From: Pseudomonas sp. LRP2-20
GTDB taxonomy: Bacteria; Pseudomonadota; Gammaproteobacteria; Pseudomonadales; Pseudomonadaceae
Assembly: GCF_024349685.1 (NCBI RefSeq)
Contig: NZ_AP025944.1
Location: 2,238,001 to 2,302,000 of the forward strand
Direction: 5' to 3'
DNA length: 64,000 nt
Position numbers and translations under genes: made by a program. This document shows, in pieces, positions 1 through 64,000 of the stretch; positions within the stretch are counted from its first letter, which is position 1, and the number at the start of each line of letters is the position of its first letter. Under the pieces are notes generated by a model that worked only from the letters and a program-made list of their open reading frames with translations, did no database searches and was not told the origin of the DNA.

Positions 1-375
1 GGCGATTTCATACAGGTACCAGTTGCGAGTGCCTTGGGCATTCTGCGCCCACAGCAAGCGCCCGGCGCTGTCCTTGAGTTCCAGGGTGGTATCGCCATCA
101 GCTGTGTGTCGTTCCAGCGTCTGGCCGTCGAGGCTGCTGACCGTAGTGGCGTCGGGCAGCAGCGGCGCTGCCGGGGCTGCTCTGAGAGGGCGGGCACCGA
201 ACACCCAGGTCTTACGTGTCAGCAGGTCTGCCTCGGTACGTGTGCGCAGCAACCGGGCCTGCGGCTCATCGGGGTGGCGCAACAGGCGCAGGGCAAGCAA
301 CGGGCTGTCGGCGCTGGACCGGACAGCCAGACTGGGCGTGTTCGCATGAAGGGCGACGCGTGCAGCCTTGTGCAT
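1..375 (-). CDS. N-terminus of a probable Rhs/Tc-toxin-like protein (runs off left edge)
   Basis: An open frame reads on the minus strand from an ATG at 375 to the window edge with no stop, so only the first 125 residues are present. The start follows a GGAG-like site (GCGGAGACTGCCG then ATG). The protein begins MHKAARVALHANTPSLAV and later contains TTLELKDSAGRLLWAQNAQG and NWYLYE, which resemble the opening of Rhs/TccC-type repeat proteins, whose YD repeats would follow outside the window. Those families act as secreted polymorphic toxins or toxin carriers. The Rhs assignment is recognition of style, not of a diagnostic domain. Confidence 0.5.
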   Translation of the reverse strand, partial: MHKAARVALHANTPSLAVRSSADSPLLALRLLRHPDEPQARLLRTRTEADLLTRKTWVFGARPLRAAPAAPLLPDATTVSSLDGQTLERHTADGDTTLELKDSAGRLLWAQNAQGTRNWYLYEIA

Positions 376-481
376 CGGCAGTCTCCGCTGGGGGCTGTGC
401 CTGCTACAAGGTCATGAGTCTAATGCCGTGCCCTGGCTCACGCACCTGGCAAAAATACCAGTTCTCGCAGTGCAGGCCTGC

Positions 482-1105
482 TCAAGGCAGGCCATTGCGC
501 CCGTGAGCAAGATAGCCCGGGCGTTGGCTGAGGAGCTCGTAGTACGCACTCACGGCAGGCAGGCCTGGGTGGTTCAGCGGCGTAGCGAACCAGCGCTGCA
601 CCGACAGGCCGATGGGGATGTCGGCCAGGGTGAAGTGTTCGCCGGCAACGAAGGCGCCGGTGACGGCCAGCTGTTGTTCGAGGATGCTCATGTAACGGGC
701 CCACTCGGCGCACCCGGCGGCCAGGGCGTTGGCATCCTGGTGCGCAGGCGACTGGCGCACCAGTGACATGAACGGGTAGCTCCAGGCGCGATTCAGGTCC
801 GAGGCCTGCCAATCGATCCACTGATCGACACGGGCCCGTGCCTGGGCTTCGGCGGGGTACAGGGCCGGGGCGCCGTAGCGGTTGGCCAGGTAGCGAATGA
901 TGCTGTTGGATTCCCATAGCGTGAAGTCACCGTCCTGAATCACCGGGACCATGGCGTTGGGGTTGAGCGCAAGGAATTCGGCCGCGTCGGTGGGCCGGAA
1001 GCCGCTGCCCCAGTCTTCGCGTTCGAAGGGAATGTTGAATTCGGCGCAGGCCCACAGCACCTTGCGCACGTTGATCGAAGAGGCCCTGCCCAGTATGCGT
1101 AACAT
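482..1105 (-). CDS. Glutathione S-transferase family protein
   Basis: This 207-residue cytosolic protein has the two-domain GST layout. A thioredoxin-like N-terminal half carries a serine near residue 10 ([12 protein letters not shown]), the cis-proline loop NAMVPVI (Pro54) and the Glu65-Ser66 pair ([11 protein letters not shown]) that binds the gamma-glutamyl part of glutathione. A helical C-terminal half follows. I chose the ATG at 1105 because GGAAG lies just upstream and the domain starts at once; the longer reading to 1201 adds 32 residues with no family resemblance. GSTs conjugate glutathione to electrophiles; the substrate here is unknown. The gene is monocistronic and divergent from the TauE permease. 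Confidence 0.88.
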
Positions 1106-1237
1106 GCTGTCTTCCTTGATTGGCTGAGCGCCGATCGTCGACGACGGCACGGCGCCAGTCAAGCTCGACCTGGTGCAGACATTCGCCCCCGTCTCTGGCA
1201 AGGTGGAACGCCGTTCAAGCCTGGCTCACATCACCCC

Positions 1238-1981
1238 ATGGATGCCTTCTACCTCATCGCCCTCGGCGCCATTGTCGCCGGTTTCGTCCAGGGTCTTTCC
1301 GGCTTTGCCTTCGGCATGGTCGCCATGTCGTTCTGGGCCTGGGGCCTGGAGCCGCGGCTGGCGGCGTCGCTGACCGTGTTCGGCAGCCTCACCGGCCAGC
1401 TCATCGCCGTGTTCAGCGTTCGCCGCGGCTTCAGTTGGGCCTTGCTGTGGCCGTTCGTGCTCGGCGGCCTGGCAGGTATCCCGCTGGGGGTGTGGGTGCT
1501 GCCTTACCTGGACATGCTTTGGTTCAAGGCCGTGTTCGGCACCCTGCTGGTGCTATGGTGCCCGCTGATGCTGGTGGCGCCGCGCCTGCCACGGCTGCCG
1601 GGCAATCGCCTGGCCGATGGCGCGGTGGGCCTGGTGGGCGGGGCGTTGGGCGGGATCGGTGGCTTTACCGGCACAGTGCCTACACTGTGGTGTACCTTGC
1701 GCGGCTTCGAGCGCGACACCCAGCGCGCGGTGATCCAGAACTTCAACCTGTCGATGCTGCTGGTGACCATGCTCACCTACCTCGGCACCGGGGTAGTGAC
1801 CCGCGACATGCTGCCCTCATTCGGCGTGGTGCTGCTGGCCATGGCGTTGCCGGCGCTGCTGGGTACACGGGTGTACCTGGGGATCAGCGAGCTGGCCTTT
1901 CGCCGGGTGGTGCTGGGTTTGCTGACGGCCTCCGGGGTGGCCATGCTGATGGCGTCGTTACCGGCATTGTTGAGCCGTTGA
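1238..1981 (+). CDS. TauE/SafE family permease
   Basis: A 247-residue inner-membrane protein made almost entirely of hydrophobic helices. Its N-terminal motif GAIVAGFVQGLSGFAFGMVA is typical of the TauE/SafE (DUF81) family, and a second glycine-rich repeat (GLVGGALGGIGGFTGTVPTL) marks the internal duplication expected for that fold. The family exports sulfite, sulfoacetate or other organic anions, but no neighbour indicates the substrate. The start has no strong Shine-Dalgarno site; it was chosen because the first membrane segment begins at residue 5. Confidence 0.85.
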   Translation: MDAFYLIALGAIVAGFVQGLSGFAFGMVAMSFWAWGLEPRLAASLTVFGSLTGQLIAVFSVRRGFSWALLWPFVLGGLAGIPLGVWVLPYLDMLWFKAVFGTLLVLWCPLMLVAPRLPRLPGNRLADGAVGLVGGALGGIGGFTGTVPTLWCTLRGFERDTQRAVIQNFNLSMLLVTMLTYLGTGVVTRDMLPSFGVVLLAMALPALLGTRVYLGISELAFRRVVLGLLTASGVAMLMASLPALLSR

Positions 1982-2060
1982 GCGCTTGCCTGGCGACGCT
2001 GAACTTGGCACCCTTTGCGCCGCATCGATCTTGCGCGCCGAAACAGAAGGAACCGCACCG

Positions 2061-2786
2061 TTGAGTTGGGACAAAGTCGGCAAACGCCTGGTAGCCATGC
2101 TGCTTGGCCTGATGGTCTTGCTGGTGGCCTACGTGCTGCTCAAGGACTCGCCTCGGCTCGAGGCGACCCTGACCTATGCTTACCTCACGTATCCCAGCCA
2201 GTTCAGCGAACGTATCAGCAAGGCCAACGAGCAACTCAAGTACGAGCAGTTGCAGCCTCGCATCAACAACATCAGCGGCGGTGCGTTGAGCCAATATCAG
2301 GTCGACAAGCTGGTCGAACTGGCCCAGGCACCTTATGCCCAGCTGTTCGCCAAACCCTTCGAAGCCGGGTTGGTGGATCACCGCACGGGCTTGCTCATCG
2401 ACCTGCACAACCGTGGTGACAGCGATGTGCGTGAGGTGAAGGTCCGCCTGCCGGCCAGGGGCCTGGTGCAGGTGCGTGATGCGGCAGGCAACGACACGCT
2501 TTACGAGGCGGCGACGGCGCAGGTGGAGATACCGGTCATCGAGCAGGGCGGGGCGTGCAGGGTCTGGGTCTACTTCGATGCCGACTATTCGCAGATTCGC
2601 CAGGGCGGCATCGGTGTCAGTTTTGCCGGTGGCGAGGCGGATGTGCGGGTTTCTCGCCAGTTCACCGGGTTCCCGGCGCTGGTGGCGCGCTACAGCCGCG
2701 AGTTGGTGGCGCTGCTCGGGGTATTGTTGCTTGGCCTGCTGGGGATGGGGTATGCCTGCCTGGCGCGGCGGCGGACTGTGATGTGA
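2061..2786 (+). CDS. Hypothetical membrane-anchored protein
   Basis: I do not recognise a family. From a TTG start at 2061 the product is 241 residues. AAGGAA lies seven bases upstream, making this start better than the upstream ATG at 1986, which adds 25 non-conserved-looking residues. An N-terminal membrane segment (LVAMLLGLMVLLVAYVLL) is followed by about 180 residues that are probably extracytoplasmic, including a beta-rich part (GLLIDLHNRGDSDVREVKVRLP) resembling an immunoglobulin-like fold. A second membrane segment near the C-terminus (LVALLGVLLLGLLGMGYACL) ends in a short basic tail. Both ends are therefore anchored in the inner membrane. It lies 79 bases after the TauE permease and may be cotranscribed with it. 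Confidence 0.7.
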   Translation: MSWDKVGKRLVAMLLGLMVLLVAYVLLKDSPRLEATLTYAYLTYPSQFSERISKANEQLKYEQLQPRINNISGGALSQYQVDKLVELAQAPYAQLFAKPFEAGLVDHRTGLLIDLHNRGDSDVREVKVRLPARGLVQVRDAAGNDTLYEAATAQVEIPVIEQGGACRVWVYFDADYSQIRQGGIGVSFAGGEADVRVSRQFTGFPALVARYSRELVALLGVLLLGLLGMGYACLARRRTVM

Positions 2787-2809
2787 TCGGCTCTGCGTTT
2801 GCAGTGTTT

Positions 2810-2847
2810 GTGAGATCGAGCGCCGCGCGGGCGGCGCTCGATCTCAC
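2810..2847. repeat. 17-bp perfect inverted repeat (hairpin)
   Basis: Two perfect 17-base arms (GTGAGATCGAGCGCCGC and its complement) are separated by four bases. The hairpin sits between convergent genes ending at 2786 and 2885 and could stop transcription from both sides, but there is no T-run. A related copy occurs at 33245-33282. Confidence 0.75.
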
Positions 2848-2884
2848 AGGCGCTGCAAATCTCCAGCCCGACCCATTCGCTCAA

Positions 2885-3322
2885 TCAGGCCGGAACCATG
2901 GCAAACCCCACACCAAACCGGTTCCAGGCATTGATGGTGGCAATGGCCAAGGTCAGGTTGGCCACCTCGGCCGGCTCGAAGTGCTGCTGCAGCGCTTCGT
3001 ATTCAGCTTGCGGGGCGCCACGCTCGGGCAGCCGGGTCAGGCATTCCACCCAGGCCAGGGCGGCACGTTCACGCGGCGTGAAGTAATTCGTTTCCTGCCA
3101 GACGCACAGGGTCTGCAAGCGCGCTTCGGTTTCGCCGGCCTTGCGCGCATCATTGGCATGCATGTTCACGCAATAGGCGCAGCCGTTGATCTGCGAAGCC
3201 CGCAGGCGCACCAGTTCCAGCAGTGAGTTTTCCAGGCCGCTCTTGGCCAGGGCCTGCTCCAGGCCGATCATGGCCTTGTAGGCTTCCGGCGAGTATTTGG
3301 CCCATTCGATACGGTTGTTCAT
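2885..3322 (-). CDS. AhpD-like / carboxymuconolactone decarboxylase family protein
   Basis: This 145-residue cytosolic protein carries the alkylhydroperoxidase-type motif CAYCVNMH, with Cys48, Cys51 and His55. In the AhpD family these act in thiol-dependent peroxide reduction, so an oxidative-stress role is plausible, though many relatives are uncharacterised. The ATG at 3322 has GGAG eight bases upstream and is preferred over the reading to 3352. The gene stands alone, upstream of and divergent from the CynX/NimT transporter. Confidence 0.82.
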   Translation of the reverse strand: MNNRIEWAKYSPEAYKAMIGLEQALAKSGLENSLLELVRLRASQINGCAYCVNMHANDARKAGETEARLQTLCVWQETNYFTPRERAALAWVECLTRLPERGAPQAEYEALQQHFEPAEVANLTLAIATINAWNRFGVGFAMVPA

Positions 3323-3520
3323 GCTGTGCTCCAGGGAATGTGTGGTGGACATGGCACTACCTTAGCGCCCGCCGACCATTGCCCCGATAGCCAATCGCGC
3401 GCTTTGCCGGGAGGCCAATCGGGCCATTAAGGTGGCCACTGACCTGCATCCAATCTCTTCATTTCTACCCTGACTGCCTGGACAGGATAATGACCGGGTC
3501 TTGCTTGGGAGTATCGATTC

Positions 3521-4720
3521 GTGATGAGAGCGGCGTTGAACCTGTTGCTGGTGATCTTGCTGGCAATGAACCTGAGACCGATCCTGACCAGCATCGGCCC
3601 GTTGCTCGAGCCGATGCGCGCCAGCACCGGGCTGGGCTACCAGCAGGCGGCGCTGCTGACGGCGTTGCCGGTGCTGTGCATGGGCCTGGTGCCGCTGTTG
3701 CAGCCCTGGCTGCGACGCTGGATCAGCGAACACGGTGGCATGCTCGGTGGCCTTGGTGCCATTGCCTTGGCCTGCCTGTGGCGGCTGCAACTGGACAGCG
3801 CCTGGGCGCTTATCGCCAGCGCGGTACTGGCTGGGCTGGGCGTGGCGGTGGTGCAGGGCATGATGCCGGGCCTGGTCAATCGCTGGTTCCCCAGCCGCCT
3901 GGCCGGAGCCATGGGCCTGTACTCGGCGGCGCTGATGAGTGGCGGTGGCCTGGCAGCCGTGCTCGGCCCGCATCTCAGCGGGCACTTTGGCCACTGGCAG
4001 GCCGGGCTTGGCTTGTGGGCGATCCCGGCCGTGCTGGCCGTGCTGGCCTGGGCCGCGTTGCGCCCTCGGCAAAGCGCACCCCAGCTGGCCGGCGCCACCG
4101 GTGGGCACTGGTTCGGCACGCGCCGGGCCTGGTTGCTGGCGCTGTATTTCGGCCTGATCAATGGCGGCTATACCAGCATGGTGGCATGGCTGCCGGCCTA
4201 CCACCTGGAACATGGGGGTACGGCGCAGGGCGGTGGCGACCTGGTGGGCATGATGACGATCTTCCAGGTCTGCGGTGCCCTGGGCCTGCCGCTGTTGCTG
4301 CGCGGTGTTGCCGACCGTCGTCCGGGTTTGTGGCTGGCGCTGTCGATCCAGCTGGCGGGCTTCCTCGGCTTGTTGCTGGCGCCGAACCTGGCCATGGGCT
4401 TTTGGGTAGCGATGATCGGTTTTGGCCTGGGCGCCTGTTTCAGCCTGAGCCTGACCTTGACCCTGGAGCACCTCAAGACGCCCGCTGAAGCCGGCAGCCT
4501 GGCGGCATTCGTGCAGGGCATCGGCTTCATCATCACCGGCATCATCCCGTACATCACCGGTTGGCTGCGCGATGTCAGCGGCGACTTCCAGGCCTCGTGG
4601 ACGTTGCTCACCGTCACCGTGCTGGCGATGCTGCTGGTAACCGCCTGCTTCGCCCCGCGCGGCTATGCCGCCGCCATCGCCCGGCCAAGGCAGGGGAGCC
4701 AGGCAGCATTGGTCAACTGA
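3521..4720 (+). CDS. MFS transporter, CynX/NimT family
   Basis: This 399-residue inner-membrane protein has about twelve hydrophobic segments and the family's opening ILLAMNLRPILTSIGPLL. CynX/NimT transporters move small molecules such as cyanate or 2-nitroimidazole; the substrate here is not evident. The GTG at 3521 follows GGGAG at a good distance, with an ATG one codon later as the alternative. Its stop overlaps the tail of the convergent MocR gene by eight bases. CynX/NimT-MocR pairs are common in pseudomonads, which suggests that the regulator controls this transporter. Confidence 0.87.
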   Translation: MMRAALNLLLVILLAMNLRPILTSIGPLLEPMRASTGLGYQQAALLTALPVLCMGLVPLLQPWLRRWISEHGGMLGGLGAIALACLWRLQLDSAWALIASAVLAGLGVAVVQGMMPGLVNRWFPSRLAGAMGLYSAALMSGGGLAAVLGPHLSGHFGHWQAGLGLWAIPAVLAVLAWAALRPRQSAPQLAGATGGHWFGTRRAWLLALYFGLINGGYTSMVAWLPAYHLEHGGTAQGGGDLVGMMTIFQVCGALGLPLLLRGVADRRPGLWLALSIQLAGFLGLLLAPNLAMGFWVAMIGFGLGACFSLSLTLTLEHLKTPAEAGSLAAFVQGIGFIITGIIPYITGWLRDVSGDFQASWTLLTVTVLAMLLVTACFAPRGYAAAIARPRQGSQAALVN

Positions 4721-6146
4721 GGCGTTGCAGGGTATCGCGGACCCGGTCCAGCGCCGGGTCGATATCCAGCAGGTCGATGGCGCCGAAGCCCAGCAGCAAT
4801 CCGGGGCGTACGGGTGCTTCGTTGAAGAACGGCGCCAGTGAATACAGGCCGACCTCCACCTTGCGCGCGAGGTTGGCCAGCAGCTCGACATCCACCCCCG
4901 GCCGCGCCAGGGCGCTCAGGTGGAACCCGGCGCTGGCGGGCACGGCGCTGAACCAGGGCGCCAGGTCGCCGTCCAGCCGCGCGAGGATGCGCGTGCGGCG
5001 GGCGCTGTAGATGTCGTGGCAGCGGCGGATATGCTTGTTCAGGTGGCCCTCGCCAATGAACCGCGCCAGCGCCCACTGCAGCAAGGTCGGGCTATGCCAG
5101 TCACTCAGGTGCTTGGCCACGCAGGCGGCGCTGAGCACCGCCGGTGGCAGCACCGCGTAACCCAGGCGCAGTTCCGGCAGCAAGGTCTTGGAAAAGGTCC
5201 CGACATACGCCACCAGCCCTTGCCGGTCGAGGCGCTGCAGGGCGTCGGCGGCCGGGCCCTGGTAGCGGAACTCGCAGTCGTAGTCGTCCTCGATGATCAA
5301 CGCGCCAAGCTCGGCGGCCCGTGCCAGCAAAGCATGGCGGCGTTGCTCGCTCATTGGCATGCCGAGGGGAAACTGGTGCGAAGGGGTCACGTAGATCAGC
5401 CGGGTACCCTCGGCGATGTGCGACACGCACATCCCCTCATCGTCCACCGGCACAGACTGCAGCTTTGCCCCCAGGGCCAGGAACAGCTGGCGTGCCGGCG
5501 GGTAGCCGGGGTCTTCCATGGCCACCTGGCAGCCGGGCTCGACCAGCACCCGGGCAATCAGGTCCAGGGCCTGCTGGGCGCCGTTGCACACCAGCACGTC
5601 CGCTGCTGTGCACTGCACGCCGCGGGCGTAGGCGATATGGTGGGCGATGGCCTCGCGCAGTTCGGCCAGGCCCTGGGCGGCAAACTGCCGCTCGGGATGC
5701 CGCTGGCTGCGGCGCAGGGCGTAGTTCAGGCAGCTGCGCCACTGGTCGAAGGGAAACTGCGCCTTGCTCGAAGCGCCGCCGACAAAGTCATAACGCGAAG
5801 GGGCTTCCTGGGCGCGCCTGGCGAGCACGGTGGCGCGCTGCTGCCAGCGCTGCAGTGAGGCGGCAGCGGCCAGGGGCACGGCTTGCGTTTCACGGCTGTG
5901 CAGCGGTTGGCGCGGGGTGATGAACGTGCCACGGCCGACTACGCCGCTGAGCAGGTTGTCGTAGGTCAGCCGTGAATAGGCTTCGGCCACGGTCTTGCGC
6001 GACACGCCCAGTTGCTCGGCCAGCAGCCGGGTCGGCGGCAGTTGCGTGCCGGCGGCCAGGTGGCCGCTGTCGATGCCGGCACGTAGCTGCTGATACAGCT
6101 GGTCGGCCAGGCCTTTGCGGCCGTCCAGGCGGATATGCAGTTCCAT
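4713..6146 (-). CDS. MocR-type transcriptional regulator (GntR HTH fused to aminotransferase fold)
   Basis: The 477-residue protein combines an N-terminal GntR winged helix (residues about 10-75, LPPTRLLAEQLGVSRKTVAEAYSRL) with a fold-type I PLP-dependent aminotransferase domain. The PLP-binding lysine is Lys320 in YVGTFSKTLLPELRLGY, and the cofactor-ring aspartate lies in IIEDDYDCEF (about 287-290). MocR proteins sense PLP or amine ligands and often control vitamin B6 or amino-acid genes. The ATG at 6146 begins the domain immediately; a GTG at 6164 would add six residues. It is tail-to-tail with the CynX/NimT transporter. Confidence 0.9.
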   Translation of the reverse strand: MELHIRLDGRKGLADQLYQQLRAGIDSGHLAAGTQLPPTRLLAEQLGVSRKTVAEAYSRLTYDNLLSGVVGRGTFITPRQPLHSRETQAVPLAAAASLQRWQQRATVLARRAQEAPSRYDFVGGASSKAQFPFDQWRSCLNYALRRSQRHPERQFAAQGLAELREAIAHHIAYARGVQCTAADVLVCNGAQQALDLIARVLVEPGCQVAMEDPGYPPARQLFLALGAKLQSVPVDDEGMCVSHIAEGTRLIYVTPSHQFPLGMPMSEQRRHALLARAAELGALIIEDDYDCEFRYQGPAADALQRLDRQGLVAYVGTFSKTLLPELRLGYAVLPPAVLSAACVAKHLSDWHSPTLLQWALARFIGEGHLNKHIRRCHDIYSARRTRILARLDGDLAPWFSAVPASAGFHLSALARPGVDVELLANLARKVEVGLYSLAPFFNEAPVRPGLLLGFGAIDLLDIDPALDRVRDTLQRLS

Positions 6147-6185
6147 GATCACAATCCGAAACACGGGAGTGCTGAGGATAGCGGA

Positions 6186-6524
6186 TCAGAGCCTTGCGGT
6201 GCTTACCGTGATGTAGCCCTTGTCGTGCAGGTCAATGCGTATCACTGTTTCATCCGCAGGGGCCTTGCGCTTCTGCTTTATGCATACCCCTTTGACGCGG
6301 ATGGCGCGCATCTGGTGGCTGATGGCGCGCCCGCATGGGTTAAAGAAGATTTCGCTGGCCAGCAGCTCGATGCGTTCGACCAGTTGCCGGGTGCGCTCGT
6401 CGGTGGCGCAGAAGAACAGCACCCCTGACAAGTGCGGGTCGTGGTCCGGGTTGCTGACGTCGTGGGCTAGCAGTTCGCGCAGGGCACTGCGCAGTTCGGC
6501 GGTGGTGCGGGTATCTGGGTGCAT
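6186..6524 (-). CDS. Hypothetical protein (112 aa)
   Basis: A small soluble protein with no recognised domain. The start at 6524 is well supported by GAGGAGG ten bases upstream, which argues that the gene is real. The sequence has a mixed N-terminal helix rich in Asp and Arg, a hydrophobic core (SGVLFFCATDERTRQLVERIELLASEIFF) and a basic stretch (RVKGVCIKQKRKAP). There is no signal peptide or membrane segment. It follows the MocR gene on the same strand after 39 bases and could be transcribed into it. Confidence 0.65.
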   Translation of the reverse strand: MHPDTRTTAELRSALRELLAHDVSNPDHDPHLSGVLFFCATDERTRQLVERIELLASEIFFNPCGRAISHQMRAIRVKGVCIKQKRKAPADETVIRIDLHDKGYITVSTARL

Positions 6525-6695
6525 GCGCTGCCTCCTCTGGGTCGCAGTCTCGATCTTGTTTTCACCGGCCCACGGCGACAAGTAAGACGCTTTAAAAAAG
6601 GATGTAGGAATTTTCTGAAGTCACTAGGAGGGTGCTTGTGCTGTATTGATGCGGCACAATTCTTGGCCTGATTTCTGTGCTCAGCGAGGACACCG

Positions 6696-7277
6696 ATGAA
6701 CCGCCACTTCCAAGCCGTCGACCTGCAAAAGGCCTACCGCCTGCTCAACCATGGGCCGACTGTGCTGGTGTCGGCCAGCCATGCTGGCGTGGACAACATC
6801 ATGGCCGCCGCCTGGGCCTGTGCGCTGGACTTCGACCCGCCCAAGGTCACCGTGGTATTGGACAAGATCGCCCGCACCCGGCAACTGGTCGAGGGCAGTG
6901 GCTGGTTCGTGATCCAGGTGCCGACCGCCGCCCAGGCGCAGCTGACCCACCAGGTGGGTACCCGCAGCCTGTTCGACCAGCCGGACAAGCTGGCCAGCAT
7001 CGGCGTCGAGCTGGCGCGGGTGGAGGGGTATGCGGCGCCACTGGTCCAGGGGTGTTCGGCCTGGCTGATGTGCCGGGTGATCGACGAGCCGCATAACCAG
7101 AGCACCTATGACCTGTTCATTGGTGAAGTGGTGGCGGCCTGGGCGGATGACCGGGTGTTCCGTGATGGGCACTGGGCTTATGAGAATGCCGACCCGCAGT
7201 GGCGTAGCCTGCACTACGTGGCGGGTGGGCATTTCTATGCGATTGGCGAGCCGGTGGTGGTGGAACAGAAGGATTGA
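6696..7277 (+). CDS. Flavin reductase-like (FMN-binding split-barrel) protein
   Basis: A 193-residue protein with the flavin-reductase-like FMN-binding split barrel. The N-terminal part GPTVLVSASHAGVDNIMAAAWACALDFDPPKVTVVL matches the family's flavin-binding start, and GSGWFVIQVPT is the next strand. Such proteins reduce free flavin or carry out flavin-dependent reductions. No monooxygenase gene is adjacent, so the partner is unknown. The start has only AGCGAGGA-type purines upstream. Confidence 0.8.
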   Translation: MNRHFQAVDLQKAYRLLNHGPTVLVSASHAGVDNIMAAAWACALDFDPPKVTVVLDKIARTRQLVEGSGWFVIQVPTAAQAQLTHQVGTRSLFDQPDKLASIGVELARVEGYAAPLVQGCSAWLMCRVIDEPHNQSTYDLFIGEVVAAWADDRVFRDGHWAYENADPQWRSLHYVAGGHFYAIGEPVVVEQKD

Positions 7278-7344
7278 CAGTACCTGTGCCGCCCCATTCC
7301 GGGGAGTCACTGTCTTGCTCAAATGTTAAAGGCTGGCGCGACCA

Positions 7345-7460
7345 CTGTGGGAGCCGCGCTTGCCGGCGATGGGCCGCAGAGCGGCCCCGGCAATTTATGC
7401 AACAACCTTGAAATCGTGGGGCCGCTTCGCGGCCCATCGCCGGCAAGCGCGGCTCCCACC
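7345..7460. repeat. REP pair (BIME)
   Basis: Two inverted REP units face each other: CTGTGGGAGCCGCGCTTGCC from 7345 and its complement, ending at 7459, separated by a short spacer. A further half-unit follows at about 7495-7524 beside the stop of glcB. Together they fill the gap between convergent genes. Confidence 0.85.
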
Positions 7461-7524
7461 AGTACAGCTCACGCCTGGATGCTGGTGTGAATCCCATAGG
7501 AGCGGGCGTGCCCGCGAATGGGCC

Positions 7525-9693
7525 TTACTGTCGAACCTCCTGCTTGAATTTCAACCGCCAGCCATGCAGCAACGGCTCGGTGTACCCGCTGGGTTGCTCA
7601 CGGCCCTTGAACACCAGCTCCCGCGCCGCACGGAACGCATAGGAACCTGCGTAGTTCTCAGCCATCGGCCGGTACGCCGGATCGCCGGCATTCTGCTGGT
7701 CCACCACCTTGGCCATGCGCTGCAAGGTCGCTTCGACCTGGTCACTGCCAACCACCCCGTGGTGCAGCCAGTTGGCGATGTGCTGGGCCGAGATGCGCAA
7801 GGTGGCGCGGTCTTCCATTAGCCCGACGTCGTGGATGTCCGGCACCTTCGAGCAACCCACCCCTTGCTCGACCCAGCGCACCACATAGCCCAGGATGCCC
7901 TGGCAGTTGTTGTCCAGCTCGGCCTGGATTTCGTCCGCACTCCAGGGCCGGTCCGGGCTCACCGGGATGCTCAGCAGGTCGTGCAGCAACGGTTCGCGCT
8001 CGGCGCCCAGATCGACCTTTTCCAGTTGTGCCTGCACAGCAGGCACGTCCACCTGGTGATAGTGCAAGGCGTGCAAGGTCGCGGCAGTGGGCGAGGGCAC
8101 CCAGGCGGTGTTGGCGCCGGCGCGGGGCTGGGCGATCTTCTGTTCGAGCATGGCCGCCATCAGGTCGGGCATGGCCCACATGCCCTTGCCGATCTGCGCC
8201 TTGCCGCGCAGGCCGCAGGCCAGGCCGACCAGCACGTTGCTGCGTTCGTAGGCCTGGATCCAGGCGCTGCCTTTCATGTCGCCCTTGCGCAGCATGGCGC
8301 CGGCCTCCATGGCGCTGTGCATCTCGTCGCCAGTGCGGTCGAGGAAACCGGTGTTGATGAACACCACCCGCGCCGCCGCGCTGGCGATACAGGCCGCCAG
8401 GTTGACGCTGGTGCGCCGCTCTTCATCCATGATGCCCATCTTCAGGGTGTGCCGCGGCAGGCCCAGCAGGTCCTCGACACGACTGAACAGCTGGTCGGCG
8501 AAGGCGACTTCGGCCGGGCCGTGCATCTTTGGCTTGACGATGTACAGGCTGCCTTCGCGGGAGTTGCCGCGGCGCTTGAGGTCGTGCAGGCCGATCAGGC
8601 TGGTGACCACGGCGTCGAGGATGCCTTCGGGGATTTCCCGGCCATCGCGGTCGTGGATCGCCGGGTTGGTCATCAGGTGGCCGACGTTGCGGATGAACAG
8701 CAGCGAACGCCCTGGCAGGGTCAATTGCCCGCCATCGGCACCGTGGTACTCGCGGTCCTTGGCGAGCGCGCGGGTGAAGGTCTTGCCACCCTTGTTCACC
8801 TGCTCGCTGAGGTCGCCCTTCATCAGGCCCAGCCAGTTGCGATAGACATTCACCTTGTCTTCGGCGTCCACCGCAGCCACCGAGTCTTCGCAGTCGATGA
8901 TGGTGGTCAGCGCGGCTTCGACGAGGATGTCCTTGACCCCGGCGCGGTCGGCTTTGCCGATGGTGCTGGCCGGGTCGATCTGGATTTCGAAGTGCAGGCG
9001 ATGGTGTTGCAGCACAATGGCCGTTGGCTGGCCGGGTTCGCCTTGATAGCCGCGCAATTGCGCAGTGTCTTCGAGGCCAACCTGGCGGCCATCGCTCAAG
9101 CGTACCTGCAGTGTGCCCTGGTTGATCACGTAGGCCTGGGCGTCAGCGTGTGAAGCGCCCGCAAGCGGTGCCGAACGGTCGAGAAAGTCCCGGCCGAACG
9201 CGATCACCTTGGCGCCGCGCACTGGGTTGTAGCCTTGGCCGCGCTGGGCGCCGTCGCTGTCGGCAATGGCGTCGGTACCGTACAGCGCGTCGTACAGCGA
9301 GCCCCAGCGGGCATTGGCGGCGTTCAGCGCGTAGCGGGCATTGCTCAGCGGGACCACCAACTGCGGGCCGGCCTGTTCGGCGATTTCGCGGTCGACCTGG
9401 GTGGTGCTGATGCGCACCTGCTGCGGGGTTTCAACGAGGTAGCCGATGCTGCGCAGGAAAGCCTGGTAGGCGGGCATGTCGCTGATCGGGCCTGGGTTCG
9501 CGCTGTGCCAGCGGTCCAGTTCGGTTTGCAGGCGGTCGCGTTCGGCGAGCAATTCACGGTTACGCGGGGCGAGGTCGTGGACCAGGGTACTGAAGCCTTG
9601 CCAGAAGCTGGCGGCGTCGATGGCGGTGCCGGGCAGCACTTCATCCTCGATGAAGCGTTGCAGGGTCGGGTCGACCTTGAGTGGGTGGGGCAT
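7525..9693 (-). CDS. glcB: Malate synthase G
   Basis: The enzyme condenses glyoxylate with acetyl-CoA to form malate in the cytosol, draining the product of glycolate oxidation into the TCA cycle. At 722 residues it matches the usual length of isoform G. Recognisable segments include [52 protein letters not shown] and [15 protein letters not shown]. The ATG at 9693 is preferred because [19 protein letters not shown] is the conserved N-terminus and a purine-rich GAGCGAGAAAAA precedes it. The longer frame to 9951 would translate through a REP element. The gene follows glcG on the same strand after a REP pair, so glyoxylate production and consumption are encoded side by side. Confidence 0.96.
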
Positions 9694-9738
9694 TTTTTCT
9701 CGCTCGCTGTTGAGGTTTAGAAGATGTGCCACTTGTGC

Positions 9739-9836
9739 GGGCCTCTTCGCGGCTGAAGCCGCTCCTACAGGTACTGCGCACCTTTCAAACCGGTGCGGTC
9801 CCTGTGGGAGCGGGCTTGCCCGCGAAGAGGCCGGCG
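9739..9836. repeat. REP pair between glcG and glcB
   Basis: Inverted units GCCTCTTCGCGGCTGAAGCC and GGGCTTGCCCGCGAAGAGGC flank a spacer of about 30 bases. Inside an operon such a structure can attenuate or stabilise the transcript, which could make glcB expression partly independent. Confidence 0.85.
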
Positions 9837-9841
9837 CCGGT

Positions 9842-10240
9842 TCAAAGGGCTGCGACGCCCGCCTTGGCCACCTGGGCATCCTGTTCGGGCTTGACCCCGG
9901 ACACGCCGATGGCACCCACCACCTGGCCATCGACCCGCAGCGGCACGCCACCTTCCAAGCTGGTCAGCAGTGGCGCGGTAACGAAGGCGGTGCGCCCGCC
10001 ATTGACCATCTGTTCGAAGTCACGGGTCTCCTTGCGCCCCAGTGCAGCGCTGCGGGCCTTTTCCATGGCGATGTAGGCGCTGGACGGTGCGCAGCCGTCC
10101 ATGCGCTCCAGGGCCAGCGGGTGGCCGCCGTCGTCGACCACGGCGATGGTCACGTTCCACTGTTGCGCCTGGGCTTCCTGGCGGGCGGCAGCGAGCAGGC
10201 AGCTCACTTCTGCCTGGCCGATCACGGACTTGCTATGCAT
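9842..10240 (-). CDS. glcG: GlcG/HbpS family protein
   Basis: This 132-residue protein has the GlcG/HbpS layout: an N-terminal helix, [19 protein letters not shown], a central segment of repeated Ala and Lys residues, and the C-terminal strand [17 protein letters not shown]. The family is conserved in glycolate operons and some members bind haem, but its role in glycolate metabolism is not settled. Its start overlaps the end of glcF by eight bases, which indicates translational coupling. Confidence 0.92.
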
Positions 10241-11468
10241 GGCTGTTCTCCTGGTTCAAGGCTGCTTCGACGATTTCGATCCAGTGCCGCACTGGCGTGC
10301 GCCCGGCCCCGTCGAGGTGGGTCTGGCAACCAATGTTGGCAGTGGCGATGATTTGCGGGTTGCCGCTTTCCAGTGCGTTCAGGCGGTTGTCGCGCAGTTG
10401 CCGCGACAACGTGGGCTGGGTCAGTGAATAGGTGCCGGCCGAGCCACAGCACAAGTGGCCGTCCGGCACCGGGGTGAGGGTGAAGCCCAGGCGCGTCAGC
10501 AGGCTTTCCACCTGGCCGCCGAGCTTGAGCGCATGCTGCAGGGTGCACGGGCAATGGAAGGCCAGGCGCTGTTCGGCGCACACGCCGAGCTGCTCGACCG
10601 GCTCGTCGCGCAGCACTTCGACCAGGTCCCGCGACAGTGCACTGACCCGTGCAGCCTTGGCGGCGTAGTGCGGGTCTTTTTCCAGCAGATGGCCGTATTC
10701 GCGCACAAAGGCACCGCAACCACTGGCGGTCTGCACTATGGCCTCTGCACCCGCCTCGATGGCAGGCCACCAGGCATCGATATTGCGCCGCGCGCGTTGC
10801 AGGCCCTGTTCCTGGGCATTGAGGTGGTAATCCACCGCGCCACAGCAGCCGGCCTCGTAGGCCGGTTCCACGCTGATCCCCAGGCGGTCGAGCAGGCGCG
10901 CGGTGGCGGCATTGGTGTTGGGCGACAAGGCGGCCTGCACGCAGCCTTCGAGCAGCAGGATGCGCCGGGCATGGCGGGGCGCGGGCCGTTTGCCGGCCGG
11001 CGCCACCTGGGCCGGCAGCTTGTTCTTGAGGCTGGCCGGCAGCACCGGCCGCAGGGCCTGGCCGGTGCGGGTCAGGGCCTTGAACAGCGCCGGGCGCGGC
11101 ACCACCGCACGCAGGCCCTGGCGCAGCAGGCGCTGGCCGAGCGGGCGTGGTACCTGTTGCTCGACCACGGCGCGGCCGATGTCCAGCAGATCGTGGTACT
11201 TCACCCCTGAAGGGCAGGTGGTTTCGCAGTTGCGGCAGGTCAGGCAGCGGTCAAGGTGCAGCTGCGTGCTGGCGGTGACCGGTGCCCCTTCGAGTACCTG
11301 CTTGATCAGGTAGATGCGCCCACGAGGCCCGTCCAGTTCGTCGCCGAGCAACTGGTAGGTCGGGCAGGTGGCCGTGCAGAAACCGCAGTGCACGCACGAA
11401 CGCAGGATGCTTTCGGCTTCTTCGCCGCGGGCCAGGCGCTTGGCGCTTTCGCTCAGGTTGGTTTGCAT
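10233..11468 (-). CDS. glcF: Glycolate oxidase, iron-sulfur subunit
   Basis: This 411-residue subunit passes electrons from the flavoprotein subunits of glycolate oxidase towards the respiratory chain at the membrane. Two ferredoxin-like cysteine motifs lie near the N-terminus (CVHCGFCTATCP and CLTCRNCETTCP). Two CCG motifs follow further on (CCGAVDYHLN and CCGSAGTYSL), as in the heterodisulfide-reductase-like family. It lies ten bases after glcE and overlaps glcG. Confidence 0.96.
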   Translation of the reverse strand: MQTNLSESAKRLARGEEAESILRSCVHCGFCTATCPTYQLLGDELDGPRGRIYLIKQVLEGAPVTASTQLHLDRCLTCRNCETTCPSGVKYHDLLDIGRAVVEQQVPRPLGQRLLRQGLRAVVPRPALFKALTRTGQALRPVLPASLKNKLPAQVAPAGKRPAPRHARRILLLEGCVQAALSPNTNAATARLLDRLGISVEPAYEAGCCGAVDYHLNAQEQGLQRARRNIDAWWPAIEAGAEAIVQTASGCGAFVREYGHLLEKDPHYAAKAARVSALSRDLVEVLRDEPVEQLGVCAEQRLAFHCPCTLQHALKLGGQVESLLTRLGFTLTPVPDGHLCCGSAGTYSLTQPTLSRQLRDNRLNALESGNPQIIATANIGCQTHLDGAGRTPVRHWIEIVEAALNQENSHA

Positions 11469-11478
11469 GGGCGTGGCC

Positions 11479-12531
11479 TCACAGGTCAGGGTACAGGCGG
11501 CCAGGGTTGAACACGCCCTGGGGATCGAGTTGCTGCTTGAGGGCGTGGTGATAGCGCATCAGTGCGGCGGGCAGCGGGGCGGTGCTGTCATCCCCCGGCG
11601 TGTAGCCCGTGGCATGGCCGCCGACCTTGGCAACCTGCTCGCGAATCTCCTGCGCCGGTGCCGTCGACTTGAGCCAGCGTTGCGCGCCGCCCCAGTCGAT
11701 CAGCTGCTGCCCCGGCAGGTCGAGTTCTCCACTGGCCGTGGGCAGCGACAGCCGCCACAGCGGTGCCGGGTCATTGAAGAAGCCCAGGCGCTGCTCGCGC
11801 AGGTCGCTCCAGAAGCTGCTGTCGAGCACCTCGCCGCCCAGGCGCTGGCGGGCCGATTGCACCGAGCCTGCACCGCCTTCCAGGCGCAGGTACAACGTTG
11901 CCCCATCGTGGCAGGCCGCGCTGATCGGCAAGGGCTGCTGGCCCCATTCGGCCAGTTCGGCCAGGGCCTGGTGGCGGTCCATCGGCAGGCGCAGGCTGAG
12001 GCACTCGCGTGGGCGTGGCAGGACCTTCAGCGACACCTCGGTCAGCAGCCCCAGGCAGCCAAAGCTGCCGGCCATCAGCCGCGAGACGTCATAGCCGGCG
12101 ACGTTCTTCATCACCTCGCCGCCAAAACGCAGCAGCTTGCCGTGCCCGGTGATCACCCGCGTGCCGAGCACGTAGTCACGAACCGAACCGGCCCACGGCC
12201 GGCGCGGCCCGGACAACCCGGCCGCGACCATGCCGCCCAGGGTCGCTTCGGCGCCCAGGTGCGGGGGTTCGCAGGGCAGCATCTGCCCGGCCTCGTGCAG
12301 CGCTGCCTCGATCTCCAGCAATGGCGTGCCGGCGCGGGCGGTGAGCACCAGTTCGGTCGGGTCGTAGCTGACGATGCCACGGTGGTTGCGGGTATCGAGG
12401 ATTTCGCCGGCTACCGGGCGGCCGAGCATGGCCTTGCTGTTGCCGCCCTGGATGCGCAGCGCTGTGCCCAGGTTCAGGGCCTGGTTGACCTGTTCGAGCA
12501 GGTCCTGGCTCATGTCGCGGTCCATGCTCAT
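11479..12531 (-). CDS. glcE: Glycolate oxidase, FAD-binding subunit
   Basis: A 350-residue FAD-binding (PCMH/FAD_binding_4 type) subunit of glycolate oxidase. The FAD-binding part includes GGNSKAMLGRP near residue 30 and AEATLGGMVAAGLSGPRRPW, where flavoproteins of this type bind the pyrophosphate. It is shorter than GlcD and lacks part of the cap domain, as is normal for GlcE. The ATG at 12531 shares its A with the TGA stop of glcD (TGATG), so the two are translationally coupled. An in-frame ATG two codons later is also possible. Confidence 0.95.
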   Translation of the reverse strand: MSMDRDMSQDLLEQVNQALNLGTALRIQGGNSKAMLGRPVAGEILDTRNHRGIVSYDPTELVLTARAGTPLLEIEAALHEAGQMLPCEPPHLGAEATLGGMVAAGLSGPRRPWAGSVRDYVLGTRVITGHGKLLRFGGEVMKNVAGYDVSRLMAGSFGCLGLLTEVSLKVLPRPRECLSLRLPMDRHQALAELAEWGQQPLPISAACHDGATLYLRLEGGAGSVQSARQRLGGEVLDSSFWSDLREQRLGFFNDPAPLWRLSLPTASGELDLPGQQLIDWGGAQRWLKSTAPAQEIREQVAKVGGHATGYTPGDDSTAPLPAALMRYHHALKQQLDPQGVFNPGRLYPDL

Positions 12532-14030
12532 CAGAAACGCTCCAGCTCAGGGAAGGGCAGTTGCCCGTGATGCACGTGCAGGGCGCCGAATTCGGCGCAG
12601 CGGTGCAGGGTGGGGATGTTCTTGCCCGGGTTGAGCAGCCCTTGCGGGTCGAACGCCGCTTTCACGGCATGGAACAGGGTGATTTCGTCGCTGTTGAACT
12701 GCGCGCACATCTGGTTGATCTTCTCGCGCCCCACGCCGTGCTCGCCGGTGATGCTGCCGCCCACTGCCACGCACAGTTCGAGGATGCGCCCACCGATGGC
12801 CTCGGCGCGTTCCAGTTCGCCAGGCAGGTTGGCATCGAACAGGATCAGCGGGTGCATGTTGCCGTCGCCGGCGTGGAACACATTGGCCACGCGCAGGCCG
12901 TATTCCTCGCTCAGTTCACTGATGCCCTTGAGCACCTGGGGCAGTTCGCGGCGCGGGATGGTGCCGTCCATGCAGTAGTAGTCCGGGGAAATCCGCCCCA
13001 CCGCCGGGAAGGCATTCTTGCGCCCGGCCCAGAAGCGCACGCGCTCGGCTTCGTCACAGGCCAGGCGCACATCGCGGGCGCCGGCTTGCTTGAGCACGTC
13101 GGCGACACGCTCGCAGTCTTCCTGGACATCGGCTTCGACGCCATCCAGCTCGCACAGCAGAATGGCAGCCGCGTCCACCGGGTAACCGGCGTGGATGAAG
13201 TCCTCGGCGGCGCGGATCGCCAGGTTGTCCATCATCTCAAGGCCACCGGGGATGATGCCGGCGGCGATGATCTCGGCCACGGCGCGGCCGGCGTCCTCGA
13301 CGCTGTCGAAACTGGCCAGCAGGACCCGTGCCACCTGGGGTTTGGGCAGCAGCTTGACGGTGACTTCGGTGACGATGCCGAGCATGCCCTCGGAGCCGGT
13401 GAACAGCGCCAGCAGGTCGAAGCCTGGGCTGTCGAGTGCGTCACTGCCCAGGGTCAGGCGCTCGCCCTCGACGGTAAGGATCTCGACCTTGAGCAGGTTG
13501 TGTACGGTCAGGCCGTATTTCAGGCAGTGCACGCCACCGGCGTTTTCCGCGACATTGCCGCCGATCGAGCAGGCAATCTGCGAAGACGGGTCGGGGGCGT
13601 AGTACAGGCCATGGGGCGCAGCGGCCTGGGAGATGGCCAGGTTGCGCACACCGGGCTGCACCCGGGCGAAGCGGCCTTGCGGGTTGACTTCGAGAATACG
13701 GTTGAAGCGCGCCATCACCAGCAGGATGCCTTTGGCCAGCGGCAGCGCGCCGCCCGACAGGCCGGTGCCGGCACCGCGTGCCACCACCGGCACGCCACGC
13801 TGGTGGCAGAGCTTGAGCAAGGTCTGCACCTGTTCCAGGCGTTCAGGCAGCACTACCAGCAGCGGCACGGTGCGGTAGGCCGAGAGGCCGTCGCATTCAT
13901 AAGGCTTGAGATCTTCTGCGCGGTGCAGGATCTCCAGGTCGGGGATGGCATCACGCAACGCCTGCAGCAGTGCGGGCAGGTCCACGGCAGGCAGCACGCC
14001 GTCGACACGTTCGTCGTAGAGGATGTTCAT
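12531..14030 (-). CDS. glcD: Glycolate oxidase, catalytic FAD subunit
   Basis: The subunit oxidises glycolate (and often D-lactate) to glyoxylate using FAD. The 499-residue reading from the ATG at 14030 gives the conserved N-terminus MNILYDERVDGVLP; a GTG at 14039 adds three residues. The PCMH-type FAD domain shows PVVARGAGTGLSGGALP and DPSSQIACSIGGNVAENAGG, and the C-terminal half has the FAD-linked oxidase signature HAGDGNMHP and GEHGVGREKI. It is the first gene of glcD-E-F-G and is transcribed away from glcC across two operator palindromes. Confidence 0.96.
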   Translation of the reverse strand: MNILYDERVDGVLPAVDLPALLQALRDAIPDLEILHRAEDLKPYECDGLSAYRTVPLLVVLPERLEQVQTLLKLCHQRGVPVVARGAGTGLSGGALPLAKGILLVMARFNRILEVNPQGRFARVQPGVRNLAISQAAAPHGLYYAPDPSSQIACSIGGNVAENAGGVHCLKYGLTVHNLLKVEILTVEGERLTLGSDALDSPGFDLLALFTGSEGMLGIVTEVTVKLLPKPQVARVLLASFDSVEDAGRAVAEIIAAGIIPGGLEMMDNLAIRAAEDFIHAGYPVDAAAILLCELDGVEADVQEDCERVADVLKQAGARDVRLACDEAERVRFWAGRKNAFPAVGRISPDYYCMDGTIPRRELPQVLKGISELSEEYGLRVANVFHAGDGNMHPLILFDANLPGELERAEAIGGRILELCVAVGGSITGEHGVGREKINQMCAQFNSDEITLFHAVKAAFDPQGLLNPGKNIPTLHRCAEFGALHVHHGQLPFPELERF

Positions 14031-14123
14031 CAGGCTCACTCAGCGGCAGTTTTTTGTATTTGTAGGCAAACCGATCACCCTTGCAGCCTGCGCGCTTGGA
14101 CGGGGGTGGTCGAGGGTTCAGAT

Positions 14124-14140
14124 AACTGGTCCTACCAGTT
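14124..14140. promoter_or_regulatory. Probable GlcC operator 1
   Basis: AACTGGTCCTACCAGTT has perfect seven-base arms around a three-base centre. It matches the TGGTnnnACCA pattern of FadR-subfamily GntR regulators such as GlcC, PdhR and LldR. It lies about 95 bases upstream of the glcD start. Confidence 0.75.
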
Positions 14141-14198
14141 TTTCCGCAAAGTACTGGTTATCCATGGCTTGGAACGGCTAGATTGGAACCGTCGACAG

Positions 14199-14215
14199 AA
14201 GTGGTCCTACCAGTT
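14199..14215. promoter_or_regulatory. Probable GlcC operator 2
   Basis: AAGTGGTCCTACCAGTT differs from operator 1 by one base and is centred 75 bases from it. It ends just before the glcC ribosome-binding site (GGAG at about 14216), so bound GlcC would probably block its own gene. The two phased sites could allow looping between dimers. Confidence 0.75.
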
Positions 14216-14226
14216 GGAGTCTGCGC

Positions 14227-14991
14227 ATGGGGATTGAAGGCAAGGCCAAGGTCGCCGACCAGGTGGCCGAGCGGGTCGAGCGGCTGATCGTCGAGGGCGT
14301 GCTCAAGGTCGGCCAGGCCTTGCCCTCGGAACGGCGCCTGGTCGAAAAGCTCGGCTGCTCGCGTTCGGCGCTGCGTGAAGGCCTGCGCATCCTGCGCGGG
14401 CGCGGCATCATCGACACCGAGCAGGGGCGCGGTTCGTTCGTCACCGACCTCAACGGGCAGGCCAGCGCCACGCCGTTGATGCACCTGTTCAGCTCACAGC
14501 CGCGCACGCTGTTCGACCTGCTGGAGGTGCGTGCCTTGCTGGAGGCCGAGTCGGCACGCCTGGCGGCCTTGCGCGCCACCGATATCGACCGCCTGCTGAT
14601 CCGCCGGCGCTACGAAGAGATGCTCGACGCCCATGCCGCTGCCGAAGCGCTCGATGCTCGTGAACACGCGCGGCGTGACCATGCGTTTCACCGGGCGATC
14701 AGCGAGGCGTCGCACAACCCGGTGCTGGTGCATACCTTGCAGTCGCTGAGCGACCTGACCTTGAGCACGGTGTTCGCCTCGGTCAACAACCTTTACTGCC
14801 GCCCGGCGCAGAAGCGCCAGATCGACCGCCAGCATGCACGGTTGTATCACGCGGTGATGGAGCAGTTGCCCGAGCAGGCGCAACGGGCGGCGCGCGAGCA
14901 TATCAACGGGATTTGCGACAGCTTGCGTGAGATCGAGCAAGAGGAGCAGCGCTTGGTCAGGGCGACCATGCGCATGGATGGCTGGGGCTAG
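14227..14991 (+). CDS. glcC: GntR/FadR-family regulator of glycolate utilisation
   Basis: A 254-residue DNA-binding protein with an N-terminal GntR winged helix (LKVGQALPSERRLVEKLGCSRSALREGLRILRGRGII, about residues 25-70) and a C-terminal FCD all-helical effector domain, which binds a metal and a carboxylate ligand. FCD metal-ligand candidates lie in DHAFHRAISEASHNP. Divergence from glcDEFG and the two FadR-type palindromes between them support the name glcC, a glycolate-responsive regulator. GGAG precedes the ATG. Confidence 0.92.
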   Translation: MGIEGKAKVADQVAERVERLIVEGVLKVGQALPSERRLVEKLGCSRSALREGLRILRGRGIIDTEQGRGSFVTDLNGQASATPLMHLFSSQPRTLFDLLEVRALLEAESARLAALRATDIDRLLIRRRYEEMLDAHAAAEALDAREHARRDHAFHRAISEASHNPVLVHTLQSLSDLTLSTVFASVNNLYCRPAQKRQIDRQHARLYHAVMEQLPEQAQRAAREHINGICDSLREIEQEEQRLVRATMRMDGWG

Positions 14992-15004
14992 GTTATGCGA
15001 GTAT

Positions 15005-15102
15005 CGGCCTCTTCGCGGGCAAGCCCGCTCCCACAGGTATGGCACAGCTGTTGAGTACTGTGCATTACCTGTGGGAGCGGGCTTGCCCGCGAAGAGGCCG
15101 GT
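15005..15102. repeat. REP pair
   Basis: A REP unit reading GGCCTCTTCGCGGGCAAGCC and its inverted partner GGGCTTGCCCGCGAAGAGGC flank a spacer of about 40 bases. They lie between the convergent glcC and DUF2388 genes. Confidence 0.88.
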
Positions 15103-15122
15103 ACTGGCGATAGCTTAAATGA

Positions 15123-15440
15123 TCAATGCTGGGCGACCGGGTCATCCTGGGAGAGGATTGCCCGAGCCAGCTCTTCGTCACTGGCCTGCAGGCCGGGATG
15201 CTCCTTGCGAGCCTGTTCCAGCGCCGACTCCACGTAGGCGCCGCGTATGGCACCGCCACTGGCAACGAATGCAGACAGCTCGTCACGGGCGGGGATGATC
15301 CGTTTGTCGTCTTTGAAGGTCGAATACAGCGAAGCGGAAACACCGGCCGAGGTGGCGACGTCGCCCGCATCGACGCGGGCCAGGGCAGCACCGGCAGGCA
15401 GCAGGAGCAGCAGCGCAGGGGCGAGGAGTAGGTGGCGCAT
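15123..15440 (-). CDS. DUF2388 family exported protein
   Basis: A 105-residue precursor with a signal peptide (MRHLLLAPALLLLLPAGAALA) and a short mature domain containing KDDKRIIPARDELSAFVASGGAIRGAYVESAL, which I recognise as the Pseudomonas-typical DUF2388 pattern. The function of the family is unknown; periplasmic location is expected. The ATG at 15440 starts the signal peptide, while the longer frame to 15482 adds residues that spoil it. It is followed upstream on the same strand by a lipoprotein gene. Confidence 0.78.
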   Translation of the reverse strand: MRHLLLAPALLLLLPAGAALARVDAGDVATSAGVSASLYSTFKDDKRIIPARDELSAFVASGGAIRGAYVESALEQARKEHPGLQASDEELARAILSQDDPVAQH

Positions 15441-15547
15441 GTCGTGTTCTCCAGTAACGTGAAGCACAGGGAAATAAACCACTCACTGTTTAAGAGGACA
15501 GGCGATTGGCAAGAGTTCCCTGGTTTCTGCCGAAGCGCCGTGGCGCC

Positions 15548-16147
15548 TTATACCTTGCTGCCCAGCAAGCGCTGCAGCGAAGCGTCGAAATCGCGCAGGG
15601 CATCGGCCTTGGCGGCCTGTTCATCTTCCAGCATCCGCGCCACATTGCTGACATCCTTGCGCGCACGGCCTTCGGCGCGACCGATGTAGCTCAGCTGGCT
15701 GTCGAAGAAGCGCGCCACCACCCGGCTCTCGACGTCCGCCGTGGCCAGGCGGCTTTCGCTGTCCAGCAGCACGATCACGTCCGGATGGTCGGCGAGCAGG
15801 CTGTCCAGGTCTTCATAGAAGGTCACCTCGGCGAACTGCTGGGCCAGCGAACGCGCCAGCCAGTCGTAGGCCTGGCTGCCACCGCGCAGGGTCGCCACCG
15901 GAATGCTGCGCGGCGGGCTTTTCGCCGCCGCTGCGCCGCGGTGCTGCTGCAGGTAGCTGAGGGTGCTGTCGGCATTGCGCCCGAGCAGCACGGCCACGTG
16001 TTGCCCTGGGGCCAGCGCGACGCTGGAAATGGCGGTGGCCGAGTAGAAGTGCCCGTAGGGCTGGGCAGCCTGCTGGCCAGCCGGCGCGGCACAACCGCCA
16101 AGGGCAGCGAACAGGGCGAGCAGGGCAGCGAGCATGCCGGTTTTCAT
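15548..16147 (-). CDS. Predicted lipoprotein
   Basis: A 199-residue precursor with a lipoprotein signal (MKTGMLAALLALFAALGGCAAP; lipobox LGGC, lipidated Cys about residue 19). The mature part has a segment VAVLLGRNADSTLSYLQQHRG and a C-terminal helix rich in Asp, Glu and Lys. I do not recognise the family. The ATG at 16147 is preceded by GAGG and begins the signal peptide; the longer frame to 16219 would not. It lies 107 bases upstream of the DUF2388 gene on the same strand, so the two exported proteins may be cotranscribed. Confidence 0.72.
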   Translation of the reverse strand: MKTGMLAALLALFAALGGCAAPAGQQAAQPYGHFYSATAISSVALAPGQHVAVLLGRNADSTLSYLQQHRGAAAAKSPPRSIPVATLRGGSQAYDWLARSLAQQFAEVTFYEDLDSLLADHPDVIVLLDSESRLATADVESRVVARFFDSQLSYIGRAEGRARKDVSNVARMLEDEQAAKADALRDFDASLQRLLGSKV

Positions 16148-16248
16148 GGGTAGAGCCTCATCGATCAGTGAATGCCGCCATCTTCCGCCCGCAGCGGTTG
16201 CGGCGGAACTTGATGGCATTCATGGTGGCTATCGATGAGGTCGATGAA

Positions 16249-17157
16249 TCAGCTCGGGCGGGCCATGTACTGCAGGATGCGCTCGCGCAGCCAGCGTTCG
16301 GCCGGGTCGTTGTCGTGGGCGCCGCTCCAGACCATCGACAGCTCGGCCTCGGTGATCTCGAACGGCGCCGGGTCGGCGCGCAGGCTGCCATCGTCGGCCA
16401 GGGCACAGGCGGCGTAGTCCGGCACGGTGGCGATCAGTTCGGTGTTGCGCAGCAGGGCACGCAGGCTGCCGAACTGCGGTACGGCCAGCACCACCTTGCG
16501 GCAGCGGCCGATGCGGGCGAGGTCGAGGTCGATGTTGCCGCTCATGTCGCCGGAGAACGACACCATCACATGGGGCCGGGCGCAATACTCGTCGAGGGAC
16601 AGCGGGCCCGGGCGGTCGTCGGCGCGCAGCACACGCACGCCGATATCACGCAACTTGCGGCGTTTGGCGGTGGCCGGCAGGTCAGTGGTGTAGCTCACGC
16701 CCACGGATATCTCGCCACTGGCCAGCAGGCCCGGCATCAGCAGGAAGTTGGCGCGGCGCACCACCACGCTGATGTCGGGCGCTTCTTCGCGCAAGGCCTG
16801 CAGCAGGGCGGGGAACAGGCCGAACTCGGCATCGTCCGACAGGCCCAGGCGGAACTGGTTGCAACTGTTGGCCGGGTCGAAGTCGCGGGCGCGGCTGATG
16901 GCCGACGAAATCACATCCATGGCCGGGCCCAGCTCGGCGAAGATCTGCATGGCCCGCGGGGTCGGCTCCATGGCCCGGCCGCTGCGGATCAGCAGCGGGT
17001 CGTCGAACAGTTCGCGCAGGCGGGCGAGGGCGGCGCTGACGGTGGACTGGGTGATGAACAGCTTTTCGCCGACGCGGGTCAGGTTGCGTTCGATCATCAG
17101 GGCTTCGAACAGCACCAGCAGGTTCATGTCGACACGGCGCAGGTCGTTGCGGTTCAT
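16249..17157 (-). CDS. LysR-family transcriptional regulator
   Basis: A 302-residue regulator with an N-terminal LysR winged helix (DMNLLVLFEALMIERNLTRVGEKLFITQSTVSAALARLRELFDDPLLIR) and a C-terminal periplasmic-binding-like effector domain. The helix sequence belongs to the NodD/NahR-like branch rather than to OxyR. The ATG at 17157 places the domain normally; the frame to 17283 only adds noise. It is divergent from katG, 349 bases away, but that alone does not show control. Confidence 0.88.
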   Translation of the reverse strand: MNRNDLRRVDMNLLVLFEALMIERNLTRVGEKLFITQSTVSAALARLRELFDDPLLIRSGRAMEPTPRAMQIFAELGPAMDVISSAISRARDFDPANSCNQFRLGLSDDAEFGLFPALLQALREEAPDISVVVRRANFLLMPGLLASGEISVGVSYTTDLPATAKRRKLRDIGVRVLRADDRPGPLSLDEYCARPHVMVSFSGDMSGNIDLDLARIGRCRKVVLAVPQFGSLRALLRNTELIATVPDYAACALADDGSLRADPAPFEITEAELSMVWSGAHDNDPAERWLRERILQYMARPS

Positions 17158-19762
<2,605 letters not shown>

Positions 19763-19772
19763 GCACGTATGT

Positions 19773-19896
19773 CGGGGGCGCTCTGCGCCCCATTCGCGGC
19801 ACAAGGCCGCTCCCACAGTTACAGCGCCGGGCTTGAACATGGCGCACTACCTGTAGGAGCGGCCTTGTGCCGCGTATGGGCTGCAAGGCAGCCCCC
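19773..19896. repeat. REP-like pair
   Basis: Inverted units around ATTCGCGGCACAAGGCCGCT and GAGCGGCCTTGTGCCGCG, a variant in which CACAAGG replaces the usual GCAAGC core, fill the gap after katG. A 3' flank of GGGCTGCAAGGCAGCCC forms a further small hairpin. Confidence 0.78.
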
Positions 19897-20016
19897 ATTG
19901 GTAATCTCGCCAATTCCAGGTCGGATAGATACAAAAGCGTCCTCGTCGGTTCTGTTGCAATGCTTTCCAGGCGGCCGGCCTGAACAGCGTGCTCACAACG
20001 ACAAGGAACACCGACC

Positions 20017-21228
20017 ATGCAAATGCCCCAGACCCTGAAAATCCGCAATGGCGACAAGGTCAAGCCGACCTTCTCCGCACAGGAGTACGCCGCCCGTCAT
20101 GCCCGCCTGCGGGCCTACATGGCCGAGCAGGATATCGAGGCGGCCATCTTCACCTCGTACCACAACGTCAACTACTACAGCGACTTCCTCTACTGCTCGT
20201 TCGGTCGTCCCTACGCGCTGGTGGTCACCCACGACAAGGTGGTGTCGATCAGCGCCAATATCGACGGCGGCCAGCCCTGGCGGCGCACGCTGGGTACCGA
20301 CAACATCGTCTACACCGACTGGCAGCGCGACAACTACTTCGTCGCCATCCAGCAGGCCCTGCCGCTGGCCTCGCGCATCGGCGTCGAATACGACCACCTC
20401 AACCTGCAGAACCATGCCAAGCTCGCTGCCTGCTACCCCAAGGCCGAGCTGCTGGACATCGGTACACCGTGCATGCGCATGCGCATGATCAAGTCGGCCG
20501 AGGAGCAGGCGCTGATTCGCCATGGGGCACGGGTTGCCGATATCGGCGGGGCGGCGGTGGTCGAGGCGCTGCGCGACCAGGTGCCGGAATATGAAGTGGC
20601 GCTGCATGCCACCCAGGCGATGGTCCGTGAGATTGCCAGAAGCTTTCCCGACAGCGAGCTGATGGACACCTGGACCTGGTTCCAGTCCGGGCTAAACACC
20701 GACGGCGCGCATAACCCGGTCACCAGCCGCAAGGTCAACAAGGGCGACATCCTCAGCCTCAACTGCTTCCCGATGATCGCCGGCTACTACACAGCGCTGG
20801 AGCGCACCTTGTTCCTCGACCATTGCCCGGACGATCACCTGCGCCTGTGGCAGGCCAACGTCGAAGTGCATGAAGCGGGTCTCAAGCTGGTGCGCCCGGG
20901 CATGCGATGCTGCGACATCGCCCGCGAACTGAACGAGATCTTCCTGCGTCACGATTTGCTGCAGTACCGCACGTTTGGCTATGGCCACTCGTTCGGCACG
21001 CTGAGTCACTACTACGGCCGGGAAGCAGGGCTGGAGCTGCGCGAAGACATCGACACGGTCCTGGAGCCGGGCATGGTGGTGTCGATCGAGCCGATGATCA
21101 TGCTGCCCGAGGGGCGGCCTGGGGCGGGAGGCTACCGCGAACATGACATCCTGATCGTCAATGAGCACGGTGCCGAGAACATCACCCGATTCCCGTACGG
21201 CCCGGAGCACAACATCATTCGCAAATAA
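20017..21228 (+). CDS. Creatinase (creatine amidinohydrolase)
   Basis: The enzyme hydrolyses creatine to sarcosine and urea in the cytosol. Its 403-residue length and sequence agree closely with the classical P. putida creatinase as I remember it: pita-bread-fold M24-type C-terminal domain, SYHNVNYYSDFLYCSFGRP, and the catalytic His232 in SGLNTDGAHNP. FGYGHSFGTLSHYYGREAGLE and EPGMVVSIEPM are further conserved segments. Creatinase lacks the metal ligands of related aminopeptidases. An MHS transporter and a GlxA-type regulator follow, suggesting creatine uptake and control. Confidence 0.93.
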   Translation: MQMPQTLKIRNGDKVKPTFSAQEYAARHARLRAYMAEQDIEAAIFTSYHNVNYYSDFLYCSFGRPYALVVTHDKVVSISANIDGGQPWRRTLGTDNIVYTDWQRDNYFVAIQQALPLASRIGVEYDHLNLQNHAKLAACYPKAELLDIGTPCMRMRMIKSAEEQALIRHGARVADIGGAAVVEALRDQVPEYEVALHATQAMVREIARSFPDSELMDTWTWFQSGLNTDGAHNPVTSRKVNKGDILSLNCFPMIAGYYTALERTLFLDHCPDDHLRLWQANVEVHEAGLKLVRPGMRCCDIARELNEIFLRHDLLQYRTFGYGHSFGTLSHYYGREAGLELREDIDTVLEPGMVVSIEPMIMLPEGRPGAGGYREHDILIVNEHGAENITRFPYGPEHNIIRK

Positions 21229-21239
21229 GCACCGGCGTC

Positions 21240-21337
21240 GCCTGCTTCGCGGCTGAAGCCGCTGCCACAGAGGTACCACTGCCCTGAAGGCCAGTGAAAC
21301 ACCTGTGGGAGCGGCTTTAGCCGCGAAGAGGCCGATC
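21240..21337. repeat. REP pair between creatinase and MHS transporter
   Basis: Inverted units GCTTCGCGGCTGAAGCCGCT and GCGGCTTTAGCCGCGAAGAG flank a spacer of about 40 bases. Confidence 0.83.
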
Positions 21338-21408
21338 CGGGCAACACAAAAACAACTGTATGACCATCAGACCCTGCCGCCAATTAGAAGAATCAGAGGG
21401 TACCCGTC

Positions 21409-22743
21409 ATGTCCAGCACCACCTTCAACGCTCCTTCCCTCGACGGCACCGCACCAGACGCCGAACGCCAGGCCCTGCGCAAGGCCGCGCGTGCCAGTTT
21501 CATGGGCAATTTCGTCGAATGGTTCGACTACGCCGCCTACGGCTACCTCGCCACCATCATTGCAGCTACCTTCTTCCCACAGGCAGACAAGACCAGCGGC
21601 CTGCTGGCGACCTTTGCCGTATTTGCCCTGTCATTTCTGGTCCGCCCGCTGGGTGGTGTGGTCTGGGGCCACTTCGGTGACCGCCACGGGCGGCGCAACG
21701 CCCTGTCGTGGTCGATCCTGATCATGTCGTTGTCGACATTTTGCATCGGGCTGCTTCCGGGTTATGCGCAGATCGGCTTGTGGGCGCCCGGCCTGCTGCT
21801 GCTGATCCGCCTGGTGCAGGGCTTTTCGGCCTCGGGGGAATACGCCGGTGCCGCAGCATTTCTTGCCGAATACGCCCCGCCAGGCCGGCGCGGGCTGTAC
21901 ACCAGCATCGTGCCGGCCAGCACCGCTGCGGGGCTGCTGTTCGGTGCGGCATTCGTCGCGGTGCTGCATGAACTGTTGAGCAGCGAAGATCTGCACAGCT
22001 GGGGCTGGCGCCTGCCATTTCTGCTGGCGGCACCGTTCGGCCTGGTGGGCCGGTACATCCGCATGAGCCTGCAGGACACGCCGAAGTTCCTGGAAATGGA
22101 GCAGCGCCTGGAACGCAAGGCCTGCATGACTCCTGCACCGATCCGTGAGCTGCTGGCTCACCACCGCCGCAGCCTGGCCATCGGCCTCGGGGTCACCTGC
22201 CTCAATGCGGTGGCGTTCTACCTGTTGCTCAGTTATATGCCGACCTACCTGTCCAGCGAGATGGGCATGAGCGAGCGTGATTCGTTCATCGCCTCGACGG
22301 TGTCACTGGCCACTTACATCGGCCTGATCTTCCTGATGGGGCGGCTGTCCGACCAGTTCGGTCGCAAGGCCATGCTGGTGGTGGCGTCGTTACTCTTTCT
22401 CGGCCTGACCGTGCCGCTGTTCAAGCTGCTCGATGGCCAGCCACTGCTGGTGATCCTGGCGATCCAGATCTTCTTCGGCGCGATGCTGGCCATGAACGAC
22501 GGTACCTTGCCGTGCCTGCTCGCCGAAATCTTCCCGACCTCGGTGCGCTTCAGTGGCTTTGCGCTGAGCTTCAACCTGGCCAATGCGCTGTTTGGCGGTA
22601 CAGCCCCCTTCATCGCCACGTGGCTGATCCAGGCCACGGGCAGCAAGCTGGCGCCGGCCGGTTACCTGCTGGCGGCGGCGCTGGTGGCCTTGCTGGCGAT
22701 GTTGATGTGCCGGGAGACCGCGCATTCAGCCCTGCAGGATTGA
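21409..22743 (+). CDS. MHS-family MFS transporter (possible creatine permease)
   Basis: A 444-residue inner-membrane protein of the metabolite:H+ symporter branch of the MFS. The N-terminal FMGNFVEWFDYAAYGYLA and the loop FGDRHGRRNALSWSI are diagnostic. These transporters import carboxylates, betaines or amino acids such as proline and alpha-ketoglutarate. Its position directly behind creatinase on the same strand suggests that it imports creatine or a related betaine-like compound; this is inference from context. The ATG at 21409 follows a weak purine-rich site. Confidence 0.88.
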   Translation: MSSTTFNAPSLDGTAPDAERQALRKAARASFMGNFVEWFDYAAYGYLATIIAATFFPQADKTSGLLATFAVFALSFLVRPLGGVVWGHFGDRHGRRNALSWSILIMSLSTFCIGLLPGYAQIGLWAPGLLLLIRLVQGFSASGEYAGAAAFLAEYAPPGRRGLYTSIVPASTAAGLLFGAAFVAVLHELLSSEDLHSWGWRLPFLLAAPFGLVGRYIRMSLQDTPKFLEMEQRLERKACMTPAPIRELLAHHRRSLAIGLGVTCLNAVAFYLLLSYMPTYLSSEMGMSERDSFIASTVSLATYIGLIFLMGRLSDQFGRKAMLVVASLLFLGLTVPLFKLLDGQPLLVILAIQIFFGAMLAMNDGTLPCLLAEIFPTSVRFSGFALSFNLANALFGGTAPFIATWLIQATGSKLAPAGYLLAAALVALLAMLMCRETAHSALQD

Positions 22744-22756
22744 GGCGAGCAAGCGC

Positions 22757-23752
22757 TCAATGCAATGAAGCCTGGCGCCGCTCGCCCAGCGGCGACAGGC
22801 CAAAGAAGCGGCTGTAGCTCTTGGAAAAGTGTGCTGGTGAGCTGAAGCCGCAAGCCAGTGCCACCTCGCGTACCTGCACATCGCTGCGCAGCAGCAGTTC
22901 CCGGGCCCGTGACAGGCGCAACTCCAGGTAATACTGGCTGGGGGTGCGCTGCAGGTATTTATGGAACAAGCGCTCCAGCTGGCGCACGGTCACTTCATTG
23001 AGGCTGGCCAGCTCCTCCAGCCCCAGCGGCTCCTCCAGGTTTGCCTCCATGATCGCCACCACCTGGCTCAGCTTGGGCTGGGCACTGCCAAGCAAGGTGC
23101 GCAATGGCACACGCTGGCGCTCGCGCTCACCGCGCATACGGTCACACAGCAACAGTTCGGCGGCCTTGGCGGCGATGTCCTGGCCGCCGGCCTGGCGGGC
23201 GACCAGTTGCAGCATCATGTCCATGGCCGCCACGCCACCGGAACAGGTGAAACGGTCGCGGTCCAGCTCGAACAGCTGGCTGGAGATTACAATGTCGGGG
23301 AAGTGTTCCTGCAGGGTCTGCAGGTCTTCCCAGTGAATGGTGCAGCGGTAGCCGTCAAGCAGCTCGGCCTTGGCCAGCAGGTAGCTGCCGGTGCAGATCC
23401 CGCCCAGCGGCAGGCGCTGGCGGGCCAGTTGGCGCAGCCAGTCGATCAGGGGGCGGGTGCCGCCACGGCTGCGGTCGATCGGGTTGGCGCCGACCACGAA
23501 CAGGGCGTCCAGCGCCGGGGCGTCTGCGATACTGTGGTCGGGCAGCACGCGCATGCCATTGCTGGCCACCACCGGCTCCGGGCTGGCGGCAATCAGCACG
23601 GTACGGTACAAGGGTTGGCGCGCTGCCAGGTTGGCCATGCGCAGGGTTTCCACCGCCGATGCCAGGCCAATGGTGGTGAAATTGGGCAGCACCAGAAAAC
23701 CGAAGGTTTTGGTTGGGTAAGGCGTTACGCTGATGGAAGCGGGGTGGACCAT
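22757..23752 (-). CDS. GlxA-family AraC-type regulator
   Basis: A 331-residue regulator with an N-terminal DJ-1/PfpI-like (GATase1-like) sensor domain, including GLASAVETLRMAN and the elbow LGGICTGSYLLAKAELL, and a C-terminal double AraC helix-turn-helix (EEPLGLEELASLNEVTVRQLERLFHK and VREVALACGFSSPAHFSKSYSRFFG). Relatives such as GbdR and CdhR respond to betaine and carnitine-type compounds. Its tail-to-tail position with the MHS transporter beside creatinase makes a creatine- or sarcosine-linked role plausible. I chose the ATG at 23752 because AGGAAG sits seven bases before it, inside the longer reading. Confidence 0.88.
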   Translation of the reverse strand: MVHPASISVTPYPTKTFGFLVLPNFTTIGLASAVETLRMANLAARQPLYRTVLIAASPEPVVASNGMRVLPDHSIADAPALDALFVVGANPIDRSRGGTRPLIDWLRQLARQRLPLGGICTGSYLLAKAELLDGYRCTIHWEDLQTLQEHFPDIVISSQLFELDRDRFTCSGGVAAMDMMLQLVARQAGGQDIAAKAAELLLCDRMRGERERQRVPLRTLLGSAQPKLSQVVAIMEANLEEPLGLEELASLNEVTVRQLERLFHKYLQRTPSQYYLELRLSRARELLLRSDVQVREVALACGFSSPAHFSKSYSRFFGLSPLGERRQASLH

Positions 23753-23910
23753 TGCGATCTTCCTGTGCAAGCTGAGGCTTAGTTCGTCAGGGGCAGTGGG
23801 AAAACAGGCCTCGCGTGTTTCTTGTTGTTATGGGTCGTTGCCGGGCTGATCTTACACCCCGGGCGCAACGGCCAGGAATGGACCTGATTGCAGAGAGAAG
23901 GTGATCGTAC

Positions 23911-25239
23911 GTGAACCCCGAATCCATGCTGGCGGCACTGCCAGGTTTCGCCATCGCGCCTGAGGCGATCCAGGTGTTGCCCGATGCCGCGGCCTACCGC
24001 ACCTGCCTGCTCGAGCGCATCGCCACGGCGACCCGGCGTATCGTCATCGTTGCCTTGTACCTGCAGGAAGACGAGGCCGGCCAGGAGGTGCTCGATGCGC
24101 TGTACCAGGCCAAGGCCGAGCGGCCGGGCCTGGAGATCGTCATCGTGGTCGACTGGTTCCGTGCTCGCCGTGGCCTGCTGGGGGCCGGGCGCCAGCCGGG
24201 CAATGCGGCCTGGTACCAGGCCCAGCGCCAGCTACGCGGGCTCGACGTGGTGATCCATGGCGTGCCGGTGCAGACCCGCGAGCTGTTCGGCGTGCTGCAC
24301 CTGAAGGGCAGCGTGATCGACGATTGCGTGATCTATACCGGTGCCAGCCTGAACAACGTCTACCTGCACCGGTTCGACCGATACCGGCTGGACCGTTACC
24401 ACCTGTTCCAGTCGCCGGCATTGGCCGACGCCATGGTCGACCTGGTCCGGCGCCTGTTGCACCACACCGCCACGCCGCGCCTGGACCTGCCGACGCCACC
24501 CGCTACCCGCACGCTGCGCGGCGATATCCGGCGCCTGCGCGCGCGCCTGCGGCGCATGGCTTATGACGCACCGGCCGCCATGGCGGGGCAGGGGCTGCGC
24601 GTGATCCCGCTGCTGGGTGTCGGCCGTGGTAATCCGCTCAACCGCACGTTGTGCGCGCTGCTGGCGGCGGCACACACGCAGATCATCATCAGCACGCCGT
24701 ATTTCAACCCGCCACGGGTGGTGATGCGCGAGATCGACCATGCCCTGGACCGGGGAGTGCGCATCGAGCTGATCGTTGGCCACCGCACCGCCAACGATTT
24801 CTACATCGCTCCGGGCGAGCCGTTCAGCGCCAGCGGTGCCTTGCCGTACCTGTACGAAGACAACCTGCGCGCCTTTGCCCGGCGCCGCCAGGCAGCCATT
24901 GCCAGTGGCCAGTTGCAGATACGGATCTGGAACGATCCGGGCCATACCTTCCATGCCAAGGGAGTGTGGGTCGACCAGCGCTATTCGCTGCTGACCGGCA
25001 ACAACCTCAACCCGCGCGGGTTCAACCTGGACCTGGAAAACGGCCTGCTGATCGACGACCCACACGGGCAGTGGCTGGTGCCGCGAGCGGTGGAGCTGGA
25101 GGCCATTCGCCGGCACGCGCCGCAGATCGGTACGGCGAGCGAGCTGGGCGAGAAGGCCGAGCACCCCAAGGAGGTACGCAGGTTCCTGCGGCGCCTGCGC
25201 TACAGCCGGCTGGAGCCTTTGATCAAGCGGGTGCTTTGA
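23911..25239 (+). CDS. pssA: CDP-diacylglycerol-serine O-phosphatidyltransferase
   Basis: The enzyme makes phosphatidylserine from CDP-diacylglycerol and serine at the inner face of the membrane. At 442 residues it matches the phospholipase-D-fold (E. coli-type) PssA. Both HKD motifs are present: His130, Lys132, Asp137 in HLKGSVIDD and His348, Lys350, Asp355 in HAKGVWVD. LTGNNLNPRGFNLDLENGLLI is also typical. The GTG start at 23911 follows AGAAGG. The gene is monocistronic. Confidence 0.94.
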   Translation: MNPESMLAALPGFAIAPEAIQVLPDAAAYRTCLLERIATATRRIVIVALYLQEDEAGQEVLDALYQAKAERPGLEIVIVVDWFRARRGLLGAGRQPGNAAWYQAQRQLRGLDVVIHGVPVQTRELFGVLHLKGSVIDDCVIYTGASLNNVYLHRFDRYRLDRYHLFQSPALADAMVDLVRRLLHHTATPRLDLPTPPATRTLRGDIRRLRARLRRMAYDAPAAMAGQGLRVIPLLGVGRGNPLNRTLCALLAAAHTQIIISTPYFNPPRVVMREIDHALDRGVRIELIVGHRTANDFYIAPGEPFSASGALPYLYEDNLRAFARRRQAAIASGQLQIRIWNDPGHTFHAKGVWVDQRYSLLTGNNLNPRGFNLDLENGLLIDDPHGQWLVPRAVELEAIRRHAPQIGTASELGEKAEHPKEVRRFLRRLRYSRLEPLIKRVL

Positions 25240-25546
25240 GCTCGACTGCACGGGGCTCTTCGTGGATCCACTTCCATACCCGTGCACTCGGCACAACTAA
25301 CGGGCCTGTTGCGCTGGCTGCAGGCGCCGCACCTTGCAGGGGTGCGGCGTTGACTGCGCGCGTACGGGCTATCATCAAGCTGGGCAACGTCAGCGGTATG
25401 ACAGTGGTGGGAAGACTATGGACTGTGTCGCGCCTAGCACGGTTACATTCATTTGAATGCAGCGTGACGGTTCGCCCCTCTGAAAAGTTATCTCAAGCGC
25501 ATACAATCTGCCCTTTTCCACGTTAACCAGATAGGCCAATCCGTAT
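25240..25546. other. Gap between pssA and the GGDEF gene
   Basis: It holds a hairpin with perfect nine-base arms at 25325-25349 (CGCCGCACC, loop TTGCAGG, complement), probably ending the pssA transcript although no T-run follows, and a short inverted repeat CATTCATTTGAATG at 25446-25459. No coding frame looks real. Confidence 0.55.
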
Positions 25547-26713
25547 ATGGCGCTTGATCCACCCACGATGCTGACGATCACCATCGCCCTGGCCGCTGCG
25601 GCTGCACTGTACCTGGCGATCGAGTGGCGCAGTGTCCGCGAACCGTCGCTGCTGTTCTGGAGCGCCGGTTTCGCCACCATCACGGTCGGTTCGACCCTGG
25701 CCCTGCTGCGCGGGATCGGCCTGCTGCTGATCGGCATCTGGTTCGCCAACGGCTTGCTGGTGGTCGCCCATGCGTTCTTTCTGCTGGGTGTAGTGCGTTT
25801 TACCCAGGCCCGATTATCGCGGGCGTGGCTGCTGATTGTGCTGGTGTGGTTCGGCTTGTTGCTGCTGCCGGTGGGGCCGCAGTGGTCGAAAGTGATGCTG
25901 ATGGTCAACTCGCTGCTGGTGGCGTTACTCACGCTCAAGGCCAGCTTCCTGCTGCGCCCGCATGGCAAGTCGCTGAGCGTGGGGGCGGTGCAGCTGCGTT
26001 ACGTGCTGCTCATCCATGGGCTGTTCTATGTGGCCAAGGCGATCGTGGCGGTGACACCGGGCACGCTGATCGACCTGGCGACTTTTGGCGGCCTGATCAT
26101 CCAGATTTCCCTGGTCGAAGGGGCGATGGCGATCATGCTGATCGCGCTGTCGATGACCGGTACCGTGCGTTATCGCCGTGAAGAGCGCATCGCCCGGCTG
26201 GCCGCCCGCGACCCGCTGACGGCACTGTACAACCGGCGGGCCCTGGAAGTCCGCGCCACGCATTTGTTCAAGACAGTCAGCCCGGCGCAGCCTGGGGCGT
26301 TGCTGTTGATCGATATCGACAACTTCAAGCTGGTCAACGATCTGCATGGCCATGCGGCCGGTGACCGCCTGCTGATCGCGTTGAGCGAGATGATTCGCGC
26401 AGTGCTGCCGGAGCGTTCGTTGGCCGCGCGGTTGGGTGGCGATGAGTTCGTGATCCTGCTCAGCGATGCCAGCAGCGAGAAGGTGGTGGAGCTGGGCAGC
26501 CAGCTGCGCGACCAGTTCCAGCGGTTTGCCAGGGAGGCGATGCCGACCCCGCAGGCGGTGACCTTGAGTATCGGTGCCAACCTGTTCGACCAGCCGCCGG
26601 CCAGTCTGGCGGCATTGATCGAGCAAGGGGATGTGGCGTTGTACCAGTCCAAGCGTGGCGGGCGTGACAGCATTCGCCTGGTGGACCGGACCTTGGCGAG
26701 TCCAGTCAGATAG
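25547..26713 (+). CDS. Membrane-bound diguanylate cyclase (GGDEF)
   Basis: This 388-residue protein has about seven hydrophobic segments in its first 200 residues (a membrane sensor of unrecognised type) followed by a GGDEF domain that should make cyclic di-GMP. The signature GGDEF is at residues 297-301 in AARLGGDEFVILLSD, and ALLLIDIDNFKLVNDLHGHAAGD carries the metal-binding aspartates. The RxxD product-inhibition site normally nine residues before the signature is absent (PERS there), so allosteric feedback inhibition is probably missing. No EAL domain is present. Confidence 0.9.
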   Translation: MALDPPTMLTITIALAAAAALYLAIEWRSVREPSLLFWSAGFATITVGSTLALLRGIGLLLIGIWFANGLLVVAHAFFLLGVVRFTQARLSRAWLLIVLVWFGLLLLPVGPQWSKVMLMVNSLLVALLTLKASFLLRPHGKSLSVGAVQLRYVLLIHGLFYVAKAIVAVTPGTLIDLATFGGLIIQISLVEGAMAIMLIALSMTGTVRYRREERIARLAARDPLTALYNRRALEVRATHLFKTVSPAQPGALLLIDIDNFKLVNDLHGHAAGDRLLIALSEMIRAVLPERSLAARLGGDEFVILLSDASSEKVVELGSQLRDQFQRFAREAMPTPQAVTLSIGANLFDQPPASLAALIEQGDVALYQSKRGGRDSIRLVDRTLASPVR

Positions 26714-26734
26714 ATGGCTGCGGCCCCGGCGATC

Positions 26735-28108
26735 TCAGGTCACAACTTGGTAGCAAGGCACATACGCCGCGCCCCCCGGCAATTTCATCCGGTGCTGGTC
26801 GACAAACGCCTGCAACAGGCGCCCCAGCGGCTCCAGCACCGCGGCATCACCGCGAATCTGATACGGCCCGTGTTCCTCGATCAGCCGTATTCCCTTGTCC
26901 TTCACGTTGCCCGCCACGATCCCGGAAAACGCCCGGCGCAGGTTGGCCGCCAGTTCATGGGCCGGCAAATCGCGGCGCAGAGCCAATTCGGCCATGTTGG
27001 CGTGGGTTGGGTCGAACGGGTGCTGGAAGCCCTCGTCGATCTTCAGCAGCCAGTTGAAGTGGAAGGCGTCGTTGCGCTCGCGGCGGAACTGCTTGACCTC
27101 CTTGAGCCCCTCGACCATGTGCCGGGCCACTTCGGCCGGGTCGTCGATGATGATCTGGTAGTGGCGCTGGGCAGCTTCGCCAAGGGTGGCGCCGACGAAT
27201 GCATGCAGCTGTTGCAGGAACGGTTCGGCGCTGCGTGGCCCGGTGAGCACCACCGGGAACGGCAAGCTCTGGTTGTCCGGGTGCATGAGGATGCCGAGCA
27301 GGTAGAGGAACTCCTCGGCGGTGCCGGCGCCGCCGGGGAAGATGATGATGCCGTGGCCAACACGGACGAAGGCCTCCAGGCGCTTCTCGATGTCCGGCAG
27401 GATCACCAGCTCGTTGACGATCGGGTTCGGCGCCTCGGCGGCGATGATGCCCGGTTCGGTCAGGCCGAGGTAGCGGCTGCCGTGCATGCGCTGCTTGGCA
27501 TGGGCGATGGTCGCGCCCTTCATCGGGCCTTTCATCACCCCCGGGCCGCAGCCCGTGCAGATGTCCAGCTTGCGCAGGCCCAGCTCATGGCCGACCTTCT
27601 TGGTGTACTGGTACTCCTCGCTGCTGATCGAGTGGCCGCCCCAGCACACCACCATCTTCGGCTCCACGCCGGGGCGCAGGGTGCGGGCGTTGCGCAGCAA
27701 GTGGAAGACGTAGTCGGTGATGCCCTGGGAGCTTTCCAGGTCGATGCGCTGGCTGGCCAGCTCGCTTTCGGTGTAGACGATGTCGCGCAGGGCGCAGAAC
27801 AACATTTCGCGGGTGCTGGCGATCATTTCACCATCGACGAAGGCGTCGGCTGGAGCGTTCAGCAGCTCCAGGCGCACGCCGCGGTCTTGCTGGTGGATGC
27901 GGACTTCGAAGTCCCTGTACGCCTCGAGAATGGTCTTGGCGTTGTCGACATGGGCGCCGGTGTTGAGGATGGCCAGGGCGCACTGGCGGAACAAGGTGTA
28001 GAGGGTGCCGGTACCGACTTCACTCAGTTGTTGGACTTCACGTTGCGACAGCGTCTCCAGGCTGCCTTTGGGGCTGACGGATGCGTTGATGACATGGCGT
28101 TGAGGCAT
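26735..28108 (-). CDS. ppnN: Nucleotide 5'-monophosphate nucleosidase (PpnN/YgdH)
   Basis: A 457-residue member of the LOG/lysine-decarboxylase-like family with long N- and C-terminal extensions, as in E. coli PpnN (YgdH). It cleaves nucleotide monophosphates to base and ribose 5-phosphate and is regulated by (p)ppGpp in E. coli. The nucleotide-binding segments VCWGGHSISSEEYQY, CTGCGPGVMKGPMKGA and the family motif HGIIIFPGGAGTAEEFLYLLG are all present. It ends 21 bases from the convergent GGDEF gene. Confidence 0.92.
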   Translation of the reverse strand: MPQRHVINASVSPKGSLETLSQREVQQLSEVGTGTLYTLFRQCALAILNTGAHVDNAKTILEAYRDFEVRIHQQDRGVRLELLNAPADAFVDGEMIASTREMLFCALRDIVYTESELASQRIDLESSQGITDYVFHLLRNARTLRPGVEPKMVVCWGGHSISSEEYQYTKKVGHELGLRKLDICTGCGPGVMKGPMKGATIAHAKQRMHGSRYLGLTEPGIIAAEAPNPIVNELVILPDIEKRLEAFVRVGHGIIIFPGGAGTAEEFLYLLGILMHPDNQSLPFPVVLTGPRSAEPFLQQLHAFVGATLGEAAQRHYQIIIDDPAEVARHMVEGLKEVKQFRRERNDAFHFNWLLKIDEGFQHPFDPTHANMAELALRRDLPAHELAANLRRAFSGIVAGNVKDKGIRLIEEHGPYQIRGDAAVLEPLGRLLQAFVDQHRMKLPGGAAYVPCYQVVT

Positions 28109-28171
28109 CTAAGTCGTTCCTGTGCAGGTAAAAACATCCTTGCAAGACAACACCATACCGATCAATGCACG

Positions 28172-29233
28172 TCAACCTAAAAGGCGTTGCACCCCCAGGG
28201 TGATCGCCAGGCCGCCACCCACCAGCCACAGGTTGAGGATCGCCCCGGTGATCAGCGCCCGCGGCCCGGCCTGGCGGATCTGGCTCCAGCGGGTTTCCAT
28301 GCCCAGCGCGGTCATGGCCATGGTCAGGGCGAAGGTGTCCAGGCTGTTGACCGCCTGGGTCACGCTACCGGGCAGCACCTGCAGCGAATTCACCAGCACC
28401 AGGGCGAGGAAGCCGAAGGCGAACCAGGGCATGGCGATGCGGCCATTGCCTTGGGCCTGGCCGGGTTGGCGCGAGCGGCTGATCCACAGGCCGACCACCA
28501 GCAGCACCGGCACCAGCAGCATCACCCGGGTCATCTTGACGATGGTGGCGATGTGCGTGGCTTCGGGGCTGACGTTGCTGGCCGCGCCCACTACCTGGGC
28601 CACTTCGTGAATCGTCCCGCCAAGGAACAGGCCGGCACCCAGGGTGTCCAGGGGCAGCCAGCCGGCGTTGATCGCCAGCGGGTAGAGGAACATCGACAGG
28701 GTGCCGAACAGCACCACGCTGCCCACCGCCATGGCACTCTTGTGCGGTGCGCTGCGCAGCGCCGATTCGAATGCCAGCACGGCGGCGGCGCCACAGATCG
28801 CGCTGCCGGCCGCCGTGAGCAGGGCGGTGTCGCGGTCCAGCTTGAACAGCCGGGTGCCACACCACAGGCCGATCAGCAGAGTGCTGGTCACGACCAACAG
28901 CGACACGCTCAAGCCGGACCAGCCGACTTCGGCGATCTCTTGCAGGCTGACGCGCAGGCCGAAGAAGGCCACGGCGATGCGCAACAGCCCGCGGGCCGAG
29001 AAGTTGATACCGGCTGCCCAGCTGGCCGGTACGCCGTCGCGCAGGGCGTTGCCGTACAGGGCGCCGGCGACGATGCCGACGATCAGCGGGCTGATGCCCA
29101 GGCTGGCGATGGCGGGCAGCGCCGCCAGCTGGGTGACGGCGAGCGCGAACAGCGCGACGAACAGGATGCCGTTGAGCCGCCCTCGGGTAGAGAGGGTGGG
29201 CGCCAACGCAGGGTTGGAAGTTGCCGTGGCCAT
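28172..29233 (-). CDS. YeiH family transporter (UPF0324, putative sulfate exporter)
   Basis: A 353-residue inner-membrane protein with about ten hydrophobic segments. Family segments include LPAIASLGISPLIVGIVAGALYGNAL, GSAICGAAAVLAFE and LGGTIHEVAQVVGAA. YeiH proteins are annotated as sulfate or sulfite-type exporters, but the substrate is uncertain. The ATG at 29233 has GGAGG right upstream; the longer frame to 29260 is not needed. It is divergent from a YeiE/CysB-like LysR regulator, the classic yeiH-yeiE arrangement. Confidence 0.88.
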   Translation of the reverse strand: MATATSNPALAPTLSTRGRLNGILFVALFALAVTQLAALPAIASLGISPLIVGIVAGALYGNALRDGVPASWAAGINFSARGLLRIAVAFFGLRVSLQEIAEVGWSGLSVSLLVVTSTLLIGLWCGTRLFKLDRDTALLTAAGSAICGAAAVLAFESALRSAPHKSAMAVGSVVLFGTLSMFLYPLAINAGWLPLDTLGAGLFLGGTIHEVAQVVGAASNVSPEATHIATIVKMTRVMLLVPVLLVVGLWISRSRQPGQAQGNGRIAMPWFAFGFLALVLVNSLQVLPGSVTQAVNSLDTFALTMAMTALGMETRWSQIRQAGPRALITGAILNLWLVGGGLAITLGVQRLLG

Positions 29234-29312
29234 GTGAGTCCTCCGGAAGTGTTTCGACATGGCCTACGTTAATCTGGTTATAAGCTTATATAAAATCGTA
29301 ATTTAGGATGGC

Positions 29313-29335
29313 AAATATCCGTCTAGCTGATATTT
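29313..29335. promoter_or_regulatory. Candidate LysR operator
   Basis: AAATATC and GATATTT form perfect seven-base arms around nine bases. This AT-rich palindrome lies just before the LysR start, in the divergent region shared with yeiH. A further 12-base palindrome, TATAAGCTTATA, lies at 29279-29290. Confidence 0.55.
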
Positions 29336-29342
29336 TAAGTGG

Positions 29343-30230
29343 ATGACCCCAGAGCAACTGATAACCTTCGCCACGGTAGCCGAGCACGGCAACATCAGCC
29401 ATGCGGCCCAGGCCCTGCATCTGTCGCAGCCGGCGGTATCCGGCCAGCTGAAATTGCTGCAAGAGGACTTTGGCGAGCCCCTGTACCAGCGCGCCGGCCG
29501 TGGCGTGCGCCTGACCGCTGCCGGCGAGCAGTTGCTGGCCCATGCCCAGCGCCTGCGGGACACCTTTCGCCAGGCCCAGGCATTGTGCGAGGCCATGCGC
29601 GGGCTCGAGCGCGGCACCTTGCGCATCGGCGCCAGTACCACCCCGGCCAGCTACCTGCTGCCGTACCTGATTGCCGACTTCCATGGGCGCCACCCAGAGG
29701 TGCTGGTGACCACGTCCCACGGCAACACGGCGGAGATCATCGCGGCGCTGGACAGCGTCGATATCGCCCTGATCGAAGGCCCGCCTGGGCAGGAGCTGCC
29801 ACTGGGCACCGGGGTGACAGCCTGGCGCGAGGACGAGATCGTGGCCATCGTGCCGTGCGACCATCCCCTGGCAGGCGCTGAACAGCAAGGCTTGCAGGCG
29901 TTGGGGGCTTACCCGTTGGTGCTGCGTGAGAGTGGTTCGGGGGTGCGCCAGATCGTCGAGCGGGCCTTTGCCCGGCACGGCGTGGCCATGCGCGTGGCGC
30001 TGGAGATCGCTGGCGTGGAAGGGGTGAAGGAGGCGGTACGGGCCGGGATGGGGATTGGCTTCGTGTCGGCCATGTCGATCCGCCATGAAGACGGCGTGTT
30101 GCGGCAGCTGCGGGTTGCACCTGAGCCTTTGGTGCGGCGGTTCTCCATCCTCTTGCCCCATGCCGCCACGCCGTCGCGGGCGGCTGCACGGTTCATGGAG
30201 CTGTGTGTCGGGCAGTCAGAAGAGGGGTGA
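29343..30230 (+). CDS. LysR-family regulator (YeiE-like)
   Basis: A 295-residue regulator with an N-terminal LysR winged helix (NISHAAQALHLSQPAVSGQLKLLQEDFGEPLYQRAGRGVRLT) and a CysB/YeiE-like effector domain containing GTLRIGASTTPASYLLP and SGVRQIVERAF. YeiE-type proteins control the adjacent yeiH gene; the divergent arrangement and intergenic palindromes suggest the same here. No strong ribosome-binding site precedes the ATG. Confidence 0.88.
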   Translation: MTPEQLITFATVAEHGNISHAAQALHLSQPAVSGQLKLLQEDFGEPLYQRAGRGVRLTAAGEQLLAHAQRLRDTFRQAQALCEAMRGLERGTLRIGASTTPASYLLPYLIADFHGRHPEVLVTTSHGNTAEIIAALDSVDIALIEGPPGQELPLGTGVTAWREDEIVAIVPCDHPLAGAEQQGLQALGAYPLVLRESGSGVRQIVERAFARHGVAMRVALEIAGVEGVKEAVRAGMGIGFVSAMSIRHEDGVLRQLRVAPEPLVRRFSILLPHAATPSRAAARFMELCVGQSEEG

Positions 30231-30302
30231 CTGTCACGGGTAAGTTGGGGCACCGAACGCCGCACCCACACGATTATCGCCAGCTTCCAGGCGTGCCCCG
30301 TA

Positions 30303-30437
30303 CTTGTGGGAGCCGCGCTTGCCGGCTATGGGCCGCGAAGCGGCCCCAACATTCTTGCGTTTGACATGGGTCGATAGCGATCACTTATATACCGGGGCCG
30401 CTTCGCGGCCCATCGCCGGCGAGCGCGGCTCCCACAT
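30303..30437. repeat. REP pair
   Basis: GTGGGAGCCGCGCTTGCCGG and its inverted partner CGGCGAGCGCGGCTCCCAC bound an imperfect palindrome that also includes GGGCCGCGAAGCGGCCCC. They fill the gap between convergent LysR and pncB genes. Confidence 0.85.
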
Positions 30438-30529
30438 CGAGCCAGCTTTTGCAATCAAGCGAGACAGTTGCTCCCACAAGGATCGCGCCAGTTTCAAGGA
30501 ATTGAGCAAGACAGCCGGTCCAGGCTGCA

Positions 30530-31729
30530 TCAACTCACCTTGAACACATGCTTCATGTAAGCCACGAAGTTCTCGTCCCGGCACTGGGTCTTGCCCGGGC
30601 TGTCGGAGATCTTCGCCACCGGCGCGCCATTGCAGTCGGTCATCTTAATCACCATGTTCATCGGCTCCACCCCCGGGATATCGCAGGTCAGCCGGGTACC
30701 AATGCCGAAGCTCACGTTGATCCGCGCGTGCAGTGCCCGGTACAGGCCCAGCGCCTTGGCGAAATCCAGCCCGTCGGAGAAGATCAGTGTCTTGCCCTGC
30801 GGGTCGATCCCCAGCCGCTCATAGTGGGCGATGGCTTTCTCCGCCCAGACCAGCGGGTCCCCAGAGTCGTGCCGCAGCCCATCGAACAGCTTGGCGAAGT
30901 ACAGGTCGAAATCACCCAGGAAGGCGTCCATGGTGATGCAGTCGGTCAAGGCGATGCCCAGCAAGCCACGGTACTCGCGGACCCAGGCTTCCAGCGCGGC
31001 GGCCTGGCTGTCGACCAGCCGCGGGCCGAGTTGCTGGTGCGCCATGAACCATTCGTGGGCCATGGTGCCGAGCGGCTTGAGCTCAAGCTCGCGGGCCAGG
31101 TGCACGTTGCTGGTGCCGACGAAGCGGCCGGGGAAGTCGTGCTTGAGCAGGTACACCACTTCTTCCTGCACCCGGTAGGAAAAGCGCCGTCGTGTACCGA
31201 AGTCAGCCAGTTGGAAGCCTGCCAGCTCCTCGGCACTGGCCTCGGCCTTGAGCCAGTCGAATTTCTGGTACAGGCGCTCGCCCACCTGTTCGATCGTCAC
31301 GTCGTGATAGCGGTAGCGGTTGCGCACCTCGCTGATGATCGCCAGCAACGGGATCTCGTAGAGGATCACGTGCAGCCACGGCCCGCGCACGCGGATCGCC
31401 AGCTGCCCGGCCGCGTCCAGGCCGACCTGCACATAGCGCAGGTTGAAGCGGAACAGGCTGAGGAAGCGGATGAAGTCCGGCTTGAGGAACGGGATCTTTT
31501 CCAGGTAGGCCAGCTGGTCGTGGGTGACGGTGACTTCGCTCAGTTGCTCAATCTGGTTGCGGATTTCTGCCAGGTAAGGGGAGAGGTCTTCGCGGTTGCG
31601 GCAGCGGAACTCCCACTCCACCTCGGCATTGGGGTAGTTGTGCAGCACCGCCTGCATCATGGTGATCTTGTAGAAGTCGGTGTCCAGCAGGTTCTGGATG
31701 ATCCGTGGGCCGAAAACGCTTTCGGTCAT
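30530..31729 (-). CDS. pncB: Nicotinate phosphoribosyltransferase
   Basis: The enzyme joins nicotinate and PRPP to form nicotinate mononucleotide in NAD salvage. Its 399-residue sequence includes the family's [21 protein letters not shown], the segment [15 protein letters not shown] with the histidine phosphorylated in the catalytic cycle, and [18 protein letters not shown]. The start overlaps the end of pncA by four bases (ATGA), so the pair forms a tight operon for the two successive salvage steps. Confidence 0.96.
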
Positions 31730-32376
31730 GGGCGGTCTTCCTTGATCAGAGAGAGCTGGTAGTCGAGCGCGGCCTCATCGCCGCACAGGATCACGCCCTC
31801 GGCAGCCAGAGCGCCGCAGGCGCTGATGGCGCCTTCCTGGGTCAGAGCGCGGCAGGCCGGCAGGTACAGCAGCACCTGGAAGCCGGCCTGGCGCAATTGC
31901 CGGGCAGTGGTCTTGACGCAGTAGTCCAGGGCCAGGCCGCCGACGATCACCGCGCCCACCTGTTGCACCTTGAGAAACTCGATGACCCCGGTGGAGCGGC
32001 GCTCGGCGAGGTCGTGGTAGCAGGCGCCGTAGGGGTGCAGGTCGGGCTCGACGCCTTTCCAGACGAAGTAGTCGTAATCGATCGGGGCGGGCAGGCCGGG
32101 CAGCAGCTCGAAGCCGGCGGTACCGGGGACGCAGTGGCTGACCCAGGTCAGGTCGGCGTTGGCCAGGGGCAGCGGTTGCAGCATCTGGCCAGGGTCGGCC
32201 ACCACCCACACGGCGTTGGCCGGGTGGGCGTCCTTGCTGCCCAGGCGCAGGTCGGCGCGCAGCGCCATGGCGTTGAGGTCCTGGGCGATCTCGTTGCCCT
32301 CTGGTACCGGCAGCTCCTGAGGGGCGTTGGCGGTGAAGCCGTTTTGCGCGTCGACATCGAAACTGGCGATCTTCAT
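31726..32376 (-). CDS. pncA: Nicotinamidase (isochorismatase fold)
   Basis: This 216-residue enzyme hydrolyses nicotinamide to nicotinate, feeding PncB. The catalytic triad is visible as Asp9 (FDVDAQNGF), Lys107 (VWKG) and Cys153 ([10 protein letters not shown]); Asp49 and His51 (KDAHP) should bind the metal. The ATG at 32376 follows GAGGAGA. The gene is divergent from nrtR. Confidence 0.94.
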
Positions 32377-32409
32377 GGCGGGTCTCCTCGCTGGAATGGC
32401 TATATAATT

Positions 32410-32439
32410 CACCTGGTGTAATAAGTGTGTCAAGTGACA
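32410..32439. promoter_or_regulatory. Candidate NrtR operator(s)
   Basis: Two palindromes lie between the pncA and nrtR starts: CACCTGGTG at 32410-32418 and TGTCAAGTGACA at 32428-32439, with five-base arms around AG. NrtR proteins bind palindromes containing TGTCAA-like arms upstream of NAD genes, so the second is the better candidate. Confidence 0.5.
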
Positions 32440-32513
32440 ATTTCCATAGGCTTGCGGGTTGCCATACTTAGAAGCTCTGGTGGATTATTGTGCCGATGAA
32501 CAAGGAGCCCCCG

Positions 32514-33218
32514 GTGAGTACAGTTGAAGTCCTGGCCAGTGTCGATATTGTCGCCCTGCGCCTGGCCCCTGATGCCCAGCATCTGCAAGTGTTGTTGCAC
32601 CGTCGTGAGCGTGAGCCCCATGCCGGCCAGTGGGCCTTGCCTGGCGTGATCGTCAATGGCCGCACCCCGGACACCAGCCTGGAGGGCGCTGCCGAACGCG
32701 CCTTGCGCGAGAAAGCCCTGGTGGTGCCGCGCCACCTCGAACAGGTGGGAACCGAAGGCAATGCCTTCCGCGACCCGCGTGGTTGGTCGTTGAGTACCTA
32801 TTACCTGGCGTTGCTTGACCCGCAGCAGCAGGTGGAAGGTGAGCAGCTGGCGTTTTTTGACCTGGACAGCGTGATTGACCGCAAGGTGCTGCTGCCGTTC
32901 GACCATAACCTGCTGGTCGAGCGAGCCAGGGAGCGGTTGGCGGCGAAGACGGTGTACAGCAGCCTGCCGCTGCACCTGCTGGCGCAGAAGTTCACCGTGC
33001 TCGATGCGCTGGGGGCGGTGCAGGCGTGCCTGGGGCAGGCGGTGAACAACACCTCGCTGCGCAAGCGCCTGGATCGCCTGCGCGAGCTGGGTTGGGTGCG
33101 CGATACCGGGGAGAAGAACCAGCCAAGGCTGGGCCGGCCGCAGCAGTTGTATCAGTACACGCCGCAGGGGGAGCGGGTGTTCATGTTTGACCGCAGTCTG
33201 TTGCCTGAAGGCAGTTAG
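32514..33218 (+). CDS. nrtR: NrtR-type Nudix-related repressor of NAD genes
   Basis: A 234-residue regulator with an N-terminal Nudix-like domain and a C-terminal winged helix (NNTSLRKRLDRLRELGWVRD). The Nudix box is altered: GVIVNGRTPDTSLEGAAERALREKALV lacks the glutamates for catalysis, as expected for NrtR, which senses ADP-ribose or related NAD metabolites rather than hydrolysing them. The GTG at 32514 is preferred because AAGGAG lies seven bases before it; upstream starts at 32490 and 32496 are weaker. Divergent from pncA-pncB. Confidence 0.88.
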   Translation: MSTVEVLASVDIVALRLAPDAQHLQVLLHRREREPHAGQWALPGVIVNGRTPDTSLEGAAERALREKALVVPRHLEQVGTEGNAFRDPRGWSLSTYYLALLDPQQQVEGEQLAFFDLDSVIDRKVLLPFDHNLLVERARERLAAKTVYSSLPLHLLAQKFTVLDALGAVQACLGQAVNNTSLRKRLDRLRELGWVRDTGEKNQPRLGRPQQLYQYTPQGERVFMFDRSLLPEGS

Positions 33219-33244
33219 GTGCACGCCGACAGGGTTTTGTGACG

Positions 33245-33282
33245 GTGAGTTCGAACGCCGCGCGTGCGGCGCTCGAGCTCAT
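33245..33282. repeat. Hairpin related to that at 2810
   Basis: The arms GTGAGTTCGAACGCCGC and GCGGCGCTCGAGCTCAT flank four bases. They match the 17-base hairpin at 2810-2847 in size and pattern, with a few substitutions, and sit between convergent genes. Confidence 0.65.
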
Positions 33283-33328
33283 TGCCCAGGCCAAACCCAA
33301 GGTCGCGAAATTGCCTTGCAGCCGCGCG

Positions 33329-33922
33329 TCACTCGTCGCCGTAGTTCATGATCGACAGCAAGCGAATAGGCACCTGCACCAGCTGCTCGGGGCCATGCGG
33401 GGTTTCGCCATCGAACGTCAGGCTGTCGCCGGCCTGCATGCGATAGAGCTGGTTGCCGTGGCGATAGACCAGTTCACCCTCCAGCAGATGGAGGAATTCG
33501 GTACCCGGGTGGGCGAAGGTCGGGAATTCCTCGCTGGCGTCGTCCATGGTCACCATGTACGCCTCGAAGTTCTTCTTCGGCCCCCGGGCGTGATTGAGCA
33601 AATGGTAGGTATGGCCCTTCTCGGTGCCGCGGCGTACCACCTCCAGCCCTTCGCCGGCCTTGACCAGCAAGGCATTGCCGTCGGGCTGGTCATACTGGCT
33701 GAACAGCTTGGCCATCGGCATGCCCAGTACATCGCACAGGCGGCTGAGGGTATCGAGGCTGGTGGACACCTGGGCGTTCTCGATCTTGCTCAGCATGCCC
33801 TGGCTGATGCCGGCGATGCGGGCCACATCGGCGAGCTTGAGTGACTGGGCCTGACGCTGGCGCTTGATCTGCAGGCCCAGGTACTGCTCCAGGCGGAGGC
33901 GCGGTTCGGTTTCGGTTAGCAT
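33329..33922 (-). CDS. XRE-cupin transcriptional regulator
   Basis: A 197-residue regulator with an N-terminal XRE helix-turn-helix (SLKLADVARIAGISQGMLSKIENAQVSTSLDTLSRLCDVL) and a C-terminal cupin domain (PGTEFLHLLEGELVYRHGNQLYRMQAGDSLTFDGETPHGPEQL). This PuuR-like class controls amine and amino-acid degradation genes. It is divergent from glnT-glxBCD, and repeated TTTCCCA motifs lie in the gap, so it is the likely local regulator. Confidence 0.88.
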   Translation of the reverse strand: MLTETEPRLRLEQYLGLQIKRQRQAQSLKLADVARIAGISQGMLSKIENAQVSTSLDTLSRLCDVLGMPMAKLFSQYDQPDGNALLVKAGEGLEVVRRGTEKGHTYHLLNHARGPKKNFEAYMVTMDDASEEFPTFAHPGTEFLHLLEGELVYRHGNQLYRMQAGDSLTFDGETPHGPEQLVQVPIRLLSIMNYGDE

Positions 33923-33958
33923 CGAGTGTCCTGCACGGTTTCAGTTCAAGAATAAAGA

Positions 33959-34231
33959 TTTCGCACTGGGAAAGTGCGAAAGGCGGCAGCCTGGGCTGCT
34001 TCTTTCCTCGGATGAAAACAAGTTTCCCATAAAAAGAGCATAAAAACCTGCATGGGTTTTGTGTCGCCCGTTCGGGCCTCTTCGCGGCTAAAGCCGCTCC
34101 TACAGGGCTTTGCGCGGTCCCTGTAGGAGCGGCTTTAGCCGCGAAGAGGCCGGTACAGGCCACACAAGACCATCACCCTGGACAGAGTTGGCAAGCACGT
34201 TGCATTCCTATGAGGAAAGTAAGTTTCCCAT
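33959..34231. promoter_or_regulatory. Repeated TTTCCCA motifs upstream of glnT and the XRE-cupin gene
   Basis: An inverted repeat TTTCGCAC-TGGGAAA-GTGCGAAA lies at 33959-33981 just upstream of the regulator. AAGTTTCCCAT occurs at 34020-34030 and again at 34221-34231 near the glnT start; the second copy is the right arm of an imperfect palindrome with ATGAGGAAA. The shared TTTCCCA core makes these good candidates for the XRE-cupin protein's sites. Confidence 0.5.
34074..34154. repeat. REP pair
   Basis: Inverted units GGGCCTCTTCGCGGCTAAAG and GCGGCTTTAGCCGCGAAGAG, separated by about 20 bases, lie between the two groups of TTTCCCA motifs. Confidence 0.85.
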
Positions 34232-34268
34232 GCGGAATTAGTGCCCCTCACCCAGGAGTGATCAACCC

Positions 34269-35603
34269 ATGTTGCCAGCAGAAACCCAGCGCACCCTCGA
34301 CCAGTACGGCATCAAGTATGTATTGGCGCAGTTCGTCGATATCCACGGTTCGGCGAAGACCAAGTCGGTGCCGGTCTCGGGCCTCAAGATGGTGGCTGAA
34401 GAGGGCGCTGGCTTTGCCGGGTTCGCCATCTGCGGCATGGGCATGGAGCCCCACGGCCCGGACTTCATGGCCCGTGGCGACCTGTCAACGCTGATCCCGG
34501 TGCCGTGGCAGCCGGGCTATGGCCGGGTGGTGTGCGTGGGCCATGTCAACGGCCAGCCCTGGCCCTACGACAGCCGCCATGTATTGCAGCAGCAGGTGCA
34601 GCGCCTGGCCGACAAGGGTTGGACCCTGAACACTGGCCTTGAGCCCGAGTTCAGCCTGTTCCGTCGCGACGAAGGCGGCAAGCTGCAGCTGGTGGACGCC
34701 TCCGACAACCTCGACAAACCCTGCTACGACTACAAGGGCCTGTCGCGCTCGCGGCTGTTCCTCGAGCGCCTCACCGAGGCCCTGCAGCCGGTCGGCTTCG
34801 ACATCTATCAGATCGACCACGAAGACGCCAACGGCCAGTTCGAGATCAACTACACCTACAGCGACGCCCTGGAGTCGGCCGACCGTTTCACCTTCTTCCG
34901 CATGGCCGCCGGCGAAATCGCCAACGACTTAGGGATGATCTGCTCGTTCATGCCCAAGCCCGATCCCAAGCGCGCCGGCAATGGCATGCACTTCCACCTG
35001 TCGCTGGCCAGCAGCACCAACAAGAACCTGTTCCACGACCCTTCCGACAGCAGCGGCATGGGCCTGTCGAAACTGGCCTACCACTTTGCCGCCGGGCTGT
35101 TGGCCCACGGCCCCGCGCTGTGTGCCTTCGCCGCCCCCACGGTCAACTCGTACAAGCGCCTGGTGGTCGGCCGCTCGCTGTCCGGCGCCACCTGGGCGCC
35201 GGCCTTCGTCGCCTATGGCGCCAACAACCGTTCGGCGATGGTGCGCATCCCCTATGGCCGCCTGGAGTTTCGCTTGCCAGACGCTGGCTGCAACCCGTAC
35301 CTGGTCACCGCCGCCATCATCGCCGCCGGCCTCGACGGCATCGATCGCCAGCTGGAACCGGGCGAGATGTGCAACGAGAACCTCTACAACCTGAGCCTGG
35401 AAGAGATCGCCGCACGCGGCATCAAGACCTTGCCGCAATCGCTCAAGGAAGCGGCTGACGCGCTGGAGGCCGACCCGCTGTTCCGCGAGGTACTCGGTGC
35501 CGAGATCGTCGACGAGTTCATCAAGCTCAAGCGCATGGAGTGGGTGGAGTACAGCCGCCACGTCTCGGACTGGGAAATCCAGCGTTACACCGAATTCTTC
35601 TGA
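34269..35603 (+). CDS. glnT: Type III glutamine synthetase-like ligase (GlnT / gamma-glutamylmethylamide synthetase)
   Basis: A 444-residue ATP-dependent ligase with the glutamine synthetase fold. The ATP-site signature [16 protein letters not shown] lies at about 230-245, and GLEPEFSLF and [13 protein letters not shown] carry metal-binding glutamates. In gene clusters with glxBCD this family is either GlnT or gamma-glutamylmethylamide synthetase (GmaS), which joins methylamine to glutamate. Sequence alone cannot decide here. It starts the operon glnT-glxB-glxC-glxD-amt. Confidence 0.88.
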
Positions 35604-35669
35604 CCGCCAACCCTATCCCTGGGTAGCGGCAAACGCAGCGGCTACCCACTGCCTAGAAGGAGTATCACC

Positions 35670-36575
35670 ATGTGTGGAATCGTAGGTCTGTACCTGAAAA
35701 AGCCGGCGCTGGAAGCCCAGCTCGGCAAGCTCTTCGAACCCATGCTCCAAGCCATGACCGACCGTGGCCCGGACAGCGCCGGTTTCGCCATCTACGGTGA
35801 CGAAGTGGCCGATGGCTGGGTCAAGCTGACCCTGCAGGCGACGGACATCAACTACCCCTGGGCGGCCCTGATGGGCCAGTTGGAGGGGCGCCTGGGTTGC
35901 TCGCTGGACTGGTTCCAGAACGCCAGCGCCGCCGTGCTCAAGGTGCACACCAGCGAGGCAGCGGCCCGCCAGGCCCTGAGCGAACTGGCCCCAGACGTGC
36001 GCATCATGAGCGCCGGGCAGAGCATCGAAATCCTCAAGGGCATGGGCTTGCCGGCGGAAATCTCCAGCCGCTTCGGCCTGGCCGGCATGAAGGGCAGCCA
36101 CATCATCGGCCATACCCGCATGGCCACCGAAAGCGCCGTGACCATGGAAGGCAGCCACCCGTTCTCCACCGGCGCCGACCTGTGCCTGGTGCACAACGGC
36201 TCGCTGTCCAACCACTTCCGCCTGCGCCAGGCACTCAAGCGCGAAGGCATCAGCTTCGAAACCGACAACGACACCGAAGTGGCGGCCGGTTACCTGACCT
36301 GGCGCCTGCAACAGGGTGACACCCTGGCCCAGGCCCTGGATGGCGCGCTGGAAGACCTGGACGGCTTCTTCACCTTCGCCATCGGCACCCGCAACGGCTT
36401 TGCCGTGATCCGCGACCCGATTGCCTGCAAACCGGCCGTGCTGGCCGAGACCGACGACTACGTGGCCATGGCCTCCGAGTACCAGGCCCTGGCCAGCCTG
36501 CCGGGCATCGACAAGGCCAAGGTCTGGGAGCCGGCGCCGGCCACCTTGTACGTCTGGGAACGCGAAAGCGCCTGA
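35670..36575 (+). CDS. glxB: Class II glutamine amidotransferase subunit (GlxB / MgsA)
   Basis: A 301-residue Ntn-hydrolase-type glutaminase domain. Cys2 is the catalytic nucleophile (MCGIVGLYLKK), and IIGHTRMATES and LCLVHNGSLSNH are the usual substrate-binding segments. It corresponds to the N-terminal domain of glutamate synthase as a separate subunit. With GlxC and GlxD it resembles N-methylglutamate synthase (MgsABC). It lies 66 bases after glnT with a good GGAGTATCACC site. Confidence 0.9.
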   Translation: MCGIVGLYLKKPALEAQLGKLFEPMLQAMTDRGPDSAGFAIYGDEVADGWVKLTLQATDINYPWAALMGQLEGRLGCSLDWFQNASAAVLKVHTSEAAARQALSELAPDVRIMSAGQSIEILKGMGLPAEISSRFGLAGMKGSHIIGHTRMATESAVTMEGSHPFSTGADLCLVHNGSLSNHFRLRQALKREGISFETDNDTEVAAGYLTWRLQQGDTLAQALDGALEDLDGFFTFAIGTRNGFAVIRDPIACKPAVLAETDDYVAMASEYQALASLPGIDKAKVWEPAPATLYVWERESA

Positions 36576-36600
36576 CCCCACCGAATCACTGGAGACATTC

Positions 36601-37275
36601 ATGAAGACGATCGACCTTTCCAGCGCCTCGGTGCGCGTACTCAACCAGTCCCTGCATGGCGATGTGCAGGACCGCGAATGGCGGGTGACCCACCCCGACG
36701 GCAAGCACAACCTGGCGGTGGGCATCAACGCCGCCGTGTCGGTGGATATCGAGGGCCACGCCGGCTACTACTGCGCGGGCATGAATCAGCAGGCCAGCGT
36801 CACTGTGCACGGCAACGTCGGCGTGGGCGTGGCCGAGAACATGATGTCCGGCTCGGTGCGGGTCAAGGGCAGTGCCTCCCAGGCTGCCGGCGCCACCGCC
36901 CATGGTGGCTTGCTGGTGATCGAGGGCGATGCCGGCGCGCGCTGCGGCATTTCGATGAAGGGCGTGGACATCGTGGTCGGCGGTAGCATCGGCCACATGA
37001 GCTGCTTCATGGGCCAGGCCGGGCGCCTGGTGGTGTGTGGCGATGCCGGCGATGCACTGGGCGATTCGCTGTACGAGGTGCGCATCTACGTCAAGGGTTC
37101 GGTGCAGTCGCTAGGCTCGGATTGCATCGAGAAAGAGATGCGCGCCGAGCACCTGCAAGAGCTGCAGGAACTGCTGAACAAGGCCGGCCTTGCGCACAAG
37201 GCTGCGGATTTCAAACGTTACGGCTCGGCCCGCCAGCTGTACAACTTCAAAGTCGACAACGCCAGCGCGTACTGA
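36601..37275 (+). CDS. glxC: GXGXG-domain subunit (GlxC / MgsB)
   Basis: A 224-residue protein made largely of the GXGXG beta-helix that forms the C-terminal domain of glutamate synthase. Repeated strands such as ASVTVHGNVGVGVAENMMSGSVRVKGSA, GGLLVIEGDAGARCGISMKG and GRLVVCGDAGDALGDSLYEV show the repeat. I begin at the ATG at 36601 (MKTIDLSSASVRVLNQ); the longer frame to 36421 overlaps glxB in the wrong frame. It lies 25 bases after glxB and 15 before glxD. Confidence 0.9.
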   Translation: MKTIDLSSASVRVLNQSLHGDVQDREWRVTHPDGKHNLAVGINAAVSVDIEGHAGYYCAGMNQQASVTVHGNVGVGVAENMMSGSVRVKGSASQAAGATAHGGLLVIEGDAGARCGISMKGVDIVVGGSIGHMSCFMGQAGRLVVCGDAGDALGDSLYEVRIYVKGSVQSLGSDCIEKEMRAEHLQELQELLNKAGLAHKAADFKRYGSARQLYNFKVDNASAY

Positions 37276-37290
37276 TCCAGGAGCATTCCC

Positions 37291-38616
37291 ATGAGCGAGC
37301 AATTCCCCCCGGTACTGCGTGAGTCGGCCACCTTCGATCGCCTGACCATCCAGGAAATCCAGCGTGCCGCCGAAACCGGCATCTACGACATCCGCGGCGG
37401 CGGCACCAAGCGCCGTGTGCCGCACTTCGACGACCTGCTGCTGCTGGGCGCCAGCGTGTCGCGCTACCCGCTGGAAGGCTACCGCGAAAAGTGCGGCACC
37501 GACGTGGTGCTGGGTAACCGCTTCGCCAAGAAGCCGATCCACCTGAAGATCCCGGTGACCATCGCCGGCATGAGCTTCGGCGCGCTGTCGGCCAACGCCA
37601 AGGAAGCCCTGGGCCGTGGCGCGACCATTGCCGGCACCAGCACCACCACCGGCGACGGCGGCATGACCCCGGAAGAGCGCGGCCAGTCGCAGCACCTGGT
37701 GTACCAGTACCTGCCATCGCGCTACGGCATGAACCCCGACGACCTGCGCAAGGCCGACGCCATCGAGATCGTCCTCGGCCAGGGCGCCAAGCCGGGCGGT
37801 GGCGGCATGCTGCTGGGCATGAAGGTGACCGAGCGGGTAGCCGGCATGCGCACCTTGCCGATTGGCGTCGACCAGCGCAGCGCCTGCCGCCACCCGGACT
37901 GGACCGGCCCGGACGACCTGGCGATCAAGATTGCCGAGATCCGCGAAATCACCGACTGGGAAAAACCGATCTACGTGAAGATCGGCGCCAGTCGCCCGTA
38001 CTACGACGTCAAGCTGGCAGTGAAGGCCGGTGCCGACGTGATCGTGCTCGACGGCATGCAGGGCGGCACCGCGGCCACCCAGGAAGTGTTCATCGAGCAC
38101 GTCGGCATCCCGATCCTGCCGGCCATTGCGCAGGCGGTACAGGCGCTGCAGGAGATGGGCATGCACCGCAAGGTGCAACTGATCGTCTCCGGCGGCATCC
38201 GCAACGGCGCCGACGTGGCCAAGGCCATGGCCCTGGGCGCCGACGCGGTAGCCATCGGCACGGCGGCGCTGATTGCCCTGGGCGACAACCACCCGCGGCT
38301 GGACAGCGAGCTGAAGAAGATCGGCTCGGCCGCCGGCTTCTACGACGATTGGCAGAACGGCCGCGACCCTGCCGGCATCACCACCCAGGACCCGGAACTG
38401 GCCAAGCGCCTGAACCCGGAAGAGGCTGGCCGGCGCTTGGCCAACTACCTGCGGGTGCTGGTGCTGGAAGCGCAGACCATGGCCCGTGCCTGTGGCAAGT
38501 CGCACCTGCACAACCTCGACCCCGAAGACCTGGTGGCGCTGACCGTCGAGGCCGCCGCCATGGCCCGGGTGCCGCTGGCTGGCACCGCCTGGGTGCCGGG
38601 GCAGGCCCAGTACTGA
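37291..38616 (+). CDS. glxD: FMN-binding glutamate synthase-type subunit (GlxD / MgsC)
   Basis: A 441-residue TIM-barrel FMN domain corresponding to the central catalytic part of glutamate synthase. VTIAGMSFGALSANAKEALGRGA, HPDWTGPDDLAIKI and AVKAGADVIVLDGMQGGTAATQE are family segments. In MgsABC-like complexes this subunit forms N-methylglutamate from gamma-glutamyl donors and 2-oxoglutarate; in other hosts it may be an ordinary glutamate synthase variant. The GGAG site precedes the ATG. Confidence 0.9.
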   Translation: MSEQFPPVLRESATFDRLTIQEIQRAAETGIYDIRGGGTKRRVPHFDDLLLLGASVSRYPLEGYREKCGTDVVLGNRFAKKPIHLKIPVTIAGMSFGALSANAKEALGRGATIAGTSTTTGDGGMTPEERGQSQHLVYQYLPSRYGMNPDDLRKADAIEIVLGQGAKPGGGGMLLGMKVTERVAGMRTLPIGVDQRSACRHPDWTGPDDLAIKIAEIREITDWEKPIYVKIGASRPYYDVKLAVKAGADVIVLDGMQGGTAATQEVFIEHVGIPILPAIAQAVQALQEMGMHRKVQLIVSGGIRNGADVAKAMALGADAVAIGTAALIALGDNHPRLDSELKKIGSAAGFYDDWQNGRDPAGITTQDPELAKRLNPEEAGRRLANYLRVLVLEAQTMARACGKSHLHNLDPEDLVALTVEAAAMARVPLAGTAWVPGQAQY

Positions 38617-38634
38617 TTCATCTCACAGGCTATT

Positions 38635-38769
38635 GGGGCCGCGTTGCGGCCCTTCGCGGGCGAGTCGGGGCGCCGAACCGCCGCTCCCACAAGGAAGCTC
38701 ACAGGCCTTGAGAACTGTGGTGGCCCTGAGGGAGCGGGCTTGCCCGCGAATGGGCCGCAACGCGGTCCA
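38635..38769. repeat. Degenerate REP units
   Basis: Units such as GGGCCGCGTTGCGGCCCTTC and GAGCGGGCTTGCCCGCGAAT lie between glxD and amt. The left unit is partly decayed (GGCGAGTCGGGGCGCCG). Confidence 0.72.
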
Positions 38770-38802
38770 AGGGCATCTCTTCATTCACACAGGAGTGACT
38801 CC

Positions 38803-40107
38803 ATGAAGCACCTCACCCTCGCTGTAATGTTGTTAGCCTTGGCCAACCTGGCCCATGCCGCCGAACCCACCCTGGATACCGGCAACACCGCCTGGATGAT
38901 CTGCGCGGCGATGTTCGTGCTGATGATGTGCATCCCAGGCCTGGCGCTGTTCTACGGCGGCATGGTGCGGGCCAAGAACTTCCTCTCGGTGTTCACCCAG
39001 CTGTTCGCCGTAGCCGGGGTGATCGGCATCCTCTGGGTGCTGTTCGGCTACAGCCTGGTGGTCGATACCAGCGGCATGGTCGAAGGGCAGTTGACCTTGA
39101 ACAGCTTCATCGGCGGCCTGGACAAGGCGCTGATGCTGAACATCGGCCACGACAGCCTGGTGGGCACCATCCCGGAAGGGGTGTTCGCGGTGTTTCAGCT
39201 GACCTTTGCCATCATCACCCCGGCCCTGATCGCCGGCGGTTTTGCCGAGCGCATGAAATTCAGTGCCTCGCTGCTGTTCATGGCGGCCTGGTTCGTCCTG
39301 GTGTACGCGCCGATCGCCCATATGGTGTGGGGTGGGCCGGGGGCGCTGATGGTCAACTGGGGGGTGCTGGACTTTGCCGGCGGCACTGCCGTGCACATCA
39401 ACTCCGGTGTGGCTGCGCTGGCGGCTGCGTTGATGCTGGGCAGGCGCAAAGGCTACCCGCAGGTGGCGATGCCGCCACACAACCTCGGTTTCACCCTGGT
39501 GGGTGCGGGGCTGCTGTGGGTCGGCTGGTTCGGCTTCAACGTAGGTTCGGGGCTTGCGGCCAACGAAGGGGCAGGGGTGGTGATGCTGGCGACCATGGTG
39601 GCGGCGTGCGCCGGCATTGTTGGCTGGTTGCTGACCGAGAAAGTCATGCATGGCCGGCCTACTGCGCTGGGGGCCGCATCGGGGGCCTTGGCCGGGCTGG
39701 TAGGTATCACGCCGGCCTGTGCGTTTGTGGGGCCCTTGGGTGCGGTGGTCATCGGCTTGCTGACCGGGGCGATCTGCTTCTTCGCCGTAACCCGGTTGAA
39801 GCAGGCGCTGGGCTATGACGACAGCCTCGATGTATTCGGGCTGCATGGGGTTGGCGGCATGGTCGGGGCGGTGTTGACCGGGGTGTTTGCCGCGCCGTCG
39901 CTGGGGGGCTACGTGGAAGGGGCTTCACCGATCGGGCAGGCTTTGGTGCAGCTCAAGGGCGTGGCGTTCACCTTCGTCTATTGCTTTGTGGTGAGCTGGG
40001 CGATTCTTGGGGCCATCAAGCTGACCGTGGGGCTGCGGGCCAGCCGGGAAGAGGAAGAGCAGGGGCTGGACCTGGCCGAGCACAATGAGCGGGCTTACAA
40101 CCTCTGA
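38803..40107 (+). CDS. Ammonium transporter (Amt family)
   Basis: A 434-residue channel-like ammonium transporter of the inner membrane. A cleavable-looking signal (MKHLTLAVMLLALANLAHAA) precedes eleven membrane segments. Family marks include FYGGMVRAKNFLS, DFAGGTAVHINSGVAALAAALMLG and DSLDVFGLHGVGGMVGAVLTG, the last with the second pore histidine. The ATG at 38803 follows AGGAGTGACTCC. Cotranscription with glnT-glxBCD would tie ammonia or methylammonium uptake to its assimilation. Confidence 0.92.
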   Translation: MKHLTLAVMLLALANLAHAAEPTLDTGNTAWMICAAMFVLMMCIPGLALFYGGMVRAKNFLSVFTQLFAVAGVIGILWVLFGYSLVVDTSGMVEGQLTLNSFIGGLDKALMLNIGHDSLVGTIPEGVFAVFQLTFAIITPALIAGGFAERMKFSASLLFMAAWFVLVYAPIAHMVWGGPGALMVNWGVLDFAGGTAVHINSGVAALAAALMLGRRKGYPQVAMPPHNLGFTLVGAGLLWVGWFGFNVGSGLAANEGAGVVMLATMVAACAGIVGWLLTEKVMHGRPTALGAASGALAGLVGITPACAFVGPLGAVVIGLLTGAICFFAVTRLKQALGYDDSLDVFGLHGVGGMVGAVLTGVFAAPSLGGYVEGASPIGQALVQLKGVAFTFVYCFVVSWAILGAIKLTVGLRASREEEEQGLDLAEHNERAYNL

Positions 40108-40126
40108 CAAATGTGTCGCCTGTGCT

Positions 40127-40220
40127 TGCCTCTTCGCGGGTGAACCCGCTCCCAAAGAAATCGCACAGATGCTTGAACTTGTGCAGTACCAGTGGGAGCG
40201 GGTTTACCCGCGAAGAGGCC
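40127..40220. repeat. REP pair
   Basis: Inverted units GCCTCTTCGCGGGTGAACCC and GCGGGTTTACCCGCGAAGAG fill the gap between convergent amt and NCS1 genes. Confidence 0.84.
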
Positions 40221-40233
40221 GGGACAGGTTTAA

Positions 40234-41646
40234 TCAGTGCCCCATGGCCAACTTGGCACTGTTCTGCCGACGGCGGTAGGCACTGTCACGCGAAGCCAGC
40301 CACCAGTACAGCGGCGAAGTGATTGCCAGGCCCACCAGCCACGACAGGTCAGCGCCGTTGATGTGCTCGGAGATCGGCCCGACGTACAGCGGGGTGTTCA
40401 TGAACGGAATCTGCACCACGATGCCCACCGCATAGGCAATCAGCGCCTGCGGGTTGTATCGGCCGTAGATCCCGCCATCGACCTTGAAGATCGACTGGAT
40501 GTCGTAGTCGCCCTTGTGGATGGCATAGAAGTCGATCAGGTTGATCGCCGTCCACGGCACCAGCACCACCAGCAGCACCAGCACCATGTCGACGAAGTGG
40601 CCGATGAAGTCGGCCGAGGCGAACACCGCCACCACGCAGCAGGCGGCCAGCACGATCAGCGATAGCACCGCACGGCTTTTGGCAGTGGGGATCCAGCGGT
40701 AGGCGAAGGTCTGCACCAGGGTGATGATCGACAGCACCGCACCATACAGGTTGAGGGCGTTGTGGCTGATCACGCTGAGCAGGAACAGCACCAGCATCAC
40801 CGGGCCCAGGGTGCCGGTCGCGAGCTTGACCGCGTCCATGGTGTCCACGCCAGCCGGGATCGCCAGCACCGCCACGGCGCCGAAGATGAACGACAGGCTC
40901 GAACCCAGGGCCGAACCCAGGTAGGTGGTCCAGAAGGTCGAGCTGACTTTCACGTCAGCCGGCAGGTAGCGCGAGTAGTCCGACACGTACGGGGCGAAGG
41001 CGATCTGCCACAGCGCTGCCAGCGACACGGTGGCCAGCCAGCCGGCCAGGTTGAAGCCGCCACGGGTGAGGAAGTCGTCACTTTGCACATGGCTGAAGAT
41101 GTAGCCAAAGCCGACCACGATGCCGATCCCCAGCACCCAGGTGCCGATGCGGTTGAGCACGTGGATGAAACGATAGCCGATGATGCCGATGATGCCCGAC
41201 CCCAACGCACCGATGACGATACCCACCGGCACCGGTACGGCTTCGACCACGCCATGCAGCGACTTGCCGGCCAGGACGATGTTGGAGGCGAAGAAGCCGA
41301 TGTACATCACCCCGGCGATCACCACCACCAGCAAGGCGCCAAGGGTGCCGAACTGGGCGCGGCTCTGGATCATCTGCGGGATGCCCATCTGCGGGCCCTG
41401 GGCCGAGTGCAGCGCCATCAGCACGCCGCCGACCAGGTGGCCGACCAGGATGGCGACGATGCCCCACACCAGGTTCAGGTGAAACAGCTGCACGCCCAGC
41501 GCGCCGGTGACGATGGGCAGCGGCGCGATATTGCCGCCGAACCACAGTGTGAACAGATCCCTTACCTTTCCATGGCGGTCTTCCGGCGGTACGTAGCCGA
41601 TCGTGTGTTTTTCTATGAGGGGTGCCGAATTGGCTGCACTGGTCAT
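40234..41646 (-). CDS. NCS1-family nucleobase/cation symporter (paralogue A)
   Basis: A 470-residue inner-membrane transporter with about twelve segments. The N-terminal HTIGYVPPEDRHGKVRDLFTLWFGGNIAPLPIVTGA and the loop SAQGPQMGIPQMIQSRAQFG are typical of cytosine-permease-like NCS1 proteins. They import nucleobases, hydantoins or vitamins with a cation. It is a close paralogue of the permease at 54579. The ATG at 41646 follows GGAG; the longer frame to 41673 is not needed. No catabolic gene lies next to it. Confidence 0.88.
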   Translation of the reverse strand: MTSAANSAPLIEKHTIGYVPPEDRHGKVRDLFTLWFGGNIAPLPIVTGALGVQLFHLNLVWGIVAILVGHLVGGVLMALHSAQGPQMGIPQMIQSRAQFGTLGALLVVVIAGVMYIGFFASNIVLAGKSLHGVVEAVPVPVGIVIGALGSGIIGIIGYRFIHVLNRIGTWVLGIGIVVGFGYIFSHVQSDDFLTRGGFNLAGWLATVSLAALWQIAFAPYVSDYSRYLPADVKVSSTFWTTYLGSALGSSLSFIFGAVAVLAIPAGVDTMDAVKLATGTLGPVMLVLFLLSVISHNALNLYGAVLSIITLVQTFAYRWIPTAKSRAVLSLIVLAACCVVAVFASADFIGHFVDMVLVLLVVLVPWTAINLIDFYAIHKGDYDIQSIFKVDGGIYGRYNPQALIAYAVGIVVQIPFMNTPLYVGPISEHINGADLSWLVGLAITSPLYWWLASRDSAYRRRQNSAKLAMGH

Positions 41647-42060
41647 GACTGACTCCAAGGCAAGGTGGGGCATCGGGTGTTGCCCGGATGCGTGCCGGCG
41701 AAGGGCGACGCGTTCTTGTTGGAGCGATGATGCGGGGCGCGGAGATAACGAGAAATTAGTAAATATGTGCCCATAAACCTTAAAAAACCTAAGGCTGACA
41801 AAAGCTTAAGCGGTGGACGGTAGCAAGGAGGGTGCCAGCTGGCTGGAGGGCTTGGAATAGAGGGGGCTGCGCTGTTCGTCGGTGCAAGGGGTGGGCTGTC
41901 GTGGTGCACAGTGCGCGTTGACAGGGCAGGTGTAAAGGCTGCCTGTGCCGGCTTCTTCGCGGGTACACCCGCTCCCACAGGTACATCGAAAACCTGCGAG
42001 TCAGCGTTGTCCTTGTGGGAGCGGGTTTACCCGCGAAGAGGCCGGCACAAGAGAAAAATG
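41647..42060. other. Gap between NCS1 and Lrp genes
   Basis: Its right part is a REP pair at about 41946-42047 (CTTCTTCGCGGGTACACCCG with its inverted partner). The left part is AT-rich just upstream of the NCS1 gene, including the small inverted repeat CCTTAAAAAACCTAAGG at 41778-41794, and probably holds that gene's promoter. No convincing gene is present. Confidence 0.55.
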
Positions 42061-42513
42061 CTACATCGGCAACAGCCGGTCCTGAATCACCTCTTTCATG
42101 ACCAAGGTCGAACTCAGCCGCTTCACATTGGGAATGCTGGTCAACTGCTCGTCATACAGCTTCTGGAACGCCGGCAAGTCCTTGGCCACCACATGCAGCA
42201 GGTAATCGGGGTCGCCAAACAAGCGCTGCGCCTCGACGATCTGCGGTATCTCCGCCAGCGCCGCCTCGAAATCCGCCACGGGCTGGCGGGTCACCTCGCG
42301 CAGGGTCACGAATATCAACGCGGCAAAGTTCAGCCCCAAGGCGCTGGGCGCCAGCCGTGCGTGGTAGCCGAGGATGGCGCCGGACTCTTCCAGCGCCTTC
42401 AGCCGGCGATGGCAGGGCGACAGGCTGAGGCCGACGCGATCGGCCAGTTCGGTCACCGAGAGACGACCGTCTTTTTGCAGCTCGGCAAGGATCTTTCGGT
42501 CTGTTCGGTCCAT
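42061..42513 (-). CDS. Lrp/AsnC-family regulator
   Basis: A 150-residue regulator with an N-terminal helix-turn-helix (MDRTDRKILAELQKDGRLSVTELADRVGLSLSPCHRRLKALEESG) and a C-terminal RAM-type ligand-binding domain (FGDPDYLLHVVAKDLPAF). The ATG at 42513 is the canonical start; the long frame to 43086 reads antisense through the LysE gene. Lrp-LysE divergent pairs are common, and the regulator usually responds to an amino acid and controls the exporter. Confidence 0.92.
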   Translation of the reverse strand: MDRTDRKILAELQKDGRLSVTELADRVGLSLSPCHRRLKALEESGAILGYHARLAPSALGLNFAALIFVTLREVTRQPVADFEAALAEIPQIVEAQRLFGDPDYLLHVVAKDLPAFQKLYDEQLTSIPNVKRLSSTLVMKEVIQDRLLPM

Positions 42514-42624
42514 TGAGAAGAATCTTCCAGCATCAGGGGTTTGGCGGGAAATATACGAAAGAAAATCCCTCGGTGGAATCCGTAGGCTTTCTTCACCCCC
42601 AAACTGTGTGAAAGGAAGACTCAA

Positions 42625-43239
42625 GTGGCGATCAGTGTGCTGACGGCGTTCTGGGCCGTGTCGTTGTTGTTCGTGATCACCCCCGGCGCCGACTGGGCCT
42701 ATGCCATTTCGGCAGGCATGCGCGGGCGCTGGGTGATGCCTGCAGTGATGGGCATGCTGTCGGGGCATTTTCTCGCGACCCTGATAGTGGCGGCGGGGGT
42801 GGGCAGCCTGCTGGCCGGGCATCCGTTGGCCTTGACCCTGTTGACCGTCGCCGGCTGCGTGTACTTGCTGTGGCTGGGTGGCAACCTGCTGCTGAGCCCG
42901 GCGGTGCCGGAGGCGGGGCAGGCCGGTGTGCAGGAGTCTGGCCCGCGCTGGGCGTTCAAGGGCTTTTGCGTGAGCGGGCTGAACCCCAAGGTGTTCCTGC
43001 TGTTCCTGGCTTTGCTGCCGCAATTCACCGACCCGACCTCGAACTGGCCGATGCCGGTGCAGATCCTGCTGCTTGGCGCGGTGCACCTGTGCAGCTCGCT
43101 GGTGATCTACACCTTGGTCGGCTATGGCGCCAAAGCCGTGCTGAGCACCCGCCCGCAGGCGGCGAGGCTGGTCGGGCGGGTGTCGGGGATGGCCATGATC
43201 TCGGTGGCGCTCGGGCTGATCTACGGGCAGTTGAACTGA
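42625..43239 (+). CDS. LysE-family amino-acid exporter
   Basis: A 204-residue inner-membrane protein with six hydrophobic segments and the LysE/RhtB opening FWAVSLLFVITPGADWAYAIS, which contains the family's TPGxD element. WAFKGFCVSGLNPKVFLLFLALLPQF is the second conserved block. It should export an amino acid or related compound. GTG is the start and AAGGAAG lies upstream. It is divergent from the Lrp gene, its probable regulator. Confidence 0.9.
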   Translation: MAISVLTAFWAVSLLFVITPGADWAYAISAGMRGRWVMPAVMGMLSGHFLATLIVAAGVGSLLAGHPLALTLLTVAGCVYLLWLGGNLLLSPAVPEAGQAGVQESGPRWAFKGFCVSGLNPKVFLLFLALLPQFTDPTSNWPMPVQILLLGAVHLCSSLVIYTLVGYGAKAVLSTRPQAARLVGRVSGMAMISVALGLIYGQLN

Positions 43240-43245
43240 GCCCTG

Positions 43246-45414
<2,169 letters not shown>

Positions 45415-45515
45415 GCCCGGGTGCCGATCCTTTTGCTTGAGATGCTCAAAAGATGCACTGAGATGGCGTGATTTGCGAGTGTTTTGTGGTGGTCTGCCAG
45501 GCGAGTGGCGAGCTG

Positions 45516-46316
45516 TCAGCGAAATCCCGCCACGATGCCTTTGCGCTCTTCAAGCAAACGGCGGTTATCGGCGGTTTCTTTGTCCCCCAAGCGAATGCCG
45601 TCCACCTCACGCTGTGGGTCTGACCAATAAGGCAGCCGGACGATACCCGGTCTGCCAGCGGCCATGACGGTATACAATTTTGAACTCTCTGCCGGCTCAT
45701 GGGCGTAGCCATGGCCATAGGCGAACGGGCCACCGCCACCATCATGCGCTGCCCCTATGATGTGGCCGATTTCATGGGCAAACGTGTAGCGTGACACCCC
45801 TATGCACGCCATGTTCACGACAGCGAACGCCTTGTCTTCGGTCATTCCTGCTGCTACTCCACAACTGTCCGGATGGGTGGTATCGACAAGCTGCACCACT
45901 GCATCTGCGGCAAGCGCGTCACGCCGCGGGTGTACTTCATCCATATGGCCATCGTCCTTTCTCCAGAGCCGCAACATCTCCAAGCTGTTGCCCTGACCGG
46001 CCTCCACGTAGTCCAGCAGCTCGAACCCTGCCAGTTGGAACGACAATCCGATAGCACTCAGGTCGAGCGTCTGGTTGCCCTCTTCGATGGCCAACTGCGC
46101 CAGCGCCTCGATGTCTTCATGGGCTGCGGCCGCTTTCTTGCCTGCAACCACCAGCACACGAATAGTGGTAACGCCGGGTTGCAGGCCCCCGGTTGTGCCT
46201 TGGGGAGGGCAGGCCGACGCACCCAGTGCGTCTGTTGGCTCATGGTCAGGTGGCAGTTTCGATGGATTGACTTCTTCCAGTACGGTTTGCCTGCCTCTGG
46301 TAAATCCGATAGACAT
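45516..46316 (-). CDS. Zinc metalloprotease (zincin), C-terminal part of a probable split gene
   Basis: This 266-residue frame holds the catalytic motif HEIGHIIGAAH (residues 181-191, HExxHxxGxxH) and a later YTVMAAG that may be the Met-turn, as in reprolysin-like zincins. It should cleave proteins using zinc. Its N-terminal part ETVL-type segment QTVLEEVNPSKLPPD follows on from the frame at 46246-46698, which ends in EGHVYRIYQR; together they look like one protein interrupted by a frameshift in the overlap at 46246-46316. The present start (ATG at 46316) would therefore be artificial. Without the N-terminal part, export is doubtful. Confidence 0.7.
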   Translation of the reverse strand: MSIGFTRGRQTVLEEVNPSKLPPDHEPTDALGASACPPQGTTGGLQPGVTTIRVLVVAGKKAAAAHEDIEALAQLAIEEGNQTLDLSAIGLSFQLAGFELLDYVEAGQGNSLEMLRLWRKDDGHMDEVHPRRDALAADAVVQLVDTTHPDSCGVAAGMTEDKAFAVVNMACIGVSRYTFAHEIGHIIGAAHDGGGGPFAYGHGYAHEPAESSKLYTVMAAGRPGIVRLPYWSDPQREVDGIRLGDKETADNRRLLEERKGIVAGFR

Positions 46317-46698
46317 GGCCCTCCCAGCGCAATGTCCCGGTCATGCCGCGGTCGTTGCTGATCAGCAGGATCGTGTTGGTCGCCGCCTTCGAGGTGCCTG
46401 CCGCGGGAGGTACACCGTTGCCACTCAAAGCGCCCTGCCAGACCAGCGTACCGTCATCAAGTGTGCTTGCTCGTTGTTTGTGCGCCTGGAGACGCTCCAT
46501 CCCAGCAATCTTCAGCTTCAACCGTTCAGTCGTGGGGGCGAGCTTGTCGACCCGCACCGACCATTGCCTGTCGACCCAGGCGGCCCGTGACCGATTCTCG
46601 GCAGGCTCTGCCGTGAGGACGGGTATGTCCAGTTGCTCGATCAACCCGTGTGCGATCGCGAGTGCCAGCAAGCCAATAGGTATTATCCATTTGCCCAT
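46246..46698 (-). CDS. N-terminal part of a probable split metalloprotease
   Basis: A 150-residue frame with an N-terminal hydrophobic segment (WIIPIGLLALAIAHGLIEQL) for membrane insertion or export and a propeptide-like part ending TGTLRWEGHVYRIYQRQ. After that the sequence becomes non-typical (ANRTGRSQSIETAT), while the overlapping frame continues with QTVLEEVNPSKLPPD. In relatives of this protease the two stretches are continuous as I remember them. I infer a single-base frameshift or a sequencing error between about 46260 and 46300. If real, the gene is inactivated. Confidence 0.65.
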   Translation of the reverse strand: MGKWIIPIGLLALAIAHGLIEQLDIPVLTAEPAENRSRAAWVDRQWSVRVDKLAPTTERLKLKIAGMERLQAHKQRASTLDDGTLVWQGALSGNGVPPAAGTSKAATNTILLISNDRGMTGTLRWEGHVYRIYQRQANRTGRSQSIETAT

Positions 46699-46807
46699 GG
46701 TGAGATCCCTGCTGTCGTGCCGGCGAAGGCACGGCGGATACAGGGAACTCTACGCAGGGCGTGTGGCGTTGAAACCTGGCAAATCTACCAGGTAGGCAGC
46801 GGATGGC

Positions 46808-47371
46808 TCAGCGAATGAAGTGCACCTTGCCACTGTCATCGTTCCCCATATAGATGCCATACACCCCGGCCTGGCGCTCGAGGATGTAGCGCTCGAGAAT
46901 CTGCCGAATCGCCGGGTAGTAGATCTCATTCCAGGGAATTTCGTCGGGTTCGAAGAACTTGTACGCCAGTGTCTCCGGCCCGTACTGCCCGGTCTCCTCG
47001 GTGGCGATGGCGCGGAAGATGATGTACACCTCGCTTATCTTCGGCACGCTGAAGATCGAATAGGGCGAGACGATGTCGGCGCGCACGCCGCTTTCTTCCC
47101 ACACCTCGCGCAAGGCCGCCTGCTCGGTGGTCTCGCCGGCTTCCATGAACCCGGCCGGCAAGGTCCAGGTGCCGGGGCGCGGCGGGATGGCGCGCTGGCA
47201 CAGCAGGTACTTGCCGTCACGCTCGATGATGCAGCCGGCGATGATCTTCGGGTTGATGTAATGGATGTAGCCGCAGCCGGTGCAGTGCAGGCGTTCGTGG
47301 GTATCGCCTGTGGGAACGCCCCGGGCCAGTTCCGTGGTGCAGTGCGGGCAGTAGCGCGGGGCGTTGGGCAT
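46808..47371 (-). CDS. Nudix hydrolase with zinc ribbon
   Basis: A 187-residue protein with an N-terminal zinc ribbon (Cys8, Cys11, Cys30, Cys33) and a complete Nudix box at residues 74-95 (GFMEAGETTEQAALREVWEESG). It should hydrolyse a nucleoside diphosphate linked to another group, possibly NADH-like or ADP-ribose-type compounds, but the substrate is not known. It starts one base after the GntR stop, so it is cotranscribed with that regulator. Confidence 0.9.
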   Translation of the reverse strand: MPNAPRYCPHCTTELARGVPTGDTHERLHCTGCGYIHYINPKIIAGCIIERDGKYLLCQRAIPPRPGTWTLPAGFMEAGETTEQAALREVWEESGVRADIVSPYSIFSVPKISEVYIIFRAIATEETGQYGPETLAYKFFEPDEIPWNEIYYPAIRQILERYILERQAGVYGIYMGNDDSGKVHFIR

Positions 47372-47372
47372 G

Positions 47373-48125
47373 TCAGCGGCCTATTCGAGGTTCCTTCAGG
47401 GCCAAGGGCTCGACGATGTCGCGCACCTTGGTGTTGTCGTCCTGCTTCTGGCGCAGGTACTCCAGGGCTACCTTGGCAGCGGCGCGCACGTGATCGACCG
47501 AAGCCTGATGAGCCACCAGCGGGTCGCCACTCTTGATGGCCTCGACGATCTTCTCCATCTCGCGGTTGCTGGCGCCACGGCGGTTTTCCTGCGACACCGA
47601 GGTGGCGCGCAGGTAGCTGATGCGGGCCTGCAGCTGGCGCAGTTGCTGGGCCGCGACCTGGTTGCCGGAGCCTTCCAGGAGCACGTCGTAGAAGCCTTGC
47701 ACCGAGTCCAGCACCTGTTGCAGTTCGCCTTCTTCGAGGGCTTCGCGGTTGACCTCCAGCGCGCGTTCCAGGGCGCGGATGTCCTTGGCCTTGGCGTTGA
47801 GGGTGAACAGCTGCACGATCAGGCCTTCGAGCACGCAGCGCAGCTCGTAGATGTCGCGGGCGTCTTCCAGGGTGATGATGGCCACGCGCGGGCCCTTGGC
47901 GTCGGCGAATTCCACCAGGCCTTCGGATTCCAGGTGGCGCAGGGCCTCACGCACCGAGGTGCGGCTGACGCCAAGGCGGTCGCAGAGGTCGCGTTCGACC
48001 AGGCGGTCACCCGGCAGCAGATGGAAGTTCATGATCGCGCCGCGCAGCTTGTCGAGCACGATTTCGCGCAGGGTAACGGGGTTGCGGTTGACCTTGAAGC
48101 TGTCGTCGAGGGGCTGGCGTTTCAT
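47373..48125 (-). CDS. GntR/FCD-family regulator of the adjacent catabolic cluster
   Basis: A 250-residue regulator with an N-terminal GntR winged helix (NFHLLPGDRLVERDLCDRLGVSRTSVREALRHLESEGLVEF) and an FCD effector domain. It lies at the end of the catabolic cluster, on its strand, 90 bases after the carboxymuconolactone decarboxylase-like gene. FCD regulators bind palindromes like TGGTATACCA, which occur upstream of three units of this cluster, so this protein is the best candidate for their regulator. TTG-ATG doublet: the ATG at 48125 was chosen. Confidence 0.88.
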   Translation of the reverse strand: MKRQPLDDSFKVNRNPVTLREIVLDKLRGAIMNFHLLPGDRLVERDLCDRLGVSRTSVREALRHLESEGLVEFADAKGPRVAIITLEDARDIYELRCVLEGLIVQLFTLNAKAKDIRALERALEVNREALEEGELQQVLDSVQGFYDVLLEGSGNQVAAQQLRQLQARISYLRATSVSQENRRGASNREMEKIVEAIKSGDPLVAHQASVDHVRAAAKVALEYLRQKQDDNTKVRDIVEPLALKEPRIGR

Positions 48126-48215
48126 CAAGTGCGCTCTGAATGAGGCTGCCCGGCCACAACTGCAATAGCACCACGAACCTCGGGTGCTCCTTGCGTGGGT
48201 TCGAACAGCCCGCTG

Positions 48216-48605
48216 TTAACGGGTTGACTCCGCATCGGCTTCAGCGAACGCTTCGCGGGCCAGGCGGAAGCTGTCCACCGCCGCGGGCACGCCGCAATAA
48301 ATGCCGACCTGGAGCAGGATCTCGCGAATCTGTTCACGGCTCAGGCCATTACGCAATGCGCCGCGAATATGCAGCTTGAGCTCGTGGGGCCGGTTGAGCG
48401 CGGAAATCATGGCCAAGTTTATCATGCTGCGCTCTTTCAGCGAGAGGCCTTCGCGGCCCCAGACGTGGCCCCAGCAATACTCGGTGACCAGCTCCTGCAG
48501 CGGCTGGGTGAACGCGTCGGCGTTCTGGATCGAGCGGTTGACGTATTCCTCGCCCAGCACCTGGGTGCGGATCTGCAGGCCTTTCTCGTACTTTTCGTTG
48601 CTCAT
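48216..48605 (-). CDS. Carboxymuconolactone decarboxylase family protein
   Basis: A 129-residue protein of the CMD/PcaC-type family: GLQIRTQVLGEEYVNRSIQNAD, TEYCWGHVWGREGLSLKERSMINLAMISAL and REILLQVGIYCGVPAAVDSFRLA. It lacks the AhpD CxxC pair, so it is of the decarboxylase/hydrolase-like branch, which acts in the lower parts of aromatic or heterocycle pathways. The ATG at 48605 follows CGGAG. It lies between the GntR gene and the REP array. Confidence 0.87.
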   Translation of the reverse strand: MSNEKYEKGLQIRTQVLGEEYVNRSIQNADAFTQPLQELVTEYCWGHVWGREGLSLKERSMINLAMISALNRPHELKLHIRGALRNGLSREQIREILLQVGIYCGVPAAVDSFRLAREAFAEADAESTR

Positions 48606-48683
48606 GCGCAGTACTCCGGAATAAAACAGGGACCGCAACCGAGGGTGAGACGATTAGCGCGGCCCCTGAAAAAGGGGTGAAAC

Positions 48684-48902
48684 GGGGGCCGCTGTGCGGC
48701 CCATCGCCGGCAAGCGCGGCTCCCACAGGTACAGCACAGGGCTATAAGTCTGTGGAATTCCCGCAGGAGCCACAGGTACAGCACAGGGCCATAAGTCTGT
48801 GGAATTCCCGCAGGAGCCACAGGTACAGCACAGGACCAGCAGTCTGCGGAATTCCTGTGGGAGCCGCGCTTGCCGGCGAAAGGGCTGCAAAGCAGCCCCG
48901 GC
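48684..48902. repeat. REP pair enclosing a 47-bp tandem repeat
   Basis: Outer REP units (GGGGGCCGCTGTGCGGCCCA and the inverted GCCGCGCTTGCCGGCG) enclose three copies of a 47-base unit that begins CACAGGTACAGCACAGG, starting at 48724, 48771 and 48818. Copies 1 and 2 differ at a single position; copy 3 diverges in its right half. The spacer of a REP pair has been amplified. Confidence 0.82.
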
Positions 48903-48911
48903 GGTCTCAAG

Positions 48912-49397
48912 TCAGCCCAGCGGCGGCAGGGCGCCCAGTTTGCCTTTGTGGTAGACCATCGGCGTCACCGGCTCGGCCGGCAGCACCAGGTTCTTCACCG
49001 CGCCGACGATGATCGCGTGGTCACCGCCGTCGTATTCGCGCCACAGTTCGCACTCGATGATCGCCGTGGCCCTGGCCAGCAGCGGGTTGCCCAGCTCGCT
49101 CAGGTGCCACTCGACGCCTTTGGCCTTGTCCTTGCCCTTGCCAGCGAAGGCATAGGCCTCGGCGGTCTGGTCGGCGGACAGCAGGTGAATGGCGAATTGC
49201 TTGCTGTCACGCAAGATCGGGTAGGTGTCCGACGCATAGTTGGGGCAAAACAGCACCAGCGCCGGGTCGATCGACAGCGCGCTGAACGCGCTGGCGGTGA
49301 TGCCGACGATGCCGCCGTCGGCGTCCAGGGTGGTGACCACGGTGACGCCGGACGGGAACGAGCCCATCACGTCTTTGTAGATGCCTGGTTCGATCAT
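48912..49397 (-). CDS. Flavin reductase (HpaC-like), paralogue A
   Basis: A 161-residue NAD(P)H:flavin oxidoreductase of the flavin-reductase-like family: GSFPSGVTVVTTLDADGGIVGITASAFSALSIDPALVLFC binds flavin, and FAIHLLSADQ and ECELWREYDGGDHAIIVG follow. It should supply reduced FMN to the luciferase-like monooxygenase encoded 3.8 kb away. It is a very close paralogue of the protein at 53824 in the same cluster. It lies 13 bases after the ALDH gene. Confidence 0.92.
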   Translation of the reverse strand: MIEPGIYKDVMGSFPSGVTVVTTLDADGGIVGITASAFSALSIDPALVLFCPNYASDTYPILRDSKQFAIHLLSADQTAEAYAFAGKGKDKAKGVEWHLSELGNPLLARATAIIECELWREYDGGDHAIIVGAVKNLVLPAEPVTPMVYHKGKLGALPPLG

Positions 49398-49410
49398 CTC
49401 GTGCTACCTC

Positions 49411-50892
49411 TTAGCGCATCACAAACGGGTCGGGCATCGGCGCGGTGGACAGGTTGATCCACACGGTCTTCAGCTCGGTATAGGCCAGCACCGAATCGAT
49501 GCCGCTCTCGCGGCCGTAGCCGCTGTTCTTGAAGCCGCCGATCGGCGCCATGGCCGACACGGCGCGGTAGGTGTTGACCCAGATGATCCCCGAACGCACG
49601 TCGCGGGCCAGGCGGTGGGCACGGCCCAGGTCGCGGGTCCAGATGCCGGCGGCGAGGCCGAACTGCGAGTCGTTGGCGATGGCCAGGGCCTCCTCCTCGG
49701 TCTTGAAGCGGATCACCGCGGCGACCGGGCCGAACACCTCTTCCTGCATGATGGTCATCGAGTTGCTGTCGCACTCGAACAGGGTCGGCTCGTAGAACCA
49801 GCCTTCACCTTCGACTTCGGCACGCTTGCCGCCCATGTGCAGCTTGGCGCCTTCAGCCTTGGCCGCAGCGACCAGGCCTTCGACCACGGCCAGTTGCTGG
49901 GCGGTGGCCATCGGGCCCATTTCGCTGGCATCGTCCTGCGGGTTGCCGATGCGGATGCGCTTGGCACGGGCGATCAGGCGCTCGACGAATTCGTCGAAGA
50001 TCTCGTCCTGTACCAGCAAGCGCGAGCCGGCCACGCAGCTCTGCCCGGAGGCGGCATAGATGCCGGCCACGGCGCCGTTGATGGCGCTGTCCAGGTCGGC
50101 ATCGGCGAAGATGATGTTGGGCGACTTGCCGCCCAGTTCCAGCGACAGCTTGGCGAAGTTCTCGGCGCTGCTGCGCACCACGTGGCGGGCAGTGGCGGCG
50201 CCGCCGGTGAAGGCGATCTTGCGCACCAGCGGGTGGCGGGTCAGTGCTGCGCCGGTGCTCGGGCCGTAGCCGGTGACCACGTTGACCACGCCTGGCGGGA
50301 AGCCGGCTTCGAGGGCCAGGCGGGCCAGTTCGAGGATGGTCGCCGAGGCGTGCTCGGACGGCTTGAGCACGATGGTGTTGCCGGCGGCCAGGGCCGGGGC
50401 CAGCTTGATCGCGGTCAGGTACAGCGGGCTGTTCCAGGGGATGATCCCGGCCACCACGCCGATCGGCTCGTGCACGGTGTAGGCGAACAGGTCCGGCTTG
50501 TCCAGCGGCAGGGTGCCGCCTTCGAGCTTGTCTGCCAGGCCCGCGGTGTAGTGGAAGAACTCTGGCAGGTAACCGACCTGGCCGCGGGTTTCGCGGATCA
50601 GCTTGCCGTTGTCACGGCTTTCCAGCTGGGCCAGGTGTTCCTTGTTCTCGGCGATCAGGTCACCCAGGCGACGCAGCAGCTTGCCGCGCGCGGTGGCGGT
50701 GATGCTGCGCCACTGCTTGCTGTCGAAGGCACGCTGGGCGGCCTGAACGGCCAGCTCGACATCGGCTTCGTCGGCGTCGGGCAGTTGCGCCCAGGCCTGG
50801 GCAGTGGCCGGGTTGAGGCTGTCGAAGGTCTTGCCGCTCTGGGCATCGAGCCATTGGCCGTCGATGCACATCTGGAAACGAACGAGGGTCAT
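49411..50892 (-). CDS. Aldehyde dehydrogenase
   Basis: A 493-residue NAD(P)+-dependent aldehyde dehydrogenase with all catalytic residues: Asn154 (GIIPWNSP), Lys177 (VLKPSE), Glu252 (LELGGKSPN) and Cys286 (SGQSCVAGSR). It should oxidise an aldehyde intermediate to the acid. Sequence resembles aminoaldehyde and betaine-aldehyde type enzymes, but substrate is open. Its start overlaps the end of the alpha/beta-hydrolase gene by four bases. Confidence 0.95.
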   Translation of the reverse strand: MTLVRFQMCIDGQWLDAQSGKTFDSLNPATAQAWAQLPDADEADVELAVQAAQRAFDSKQWRSITATARGKLLRRLGDLIAENKEHLAQLESRDNGKLIRETRGQVGYLPEFFHYTAGLADKLEGGTLPLDKPDLFAYTVHEPIGVVAGIIPWNSPLYLTAIKLAPALAAGNTIVLKPSEHASATILELARLALEAGFPPGVVNVVTGYGPSTGAALTRHPLVRKIAFTGGAATARHVVRSSAENFAKLSLELGGKSPNIIFADADLDSAINGAVAGIYAASGQSCVAGSRLLVQDEIFDEFVERLIARAKRIRIGNPQDDASEMGPMATAQQLAVVEGLVAAAKAEGAKLHMGGKRAEVEGEGWFYEPTLFECDSNSMTIMQEEVFGPVAAVIRFKTEEEALAIANDSQFGLAAGIWTRDLGRAHRLARDVRSGIIWVNTYRAVSAMAPIGGFKNSGYGRESGIDSVLAYTELKTVWINLSTAPMPDPFVMR

Positions 50893-51722
50893 GCAACAAT
50901 CCCCTTGGCGGATTCGGTGAGGGTGCGGGCTTGGGCGAGGAAGTCCAGGAGCATCTTGTTGACTTCACGCGGTGCTTCCACTGGCATCATATGCCGTTGT
51001 TCGGCGAGGACCACGCTTTGCGCGCCAGGAATGCTGGCAGCGAGCTGGCGGGTCATGGCCGGGGTGGAGCCCGAGTCGAGTTCGCCGGTGGCGATCAGCG
51101 TCGGCACCTGGATGCTGCCCAGGTCGCCTGCGCGGTACATGTCCTGGGTGGCGAACAGCGAATAAGTGGTGTGGTAACCCTGCGGGTCGTTGCTTGCCAG
51201 CACCTGGCGAATGGCGGCGACCTGCGCCGGGTTGGCCGCCTTGTATTCGCGGCTGAACCAGCGGTCGAGCGCGGCGTCGACGTTGGCGTCGGGGCCAAGC
51301 TGTGCTGCCTGGGCGGCACGGGCGATGACGCCGGCACTCTGCTCGGGGGTGCGGTTGAACACGCTGTTGAGCACGACCAGTGCAGCCAGGCGCTGCGGGT
51401 AGTTGAGGGCAAATGCCCGGGCGACCAGGCCGCCCATGGAGAAGCCGATCACGGTGGCTTGTTGAATCTGCAGGTGGTCGAGCAGTTCGGCGAGCTGGTC
51501 GGCGTAGCCTTCCAGGCCGATGTCGGCGGCCGGCAGCGCACTCTGGCCGTGGCCGAGCATGTCGTAGGTGATGACGCGGTAGTCGTTGGCCAGGCCCACG
51601 ATCTGACCACCCCACATTTCCTTGTTCAGGCCCACGCCGTGGATCAGTACCACGGGTTGACCCTGGCCGACGGACAGGTAGCTGGTGCCGGCAGGTGTAC
51701 GTTCAGCGACAGGCTGAATCAT
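50889..51722 (-). CDS. Alpha/beta-hydrolase fold protein
   Basis: A 277-residue hydrolase with the oxyanion segment VVLIHGVGLNKEMW and nucleophile Ser95 in VIGFSMGGLV; the acid and histidine are likely in TGELDSGST and EQRHMMPVE. It probably opens a lactone, amide or enol-lactone intermediate, like RutD or PcaD. The ATG at 51722 follows GGAGCGCCCTCC; the frame to 51767 adds nothing. It overlaps the ALDH by four bases and lies 68 bases after the PF06684 gene. Confidence 0.9.
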   Translation of the reverse strand: MIQPVAERTPAGTSYLSVGQGQPVVLIHGVGLNKEMWGGQIVGLANDYRVITYDMLGHGQSALPAADIGLEGYADQLAELLDHLQIQQATVIGFSMGGLVARAFALNYPQRLAALVVLNSVFNRTPEQSAGVIARAAQAAQLGPDANVDAALDRWFSREYKAANPAQVAAIRQVLASNDPQGYHTTYSLFATQDMYRAGDLGSIQVPTLIATGELDSGSTPAMTRQLAASIPGAQSVVLAEQRHMMPVEAPREVNKMLLDFLAQARTLTESAKGIVA

Positions 51723-51790
51723 GGAGGGCGCTCCTTGAAGGTCGGGCGCGGCGGGTAAGCACGCCACGCCCCGGCCCGTCTTGGTTGTTG

Positions 51791-52387
51791 TTATTGAGCG
51801 TTGGCTTTTTCGGCAGCCAGTTCTTCCAGGTCGATGTAGCGGTTGCCGATGCGCGGGTGCAGGCGGCCGCCGTCGGCTGCGCCCAGAACCACGACGATTT
51901 CATCGGCGCGCGGGGCGTCTTCGATCTGCATTTCCAGGGTGATGTAGTGCGAACGCAGGCCTTCGTCGTCCTTCTGCATCATCGGGATCTGGATCGAGGT
52001 GCCTGGGCCGCCGCGCTTGTTGGTGAAGCTCAGGTAGCTCTTGGCCTTTACCGCTTCGCGGTAGTGGTTGCCGAAGCGCAGGGTGTGGATCACCGCCGAG
52101 GCGTGTTCGATCTCGCCGTCGGCGCCGACCACGGCGGCCTTGCCGTAGGCTTCGATCTTGTCGGCACCGCCGATGGCAGCGGTCAGGCGCTCGACCATCA
52201 GCGCACCCAGCTCCGAGCAGTTGGCGCGAATTTCCGGCTTCAGGTCTTCAACGAAACCGCGACCGGCCCATGGGTTCTTGATCACCACGGCCAGGCCGAC
52301 CATGGTCACCGGCTTGTCGGTGGCCTTGCCGCCTTCGATGCGGGTCTCTTCGGAGTAGGTGACGATCTTGCGGATTTCGAAACTCAT
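51791..52387 (-). CDS. PF06684 (amino-acid synthesis / DUF1185) family protein
   Basis: A 198-residue protein of the family annotated as amino-acid synthesis protein. MSFEIRKIVTYSEETRIEGG, VGLAVVIKNPWAGRGFVEDL, GADKIEAYGKAAVVGADGEIEHASAVIHT and APRADEIVVVLGAADGGRLHPRIG are its marks. Structures of the family show a chorismate-mutase-like fold; its chemistry is unknown. Its position between the monooxygenase and the hydrolase argues for an enzyme step in this pathway. The ATG at 52387 follows AGGAG, and an operator-like palindrome lies 40 bases upstream. Confidence 0.85.
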   Translation of the reverse strand: MSFEIRKIVTYSEETRIEGGKATDKPVTMVGLAVVIKNPWAGRGFVEDLKPEIRANCSELGALMVERLTAAIGGADKIEAYGKAAVVGADGEIEHASAVIHTLRFGNHYREAVKAKSYLSFTNKRGGPGTSIQIPMMQKDDEGLRSHYITLEMQIEDAPRADEIVVVLGAADGGRLHPRIGNRYIDLEELAAEKANAQ

Positions 52388-52426
52388 GGGTGGCTCCTGG
52401 TGAGGGTTATCAGCTCTTGTTGTCTG

Positions 52427-52438
52427 ATGGTATACCAT
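52427..52438. promoter_or_regulatory. Palindromic operator upstream of the PF06684 operon
   Basis: ATGGTATACCAT is a perfect 12-base palindrome, preceded by TGTCTG and followed by AATAT, 40 bases upstream of the start at 52387. It has the TGGTnnACCA form of FCD-type GntR operators and recurs upstream of two more units of the cluster. Confidence 0.72.
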
Positions 52439-52526
52439 AATATTTGTTGTGCAAGAGGTGGCTGGAAATTTCTCTTGCGAGGGGACGAAAGGTGGCCTGA
52501 TGCCTTGATTTATGGGGGCTCTGTAC

Positions 52527-52625
52527 TGGCCTCTTCGCGGGCAAGCACGCTCCCACAAGTAATGCGAAGCCTTCGGGCCCGCGCTGTACCTGTGGGAGCG
52601 GGCTTGCCCGCGAAGAGGCCAGCAC
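52527..52625. repeat. REP pair
   Basis: Inverted units GGCCTCTTCGCGGGCAAGCA and GGGCTTGCCCGCGAAGAGGC lie between the monooxygenase gene's terminator and the operator of the PF06684 operon. Confidence 0.87.
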
Positions 52626-52631
52626 AGGCTT

Positions 52632-52654
52632 AAAAAAAGCCCGCTCACGCGGGC
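52632..52654 (-). terminator. Rho-independent terminator of the LLM monooxygenase transcript
   Basis: On the minus strand GCCCGC, four bases and GCGGGC form a GC stem followed by seven T. It lies 53 bases after the stop of the monooxygenase gene (52708), so that transcript ends before the next operator. Confidence 0.8.
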
Positions 52655-52707
52655 CACTGGGGCCCACGGGAGCGGGCGCGTCCCGCAATGACTCAGGCAA
52701 TGGGAAT

Positions 52708-53748
52708 TCAGGCGAACGCTGGCACCACTTCCTTGATGAACAGCTCGAGCGACTTCTTCTTCTCGGCATGGGGCAGGCTGTTGTCGCACCAGAAGCTGAA
52801 CTCGTCGACACCGAGCTCCTGGTAGTACTTGATGCGGGCGATGATCTCTTCCGGCGTGCCGATCATGGTGTTCTTGCGGATGTTCTCCAGCTGGAACGCT
52901 GGCACTTCGGCGAACTTCGACTCCGGGCTCGGCTCGAGGAAGCCGTTGACCGGGGTGGTCTTGTTGCCGAACCAGGCATCGAAGGTGCGGTAGAAGCGCG
53001 AGATGGCCTGGGCACCGATCTTCCAGCCTTCAGGCTCCGACGGGCTGTGCACGTGGGTGTGGCGCAGCACCATCAGTTGCGGGCGCGGCACGTCCGGGTT
53101 GTTGTCGAGGGCGGCCTGGAACTTGTTCTTCAGGTCCAGCACTTCCTCGTCGCCCTTCATCAGCGGGGTGACCATGACGTTGCAGCCGTTGGCCACGGCG
53201 AAGTTGTGCGAATCCGGGTCGCGGGCGGCGATCCACATCGGCGGGGTGGCGTTGAACGGCTTCGGCACGCTGGTGGAGGTCGGGAACTTGTAGACTTCGC
53301 CGTCATGGGCGTAGTCGCCTTGCCACAGCTTGCGCACCACCGGGACCATTTCACGCAGGGCCTTGCCGCCGTCGGTAGCCGGCATGCCACCGGCCATGCG
53401 GTCGAACTCGAACTGGTAGGCGCCACGGGCCAGGCCCACTTCCATGCGGCCATTGCTGATCACGTCGAGCAGGGCGCATTCGCCGGCGACGCGGATCGGG
53501 TTCCAGAATGGCGCGATGATGGTGCCGGCACCCAGGCGGATCTTCTCGGTGCGCGCGGCCAGGTAGGCCAGCAGCGGCATCGGGCTTGGCGAGATGGTGT
53601 ATTCCATGGCGTGGTGTTCGCCGATCCACACGGTGCTGAAACCGCCGTGCTCGGCCATCAGGGTCAGTTCGGTCAGGTCTTCGAACAGCTGGCGGTGGCT
53701 GACCTGTTCATCCCAACGTTCCATGTGCACGAACAACGAAAATTTCAT
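52708..53748 (-). CDS. Bacterial-luciferase-like (LLM) flavin-dependent monooxygenase
   Basis: A 346-residue enzyme of the luciferase-like family, which uses reduced FMN supplied by a separate reductase. Family segments include MKFSLFVHMERWDEQ, MAEHGGFSTVWIGEHHAMEY, AARTEKIRLGAGTIIAPFWNPIRVAGE and WIAARDPDSHNFAVANGCNVMVTP. RutA of the uracil pathway is the best-known relative that opens an N-heterocycle, so this enzyme is the likely first step here. It lies 75 bases after flavin reductase B and ends at a clear terminator. Confidence 0.92.
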   Translation of the reverse strand: MKFSLFVHMERWDEQVSHRQLFEDLTELTLMAEHGGFSTVWIGEHHAMEYTISPSPMPLLAYLAARTEKIRLGAGTIIAPFWNPIRVAGECALLDVISNGRMEVGLARGAYQFEFDRMAGGMPATDGGKALREMVPVVRKLWQGDYAHDGEVYKFPTSTSVPKPFNATPPMWIAARDPDSHNFAVANGCNVMVTPLMKGDEEVLDLKNKFQAALDNNPDVPRPQLMVLRHTHVHSPSEPEGWKIGAQAISRFYRTFDAWFGNKTTPVNGFLEPSPESKFAEVPAFQLENIRKNTMIGTPEEIIARIKYYQELGVDEFSFWCDNSLPHAEKKKSLELFIKEVVPAFA

Positions 53749-53823
53749 GGGGCTTTCCTCAACGCTTGAAAGTGTCTGTCGCCAGGCTGCGCAGGCGCCA
53801 GGTGTCTCGATTCAGAATAGGCT

Positions 53824-54309
53824 TCAGGCAAAGGCCGGCAGGCTGGCCATCTTGCCGCGGCAGTAGACCATCGGTCGTGGTGCTTCTTCAGGGACGATCA
53901 GGTTGTGTACCTTGCCGACCATGATGGCGTGGTCGCCACCTTCATACTCGCGCCACAGTTCGCACTCGATGACGGCGGTGGCACCGGCCAGGATCGGGTT
54001 GCCCAGCGCGCTCAGGCTCCACTCGATGCCGGTGGCCTTGTCCTTGCCTTTCTTGGCGAATGCGTAGGCTTCGGTCTGCTGTTCACCGGAGAGCAGGTGA
54101 ATGGCGAAGCGCTTCTGCTTGATCAGCACAGGGTAGGAGTCGGAGGTGTAGTTGGGGCAGAACAGCACCAGCGGCGGGTCCATCGACAGGGAGGAGAAGG
54201 CGCTGGCGGTCAGGCCGACGACCGAGCCGTCGTCGTCCAGGGTGGTGATGACGGTCACGCCGGACGGGAAGGAGCCCAGGACGTTCTTGTAGACGGTTGC
54301 GTCGATCAT
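53824..54309 (-). CDS. Flavin reductase (HpaC-like), paralogue B
   Basis: A 161-residue reductase closely similar to the one at 48912 along its whole length (GSFPSGVTVITTLDDDGSVVGLTASAFSSLSMDPPLVLFC). It probably gives FMNH2 to the monooxygenase directly downstream. The ATG at 54309 (MIDATVYKN) was chosen because the longer frame to 54420 crosses the operator at 54366. A GAGG precedes it. Confidence 0.92.
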   Translation of the reverse strand: MIDATVYKNVLGSFPSGVTVITTLDDDGSVVGLTASAFSSLSMDPPLVLFCPNYTSDSYPVLIKQKRFAIHLLSGEQQTEAYAFAKKGKDKATGIEWSLSALGNPILAGATAVIECELWREYEGGDHAIMVGKVHNLIVPEEAPRPMVYCRGKMASLPAFA

Positions 54310-54365
54310 CTCATGTACCTCTAAGGGGCTGCGGTGGTCCGCGGTTTTTATCGTTGATGTGTCTG

Positions 54366-54377
54366 ATGGTATACCGT
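54366..54377. promoter_or_regulatory. Palindromic operator upstream of flavin reductase B
   Basis: ATGGTATACCGT, in the context TGTCTGATGGTATACCGTAATA, matches the site at 52427 at all but one base of a 20-base stretch. It lies 57 bases upstream of the start at 54309. Confidence 0.72.
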
Positions 54378-54537
54378 AATACCTATTTTGCAAGCGGAAT
54401 TTTCGGCCCTGGTTTTTCACGATGAACGGCTCAAGGCCACGTAAACCGTGGGCTTGAGCGGTGAGGCGGTTTGTCGCAGGGGTTGCGCGAACAGATCAGT
54501 GGGCGTTTTTTCCTACGGATCAGTGTTGTCAAAAGTT

Positions 54538-54556
54538 TGGAATACCATAATATGGT
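54538..54556. promoter_or_regulatory. Palindromic operator upstream of the NCS1 permease
   Basis: TGGAATACCA differs by one base from the TGGTATACCA core, and it overlaps ACCATAATATGGT (ACCAT and ATGGT around AAT). It lies 22 bases upstream of the permease start, so the permease should share the regulation of the catabolic genes. Confidence 0.65.
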
Positions 54557-54578
54557 CCGCAGCTGAGAGGCCGCCTAG

Positions 54579-56033
54579 ATGCGGTTTCCTTACAAAGATA
54601 AAAAACGACCTTTCGAGCTGAATCCTATGTCCCAACCGTCGTCGCAACACCAGTTTGTCGAGAATCACACGGTCGATTACGTTCCACCTGCCGAGCGCCA
54701 CGGGAAGGCGCGCGACCTGTTCACCCTCTGGTTCAGTACCAACATCGCGCCACTGCCTATCGTCACCGGCGCCATGGTGGTCCAGGTGTTCCACCTGAAC
54801 CTGCTGTGGGGGCTGATCGCAATCGTGCTGGGTCATCTCATCGGGGGCGTGTTCATCGCCCTGGCCTCCGCGCAGGGACCGCAGCTGGGCATTCCGCAGA
54901 TGGTCCAGAGCCGGGGCCAGTTCGGCCGCTATGGCGCCTTGCTGATCGTGTTCTTCACCGCGCTCATTTATGTCGGCTTCTTCATTTCCAACATCGTCCT
55001 GGCGGGCAAGACCATCCACGGCATCGCCCCGGGCGTGCCGATGCCAGGCGCTATCGTGATCGGTGCCCTGAGTGCGACGGCCATTGGCGTGATCGGCTAC
55101 CGCTTCATTCATATTCTCAACCGCATTGGCACCTGGGTGATGGGGTCGGCGCTGCTGGCCGGTTTCATCATGATGTTCGTCCAGGAACTGCCTGCCGACT
55201 TCTTCAGCCGCGGTGCGTTCAACCTGTCCGGTTTCATCGCCACCGTGTCGCTGGGCGTCATCTGGCAGATCAGCTTCTCGCCGTACACCTCCGACTACTC
55301 GCGCTACCTGCCGCGTGAACTGGGCATCGCCAAGCCGTTCTGGGCCACCTATTTCGGCGCTACGCTGGGCACTATCCTGTGCTTCAGCTTTGGTACGATC
55401 GCGGTGCTGTGCGTGCCGGAAGGCACCGACGCGATGGATGCGGTCAAGCAGGCCACCGGCTGGCTGGGCCCGATCCTGATGGTGCTGTTCCTGCTCAACA
55501 TCATCAGCCATAACGCGCTCAACCTGTATGGTGCGGTGCTGTCGATCGTGACGGCGATCCAGACCTTCATCGCCCAGTGGACACCGAGCATCAAGGTGCG
55601 GGTGATCCTGGCGTCGGTGATCCTGGTGGGTTGCGCGATGGTGGCGTTGAACGCCTCGGCGGGCTTCATCGGCCAGTTCATCGGCCTGATCCTGGCGCTG
55701 CTGCTGGTGCTGGTGCCGTGGGCGTCGATCAACCTGATCGACTTCTACCTGATCAAGAAGGGCCAGTACGACATCGCTTCGATCTTCCGCGCCGACGGCG
55801 GCATCTATGGCCGCTTCAACCACCACGCGATCATTGCCTATGCCTGTGGGATCCTGGTGCAGCTGCCGTTTGCCAACACGTCGCTGTATGTGGGGCCGTA
55901 CTCGAACATTGTCGAGGGGGCTGACCTGTCGTGGTTGTTCGGTTTGATCGTGACCGTGCCGCTGTATTACTGCCTGGCGACGCGCGGCCAGGCTGCCGAG
56001 AAGGCAGGGCGGGTGGTTAGCGTCAACGACTGA
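54579..56033 (+). CDS. NCS1-family permease (paralogue B) of the catabolic cluster
   Basis: A 484-residue transporter with the same marks as paralogue A at 40234 (VDYVPPAERHGKARDLFTLWFSTNIAPLPIVTGA; SAQGPQLGIPQMVQSRGQFG) and about twelve membrane segments. It is divergent from the flavin reductase B-monooxygenase unit and has the shared operator, so it probably imports the pathway's substrate, perhaps a nucleobase, hydantoin or similar N-heterocycle. The ATG at 54579 follows GAGAGG; an ATG at 54627 is an alternative. Confidence 0.9.
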   Translation: MRFPYKDKKRPFELNPMSQPSSQHQFVENHTVDYVPPAERHGKARDLFTLWFSTNIAPLPIVTGAMVVQVFHLNLLWGLIAIVLGHLIGGVFIALASAQGPQLGIPQMVQSRGQFGRYGALLIVFFTALIYVGFFISNIVLAGKTIHGIAPGVPMPGAIVIGALSATAIGVIGYRFIHILNRIGTWVMGSALLAGFIMMFVQELPADFFSRGAFNLSGFIATVSLGVIWQISFSPYTSDYSRYLPRELGIAKPFWATYFGATLGTILCFSFGTIAVLCVPEGTDAMDAVKQATGWLGPILMVLFLLNIISHNALNLYGAVLSIVTAIQTFIAQWTPSIKVRVILASVILVGCAMVALNASAGFIGQFIGLILALLLVLVPWASINLIDFYLIKKGQYDIASIFRADGGIYGRFNHHAIIAYACGILVQLPFANTSLYVGPYSNIVEGADLSWLFGLIVTVPLYYCLATRGQAAEKAGRVVSVND

Positions 56034-56053
56034 CAGATTGTTGTTGCTGTAAC

Positions 56054-56174
56054 AGGGGCTGCTTTGCAGCCCTTCGCGGGCAAGCCCGCTCCCACAGGTG
56101 ATGAGTTGTCCACGAGGGCTGCGCAATTCCTGTGGGAGCGGGCTTGCCCGCGAAGGGCCGCAACGCGGCCCCAG
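56054..56174. repeat. REP pair
   Basis: Inverted units CCCTTCGCGGGCAAGCCCGC and GCGGGCTTGCCCGCGAAGGG, flanked by short GC hairpins, separate the convergent permease and chemoreceptor genes. Confidence 0.86.
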
Positions 56175-56184
56175 TTGTTTTGGA

Positions 56185-57810
56185 TCAGACCTTGAACTGC
56201 GCGACCATGCCATTCAAGTCCACCGCCAGGCGCGACAGGTCCTGCGCCGCTGCACTGGTCTGATTCGCTCCCGCCGATGTCTGCATCGCCAGATCACGAA
56301 TGTTCACCAGGTTGCGGTCCACCTCCCGCGCCACCTGCGCCTGCTCCTCGGAAGCACTGGCGATCACCAGGTTGCGCTGGTTGATCGACGCGATCGCCTC
56401 GGCAATCACCTCCAGCGCCTCACCGGCACCTTGCGCCACTTCCAGCGTGCCGTTGGCCCGGCCTCGGCTGCTGTGCATTGCCGACACCGCCCGTTCGGTA
56501 CCGTTCTGGATCCCGGCGATCATCTGCTCGATCTCGGCCGTCGACTGCTGGGTACGGTGGGCGAGGGCGCGCACCTCATCGGCCACCACGGCAAAGCCGC
56601 GACCGGCTTCACCGGCACGGGCGGCTTCGATCGCCGCGTTCAGTGCCAGCAGGTTGGTCTGCCCGGCAATCGCGCCGATCACATCGAGCACGCGGCTGAT
56701 CTCGTTGGCGTTGCTGGCCAGCTGTTCGATCTCGGAGGAGGTGCCCGTCACGTCATTGACCAGATGCTGGAGCGAGGCCAACGCCTGGTTGACCTGGTCT
56801 CGGCCATCGCGGGTGGTCTGGTCGGCACCTTTCGAGGCGTCGGCCGTGCTCACGGCGTTGTTCGCCACTTCTTCCACGGCGGCGGTCATCTGGTTGACGG
56901 CAGTCGCGGCCTGGTCGATCTCCGCGCTCTGCTGGTGCAGGCCGCGGCTGGTGTCTTCAGTGACGGTGTGCAGTTCTTCCGAGGCCGAAGCCAGCTGGTC
57001 GGAGGAGGCGGCAATCTTGCGGATAGTCTCGCGCAGGCTGCCCTGCATGCGGCCCAGGGCGCGCAACAGCAGGGCCGGTTCGTCGCGGCCGGCGACACGG
57101 ATATCCCGGGTCAGGTCGCCGGTGGCCACGCGCTCGGCCACGGCGACCGCATCGGCCAGGGGCACCACGATGCTGCGGGTGAGCACCACGGCGATGGCGG
57201 CCAAGGCAAGCATGATGATCACCAGCGAACCGATGATCACGGTGAAGGCTTCGTCGGCCACGTCGCTGCTGCGCTGCGAGGCGTCCTCGGCGCCCTTGCC
57301 GTTGTAGGCGATCAGCGCGGTCATGGCTTTCATCATGGTGTCGGCGTACTGGGTGAGGGGGCCGCTGATCTGTTGCTTGGCCTCGTCCATGCGGCCAGCG
57401 GCGATGGCCTGCAGCACGCGGGTCTGCAGGTCGAGGTATTGCTGGTGGGCTGCATTGAAGGCGTTGAACAGGGCGCGGCCATCGGCGGCGATGAGGGTGT
57501 CCTCATAATCCTTGAGGCGGCCTTTGAGCTGGTCGTTGATGCTCTTGGCCAGGTCGATGTTGCGGGCGCGTTCAGCGGGGCTGTCATCCAGCGCCGCGCG
57601 CAGGGTAATGGCACGGGCGCGACCGAGGTCGGTGCTGATGTCGCCGAGGGAGACCACGGCGGGCATCCAGGTGACACGAATTTCATCGGTGGCGGCGTCC
57701 ATCCGCCGGGTTTCATAGAGTGTGATAAGGCCCATGGCCAGGACCAATACGCCCAACAGGGCGAACACGCTGGTAGCGCGGGTGCCGATCTTCATATTCC
57801 GTAACTGCAT
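56185..57810 (-). CDS. Methyl-accepting chemotaxis protein (4HB sensor)
   Basis: A 541-residue inner-membrane chemoreceptor. A first membrane segment ([20 protein letters not shown]) is followed by a periplasmic four-helix-bundle-like sensor of about 150 residues, a second segment ([24 protein letters not shown]), a HAMP domain and the coiled-coil signalling domain. Its hairpin tip ([34 protein letters not shown]) is the part that binds CheA and CheW. The ligand is unknown. It is not clearly linked to the catabolic cluster although it lies next to it. Confidence 0.94.
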
Positions 57811-58002
57811 GGAATGCTCCTTGACGTTGGCGTGCAGGCGTCAAGAGCATGGACGTGTGGCCGGGTCACCGGGGATGGCGCCAGGCATCTCGATGCGCTG
57901 CGGATTTAAGTGTGTGTCTCACCCTCTCGAATCTGTTTTTTATTTAAATGATGCCATATGGCCATTATTATTGACCAGTCATTCAATGTAACGACAAATT
58001 CC

Positions 58003-58033
58003 GACAAATCCGTCGTTTTCTGACGGATTTGTC
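58003..58033. terminator. 12-bp hairpin after the flavoprotein gene
   Basis: Perfect 12-base arms GACAAATCCGTC and GACGGATTTGTC flank seven bases, 13 bases after the stop of the flavoprotein gene. Only a weak T-tract follows on the minus strand. It probably ends that transcript. Confidence 0.6.
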
Positions 58034-58045
58034 AGGATTTCGCAC

Positions 58046-59248
58046 TTATGCGATGGGGATCATGGGGTCGGCCGCGGCCAGCGCCACGGTCCGATCGGCC
58101 GCTGGCGGGTAGATCCACACCGAGTTGATCTGGCGCTTGAGCGCTTTACCTTCATCGCCCTGCAGCTTCAGTTCGCGCTCCCAGCCTTCGCTGTAAGCTG
58201 CCCCCCATTCGCCAAGGTCCAGGCAGGTGACGTACTTGGGCTGGCGGTATACCAGCGGCGCCACACCGAGCAGGTCGGCCATGGCATTGTTACCCGAGTG
58301 GCGGCCCATGGGGATGGCGTGCTGGCAGGTCATCAGGGCGTGATTGCCCACCTCGTCGACGGCAGCCCAGGCGGTGTCGCCGGTGGCGTAGATGTGGTCC
58401 TGGCCGATTACCTTGAGGTGGTCGTCGACCTTGAGTCGGCCGAAGTTGTCGCGCTCGCCAGCTACCTGGGCAGTCAGCGGGCTGGCCTTGACCCCGGCGG
58501 TCCAGATCACGGTCTTGCTGGCGATGTATTCGCCGTTGCTCAGGGTCACGCCACCGGCATCCACTGCCACCACCGAGGTGCCGGTCAGCCACTCGACACC
58601 GGCCTGCTTGCAGGCGGCAACGATCGATGGGGTGATGCCCGCACCCAGGGCCGCGCCGACCTGAGGGCCACGATCGATGACCAACACCCGTATCGCAGCC
58701 TCGCTGCCGAGGATGGCACCCAGGCGGACCGGGATTTCAGTGGCGGTTTCGATACCGGTGAAGCCACCACCACAGACCACCACGGTGTTGCGTGCCGGCG
58801 AGGCTGGCTGGGCAGCCAGGCCGACCAGGTGCTGCTCGAGCTTCACGGCCGATTCCATCTGGTCGACATCGAAGGCATGTTCAGCCAGCCCCGGCACTGC
58901 CGGGCGCGCCACCTGGCTGCCGGCGGCGAGGATCAGCCGGTCGTAGCCGATCTGCCGGTGTTCACCGGTGGCGTCGGTGTAGCGGACGCTGCGCCGCTCG
59001 GCATCGATGGCTTGGGCATTACCGGCAATGAAGCGCACCCCGACCGCTTCGAACAGTTCACCTACCGGTGCTTTCAAGCTGTGCGCGTCGGCTTCGTAGA
59101 AGCGCGGGCGAATGCGCAGCTCCGGTTGCGGGGCGAGCACGCTGATGCTCAGGTCATCGCGCTGGGCCTGGTCGAGCAAACGGGCGGCGCTCAGGGCGCT
59201 CCACACTCCGGCAAAGCCGGCACCGATGATCAGGATGTTCGATTTCAT
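58046..59248 (-). CDS. NAD(P)/FAD-dependent oxidoreductase (NDH-2-like)
   Basis: A 400-residue flavoprotein with two dinucleotide-binding motifs: NILIIGAGFAGVWSALSAA at the N-terminus for FAD and NTVVVCGGGFTGIETATEIP near residue 155 for NAD(P)H. IYATGDTAWAAVDEVGNHALMTCQHAIPMG is the second FAD-contact region. It resembles type II NADH dehydrogenases but has no obvious C-terminal membrane anchor. The ATG at 59248 (MKSNILI) follows GGAG. It is the last chromosomal gene before the mobile element. Confidence 0.9.
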   Translation of the reverse strand: MKSNILIIGAGFAGVWSALSAARLLDQAQRDDLSISVLAPQPELRIRPRFYEADAHSLKAPVGELFEAVGVRFIAGNAQAIDAERRSVRYTDATGEHRQIGYDRLILAAGSQVARPAVPGLAEHAFDVDQMESAVKLEQHLVGLAAQPASPARNTVVVCGGGFTGIETATEIPVRLGAILGSEAAIRVLVIDRGPQVGAALGAGITPSIVAACKQAGVEWLTGTSVVAVDAGGVTLSNGEYIASKTVIWTAGVKASPLTAQVAGERDNFGRLKVDDHLKVIGQDHIYATGDTAWAAVDEVGNHALMTCQHAIPMGRHSGNNAMADLLGVAPLVYRQPKYVTCLDLGEWGAAYSEGWERELKLQGDEGKALKRQINSVWIYPPAADRTVALAAADPMIPIA

Positions 59249-59619
59249 GGAAGTGCTCCACAAGGTTGAAGAGGATTTCGAGGGTTGGTTGTGCGCCCCG
59301 AACAACTACGACTCTATTGATCGGAGTTCTGATCGGCAAGTTTTTTTTGCGATGGCGCACCTCGCAATGCCCGCACGAAACCCAGTCAAGGCCTGTGTTA
59401 ATGGGCTTTCGCGGGCGAAAATTGCGCGAAAGATAGCGACGGGCGGTGCCAGGCCGCCCCCATTTTTCAATCTGACGGTGAATTTAGCCCTTTGAATTAC
59501 ATAGGAATGCCAAAATGACTTAACAGTTGACTGTCAAGTTTCTCTGAGTTTTGTCGAAAATAGTCACTGTAATAGCCAAATCATGCCAAAGATTTGAGAT
59601 CTAAAATTAAGAGAATTAA
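59249..59619. other. Junction region between chromosome and mobile element
   Basis: The left part is GC-rich and should hold the flavoprotein promoter. It contains an inverted repeat CTTTCGCG...CGCGAAAG at 59406-59432 and a GC stem GGGCGG...CCGCCC at 59441-59459 followed by CATTTTT, which looks like a plus-strand terminator without a gene in front of it. From about 59465 the sequence is AT-rich and has TTGACTGTCAA at 59527-59537, TGTCAAG, TGTCGAAAA and three GCCAAA copies, compatible with a transposon end. No gene is seen. Confidence 0.55.
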
Positions 59620-62166
59620 TTATTTTTCTGAGGATTTAAGGGACTTAATGTAGTCATGTACATCTTTTTTTGACAGCAAAGGGGTCGCTGTGGCAGAAGA
59701 TAACGGGTAGCGCGCGATGAGTTTGCCTGTTTTAATTAGAGCTTCTGCGTACTTAGGTTTTAGAATGAGATTGGCTTGTGGGCAAGTGTAATAGTTACTA
59801 AAAATTTCATCAATTTTACTTTTGTCGCTAGGGGTTATGAATTTTAATTTGTTAATGGTGATAATTTTAATGGTGCCTGGCTTGGTGAATAAGTTGTAAA
59901 ATGCAAGAGGGCTTATGTTGTGGGGTTTGATAACGCTCTGTAAATTGTGTAGATTTAGTTTGAAGCAGTGGTCTAGGTGTGTTCGGTGTTTTGCAGGTGA
60001 TGGGGTCTTTTCGGGGGAGGTATTTCTAATGAAAAAAGGAGAGTTTGTTAAGGATTCAATAGAATATAAGCGCGAACGCGAGATGTCCAGTGGACTTCCC
60101 GTGATTGGCGCTATTCCAAGTTGAGAAAGAGCTTTGACGATTTTTGAAGGGGTGATGCCTAACCAATCGGCTAAAGTGACTGCTCTCACATAAAGCTCAT
60201 AAAATTTATTAACTGACGAGCTGGTGATTAGGCGACGTTTAAGTGTCAGGTGATAAACAGACTTCAAAAGGTTGCGATTTGCCATTGAAGCTATTGCTGC
60301 GGAGTCTACGTGAAGAAGCCTGGCAGTTTCAGTGAACGTTAGGCCATTTTCATGTTCTATAATTGCTCCTTGAGCGGTCTTGCTCTGCAAGCTCTTGAAA
60401 CTGTCTTTAGAATAAAAGATACAGGGCGTGCCATCTATCTCAGGACTGCAGACTGGAACTATATTGAGTTCGGCTGCTTTGCTAGATTGGCGATTTATAG
60501 CGCATCCAAGTAGGTTTGCTGCATCACGTGAGTTGAAATGTTTATCAAGAAAGGTATCAATGGATTCTTTGCTAACAGAGAAGCCATTTTTGGTCTTGAA
60601 AGTATAAGCGCCTTTTAATAGTCCCTTCGAAACTAGACTTCGTATTACCATTCTGCTCCTTCCCATGTAGCACGCACCCTCTGTAACCGTAAGCCAAGTT
60701 TCGGTGGGTGAGTCTGAAATCATCGGAAGGTTAAGTGTGCGTACAGGCGGGGGAGTTATGGAGGAGTTGCAGTAGGCTATGATTGCTGAATGATATTTCC
60801 GGTGTATCAATTTTTCTTGTAATAGCCGACTTCTGCAGCTAGGTGGCGGAATTCCAAGCGCTGCTCGCGCCTTGAGGATGCGTGATGTTGTAAGGTTGTG
60901 GCTGGCTGCTAATAGCTCAATTGACGTTAAGTTATCGTCAAACCGAGATACGGATTCAGTAGTGATAACTGTTTGGCTGGTCGGAGTTCGCAGTCCCGTT
61001 AAAAGACCTTCGTTCAAGATCTCGCGAAGCATCTTTAGGCTAATGCATAATTTTTGCATTGTCTCGGATCTTGACAGATGTAACGGTAGTGCTGGGCTTG
61101 CCTTTACTTTGCCCATGTTGAGACGGAATTTTAACGCCGCGTCAGAAATAGCGAGCGCCTGACGCCAAGTGTAAGGCCCACGGTCACTAATGTTTACAAT
61201 AGATGAGACGAAGGCAAGCCAGTGTGGCATCGGGATTTTAAGCCACGCCCCGAGTTGTGAGCTGATAAGTCTGAACTCTACAGGTTTACCTTTCTTAGCA
61301 TTTAAGCTGTTATTTGTATATTGGAGGGTCGAATTTTCCTCACTGCAGTGGTGGCGTAATGCGCGTAATACAGAGTTCTGCATAATAGGCTGCGGGATTC
61401 GAGAGAATTTAGCAAACAGCACCCGGGCGGGTATGTCTGGATAAAGGGTGCGAAATTTCTTAAGGTTTTCTTCTATCAGTGATTGGCATTCATCGATAAC
61501 GCCTATTGCAATACCCAAAATGGCTCGGTCTGTTGAGCTCTGCCAGTCACACGCAAATGAATTTGTAATGGATATCAAAATTTTTTGCAATGCGTCGAAT
61601 TTTTCCTGGTCATGGGATCGAAATATTTTAAGCAAAAATTGCTCAATCACCGTGTCTGCTGGGTCGCAGGGAGGCGACTTGAGGACGCAACCGCATTGGC
61701 ATTTGTCCTCTATGGGCTTCCACCATTTAATTGATTTTTTGCAGCGTGGGCATATCAGAATGTATTGAGTGTGGTGGAATGGGCAAAATGTGCTTAGTTT
61801 TATGTCTATTATGAAGTGTTCCTTGCCTTCTTTCCAACAGTTAGAGCAAAATGCATTGTTGCGTGCTCTTATGTACTTTCTAGGCACTTTTATGCCGCTG
61901 ATTATCAATGAAGATGACACTACCTCATCTGGTGCGGGCGGGTAGAAACCACTGAGGACTAGGTCTCGAAGCGGGCCAGCCTCCTCAGCCATTTTCATTA
62001 TTGCTGGATTGTCTTGACAAATAGGAGCAGAGCTAATGGAGGTAGTGCCCAAGATTTTGAAAATTTCACGCCCGTAAAAACATCCATGTTTAAATGCCAT
62101 GCGTTTAAGTATGCTGGTGGGGCTTTCTTCCGCTTGTGGGATAGGAATAAATAGTAAGTTATTCAT
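59620..62166 (-). CDS. TniQ/TnsD-family target-selection protein, unusually long
   Basis: An 848-residue protein with the TniQ start (LLFIPIPQAEESPTSILKRMAFKHG) and a cysteine/histidine cluster at residues 107-160 (Cys107, Cys110, Cys128, His131, Cys139, Cys142, Cys156, Cys158, Cys160) that should bind zinc. It contains several helix-turn-helix-like segments further on (for example LTFTETARLLHVDSAAIASMANRN and VTLADWLGITPSKIVKALSQLG). TniQ/TnsD proteins recognise the target site and recruit the AAA+ protein. Most TniQ are 300-500 residues, so the extra 350-450 residues are notable. Its start overlaps the ATPase stop by eight bases; GGAG precedes it. Confidence 0.82.
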   Translation of the reverse strand: MNNLLFIPIPQAEESPTSILKRMAFKHGCFYGREIFKILGTTSISSAPICQDNPAIMKMAEEAGPLRDLVLSGFYPPAPDEVVSSSLIISGIKVPRKYIRARNNAFCSNCWKEGKEHFIIDIKLSTFCPFHHTQYILICPRCKKSIKWWKPIEDKCQCGCVLKSPPCDPADTVIEQFLLKIFRSHDQEKFDALQKILISITNSFACDWQSSTDRAILGIAIGVIDECQSLIEENLKKFRTLYPDIPARVLFAKFSRIPQPIMQNSVLRALRHHCSEENSTLQYTNNSLNAKKGKPVEFRLISSQLGAWLKIPMPHWLAFVSSIVNISDRGPYTWRQALAISDAALKFRLNMGKVKASPALPLHLSRSETMQKLCISLKMLREILNEGLLTGLRTPTSQTVITTESVSRFDDNLTSIELLAASHNLTTSRILKARAALGIPPPSCRSRLLQEKLIHRKYHSAIIAYCNSSITPPPVRTLNLPMISDSPTETWLTVTEGACYMGRSRMVIRSLVSKGLLKGAYTFKTKNGFSVSKESIDTFLDKHFNSRDAANLLGCAINRQSSKAAELNIVPVCSPEIDGTPCIFYSKDSFKSLQSKTAQGAIIEHENGLTFTETARLLHVDSAAIASMANRNLLKSVYHLTLKRRLITSSSVNKFYELYVRAVTLADWLGITPSKIVKALSQLGIAPITGSPLDISRSRLYSIESLTNSPFFIRNTSPEKTPSPAKHRTHLDHCFKLNLHNLQSVIKPHNISPLAFYNLFTKPGTIKIITINKLKFITPSDKSKIDEIFSNYYTCPQANLILKPKYAEALIKTGKLIARYPLSSATATPLLSKKDVHDYIKSLKSSEK

Positions 62167-63106
62167 CAGGGTCTCCATCTTTTTCGTTTATTATTTCTTT
62201 GAGCTCCGAGTAACTGAGTGTGAAAGGGTTGGTCGCGCTTAGGCGTTCGGGCAGATCAATATATTCAGTGGCGATTAGGAAGTCATTTGCAGTAAGGGAC
62301 TTGGTTCCGTTACGATTGAGGCAATATTTTAGGGCGTCGCTGATAATAAGGCGCAGTGTCCCGATGTTACCATTGGTGGCAACGTATAACGCCGATGCAA
62401 TAGCTCGGTCGTTCAGATGCGCCCCAAGACCGAGCGGTGTTAGCTGGTACATGCTGGAGTCAAGTTTTTGGAGCATCGAATAAAACTCAGAATCCGGCCC
62501 TTCTGAGTAAAGGAAGTTATTCAACTCTACTAGGTATGGATAACGGCGTGCAAAAGCTCTGTTGTTGTCACGAATATTTATGCACTCTTCGGTGCCCGAA
62601 AGAATAATTGGAATCCGGAGTGTATTCAAAAGAGAAACTATCCATGCTAACGAGTCAACCCGAACGTTTTCCCCTGCGGTGACGCACAGGCGTTGAATTT
62701 CGTCGAGAAAAATGACTTTGACGCCTGCTGTGATCAAGCACGTGACGAGTTGGTGCGTCAGCTTTTCTCGTGTGCCCCCAGGGGTCCGATTGATCAACAT
62801 GCGCAAGATATTAGTTATAAGGCCTTTGACGGTTGCTTGGGCAGGGACTTCGCAGTAGATTACTGGCATCCGTGTGTAGACACCGTCCTCCCTAACATCG
62901 TCGGGTTGGTGAAGGGTGCGAAAATAGTTGAGCAGCGTCGACTTTCCAAGCCCGCTAGGGGCAGAAAGTAAAGCGCAAACTGGCCTCCCCAATGTTTGTG
63001 TGTTTTCAATCGCGCTCTGGATTTGCGAAAACGCTCGGCGAAAGCTTGGGTAGAAAATGATGGTTTTATCAAATGCAAGCAAAGCACTGGCCATGTCCGG
63101 TGTCAT
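62159..63106 (-). CDS. AAA+ ATPase, TniB/TnsC-like transposition regulator
   Basis: A 315-residue ATPase with Walker A APSGLGKST (residues 49-57) and Walker B VKVIFLDEIQ (Asp135, Glu136). In Tn7 and Tn5053 elements this protein forms filaments on target DNA, links the TniQ/TnsD protein to the transposase and prevents repeated insertion. I chose the ATG at 63106 because GGAGG lies six bases upstream; the frame to 63226 adds 40 residues that overlap the gap. It lies 94 bases after the transposase gene and overlaps tniQ. Confidence 0.85.
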   Translation of the reverse strand: MTPDMASALLAFDKTIIFYPSFRRAFSQIQSAIENTQTLGRPVCALLSAPSGLGKSTLLNYFRTLHQPDDVREDGVYTRMPVIYCEVPAQATVKGLITNILRMLINRTPGGTREKLTHQLVTCLITAGVKVIFLDEIQRLCVTAGENVRVDSLAWIVSLLNTLRIPIILSGTEECINIRDNNRAFARRYPYLVELNNFLYSEGPDSEFYSMLQKLDSSMYQLTPLGLGAHLNDRAIASALYVATNGNIGTLRLIISDALKYCLNRNGTKSLTANDFLIATEYIDLPERLSATNPFTLSYSELKEIINEKDGDPDE

Positions 63107-63200
63107 TATGACCTCCAAGGATATCTGGCCCCTCACTGATCCACTGAGAGGTAGTGAAGGTAAATACAGGTGTTTTTCCCTTGATTTGATTCCTGCTGCG

Positions 63201-64000
63201 TTAAATTCCAGGTGCCGAGTAATCATCTGGTGTATCTTGATGATAGGGGTAATCCACTACAGGTTCCGTGCGTTGTATCAACTTGCTTTTCTTCGGCTTC
63301 AGTTGCATTCCCTGTTTGCATTCTTCAATACGATGACGTTTTAGCCGGTTTTTCTTGTTCTTAATGTCGGAGATCTCACGCAGGATTTTGACCCTGGCTC
63401 TGCGTGCTACGCGAGAGTTAAACGTCTGCCGGTCTTCGCGCAGGCGTTTTTGTATGAGCTTATGCAGATGCAAAGTAAGGCCGTCTTGATAGTCAGCGTC
63501 TACCGCTTCTAATTCGAATAACTCCTCGCGGTGATCAGGGTGGCAGACCCAAGCTTTTCCTAAATTACTACGGTCGTAATAAACCAGTAGTTTCTTCTCT
63601 GTGGAATACTGTTTAGCAAGGTAGCCGACCGCTGGGCCTGTCCAAAACAGCGAATCAAAGCGTAACCTTCCTTGGTTTGGCGTCGCTCTGAATGCTTGCC
63701 AAAAGTGTTTATTTAGCTCATCCGATGAATATCGTTTTGGTTGAAAAAGCGCGTTGCTGTATTTCTCCCAGGCTTGCCGGGGTGAAATTCCGATGGCGCT
63801 GTGCCTCCGTTCAGAGTAAACTTCTGAAATCCACCGGCCGATGAATCCATTTAACTCGTCAAGTTGCAACATTGCGCGCTCCTCGGAGTCATAGTCGCCG
63901 CGATCAGCAGGCGCGGCAAAAGTCGTCCCTGGCATCAGGTGAATAAGTTCTTTGGAAAGAGTTCCGAAAAAAGCTTCTATGTGGGGCTTTTGGTTGGGTG
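63201..64000 (-). CDS. DDE transposase (TniA/TnsB/Mu-type), C-terminal part; 5' end outside window
   Basis: The frame is open to the right edge, so the start is beyond 64000. The first visible residues NQKPHIEAFFGTLSKELIHL hold the catalytic Glu of the DDE triad (HIEAFF), followed by DELNGFIGRWISEVYSERRH, the usual end of the integrase core, and then a Mu-type C-terminal domain (YLAKQYSTEKKLLVYYDRSNLGKAWVCHPD). A long basic C-terminal tail follows (KKNRLKRHRIEECKQG). The rest of the catalytic core and the DNA-binding domains are not in view. Confidence 0.88.
   Translation of the reverse strand, partial: PNQKPHIEAFFGTLSKELIHLMPGTTFAAPADRGDYDSEERAMLQLDELNGFIGRWISEVYSERRHSAIGISPRQAWEKYSNALFQPKRYSSDELNKHFWQAFRATPNQGRLRFDSLFWTGPAVGYLAKQYSTEKKLLVYYDRSNLGKAWVCHPDHREELFELEAVDADYQDGLTLHLHKLIQKRLREDRQTFNSRVARRARVKILREISDIKNKKNRLKRHRIEECKQGMQLKPKKSKLIQRTEPVVDYPYHQDTPDDYSAPGI

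Follow-up and report, generated by a model that had tools for sequence, protein, structure and literature searches.

What is the substrate of the catabolic gene cluster at positions 47,373 to 56,033 of this DNA? The window, by which we mean the whole 64,000-nucleotide stretch of the Pseudomonas sp. LRP2-20 genome that was analysed, had received a first-pass annotation that read these nine genes as a relative of the uracil Rut pathway, acting on an N-heterocycle or cyclic amide. The nine genes lie where that annotation placed them, their open reading frames are all intact and each matches the family assigned to it. They are listed here together with a neighbouring NUDIX gene, with identities and scores relative to the trigonelline clusters of Acinetobacter sp. 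PK01 and A. baylyi.

46808..47371, minus strand: NUDIX hydrolase with Zn ribbon (PF00293 and PF14803)
47373..48128, minus strand: GntR/FCD regulator (PF00392, PF07729)
48216..48605, minus strand: CMD-family protein (PF02627; 79% identical to the PK01 and 76% to the A. baylyi tgn-cluster CMD)
48912..49397, minus strand: short flavin reductase B, 161 aa (PF01613; 38% to TgnA over 130 aa)
49411..50892, minus strand: aldehyde dehydrogenase (ALDH), putative TgnC counterpart (541 bits, 52% to PK01 TgnC)
50889..51722, minus strand: alpha/beta hydrolase, putative TgnD counterpart (35%, 149 bits to the PK01 hydrolase)
51791..52387, minus strand: PF06684 protein, putative TgnF counterpart (PF06684 240.9 bits; 56% to the PK01 PF06684 protein)
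52708..53748, minus strand: LLM oxygenase of the TgnB family, in a clade of its own (PF00296 187.8 bits; 48.7% to PK01 TgnB)
53824..54309, minus strand: short flavin reductase A, 161 aa (PF01613; 38% to TgnA over 130 aa)
54579..56033, plus strand: NCS1 permease, probable substrate importer (PF02133 155.9 bits; 55%, 509 bits to the PK01 tgn-cluster cytosine permease)

The NUDIX gene, which adjoins the GntR gene and was missing from the earlier account, keeps this position in all 18 genomes examined and may encode a flavin-nucleotide enzyme. In the Arthrobacter cluster, a NUDIX gene adjoins the riboflavin kinase gene. An MCP gene adjoins the NCS1 permease gene; the amine receptors assayed in PMC10104139 reportedly did not bind trigonelline.

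Judged from sequence, the window cluster probably serves the catabolism of trigonelline (N-methylnicotinate) by a diverged version of the tgn pathway. What we observe is a gene-by-gene match, a common predicted operator, joint inheritance of the modules and a link to genes for methylamine use; all the reactions, operator binding by GntR and the substrate itself we infer. Trigonelline is an osmolyte widespread in plants and in the sea. Its pathway in Acinetobacter baylyi ADP1 reportedly comprises TgnA-F (Perchat et al. 2018).

Each gene type of the window cluster recurs in the trigonelline clusters of A. baylyi DSM 14961 and Acinetobacter sp. PK01, and RefSeq annotation names tgnA, tgnB and tgnC in the latter, where the tgnC name includes the compound (Z)-2-((N-methylformamido)methylene)-5-hydroxybutyrolactone. 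The Acinetobacter clusters were located by blastn with the AT-rich cluster L028, and PF06684 plasmid searches counted six Acinetobacter records. The A. baylyi DSM 14961 locus (L095) carries GntR, PF06684, hydrolase, TgnA, TgnB, TgnC, NCS1, SSADH and CMD genes; in local alignments, the window counterparts are identical to its products at 37% (GntR), 55% (PF06684), 34% (hydrolase), 38% (TgnA), 48% (TgnB), 52% (TgnC), 54% (NCS1) and 76% (CMD). In a comparison set of the PK01 tgn proteins and E. coli RutA-G, with RutR left out, the top-scoring partner of each of the nine window proteins comes from PK01, including that of the GntR regulator (36% identical to its PK01 counterpart). The first-pass annotation had undertaken to yield to any characterised pathway that matched the entire cluster; in gene content the A. 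baylyi tgn cluster is such a match, although its enzymes are only 34-55% identical to those of the window (CMD excepted).

The proposed kinship with Rut does not survive the same comparison. The LLM oxygenase gives 358 bits to PK01 TgnB (48.7% over 347 aa) versus 29.6 bits to RutA (E 0.001, 47% coverage), and so groups with the TgnB family and is not a RutA orthologue. The hydrolase (149 bits to TgnD, 35% over 252 aa, versus 55.5 bits to RutD), the two reductases (98 and 106 bits to TgnA versus 60.8 and 53.5 bits to RutF) and the permease (509 bits to the Acinetobacter tgn-cluster NCS1 protein, with no significant match to RutG) are likewise nearer to the Tgn proteins. RutB and RutC have no significant match to any window cluster protein, in agreement with the first-pass annotation. 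What stands of that annotation's chemistry is the probable opening of an N-heterocycle by an LLM monooxygenase and its reductase, followed by ALDH action; the PF06684 and ALDH genes, described as additions to the Rut toolkit, correspond in the trigonelline pathway to TgnF and TgnC.

Several enzymes merit individual comment. Both window reductases have 161 aa versus 310 aa for TgnA, and the 38% alignment spans 130 aa only; by length and alignment, two short reductases appear to stand in for the long TgnA, which is new here. We rejected assignment of the ALDH as an SSADH because its score to PK01 TgnC is higher (541 bits, versus 316 bits to the PK01 cluster's SSADH). SSADH (TgnE) is absent from the window cluster; it lies in the same module in five genomes of relatives (L029, L041, L042, L045, L077, L078 and L081; 64-71% identical to PK01), and the L029 and L077 proteins, both tested, exceed the TIGR01780 cut-off. 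The hydrolase sits, as the TgnD-like hydrolase does, beside PF06684, and scores 183 bits with the PcaD-like model TIGR02427, below its cut-off of 255.85. In PMC7913881, TgnF is named as a homologue of a PF06684 protein, and in PMC2954203 PF06684 is proposed to be an amino-acid synthesis enzyme on the basis of fold and neighbours. We considered the latter role and rejected it; one idea is that PF06684 might be a RidA-like enamine enzyme. The CMD protein (154.7 bits to the PcaC model TIGR02425, cut-off 155.7) possibly has a decarboxylation role. Three of 18 genomes (G017, G018 and G022) have no CMD gene next to the module, and none turned up in the rhizobial and roseobacter stretches L012-L016, evidence against CMD being essential in these cases.

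Phylogenetic placement puts the window LLM in a clade apart from TgnB and about 50% identical to it, found in pseudomonads and actinobacteria; this separate oxygenase clade is also new here. The RutA branch in the tree is very long, so that the root is uninformative. Where columns are invariant in both the window and TgnB clades, the residue is the same in 108 of 123 (88%), and for a third LLM clade in 102 of 159. A Mesorhizobium/Caballeronia group shares 84% of such doubly invariant residues with the window clade and 92% with the TgnB clade. As this group coexists with TgnB in Caballeronia, it may have another substrate, and the 88% figure is thus no proof of a common substrate. No Acinetobacter-clade LLM was seen among 199 genomes of the genus; this clade exclusivity (0/199 and, over 50 of 80 loci, 0/50) is confounded by taxonomy. 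The literature searched yielded no growth, enzyme or mutant work on the window LLM clade.

A palindrome with the core TGGTATACCA, allowing at most one mismatch, precedes the operons of the window cluster and the tgn operons of Acinetobacter. The window sites are as follows.

52425..52440: palindromic candidate operator (minus-strand sequence TTATGGTATACCATCA), about 40 bp before PF06684
54364..54379: candidate operator with one mismatch to the core (core at 54367), before reductase A and LLM
54535..54550: candidate operator with one mismatch to the core (core at 54538), before the NCS1 permease

With a stricter form of the pattern, the genome of the window yields five sites: three at the cluster and two adjoining RibBA and ABC transporter genes, 5 kb from an operon resembling N-methylglutamate dehydrogenase. 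Counted once per genome in 26 genomes, the palindrome lies before PF06684 in 18/18, before reductase A in 15/18, before NCS1 in 13/15 and before DUF1330, divergent from RibBA, in 13/13. The Acinetobacter sites precede PF06684 and SSADH, and in S. meliloti a copy with one mismatch precedes PF06684. We propose that GntR acts on this predicted operator. The dispersed modules appear to share one control switch, and the candidate operator offers a way to find scattered members of the regulon; CMD, NUDIX, RibBA, DUF1330 and the ABC transporter are put forward as candidate pathway parts.

The modules are inherited together. Among the 199 genomes, 112 have the window-type LLM (in G337 and G371 the match is incomplete or split in two) and 113 have its PF06684 partner; the two sets differ only by G367, an assembly of 650 contigs with PF06684 and no LLM. 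In some genomes only the best candidates were scored, and G335 and G408, which have only a third-clade LLM with PF06684, were left out of initial sets of 114 and 115. This co-occurrence is more than chance. The two genes are less than 3 kb apart in 25 of the 112 genomes, 3-25 kb in 40, 25-100 kb in 18 and more than 100 kb in 9, and lie on different contigs in 20. New here is that modules separated by more than 3 kb, or split between contigs, as in 87/112 genomes, are nevertheless co-inherited. The trigonelline reading proposes a substrate for genes that occur in 112 of the 199 sampled genomes and whose annotation goes no further than LLM oxygenase, flavin reductase and 'amino acid synthesis protein'.

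Predicted genes for methylamine use, which the first-pass annotation did not include, lie 7 kb from the cluster (34269-40107).

34269..35603, plus strand: type III glutamine synthetase, gmaS-like (TIGR03105 675 bits, cut-off 469.6)
35670..38616, plus strand: mgsABC-like genes (35670-36575, 36598-37275 and 37291-38616; GATase, GXGXG and Glu_synthase domains)
38644..40107, plus strand: ammonium/methylammonium transporter Amt (TIGR00836 433 bits, cut-off 343.3)

We propose that the first encodes gamma-glutamylmethylamide synthetase and the mgsABC-like genes the subunits of N-methylglutamate synthase. The window-type LLM is also present in 44/47 genus genomes with gmaS; conversely, 68 of the 112 genomes that carry the LLM gave no gmaS match. 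Some proteins are closer to their Acinetobacter counterparts (CMD 76-79%, SSADH of genus relatives 70-71%, SoxB-like subunit 86-88%, PurU 77-80%) than the ring-opening and early enzymes (34-55%), whereas the back-end proteins SoxA-like (62-69%), FolD (65-68%) and SoxG-like (56-58%) are not.

In the proposed pathway, trigonelline would be imported by the NCS1 permease and its pyridinium ring cleaved by the LLM with reduced flavin from a short reductase. The ring-opened aldehyde or lactone would be oxidised by the ALDH, and the hydrolase would convert the product to formate, CO2, methylamine and succinate semialdehyde, with PF06684 possibly assisting the last oxidation. Methylamine would pass to GmaS, MgsABC and N-methylglutamate dehydrogenase. 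GntR would govern the operons through the one palindrome, present also before the RibBA flavin-synthesis gene. The reaction order is reportedly that which Perchat et al. set out in 2018 for the tgn pathway.

PMC6283537 describes pathovars of P. syringae, but not P. coronafaciens, as users of trigonelline. That pseudomonads reportedly use trigonelline, yet the Acinetobacter-clade LLM was unseen in the 199 genomes, we count in favour of trigonelline; against it we count the gmaS gap in 68/112 genomes, the 161-aa reductases and the SSADH-free window cluster. The gap between the early enzymes, only 34-55% identical to Acinetobacter, and the closer match of several back-end proteins could also arise if the first substrate were another compound. 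It is conceivable, if unlikely, that chemistry and lower pathway are the same but that this LLM clade opens another N-methylpyridinium, such as homarine (N-methylpicolinate), 1-methylnicotinamide or N-methylpyridinium, the products converging on methylamine and succinate semialdehyde. The LLM is about 50% identical between clades while CMD, SSADH and SoxB are better conserved, and several TgnB-like clades exist; two TgnB-like sets lie side by side in Caballeronia genomes G732 and G739, which suggests substrate diversification, and the invariant residues of the second Caballeronia LLM group are as conserved as those of the window clade. However, permease family, CMD and operator are the same as in Acinetobacter, and the absence of the Acinetobacter clade from a genus reported to use trigonelline argues the other way. 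As for homarine, a marine study (PMC8269262) judged TgnAB unlikely to act on it for steric reasons; searching the literature for homarine, for valerolactam and for the names TgnA-F brought up nothing of direct relevance. More speculatively, the LLM clade could be a second pyridinium ring-opening lineage with its own N-methylpyridinium substrate and a dispersed regulon. That regulon would switch on dedicated flavin synthesis through RibBA and perhaps NUDIX, and methylamine assimilation in some of the genomes, while CMD would act as a 2-formylsuccinate decarboxylase.

Two further readings are far less probable. The Rut-like reading, in which the substrate would be some uncharacterised N-heterocycle or cyclic amide lacking an N-methyl group, we consider highly improbable. 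It would account for the common families (LLM oxygenase, PF01613 reductase, alpha/beta hydrolase and nucleobase-type permease), but similarity to RutA, RutD, RutF and RutG is weak or nil beside that to the Tgn proteins, and both the coupling to methylamine genes and the operator held in common with tgn oppose it. Slighter still is the prospect that two unrelated pathways, LLM-reductase-NCS1 and PF06684-hydrolase-ALDH-reductase-CMD, were fused by chance. The modules are indeed often apart (under 3 kb in 25/112 genomes), but 112 of the 113 genomes with the PF06684 module have the LLM, the exception being a fragmented assembly; the same operator precedes both modules even when they are separated; and the two form one gene run in Acinetobacter, S. 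meliloti and Burkholderia. Catabolism of trigonelline by a diverged tgn pathway remains our preferred reading.

Set beside known systems, the window cluster and Acinetobacter tgn have in common the LLM, flavin reductase, TgnC ALDH, TgnD hydrolase, TgnF PF06684 protein, GntR, NCS1, CMD and operator, and an Amt gene lies near both. Genes resembling N-methylglutamate dehydrogenase, with folD and purU, lie beside the A. baylyi cluster and, in some members of the genus, beside the LLM. The window differs in its LLM (~50%), its two 161-aa reductases in place of one of 310 aa, its SSADH-free cluster and its separable modules; it also has a locus of RibBA and an ABC transporter with the same predicted operator, as well as gmaS-mgsABC close to the cluster, and neither was seen in the Acinetobacter stretches examined. 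The trigonelline catabolism genes on S. meliloti pSym are called trc. The S. meliloti locus (L016) has the order PF06684-hydrolase-reductase-LLM-ALDH between noeB and nifT on pSymA and is probably trc because of this place; the title of Goldmann 1991 maps trigonelline catabolism genes to the symbiotic region of pSym. An ABC transporter stands there where the window has NCS1, and the tree places the LLM on the side of Acinetobacter (72% identical to that of A. baylyi, 50% to that of the window). The Rut system (E. coli rutABCDEFG) resembles the window only at superfamily level in its oxygenase, reductase and hydrolase families; sequence similarity is weak or absent, RutB, RutC and RutE are unmatched and RutG is unlike the NCS1 permease. 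In the Arthrobacter pyridine pathway, PyrA/PyrE with an amidohydrolase and SSADH, an LLM with its reductase cleaves the ring to yield succinate semialdehyde; its substrate carries no N-methyl group, so no methylamine is expected.

All nine genes that the first-pass annotation had placed in the cluster are present and complete, in the order given. Along the window they run GntR, CMD, reductase B, ALDH, hydrolase, PF06684, LLM (the TgnB-family oxygenase), reductase A and NCS1. In the translations, the start codons of the hydrolase (51722), CMD (48605) and second reductase (54309) are internal to their longest open reading frames. The window's genome (6.03 Mb, one contig) holds one copy of the PF06684 gene. 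Many members of the genus carry the cluster as two modules, NCS1–reductase A–LLM and PF06684–hydrolase–ALDH–reductase B–CMD–GntR. The window-type LLM occurs in 112 of 199 genus genomes and its PF06684 partner in 113, with one partner lacking the other only in G367, a fragmented assembly. The two genes are separated by <3 kb in 25 genomes, 3-25 kb in 40, 25-100 kb in 18 and >100 kb in 9, and lie on separate contigs in 20, where their true spacing is not measurable. Their co-occurrence has a Fisher p of ~1e-56, uncorrected for phylogeny. The cluster is a split but co-inherited pathway.

A palindrome with the core TGGTATACCA, the putative GntR target, lies ~40 bp upstream of PF06684 in the window and recurs there with one mismatch upstream of reductase A and of NCS1. 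Having discovered this motif in the window, we tested it in other genomes, counting occurrences with at most one mismatch within 320 bp upstream in 34 stretches of 26 genomes. It precedes PF06684 in 18/18 cases, DUF1330 (divergent from RibBA) in 13/13, NCS1 in 13/15, reductase A in 15/18, an ABC transporter binding protein in 8/12 and LLM in 10/21, and is infrequent before gmaS (2/8), CMD (2/15) and GntR (2/18); in this sample none was found before ALDH, hydrolase, reductase B or NUDIX. The real palindrome gave 84 matches, against 0-2 in all for each of fifteen shuffled palindromes. A stricter 14-base pattern matches the window's genome five times (reversed control, 0). Three of these matches are at the cluster, and two, at 3.778 and 3.779 Mb, precede DUF1330/RibBA and a binding-protein ABC transporter, ~5 kb from an N-methylglutamate-dehydrogenase-like operon. 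The regulon therefore probably comprises the cluster, flavin synthesis and a second importer. Beyond the genus, the palindrome lies upstream of PF06684 and SSADH in Acinetobacter stretches, and upstream of PF06684 in Burkholderia and Paraburkholderia (L017, L107), Lampropedia (L117) and S. meliloti pSymA (L016); it was not found in the Arthrobacter cluster (L011) or the four third-clade stretches described below.

Features of the window flanking the cluster
34269-40107: gmaS-mgsABC-amt-like genes, ~7 kb from the cluster, candidate methylamine assimilation
40234-41673, minus strand: second NCS1 permease, beside amt
56185-57810, minus strand: MCP-like protein (methyl-accepting chemotaxis protein, by eye), adjoining the NCS1 permease
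59620-63226, minus strand: two large ORFs of 852 and 355 aa, the former with cysteine pairs and, by eye, the look of a TniQ-type mobile-element protein

The window's type III glutamine synthetase exceeds its NCBIfam cut-off and is followed by GATase-, GXGXG- and glutamate-synthase-domain proteins and then Amt, which we infer to be the set expected for gamma-glutamylmethylamide synthetase plus N-methylglutamate synthase. A gmaS homologue occurs in 47 of the 199 genus genomes, 44 of which also have the LLM (exceptions: G215, G453 and G473), and lies 3-25 kb from it in 27 of those 44; 68 of the 112 LLM genomes have no gmaS match at this cut-off, a caution against over-reading. Two loci (L178, L179) carry consecutive sox-like N-methylglutamate-dehydrogenase genes, folD, purU, gmaS, mgsABC, amt and LLM. 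The window's genome encodes, at 3.767 Mb, a SoxB-like subunit 88% identical to that of Acinetobacter sp. PK01 and distinct from a 41% paralogue. An N-methylated substrate would be a simple reason for the linkage to methylamine genes. The second NCS1 permease is 61% identical to the cluster's and has copies at 99% in L180 and 90% in L083. The MCP-like protein, found at the equivalent position (80-86% identity) in L035, L036 and L180 among ten stretches inspected, is possibly a chemoreceptor for the cluster substrate.

In the pathway for trigonelline (N-methylnicotinate), tgn, TgnA/TgnB reportedly cleave the ring directly and TgnC oxidizes their product; TgnD is said to set free CO2, methylamine, formate and succinate semialdehyde, the last being oxidized by TgnE, with TgnF as a helper. 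Of the 120 relatives listed for the window LLM, four (75-79% identical) bear the homology-based JGI name 'flavin-dependent trigonelline monooxygenase'; the names of the closest ones point to a pseudomonad as host. Searches of open-licence papers turned up neither the tgn pathway nor the palindromic operator described for pseudomonads. PMC8269262 describes opening of the aromatic ring by TgnA/TgnB, PMC7913881 names TgnF as homologous to a PF06684 protein, and in PMC6283537 P. syringae pathovars are reported to use trigonelline and P. coronafaciens is not.

In the LLM tree, the enzymes of Acinetobacter, Burkholderia, rhizobia and roseobacters are set apart by one branch (100/99). Across it lie the window clade, drawn from pseudomonads and actinobacteria (17 rows, 100/99; L029 and L031 placed less surely), a Mesorhizobium/Caballeronia group and a third, distant clade (L086, L171, L174; 100/100). 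The window clade (n=17) and TgnB clade (n=15) share the residue in 108 of 123 jointly invariant columns; the window and third (n=3) clades do so in 102 of 159. The Mesorhizobium/Caballeronia group (n=4) agrees with the window clade in 122/145 such columns and with the TgnB clade in 129/140. As its LLM adjoins a TgnB in Caballeronia, this group may have a different substrate, so residue conservation by itself cannot fix the substrate. No Acinetobacter-clade LLM turned up among the 199 genus genomes, whose LLM matches are either at least 79% or 43-45% identical to the window's, the latter in four genomes and all third clade (92-94% to L086). Conversely, 50 genomes carrying the Acinetobacter clade, covered through 50 of 80 loci, gave no LLM >55% identical to the window's. 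This mutual absence fits equivalent function, with taxonomy as a confounder. The greater sequence divergence of several front-end enzymes than of CMD, SSADH and SoxB would allow another N-methylpyridinium substrate.

The window-clade LLM of an Arthrobacter dokdonellae plasmid (77% identical to the window's; L011:2342-13068) accompanies SSADH, cytosine permease, riboflavin kinase, NUDIX, tautomerase and two PF06684 genes. Of the 199 genus genomes, four, namely G335, G339, G408 and G418, hold the third, distant LLM/PF06684/ALDH/hydrolase/CMD cluster (L086:8735-14159, also L190-L192). Two Caballeronia genomes (G732, G739; L172, L173) each hold two TgnB-like sets back to back, and a third-clade LLM lies elsewhere in G732 and G740; the family has thus diversified. 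Plasmid-borne tandem PF06684 genes in Sulfitobacter (L026:6095-9585) and Paracoccaceae (L027:5957-9570) lie near molybdopterin dehydrogenases, beside UPF0280 in the former and a gene annotated 6-hydroxynicotinate reductase in the latter, contexts suggesting that PF06684 may be general to nicotinate/pyridine ring opening.

Direct comparison was made with the tgn cluster on a PK01 plasmid, which comprises GntR, PF06684, hydrolase, tgnA, tgnB, tgnC, cytosine permease, SSADH, CMD and an ammonium transporter; ahead of these stand purU, folD and genes of sarcosine-oxidase-like type. The PK01 TgnB query located the A. baylyi DSM 14961 cluster (TgnB 93% identical), which has the same gene order. Identity of the window proteins to their A. 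baylyi counterparts is 76% for CMD, 55% for PF06684, 54% for NCS1, 52% for ALDH, 48% for LLM, 38% for the reductase, 37% for GntR and 34% for the hydrolase. In a single BLAST against PK01 and the E. coli pyrimidine-pathway proteins RutA-G, the best match of all nine window proteins was from PK01. The window ALDH scored 541 bits to TgnC versus 316 to the PK01 SSADH, which places it with TgnC rather than the SSADH. We consider it likely that the window cluster is a pathway of a known kind, tgn, in a diverged and dispersed form.
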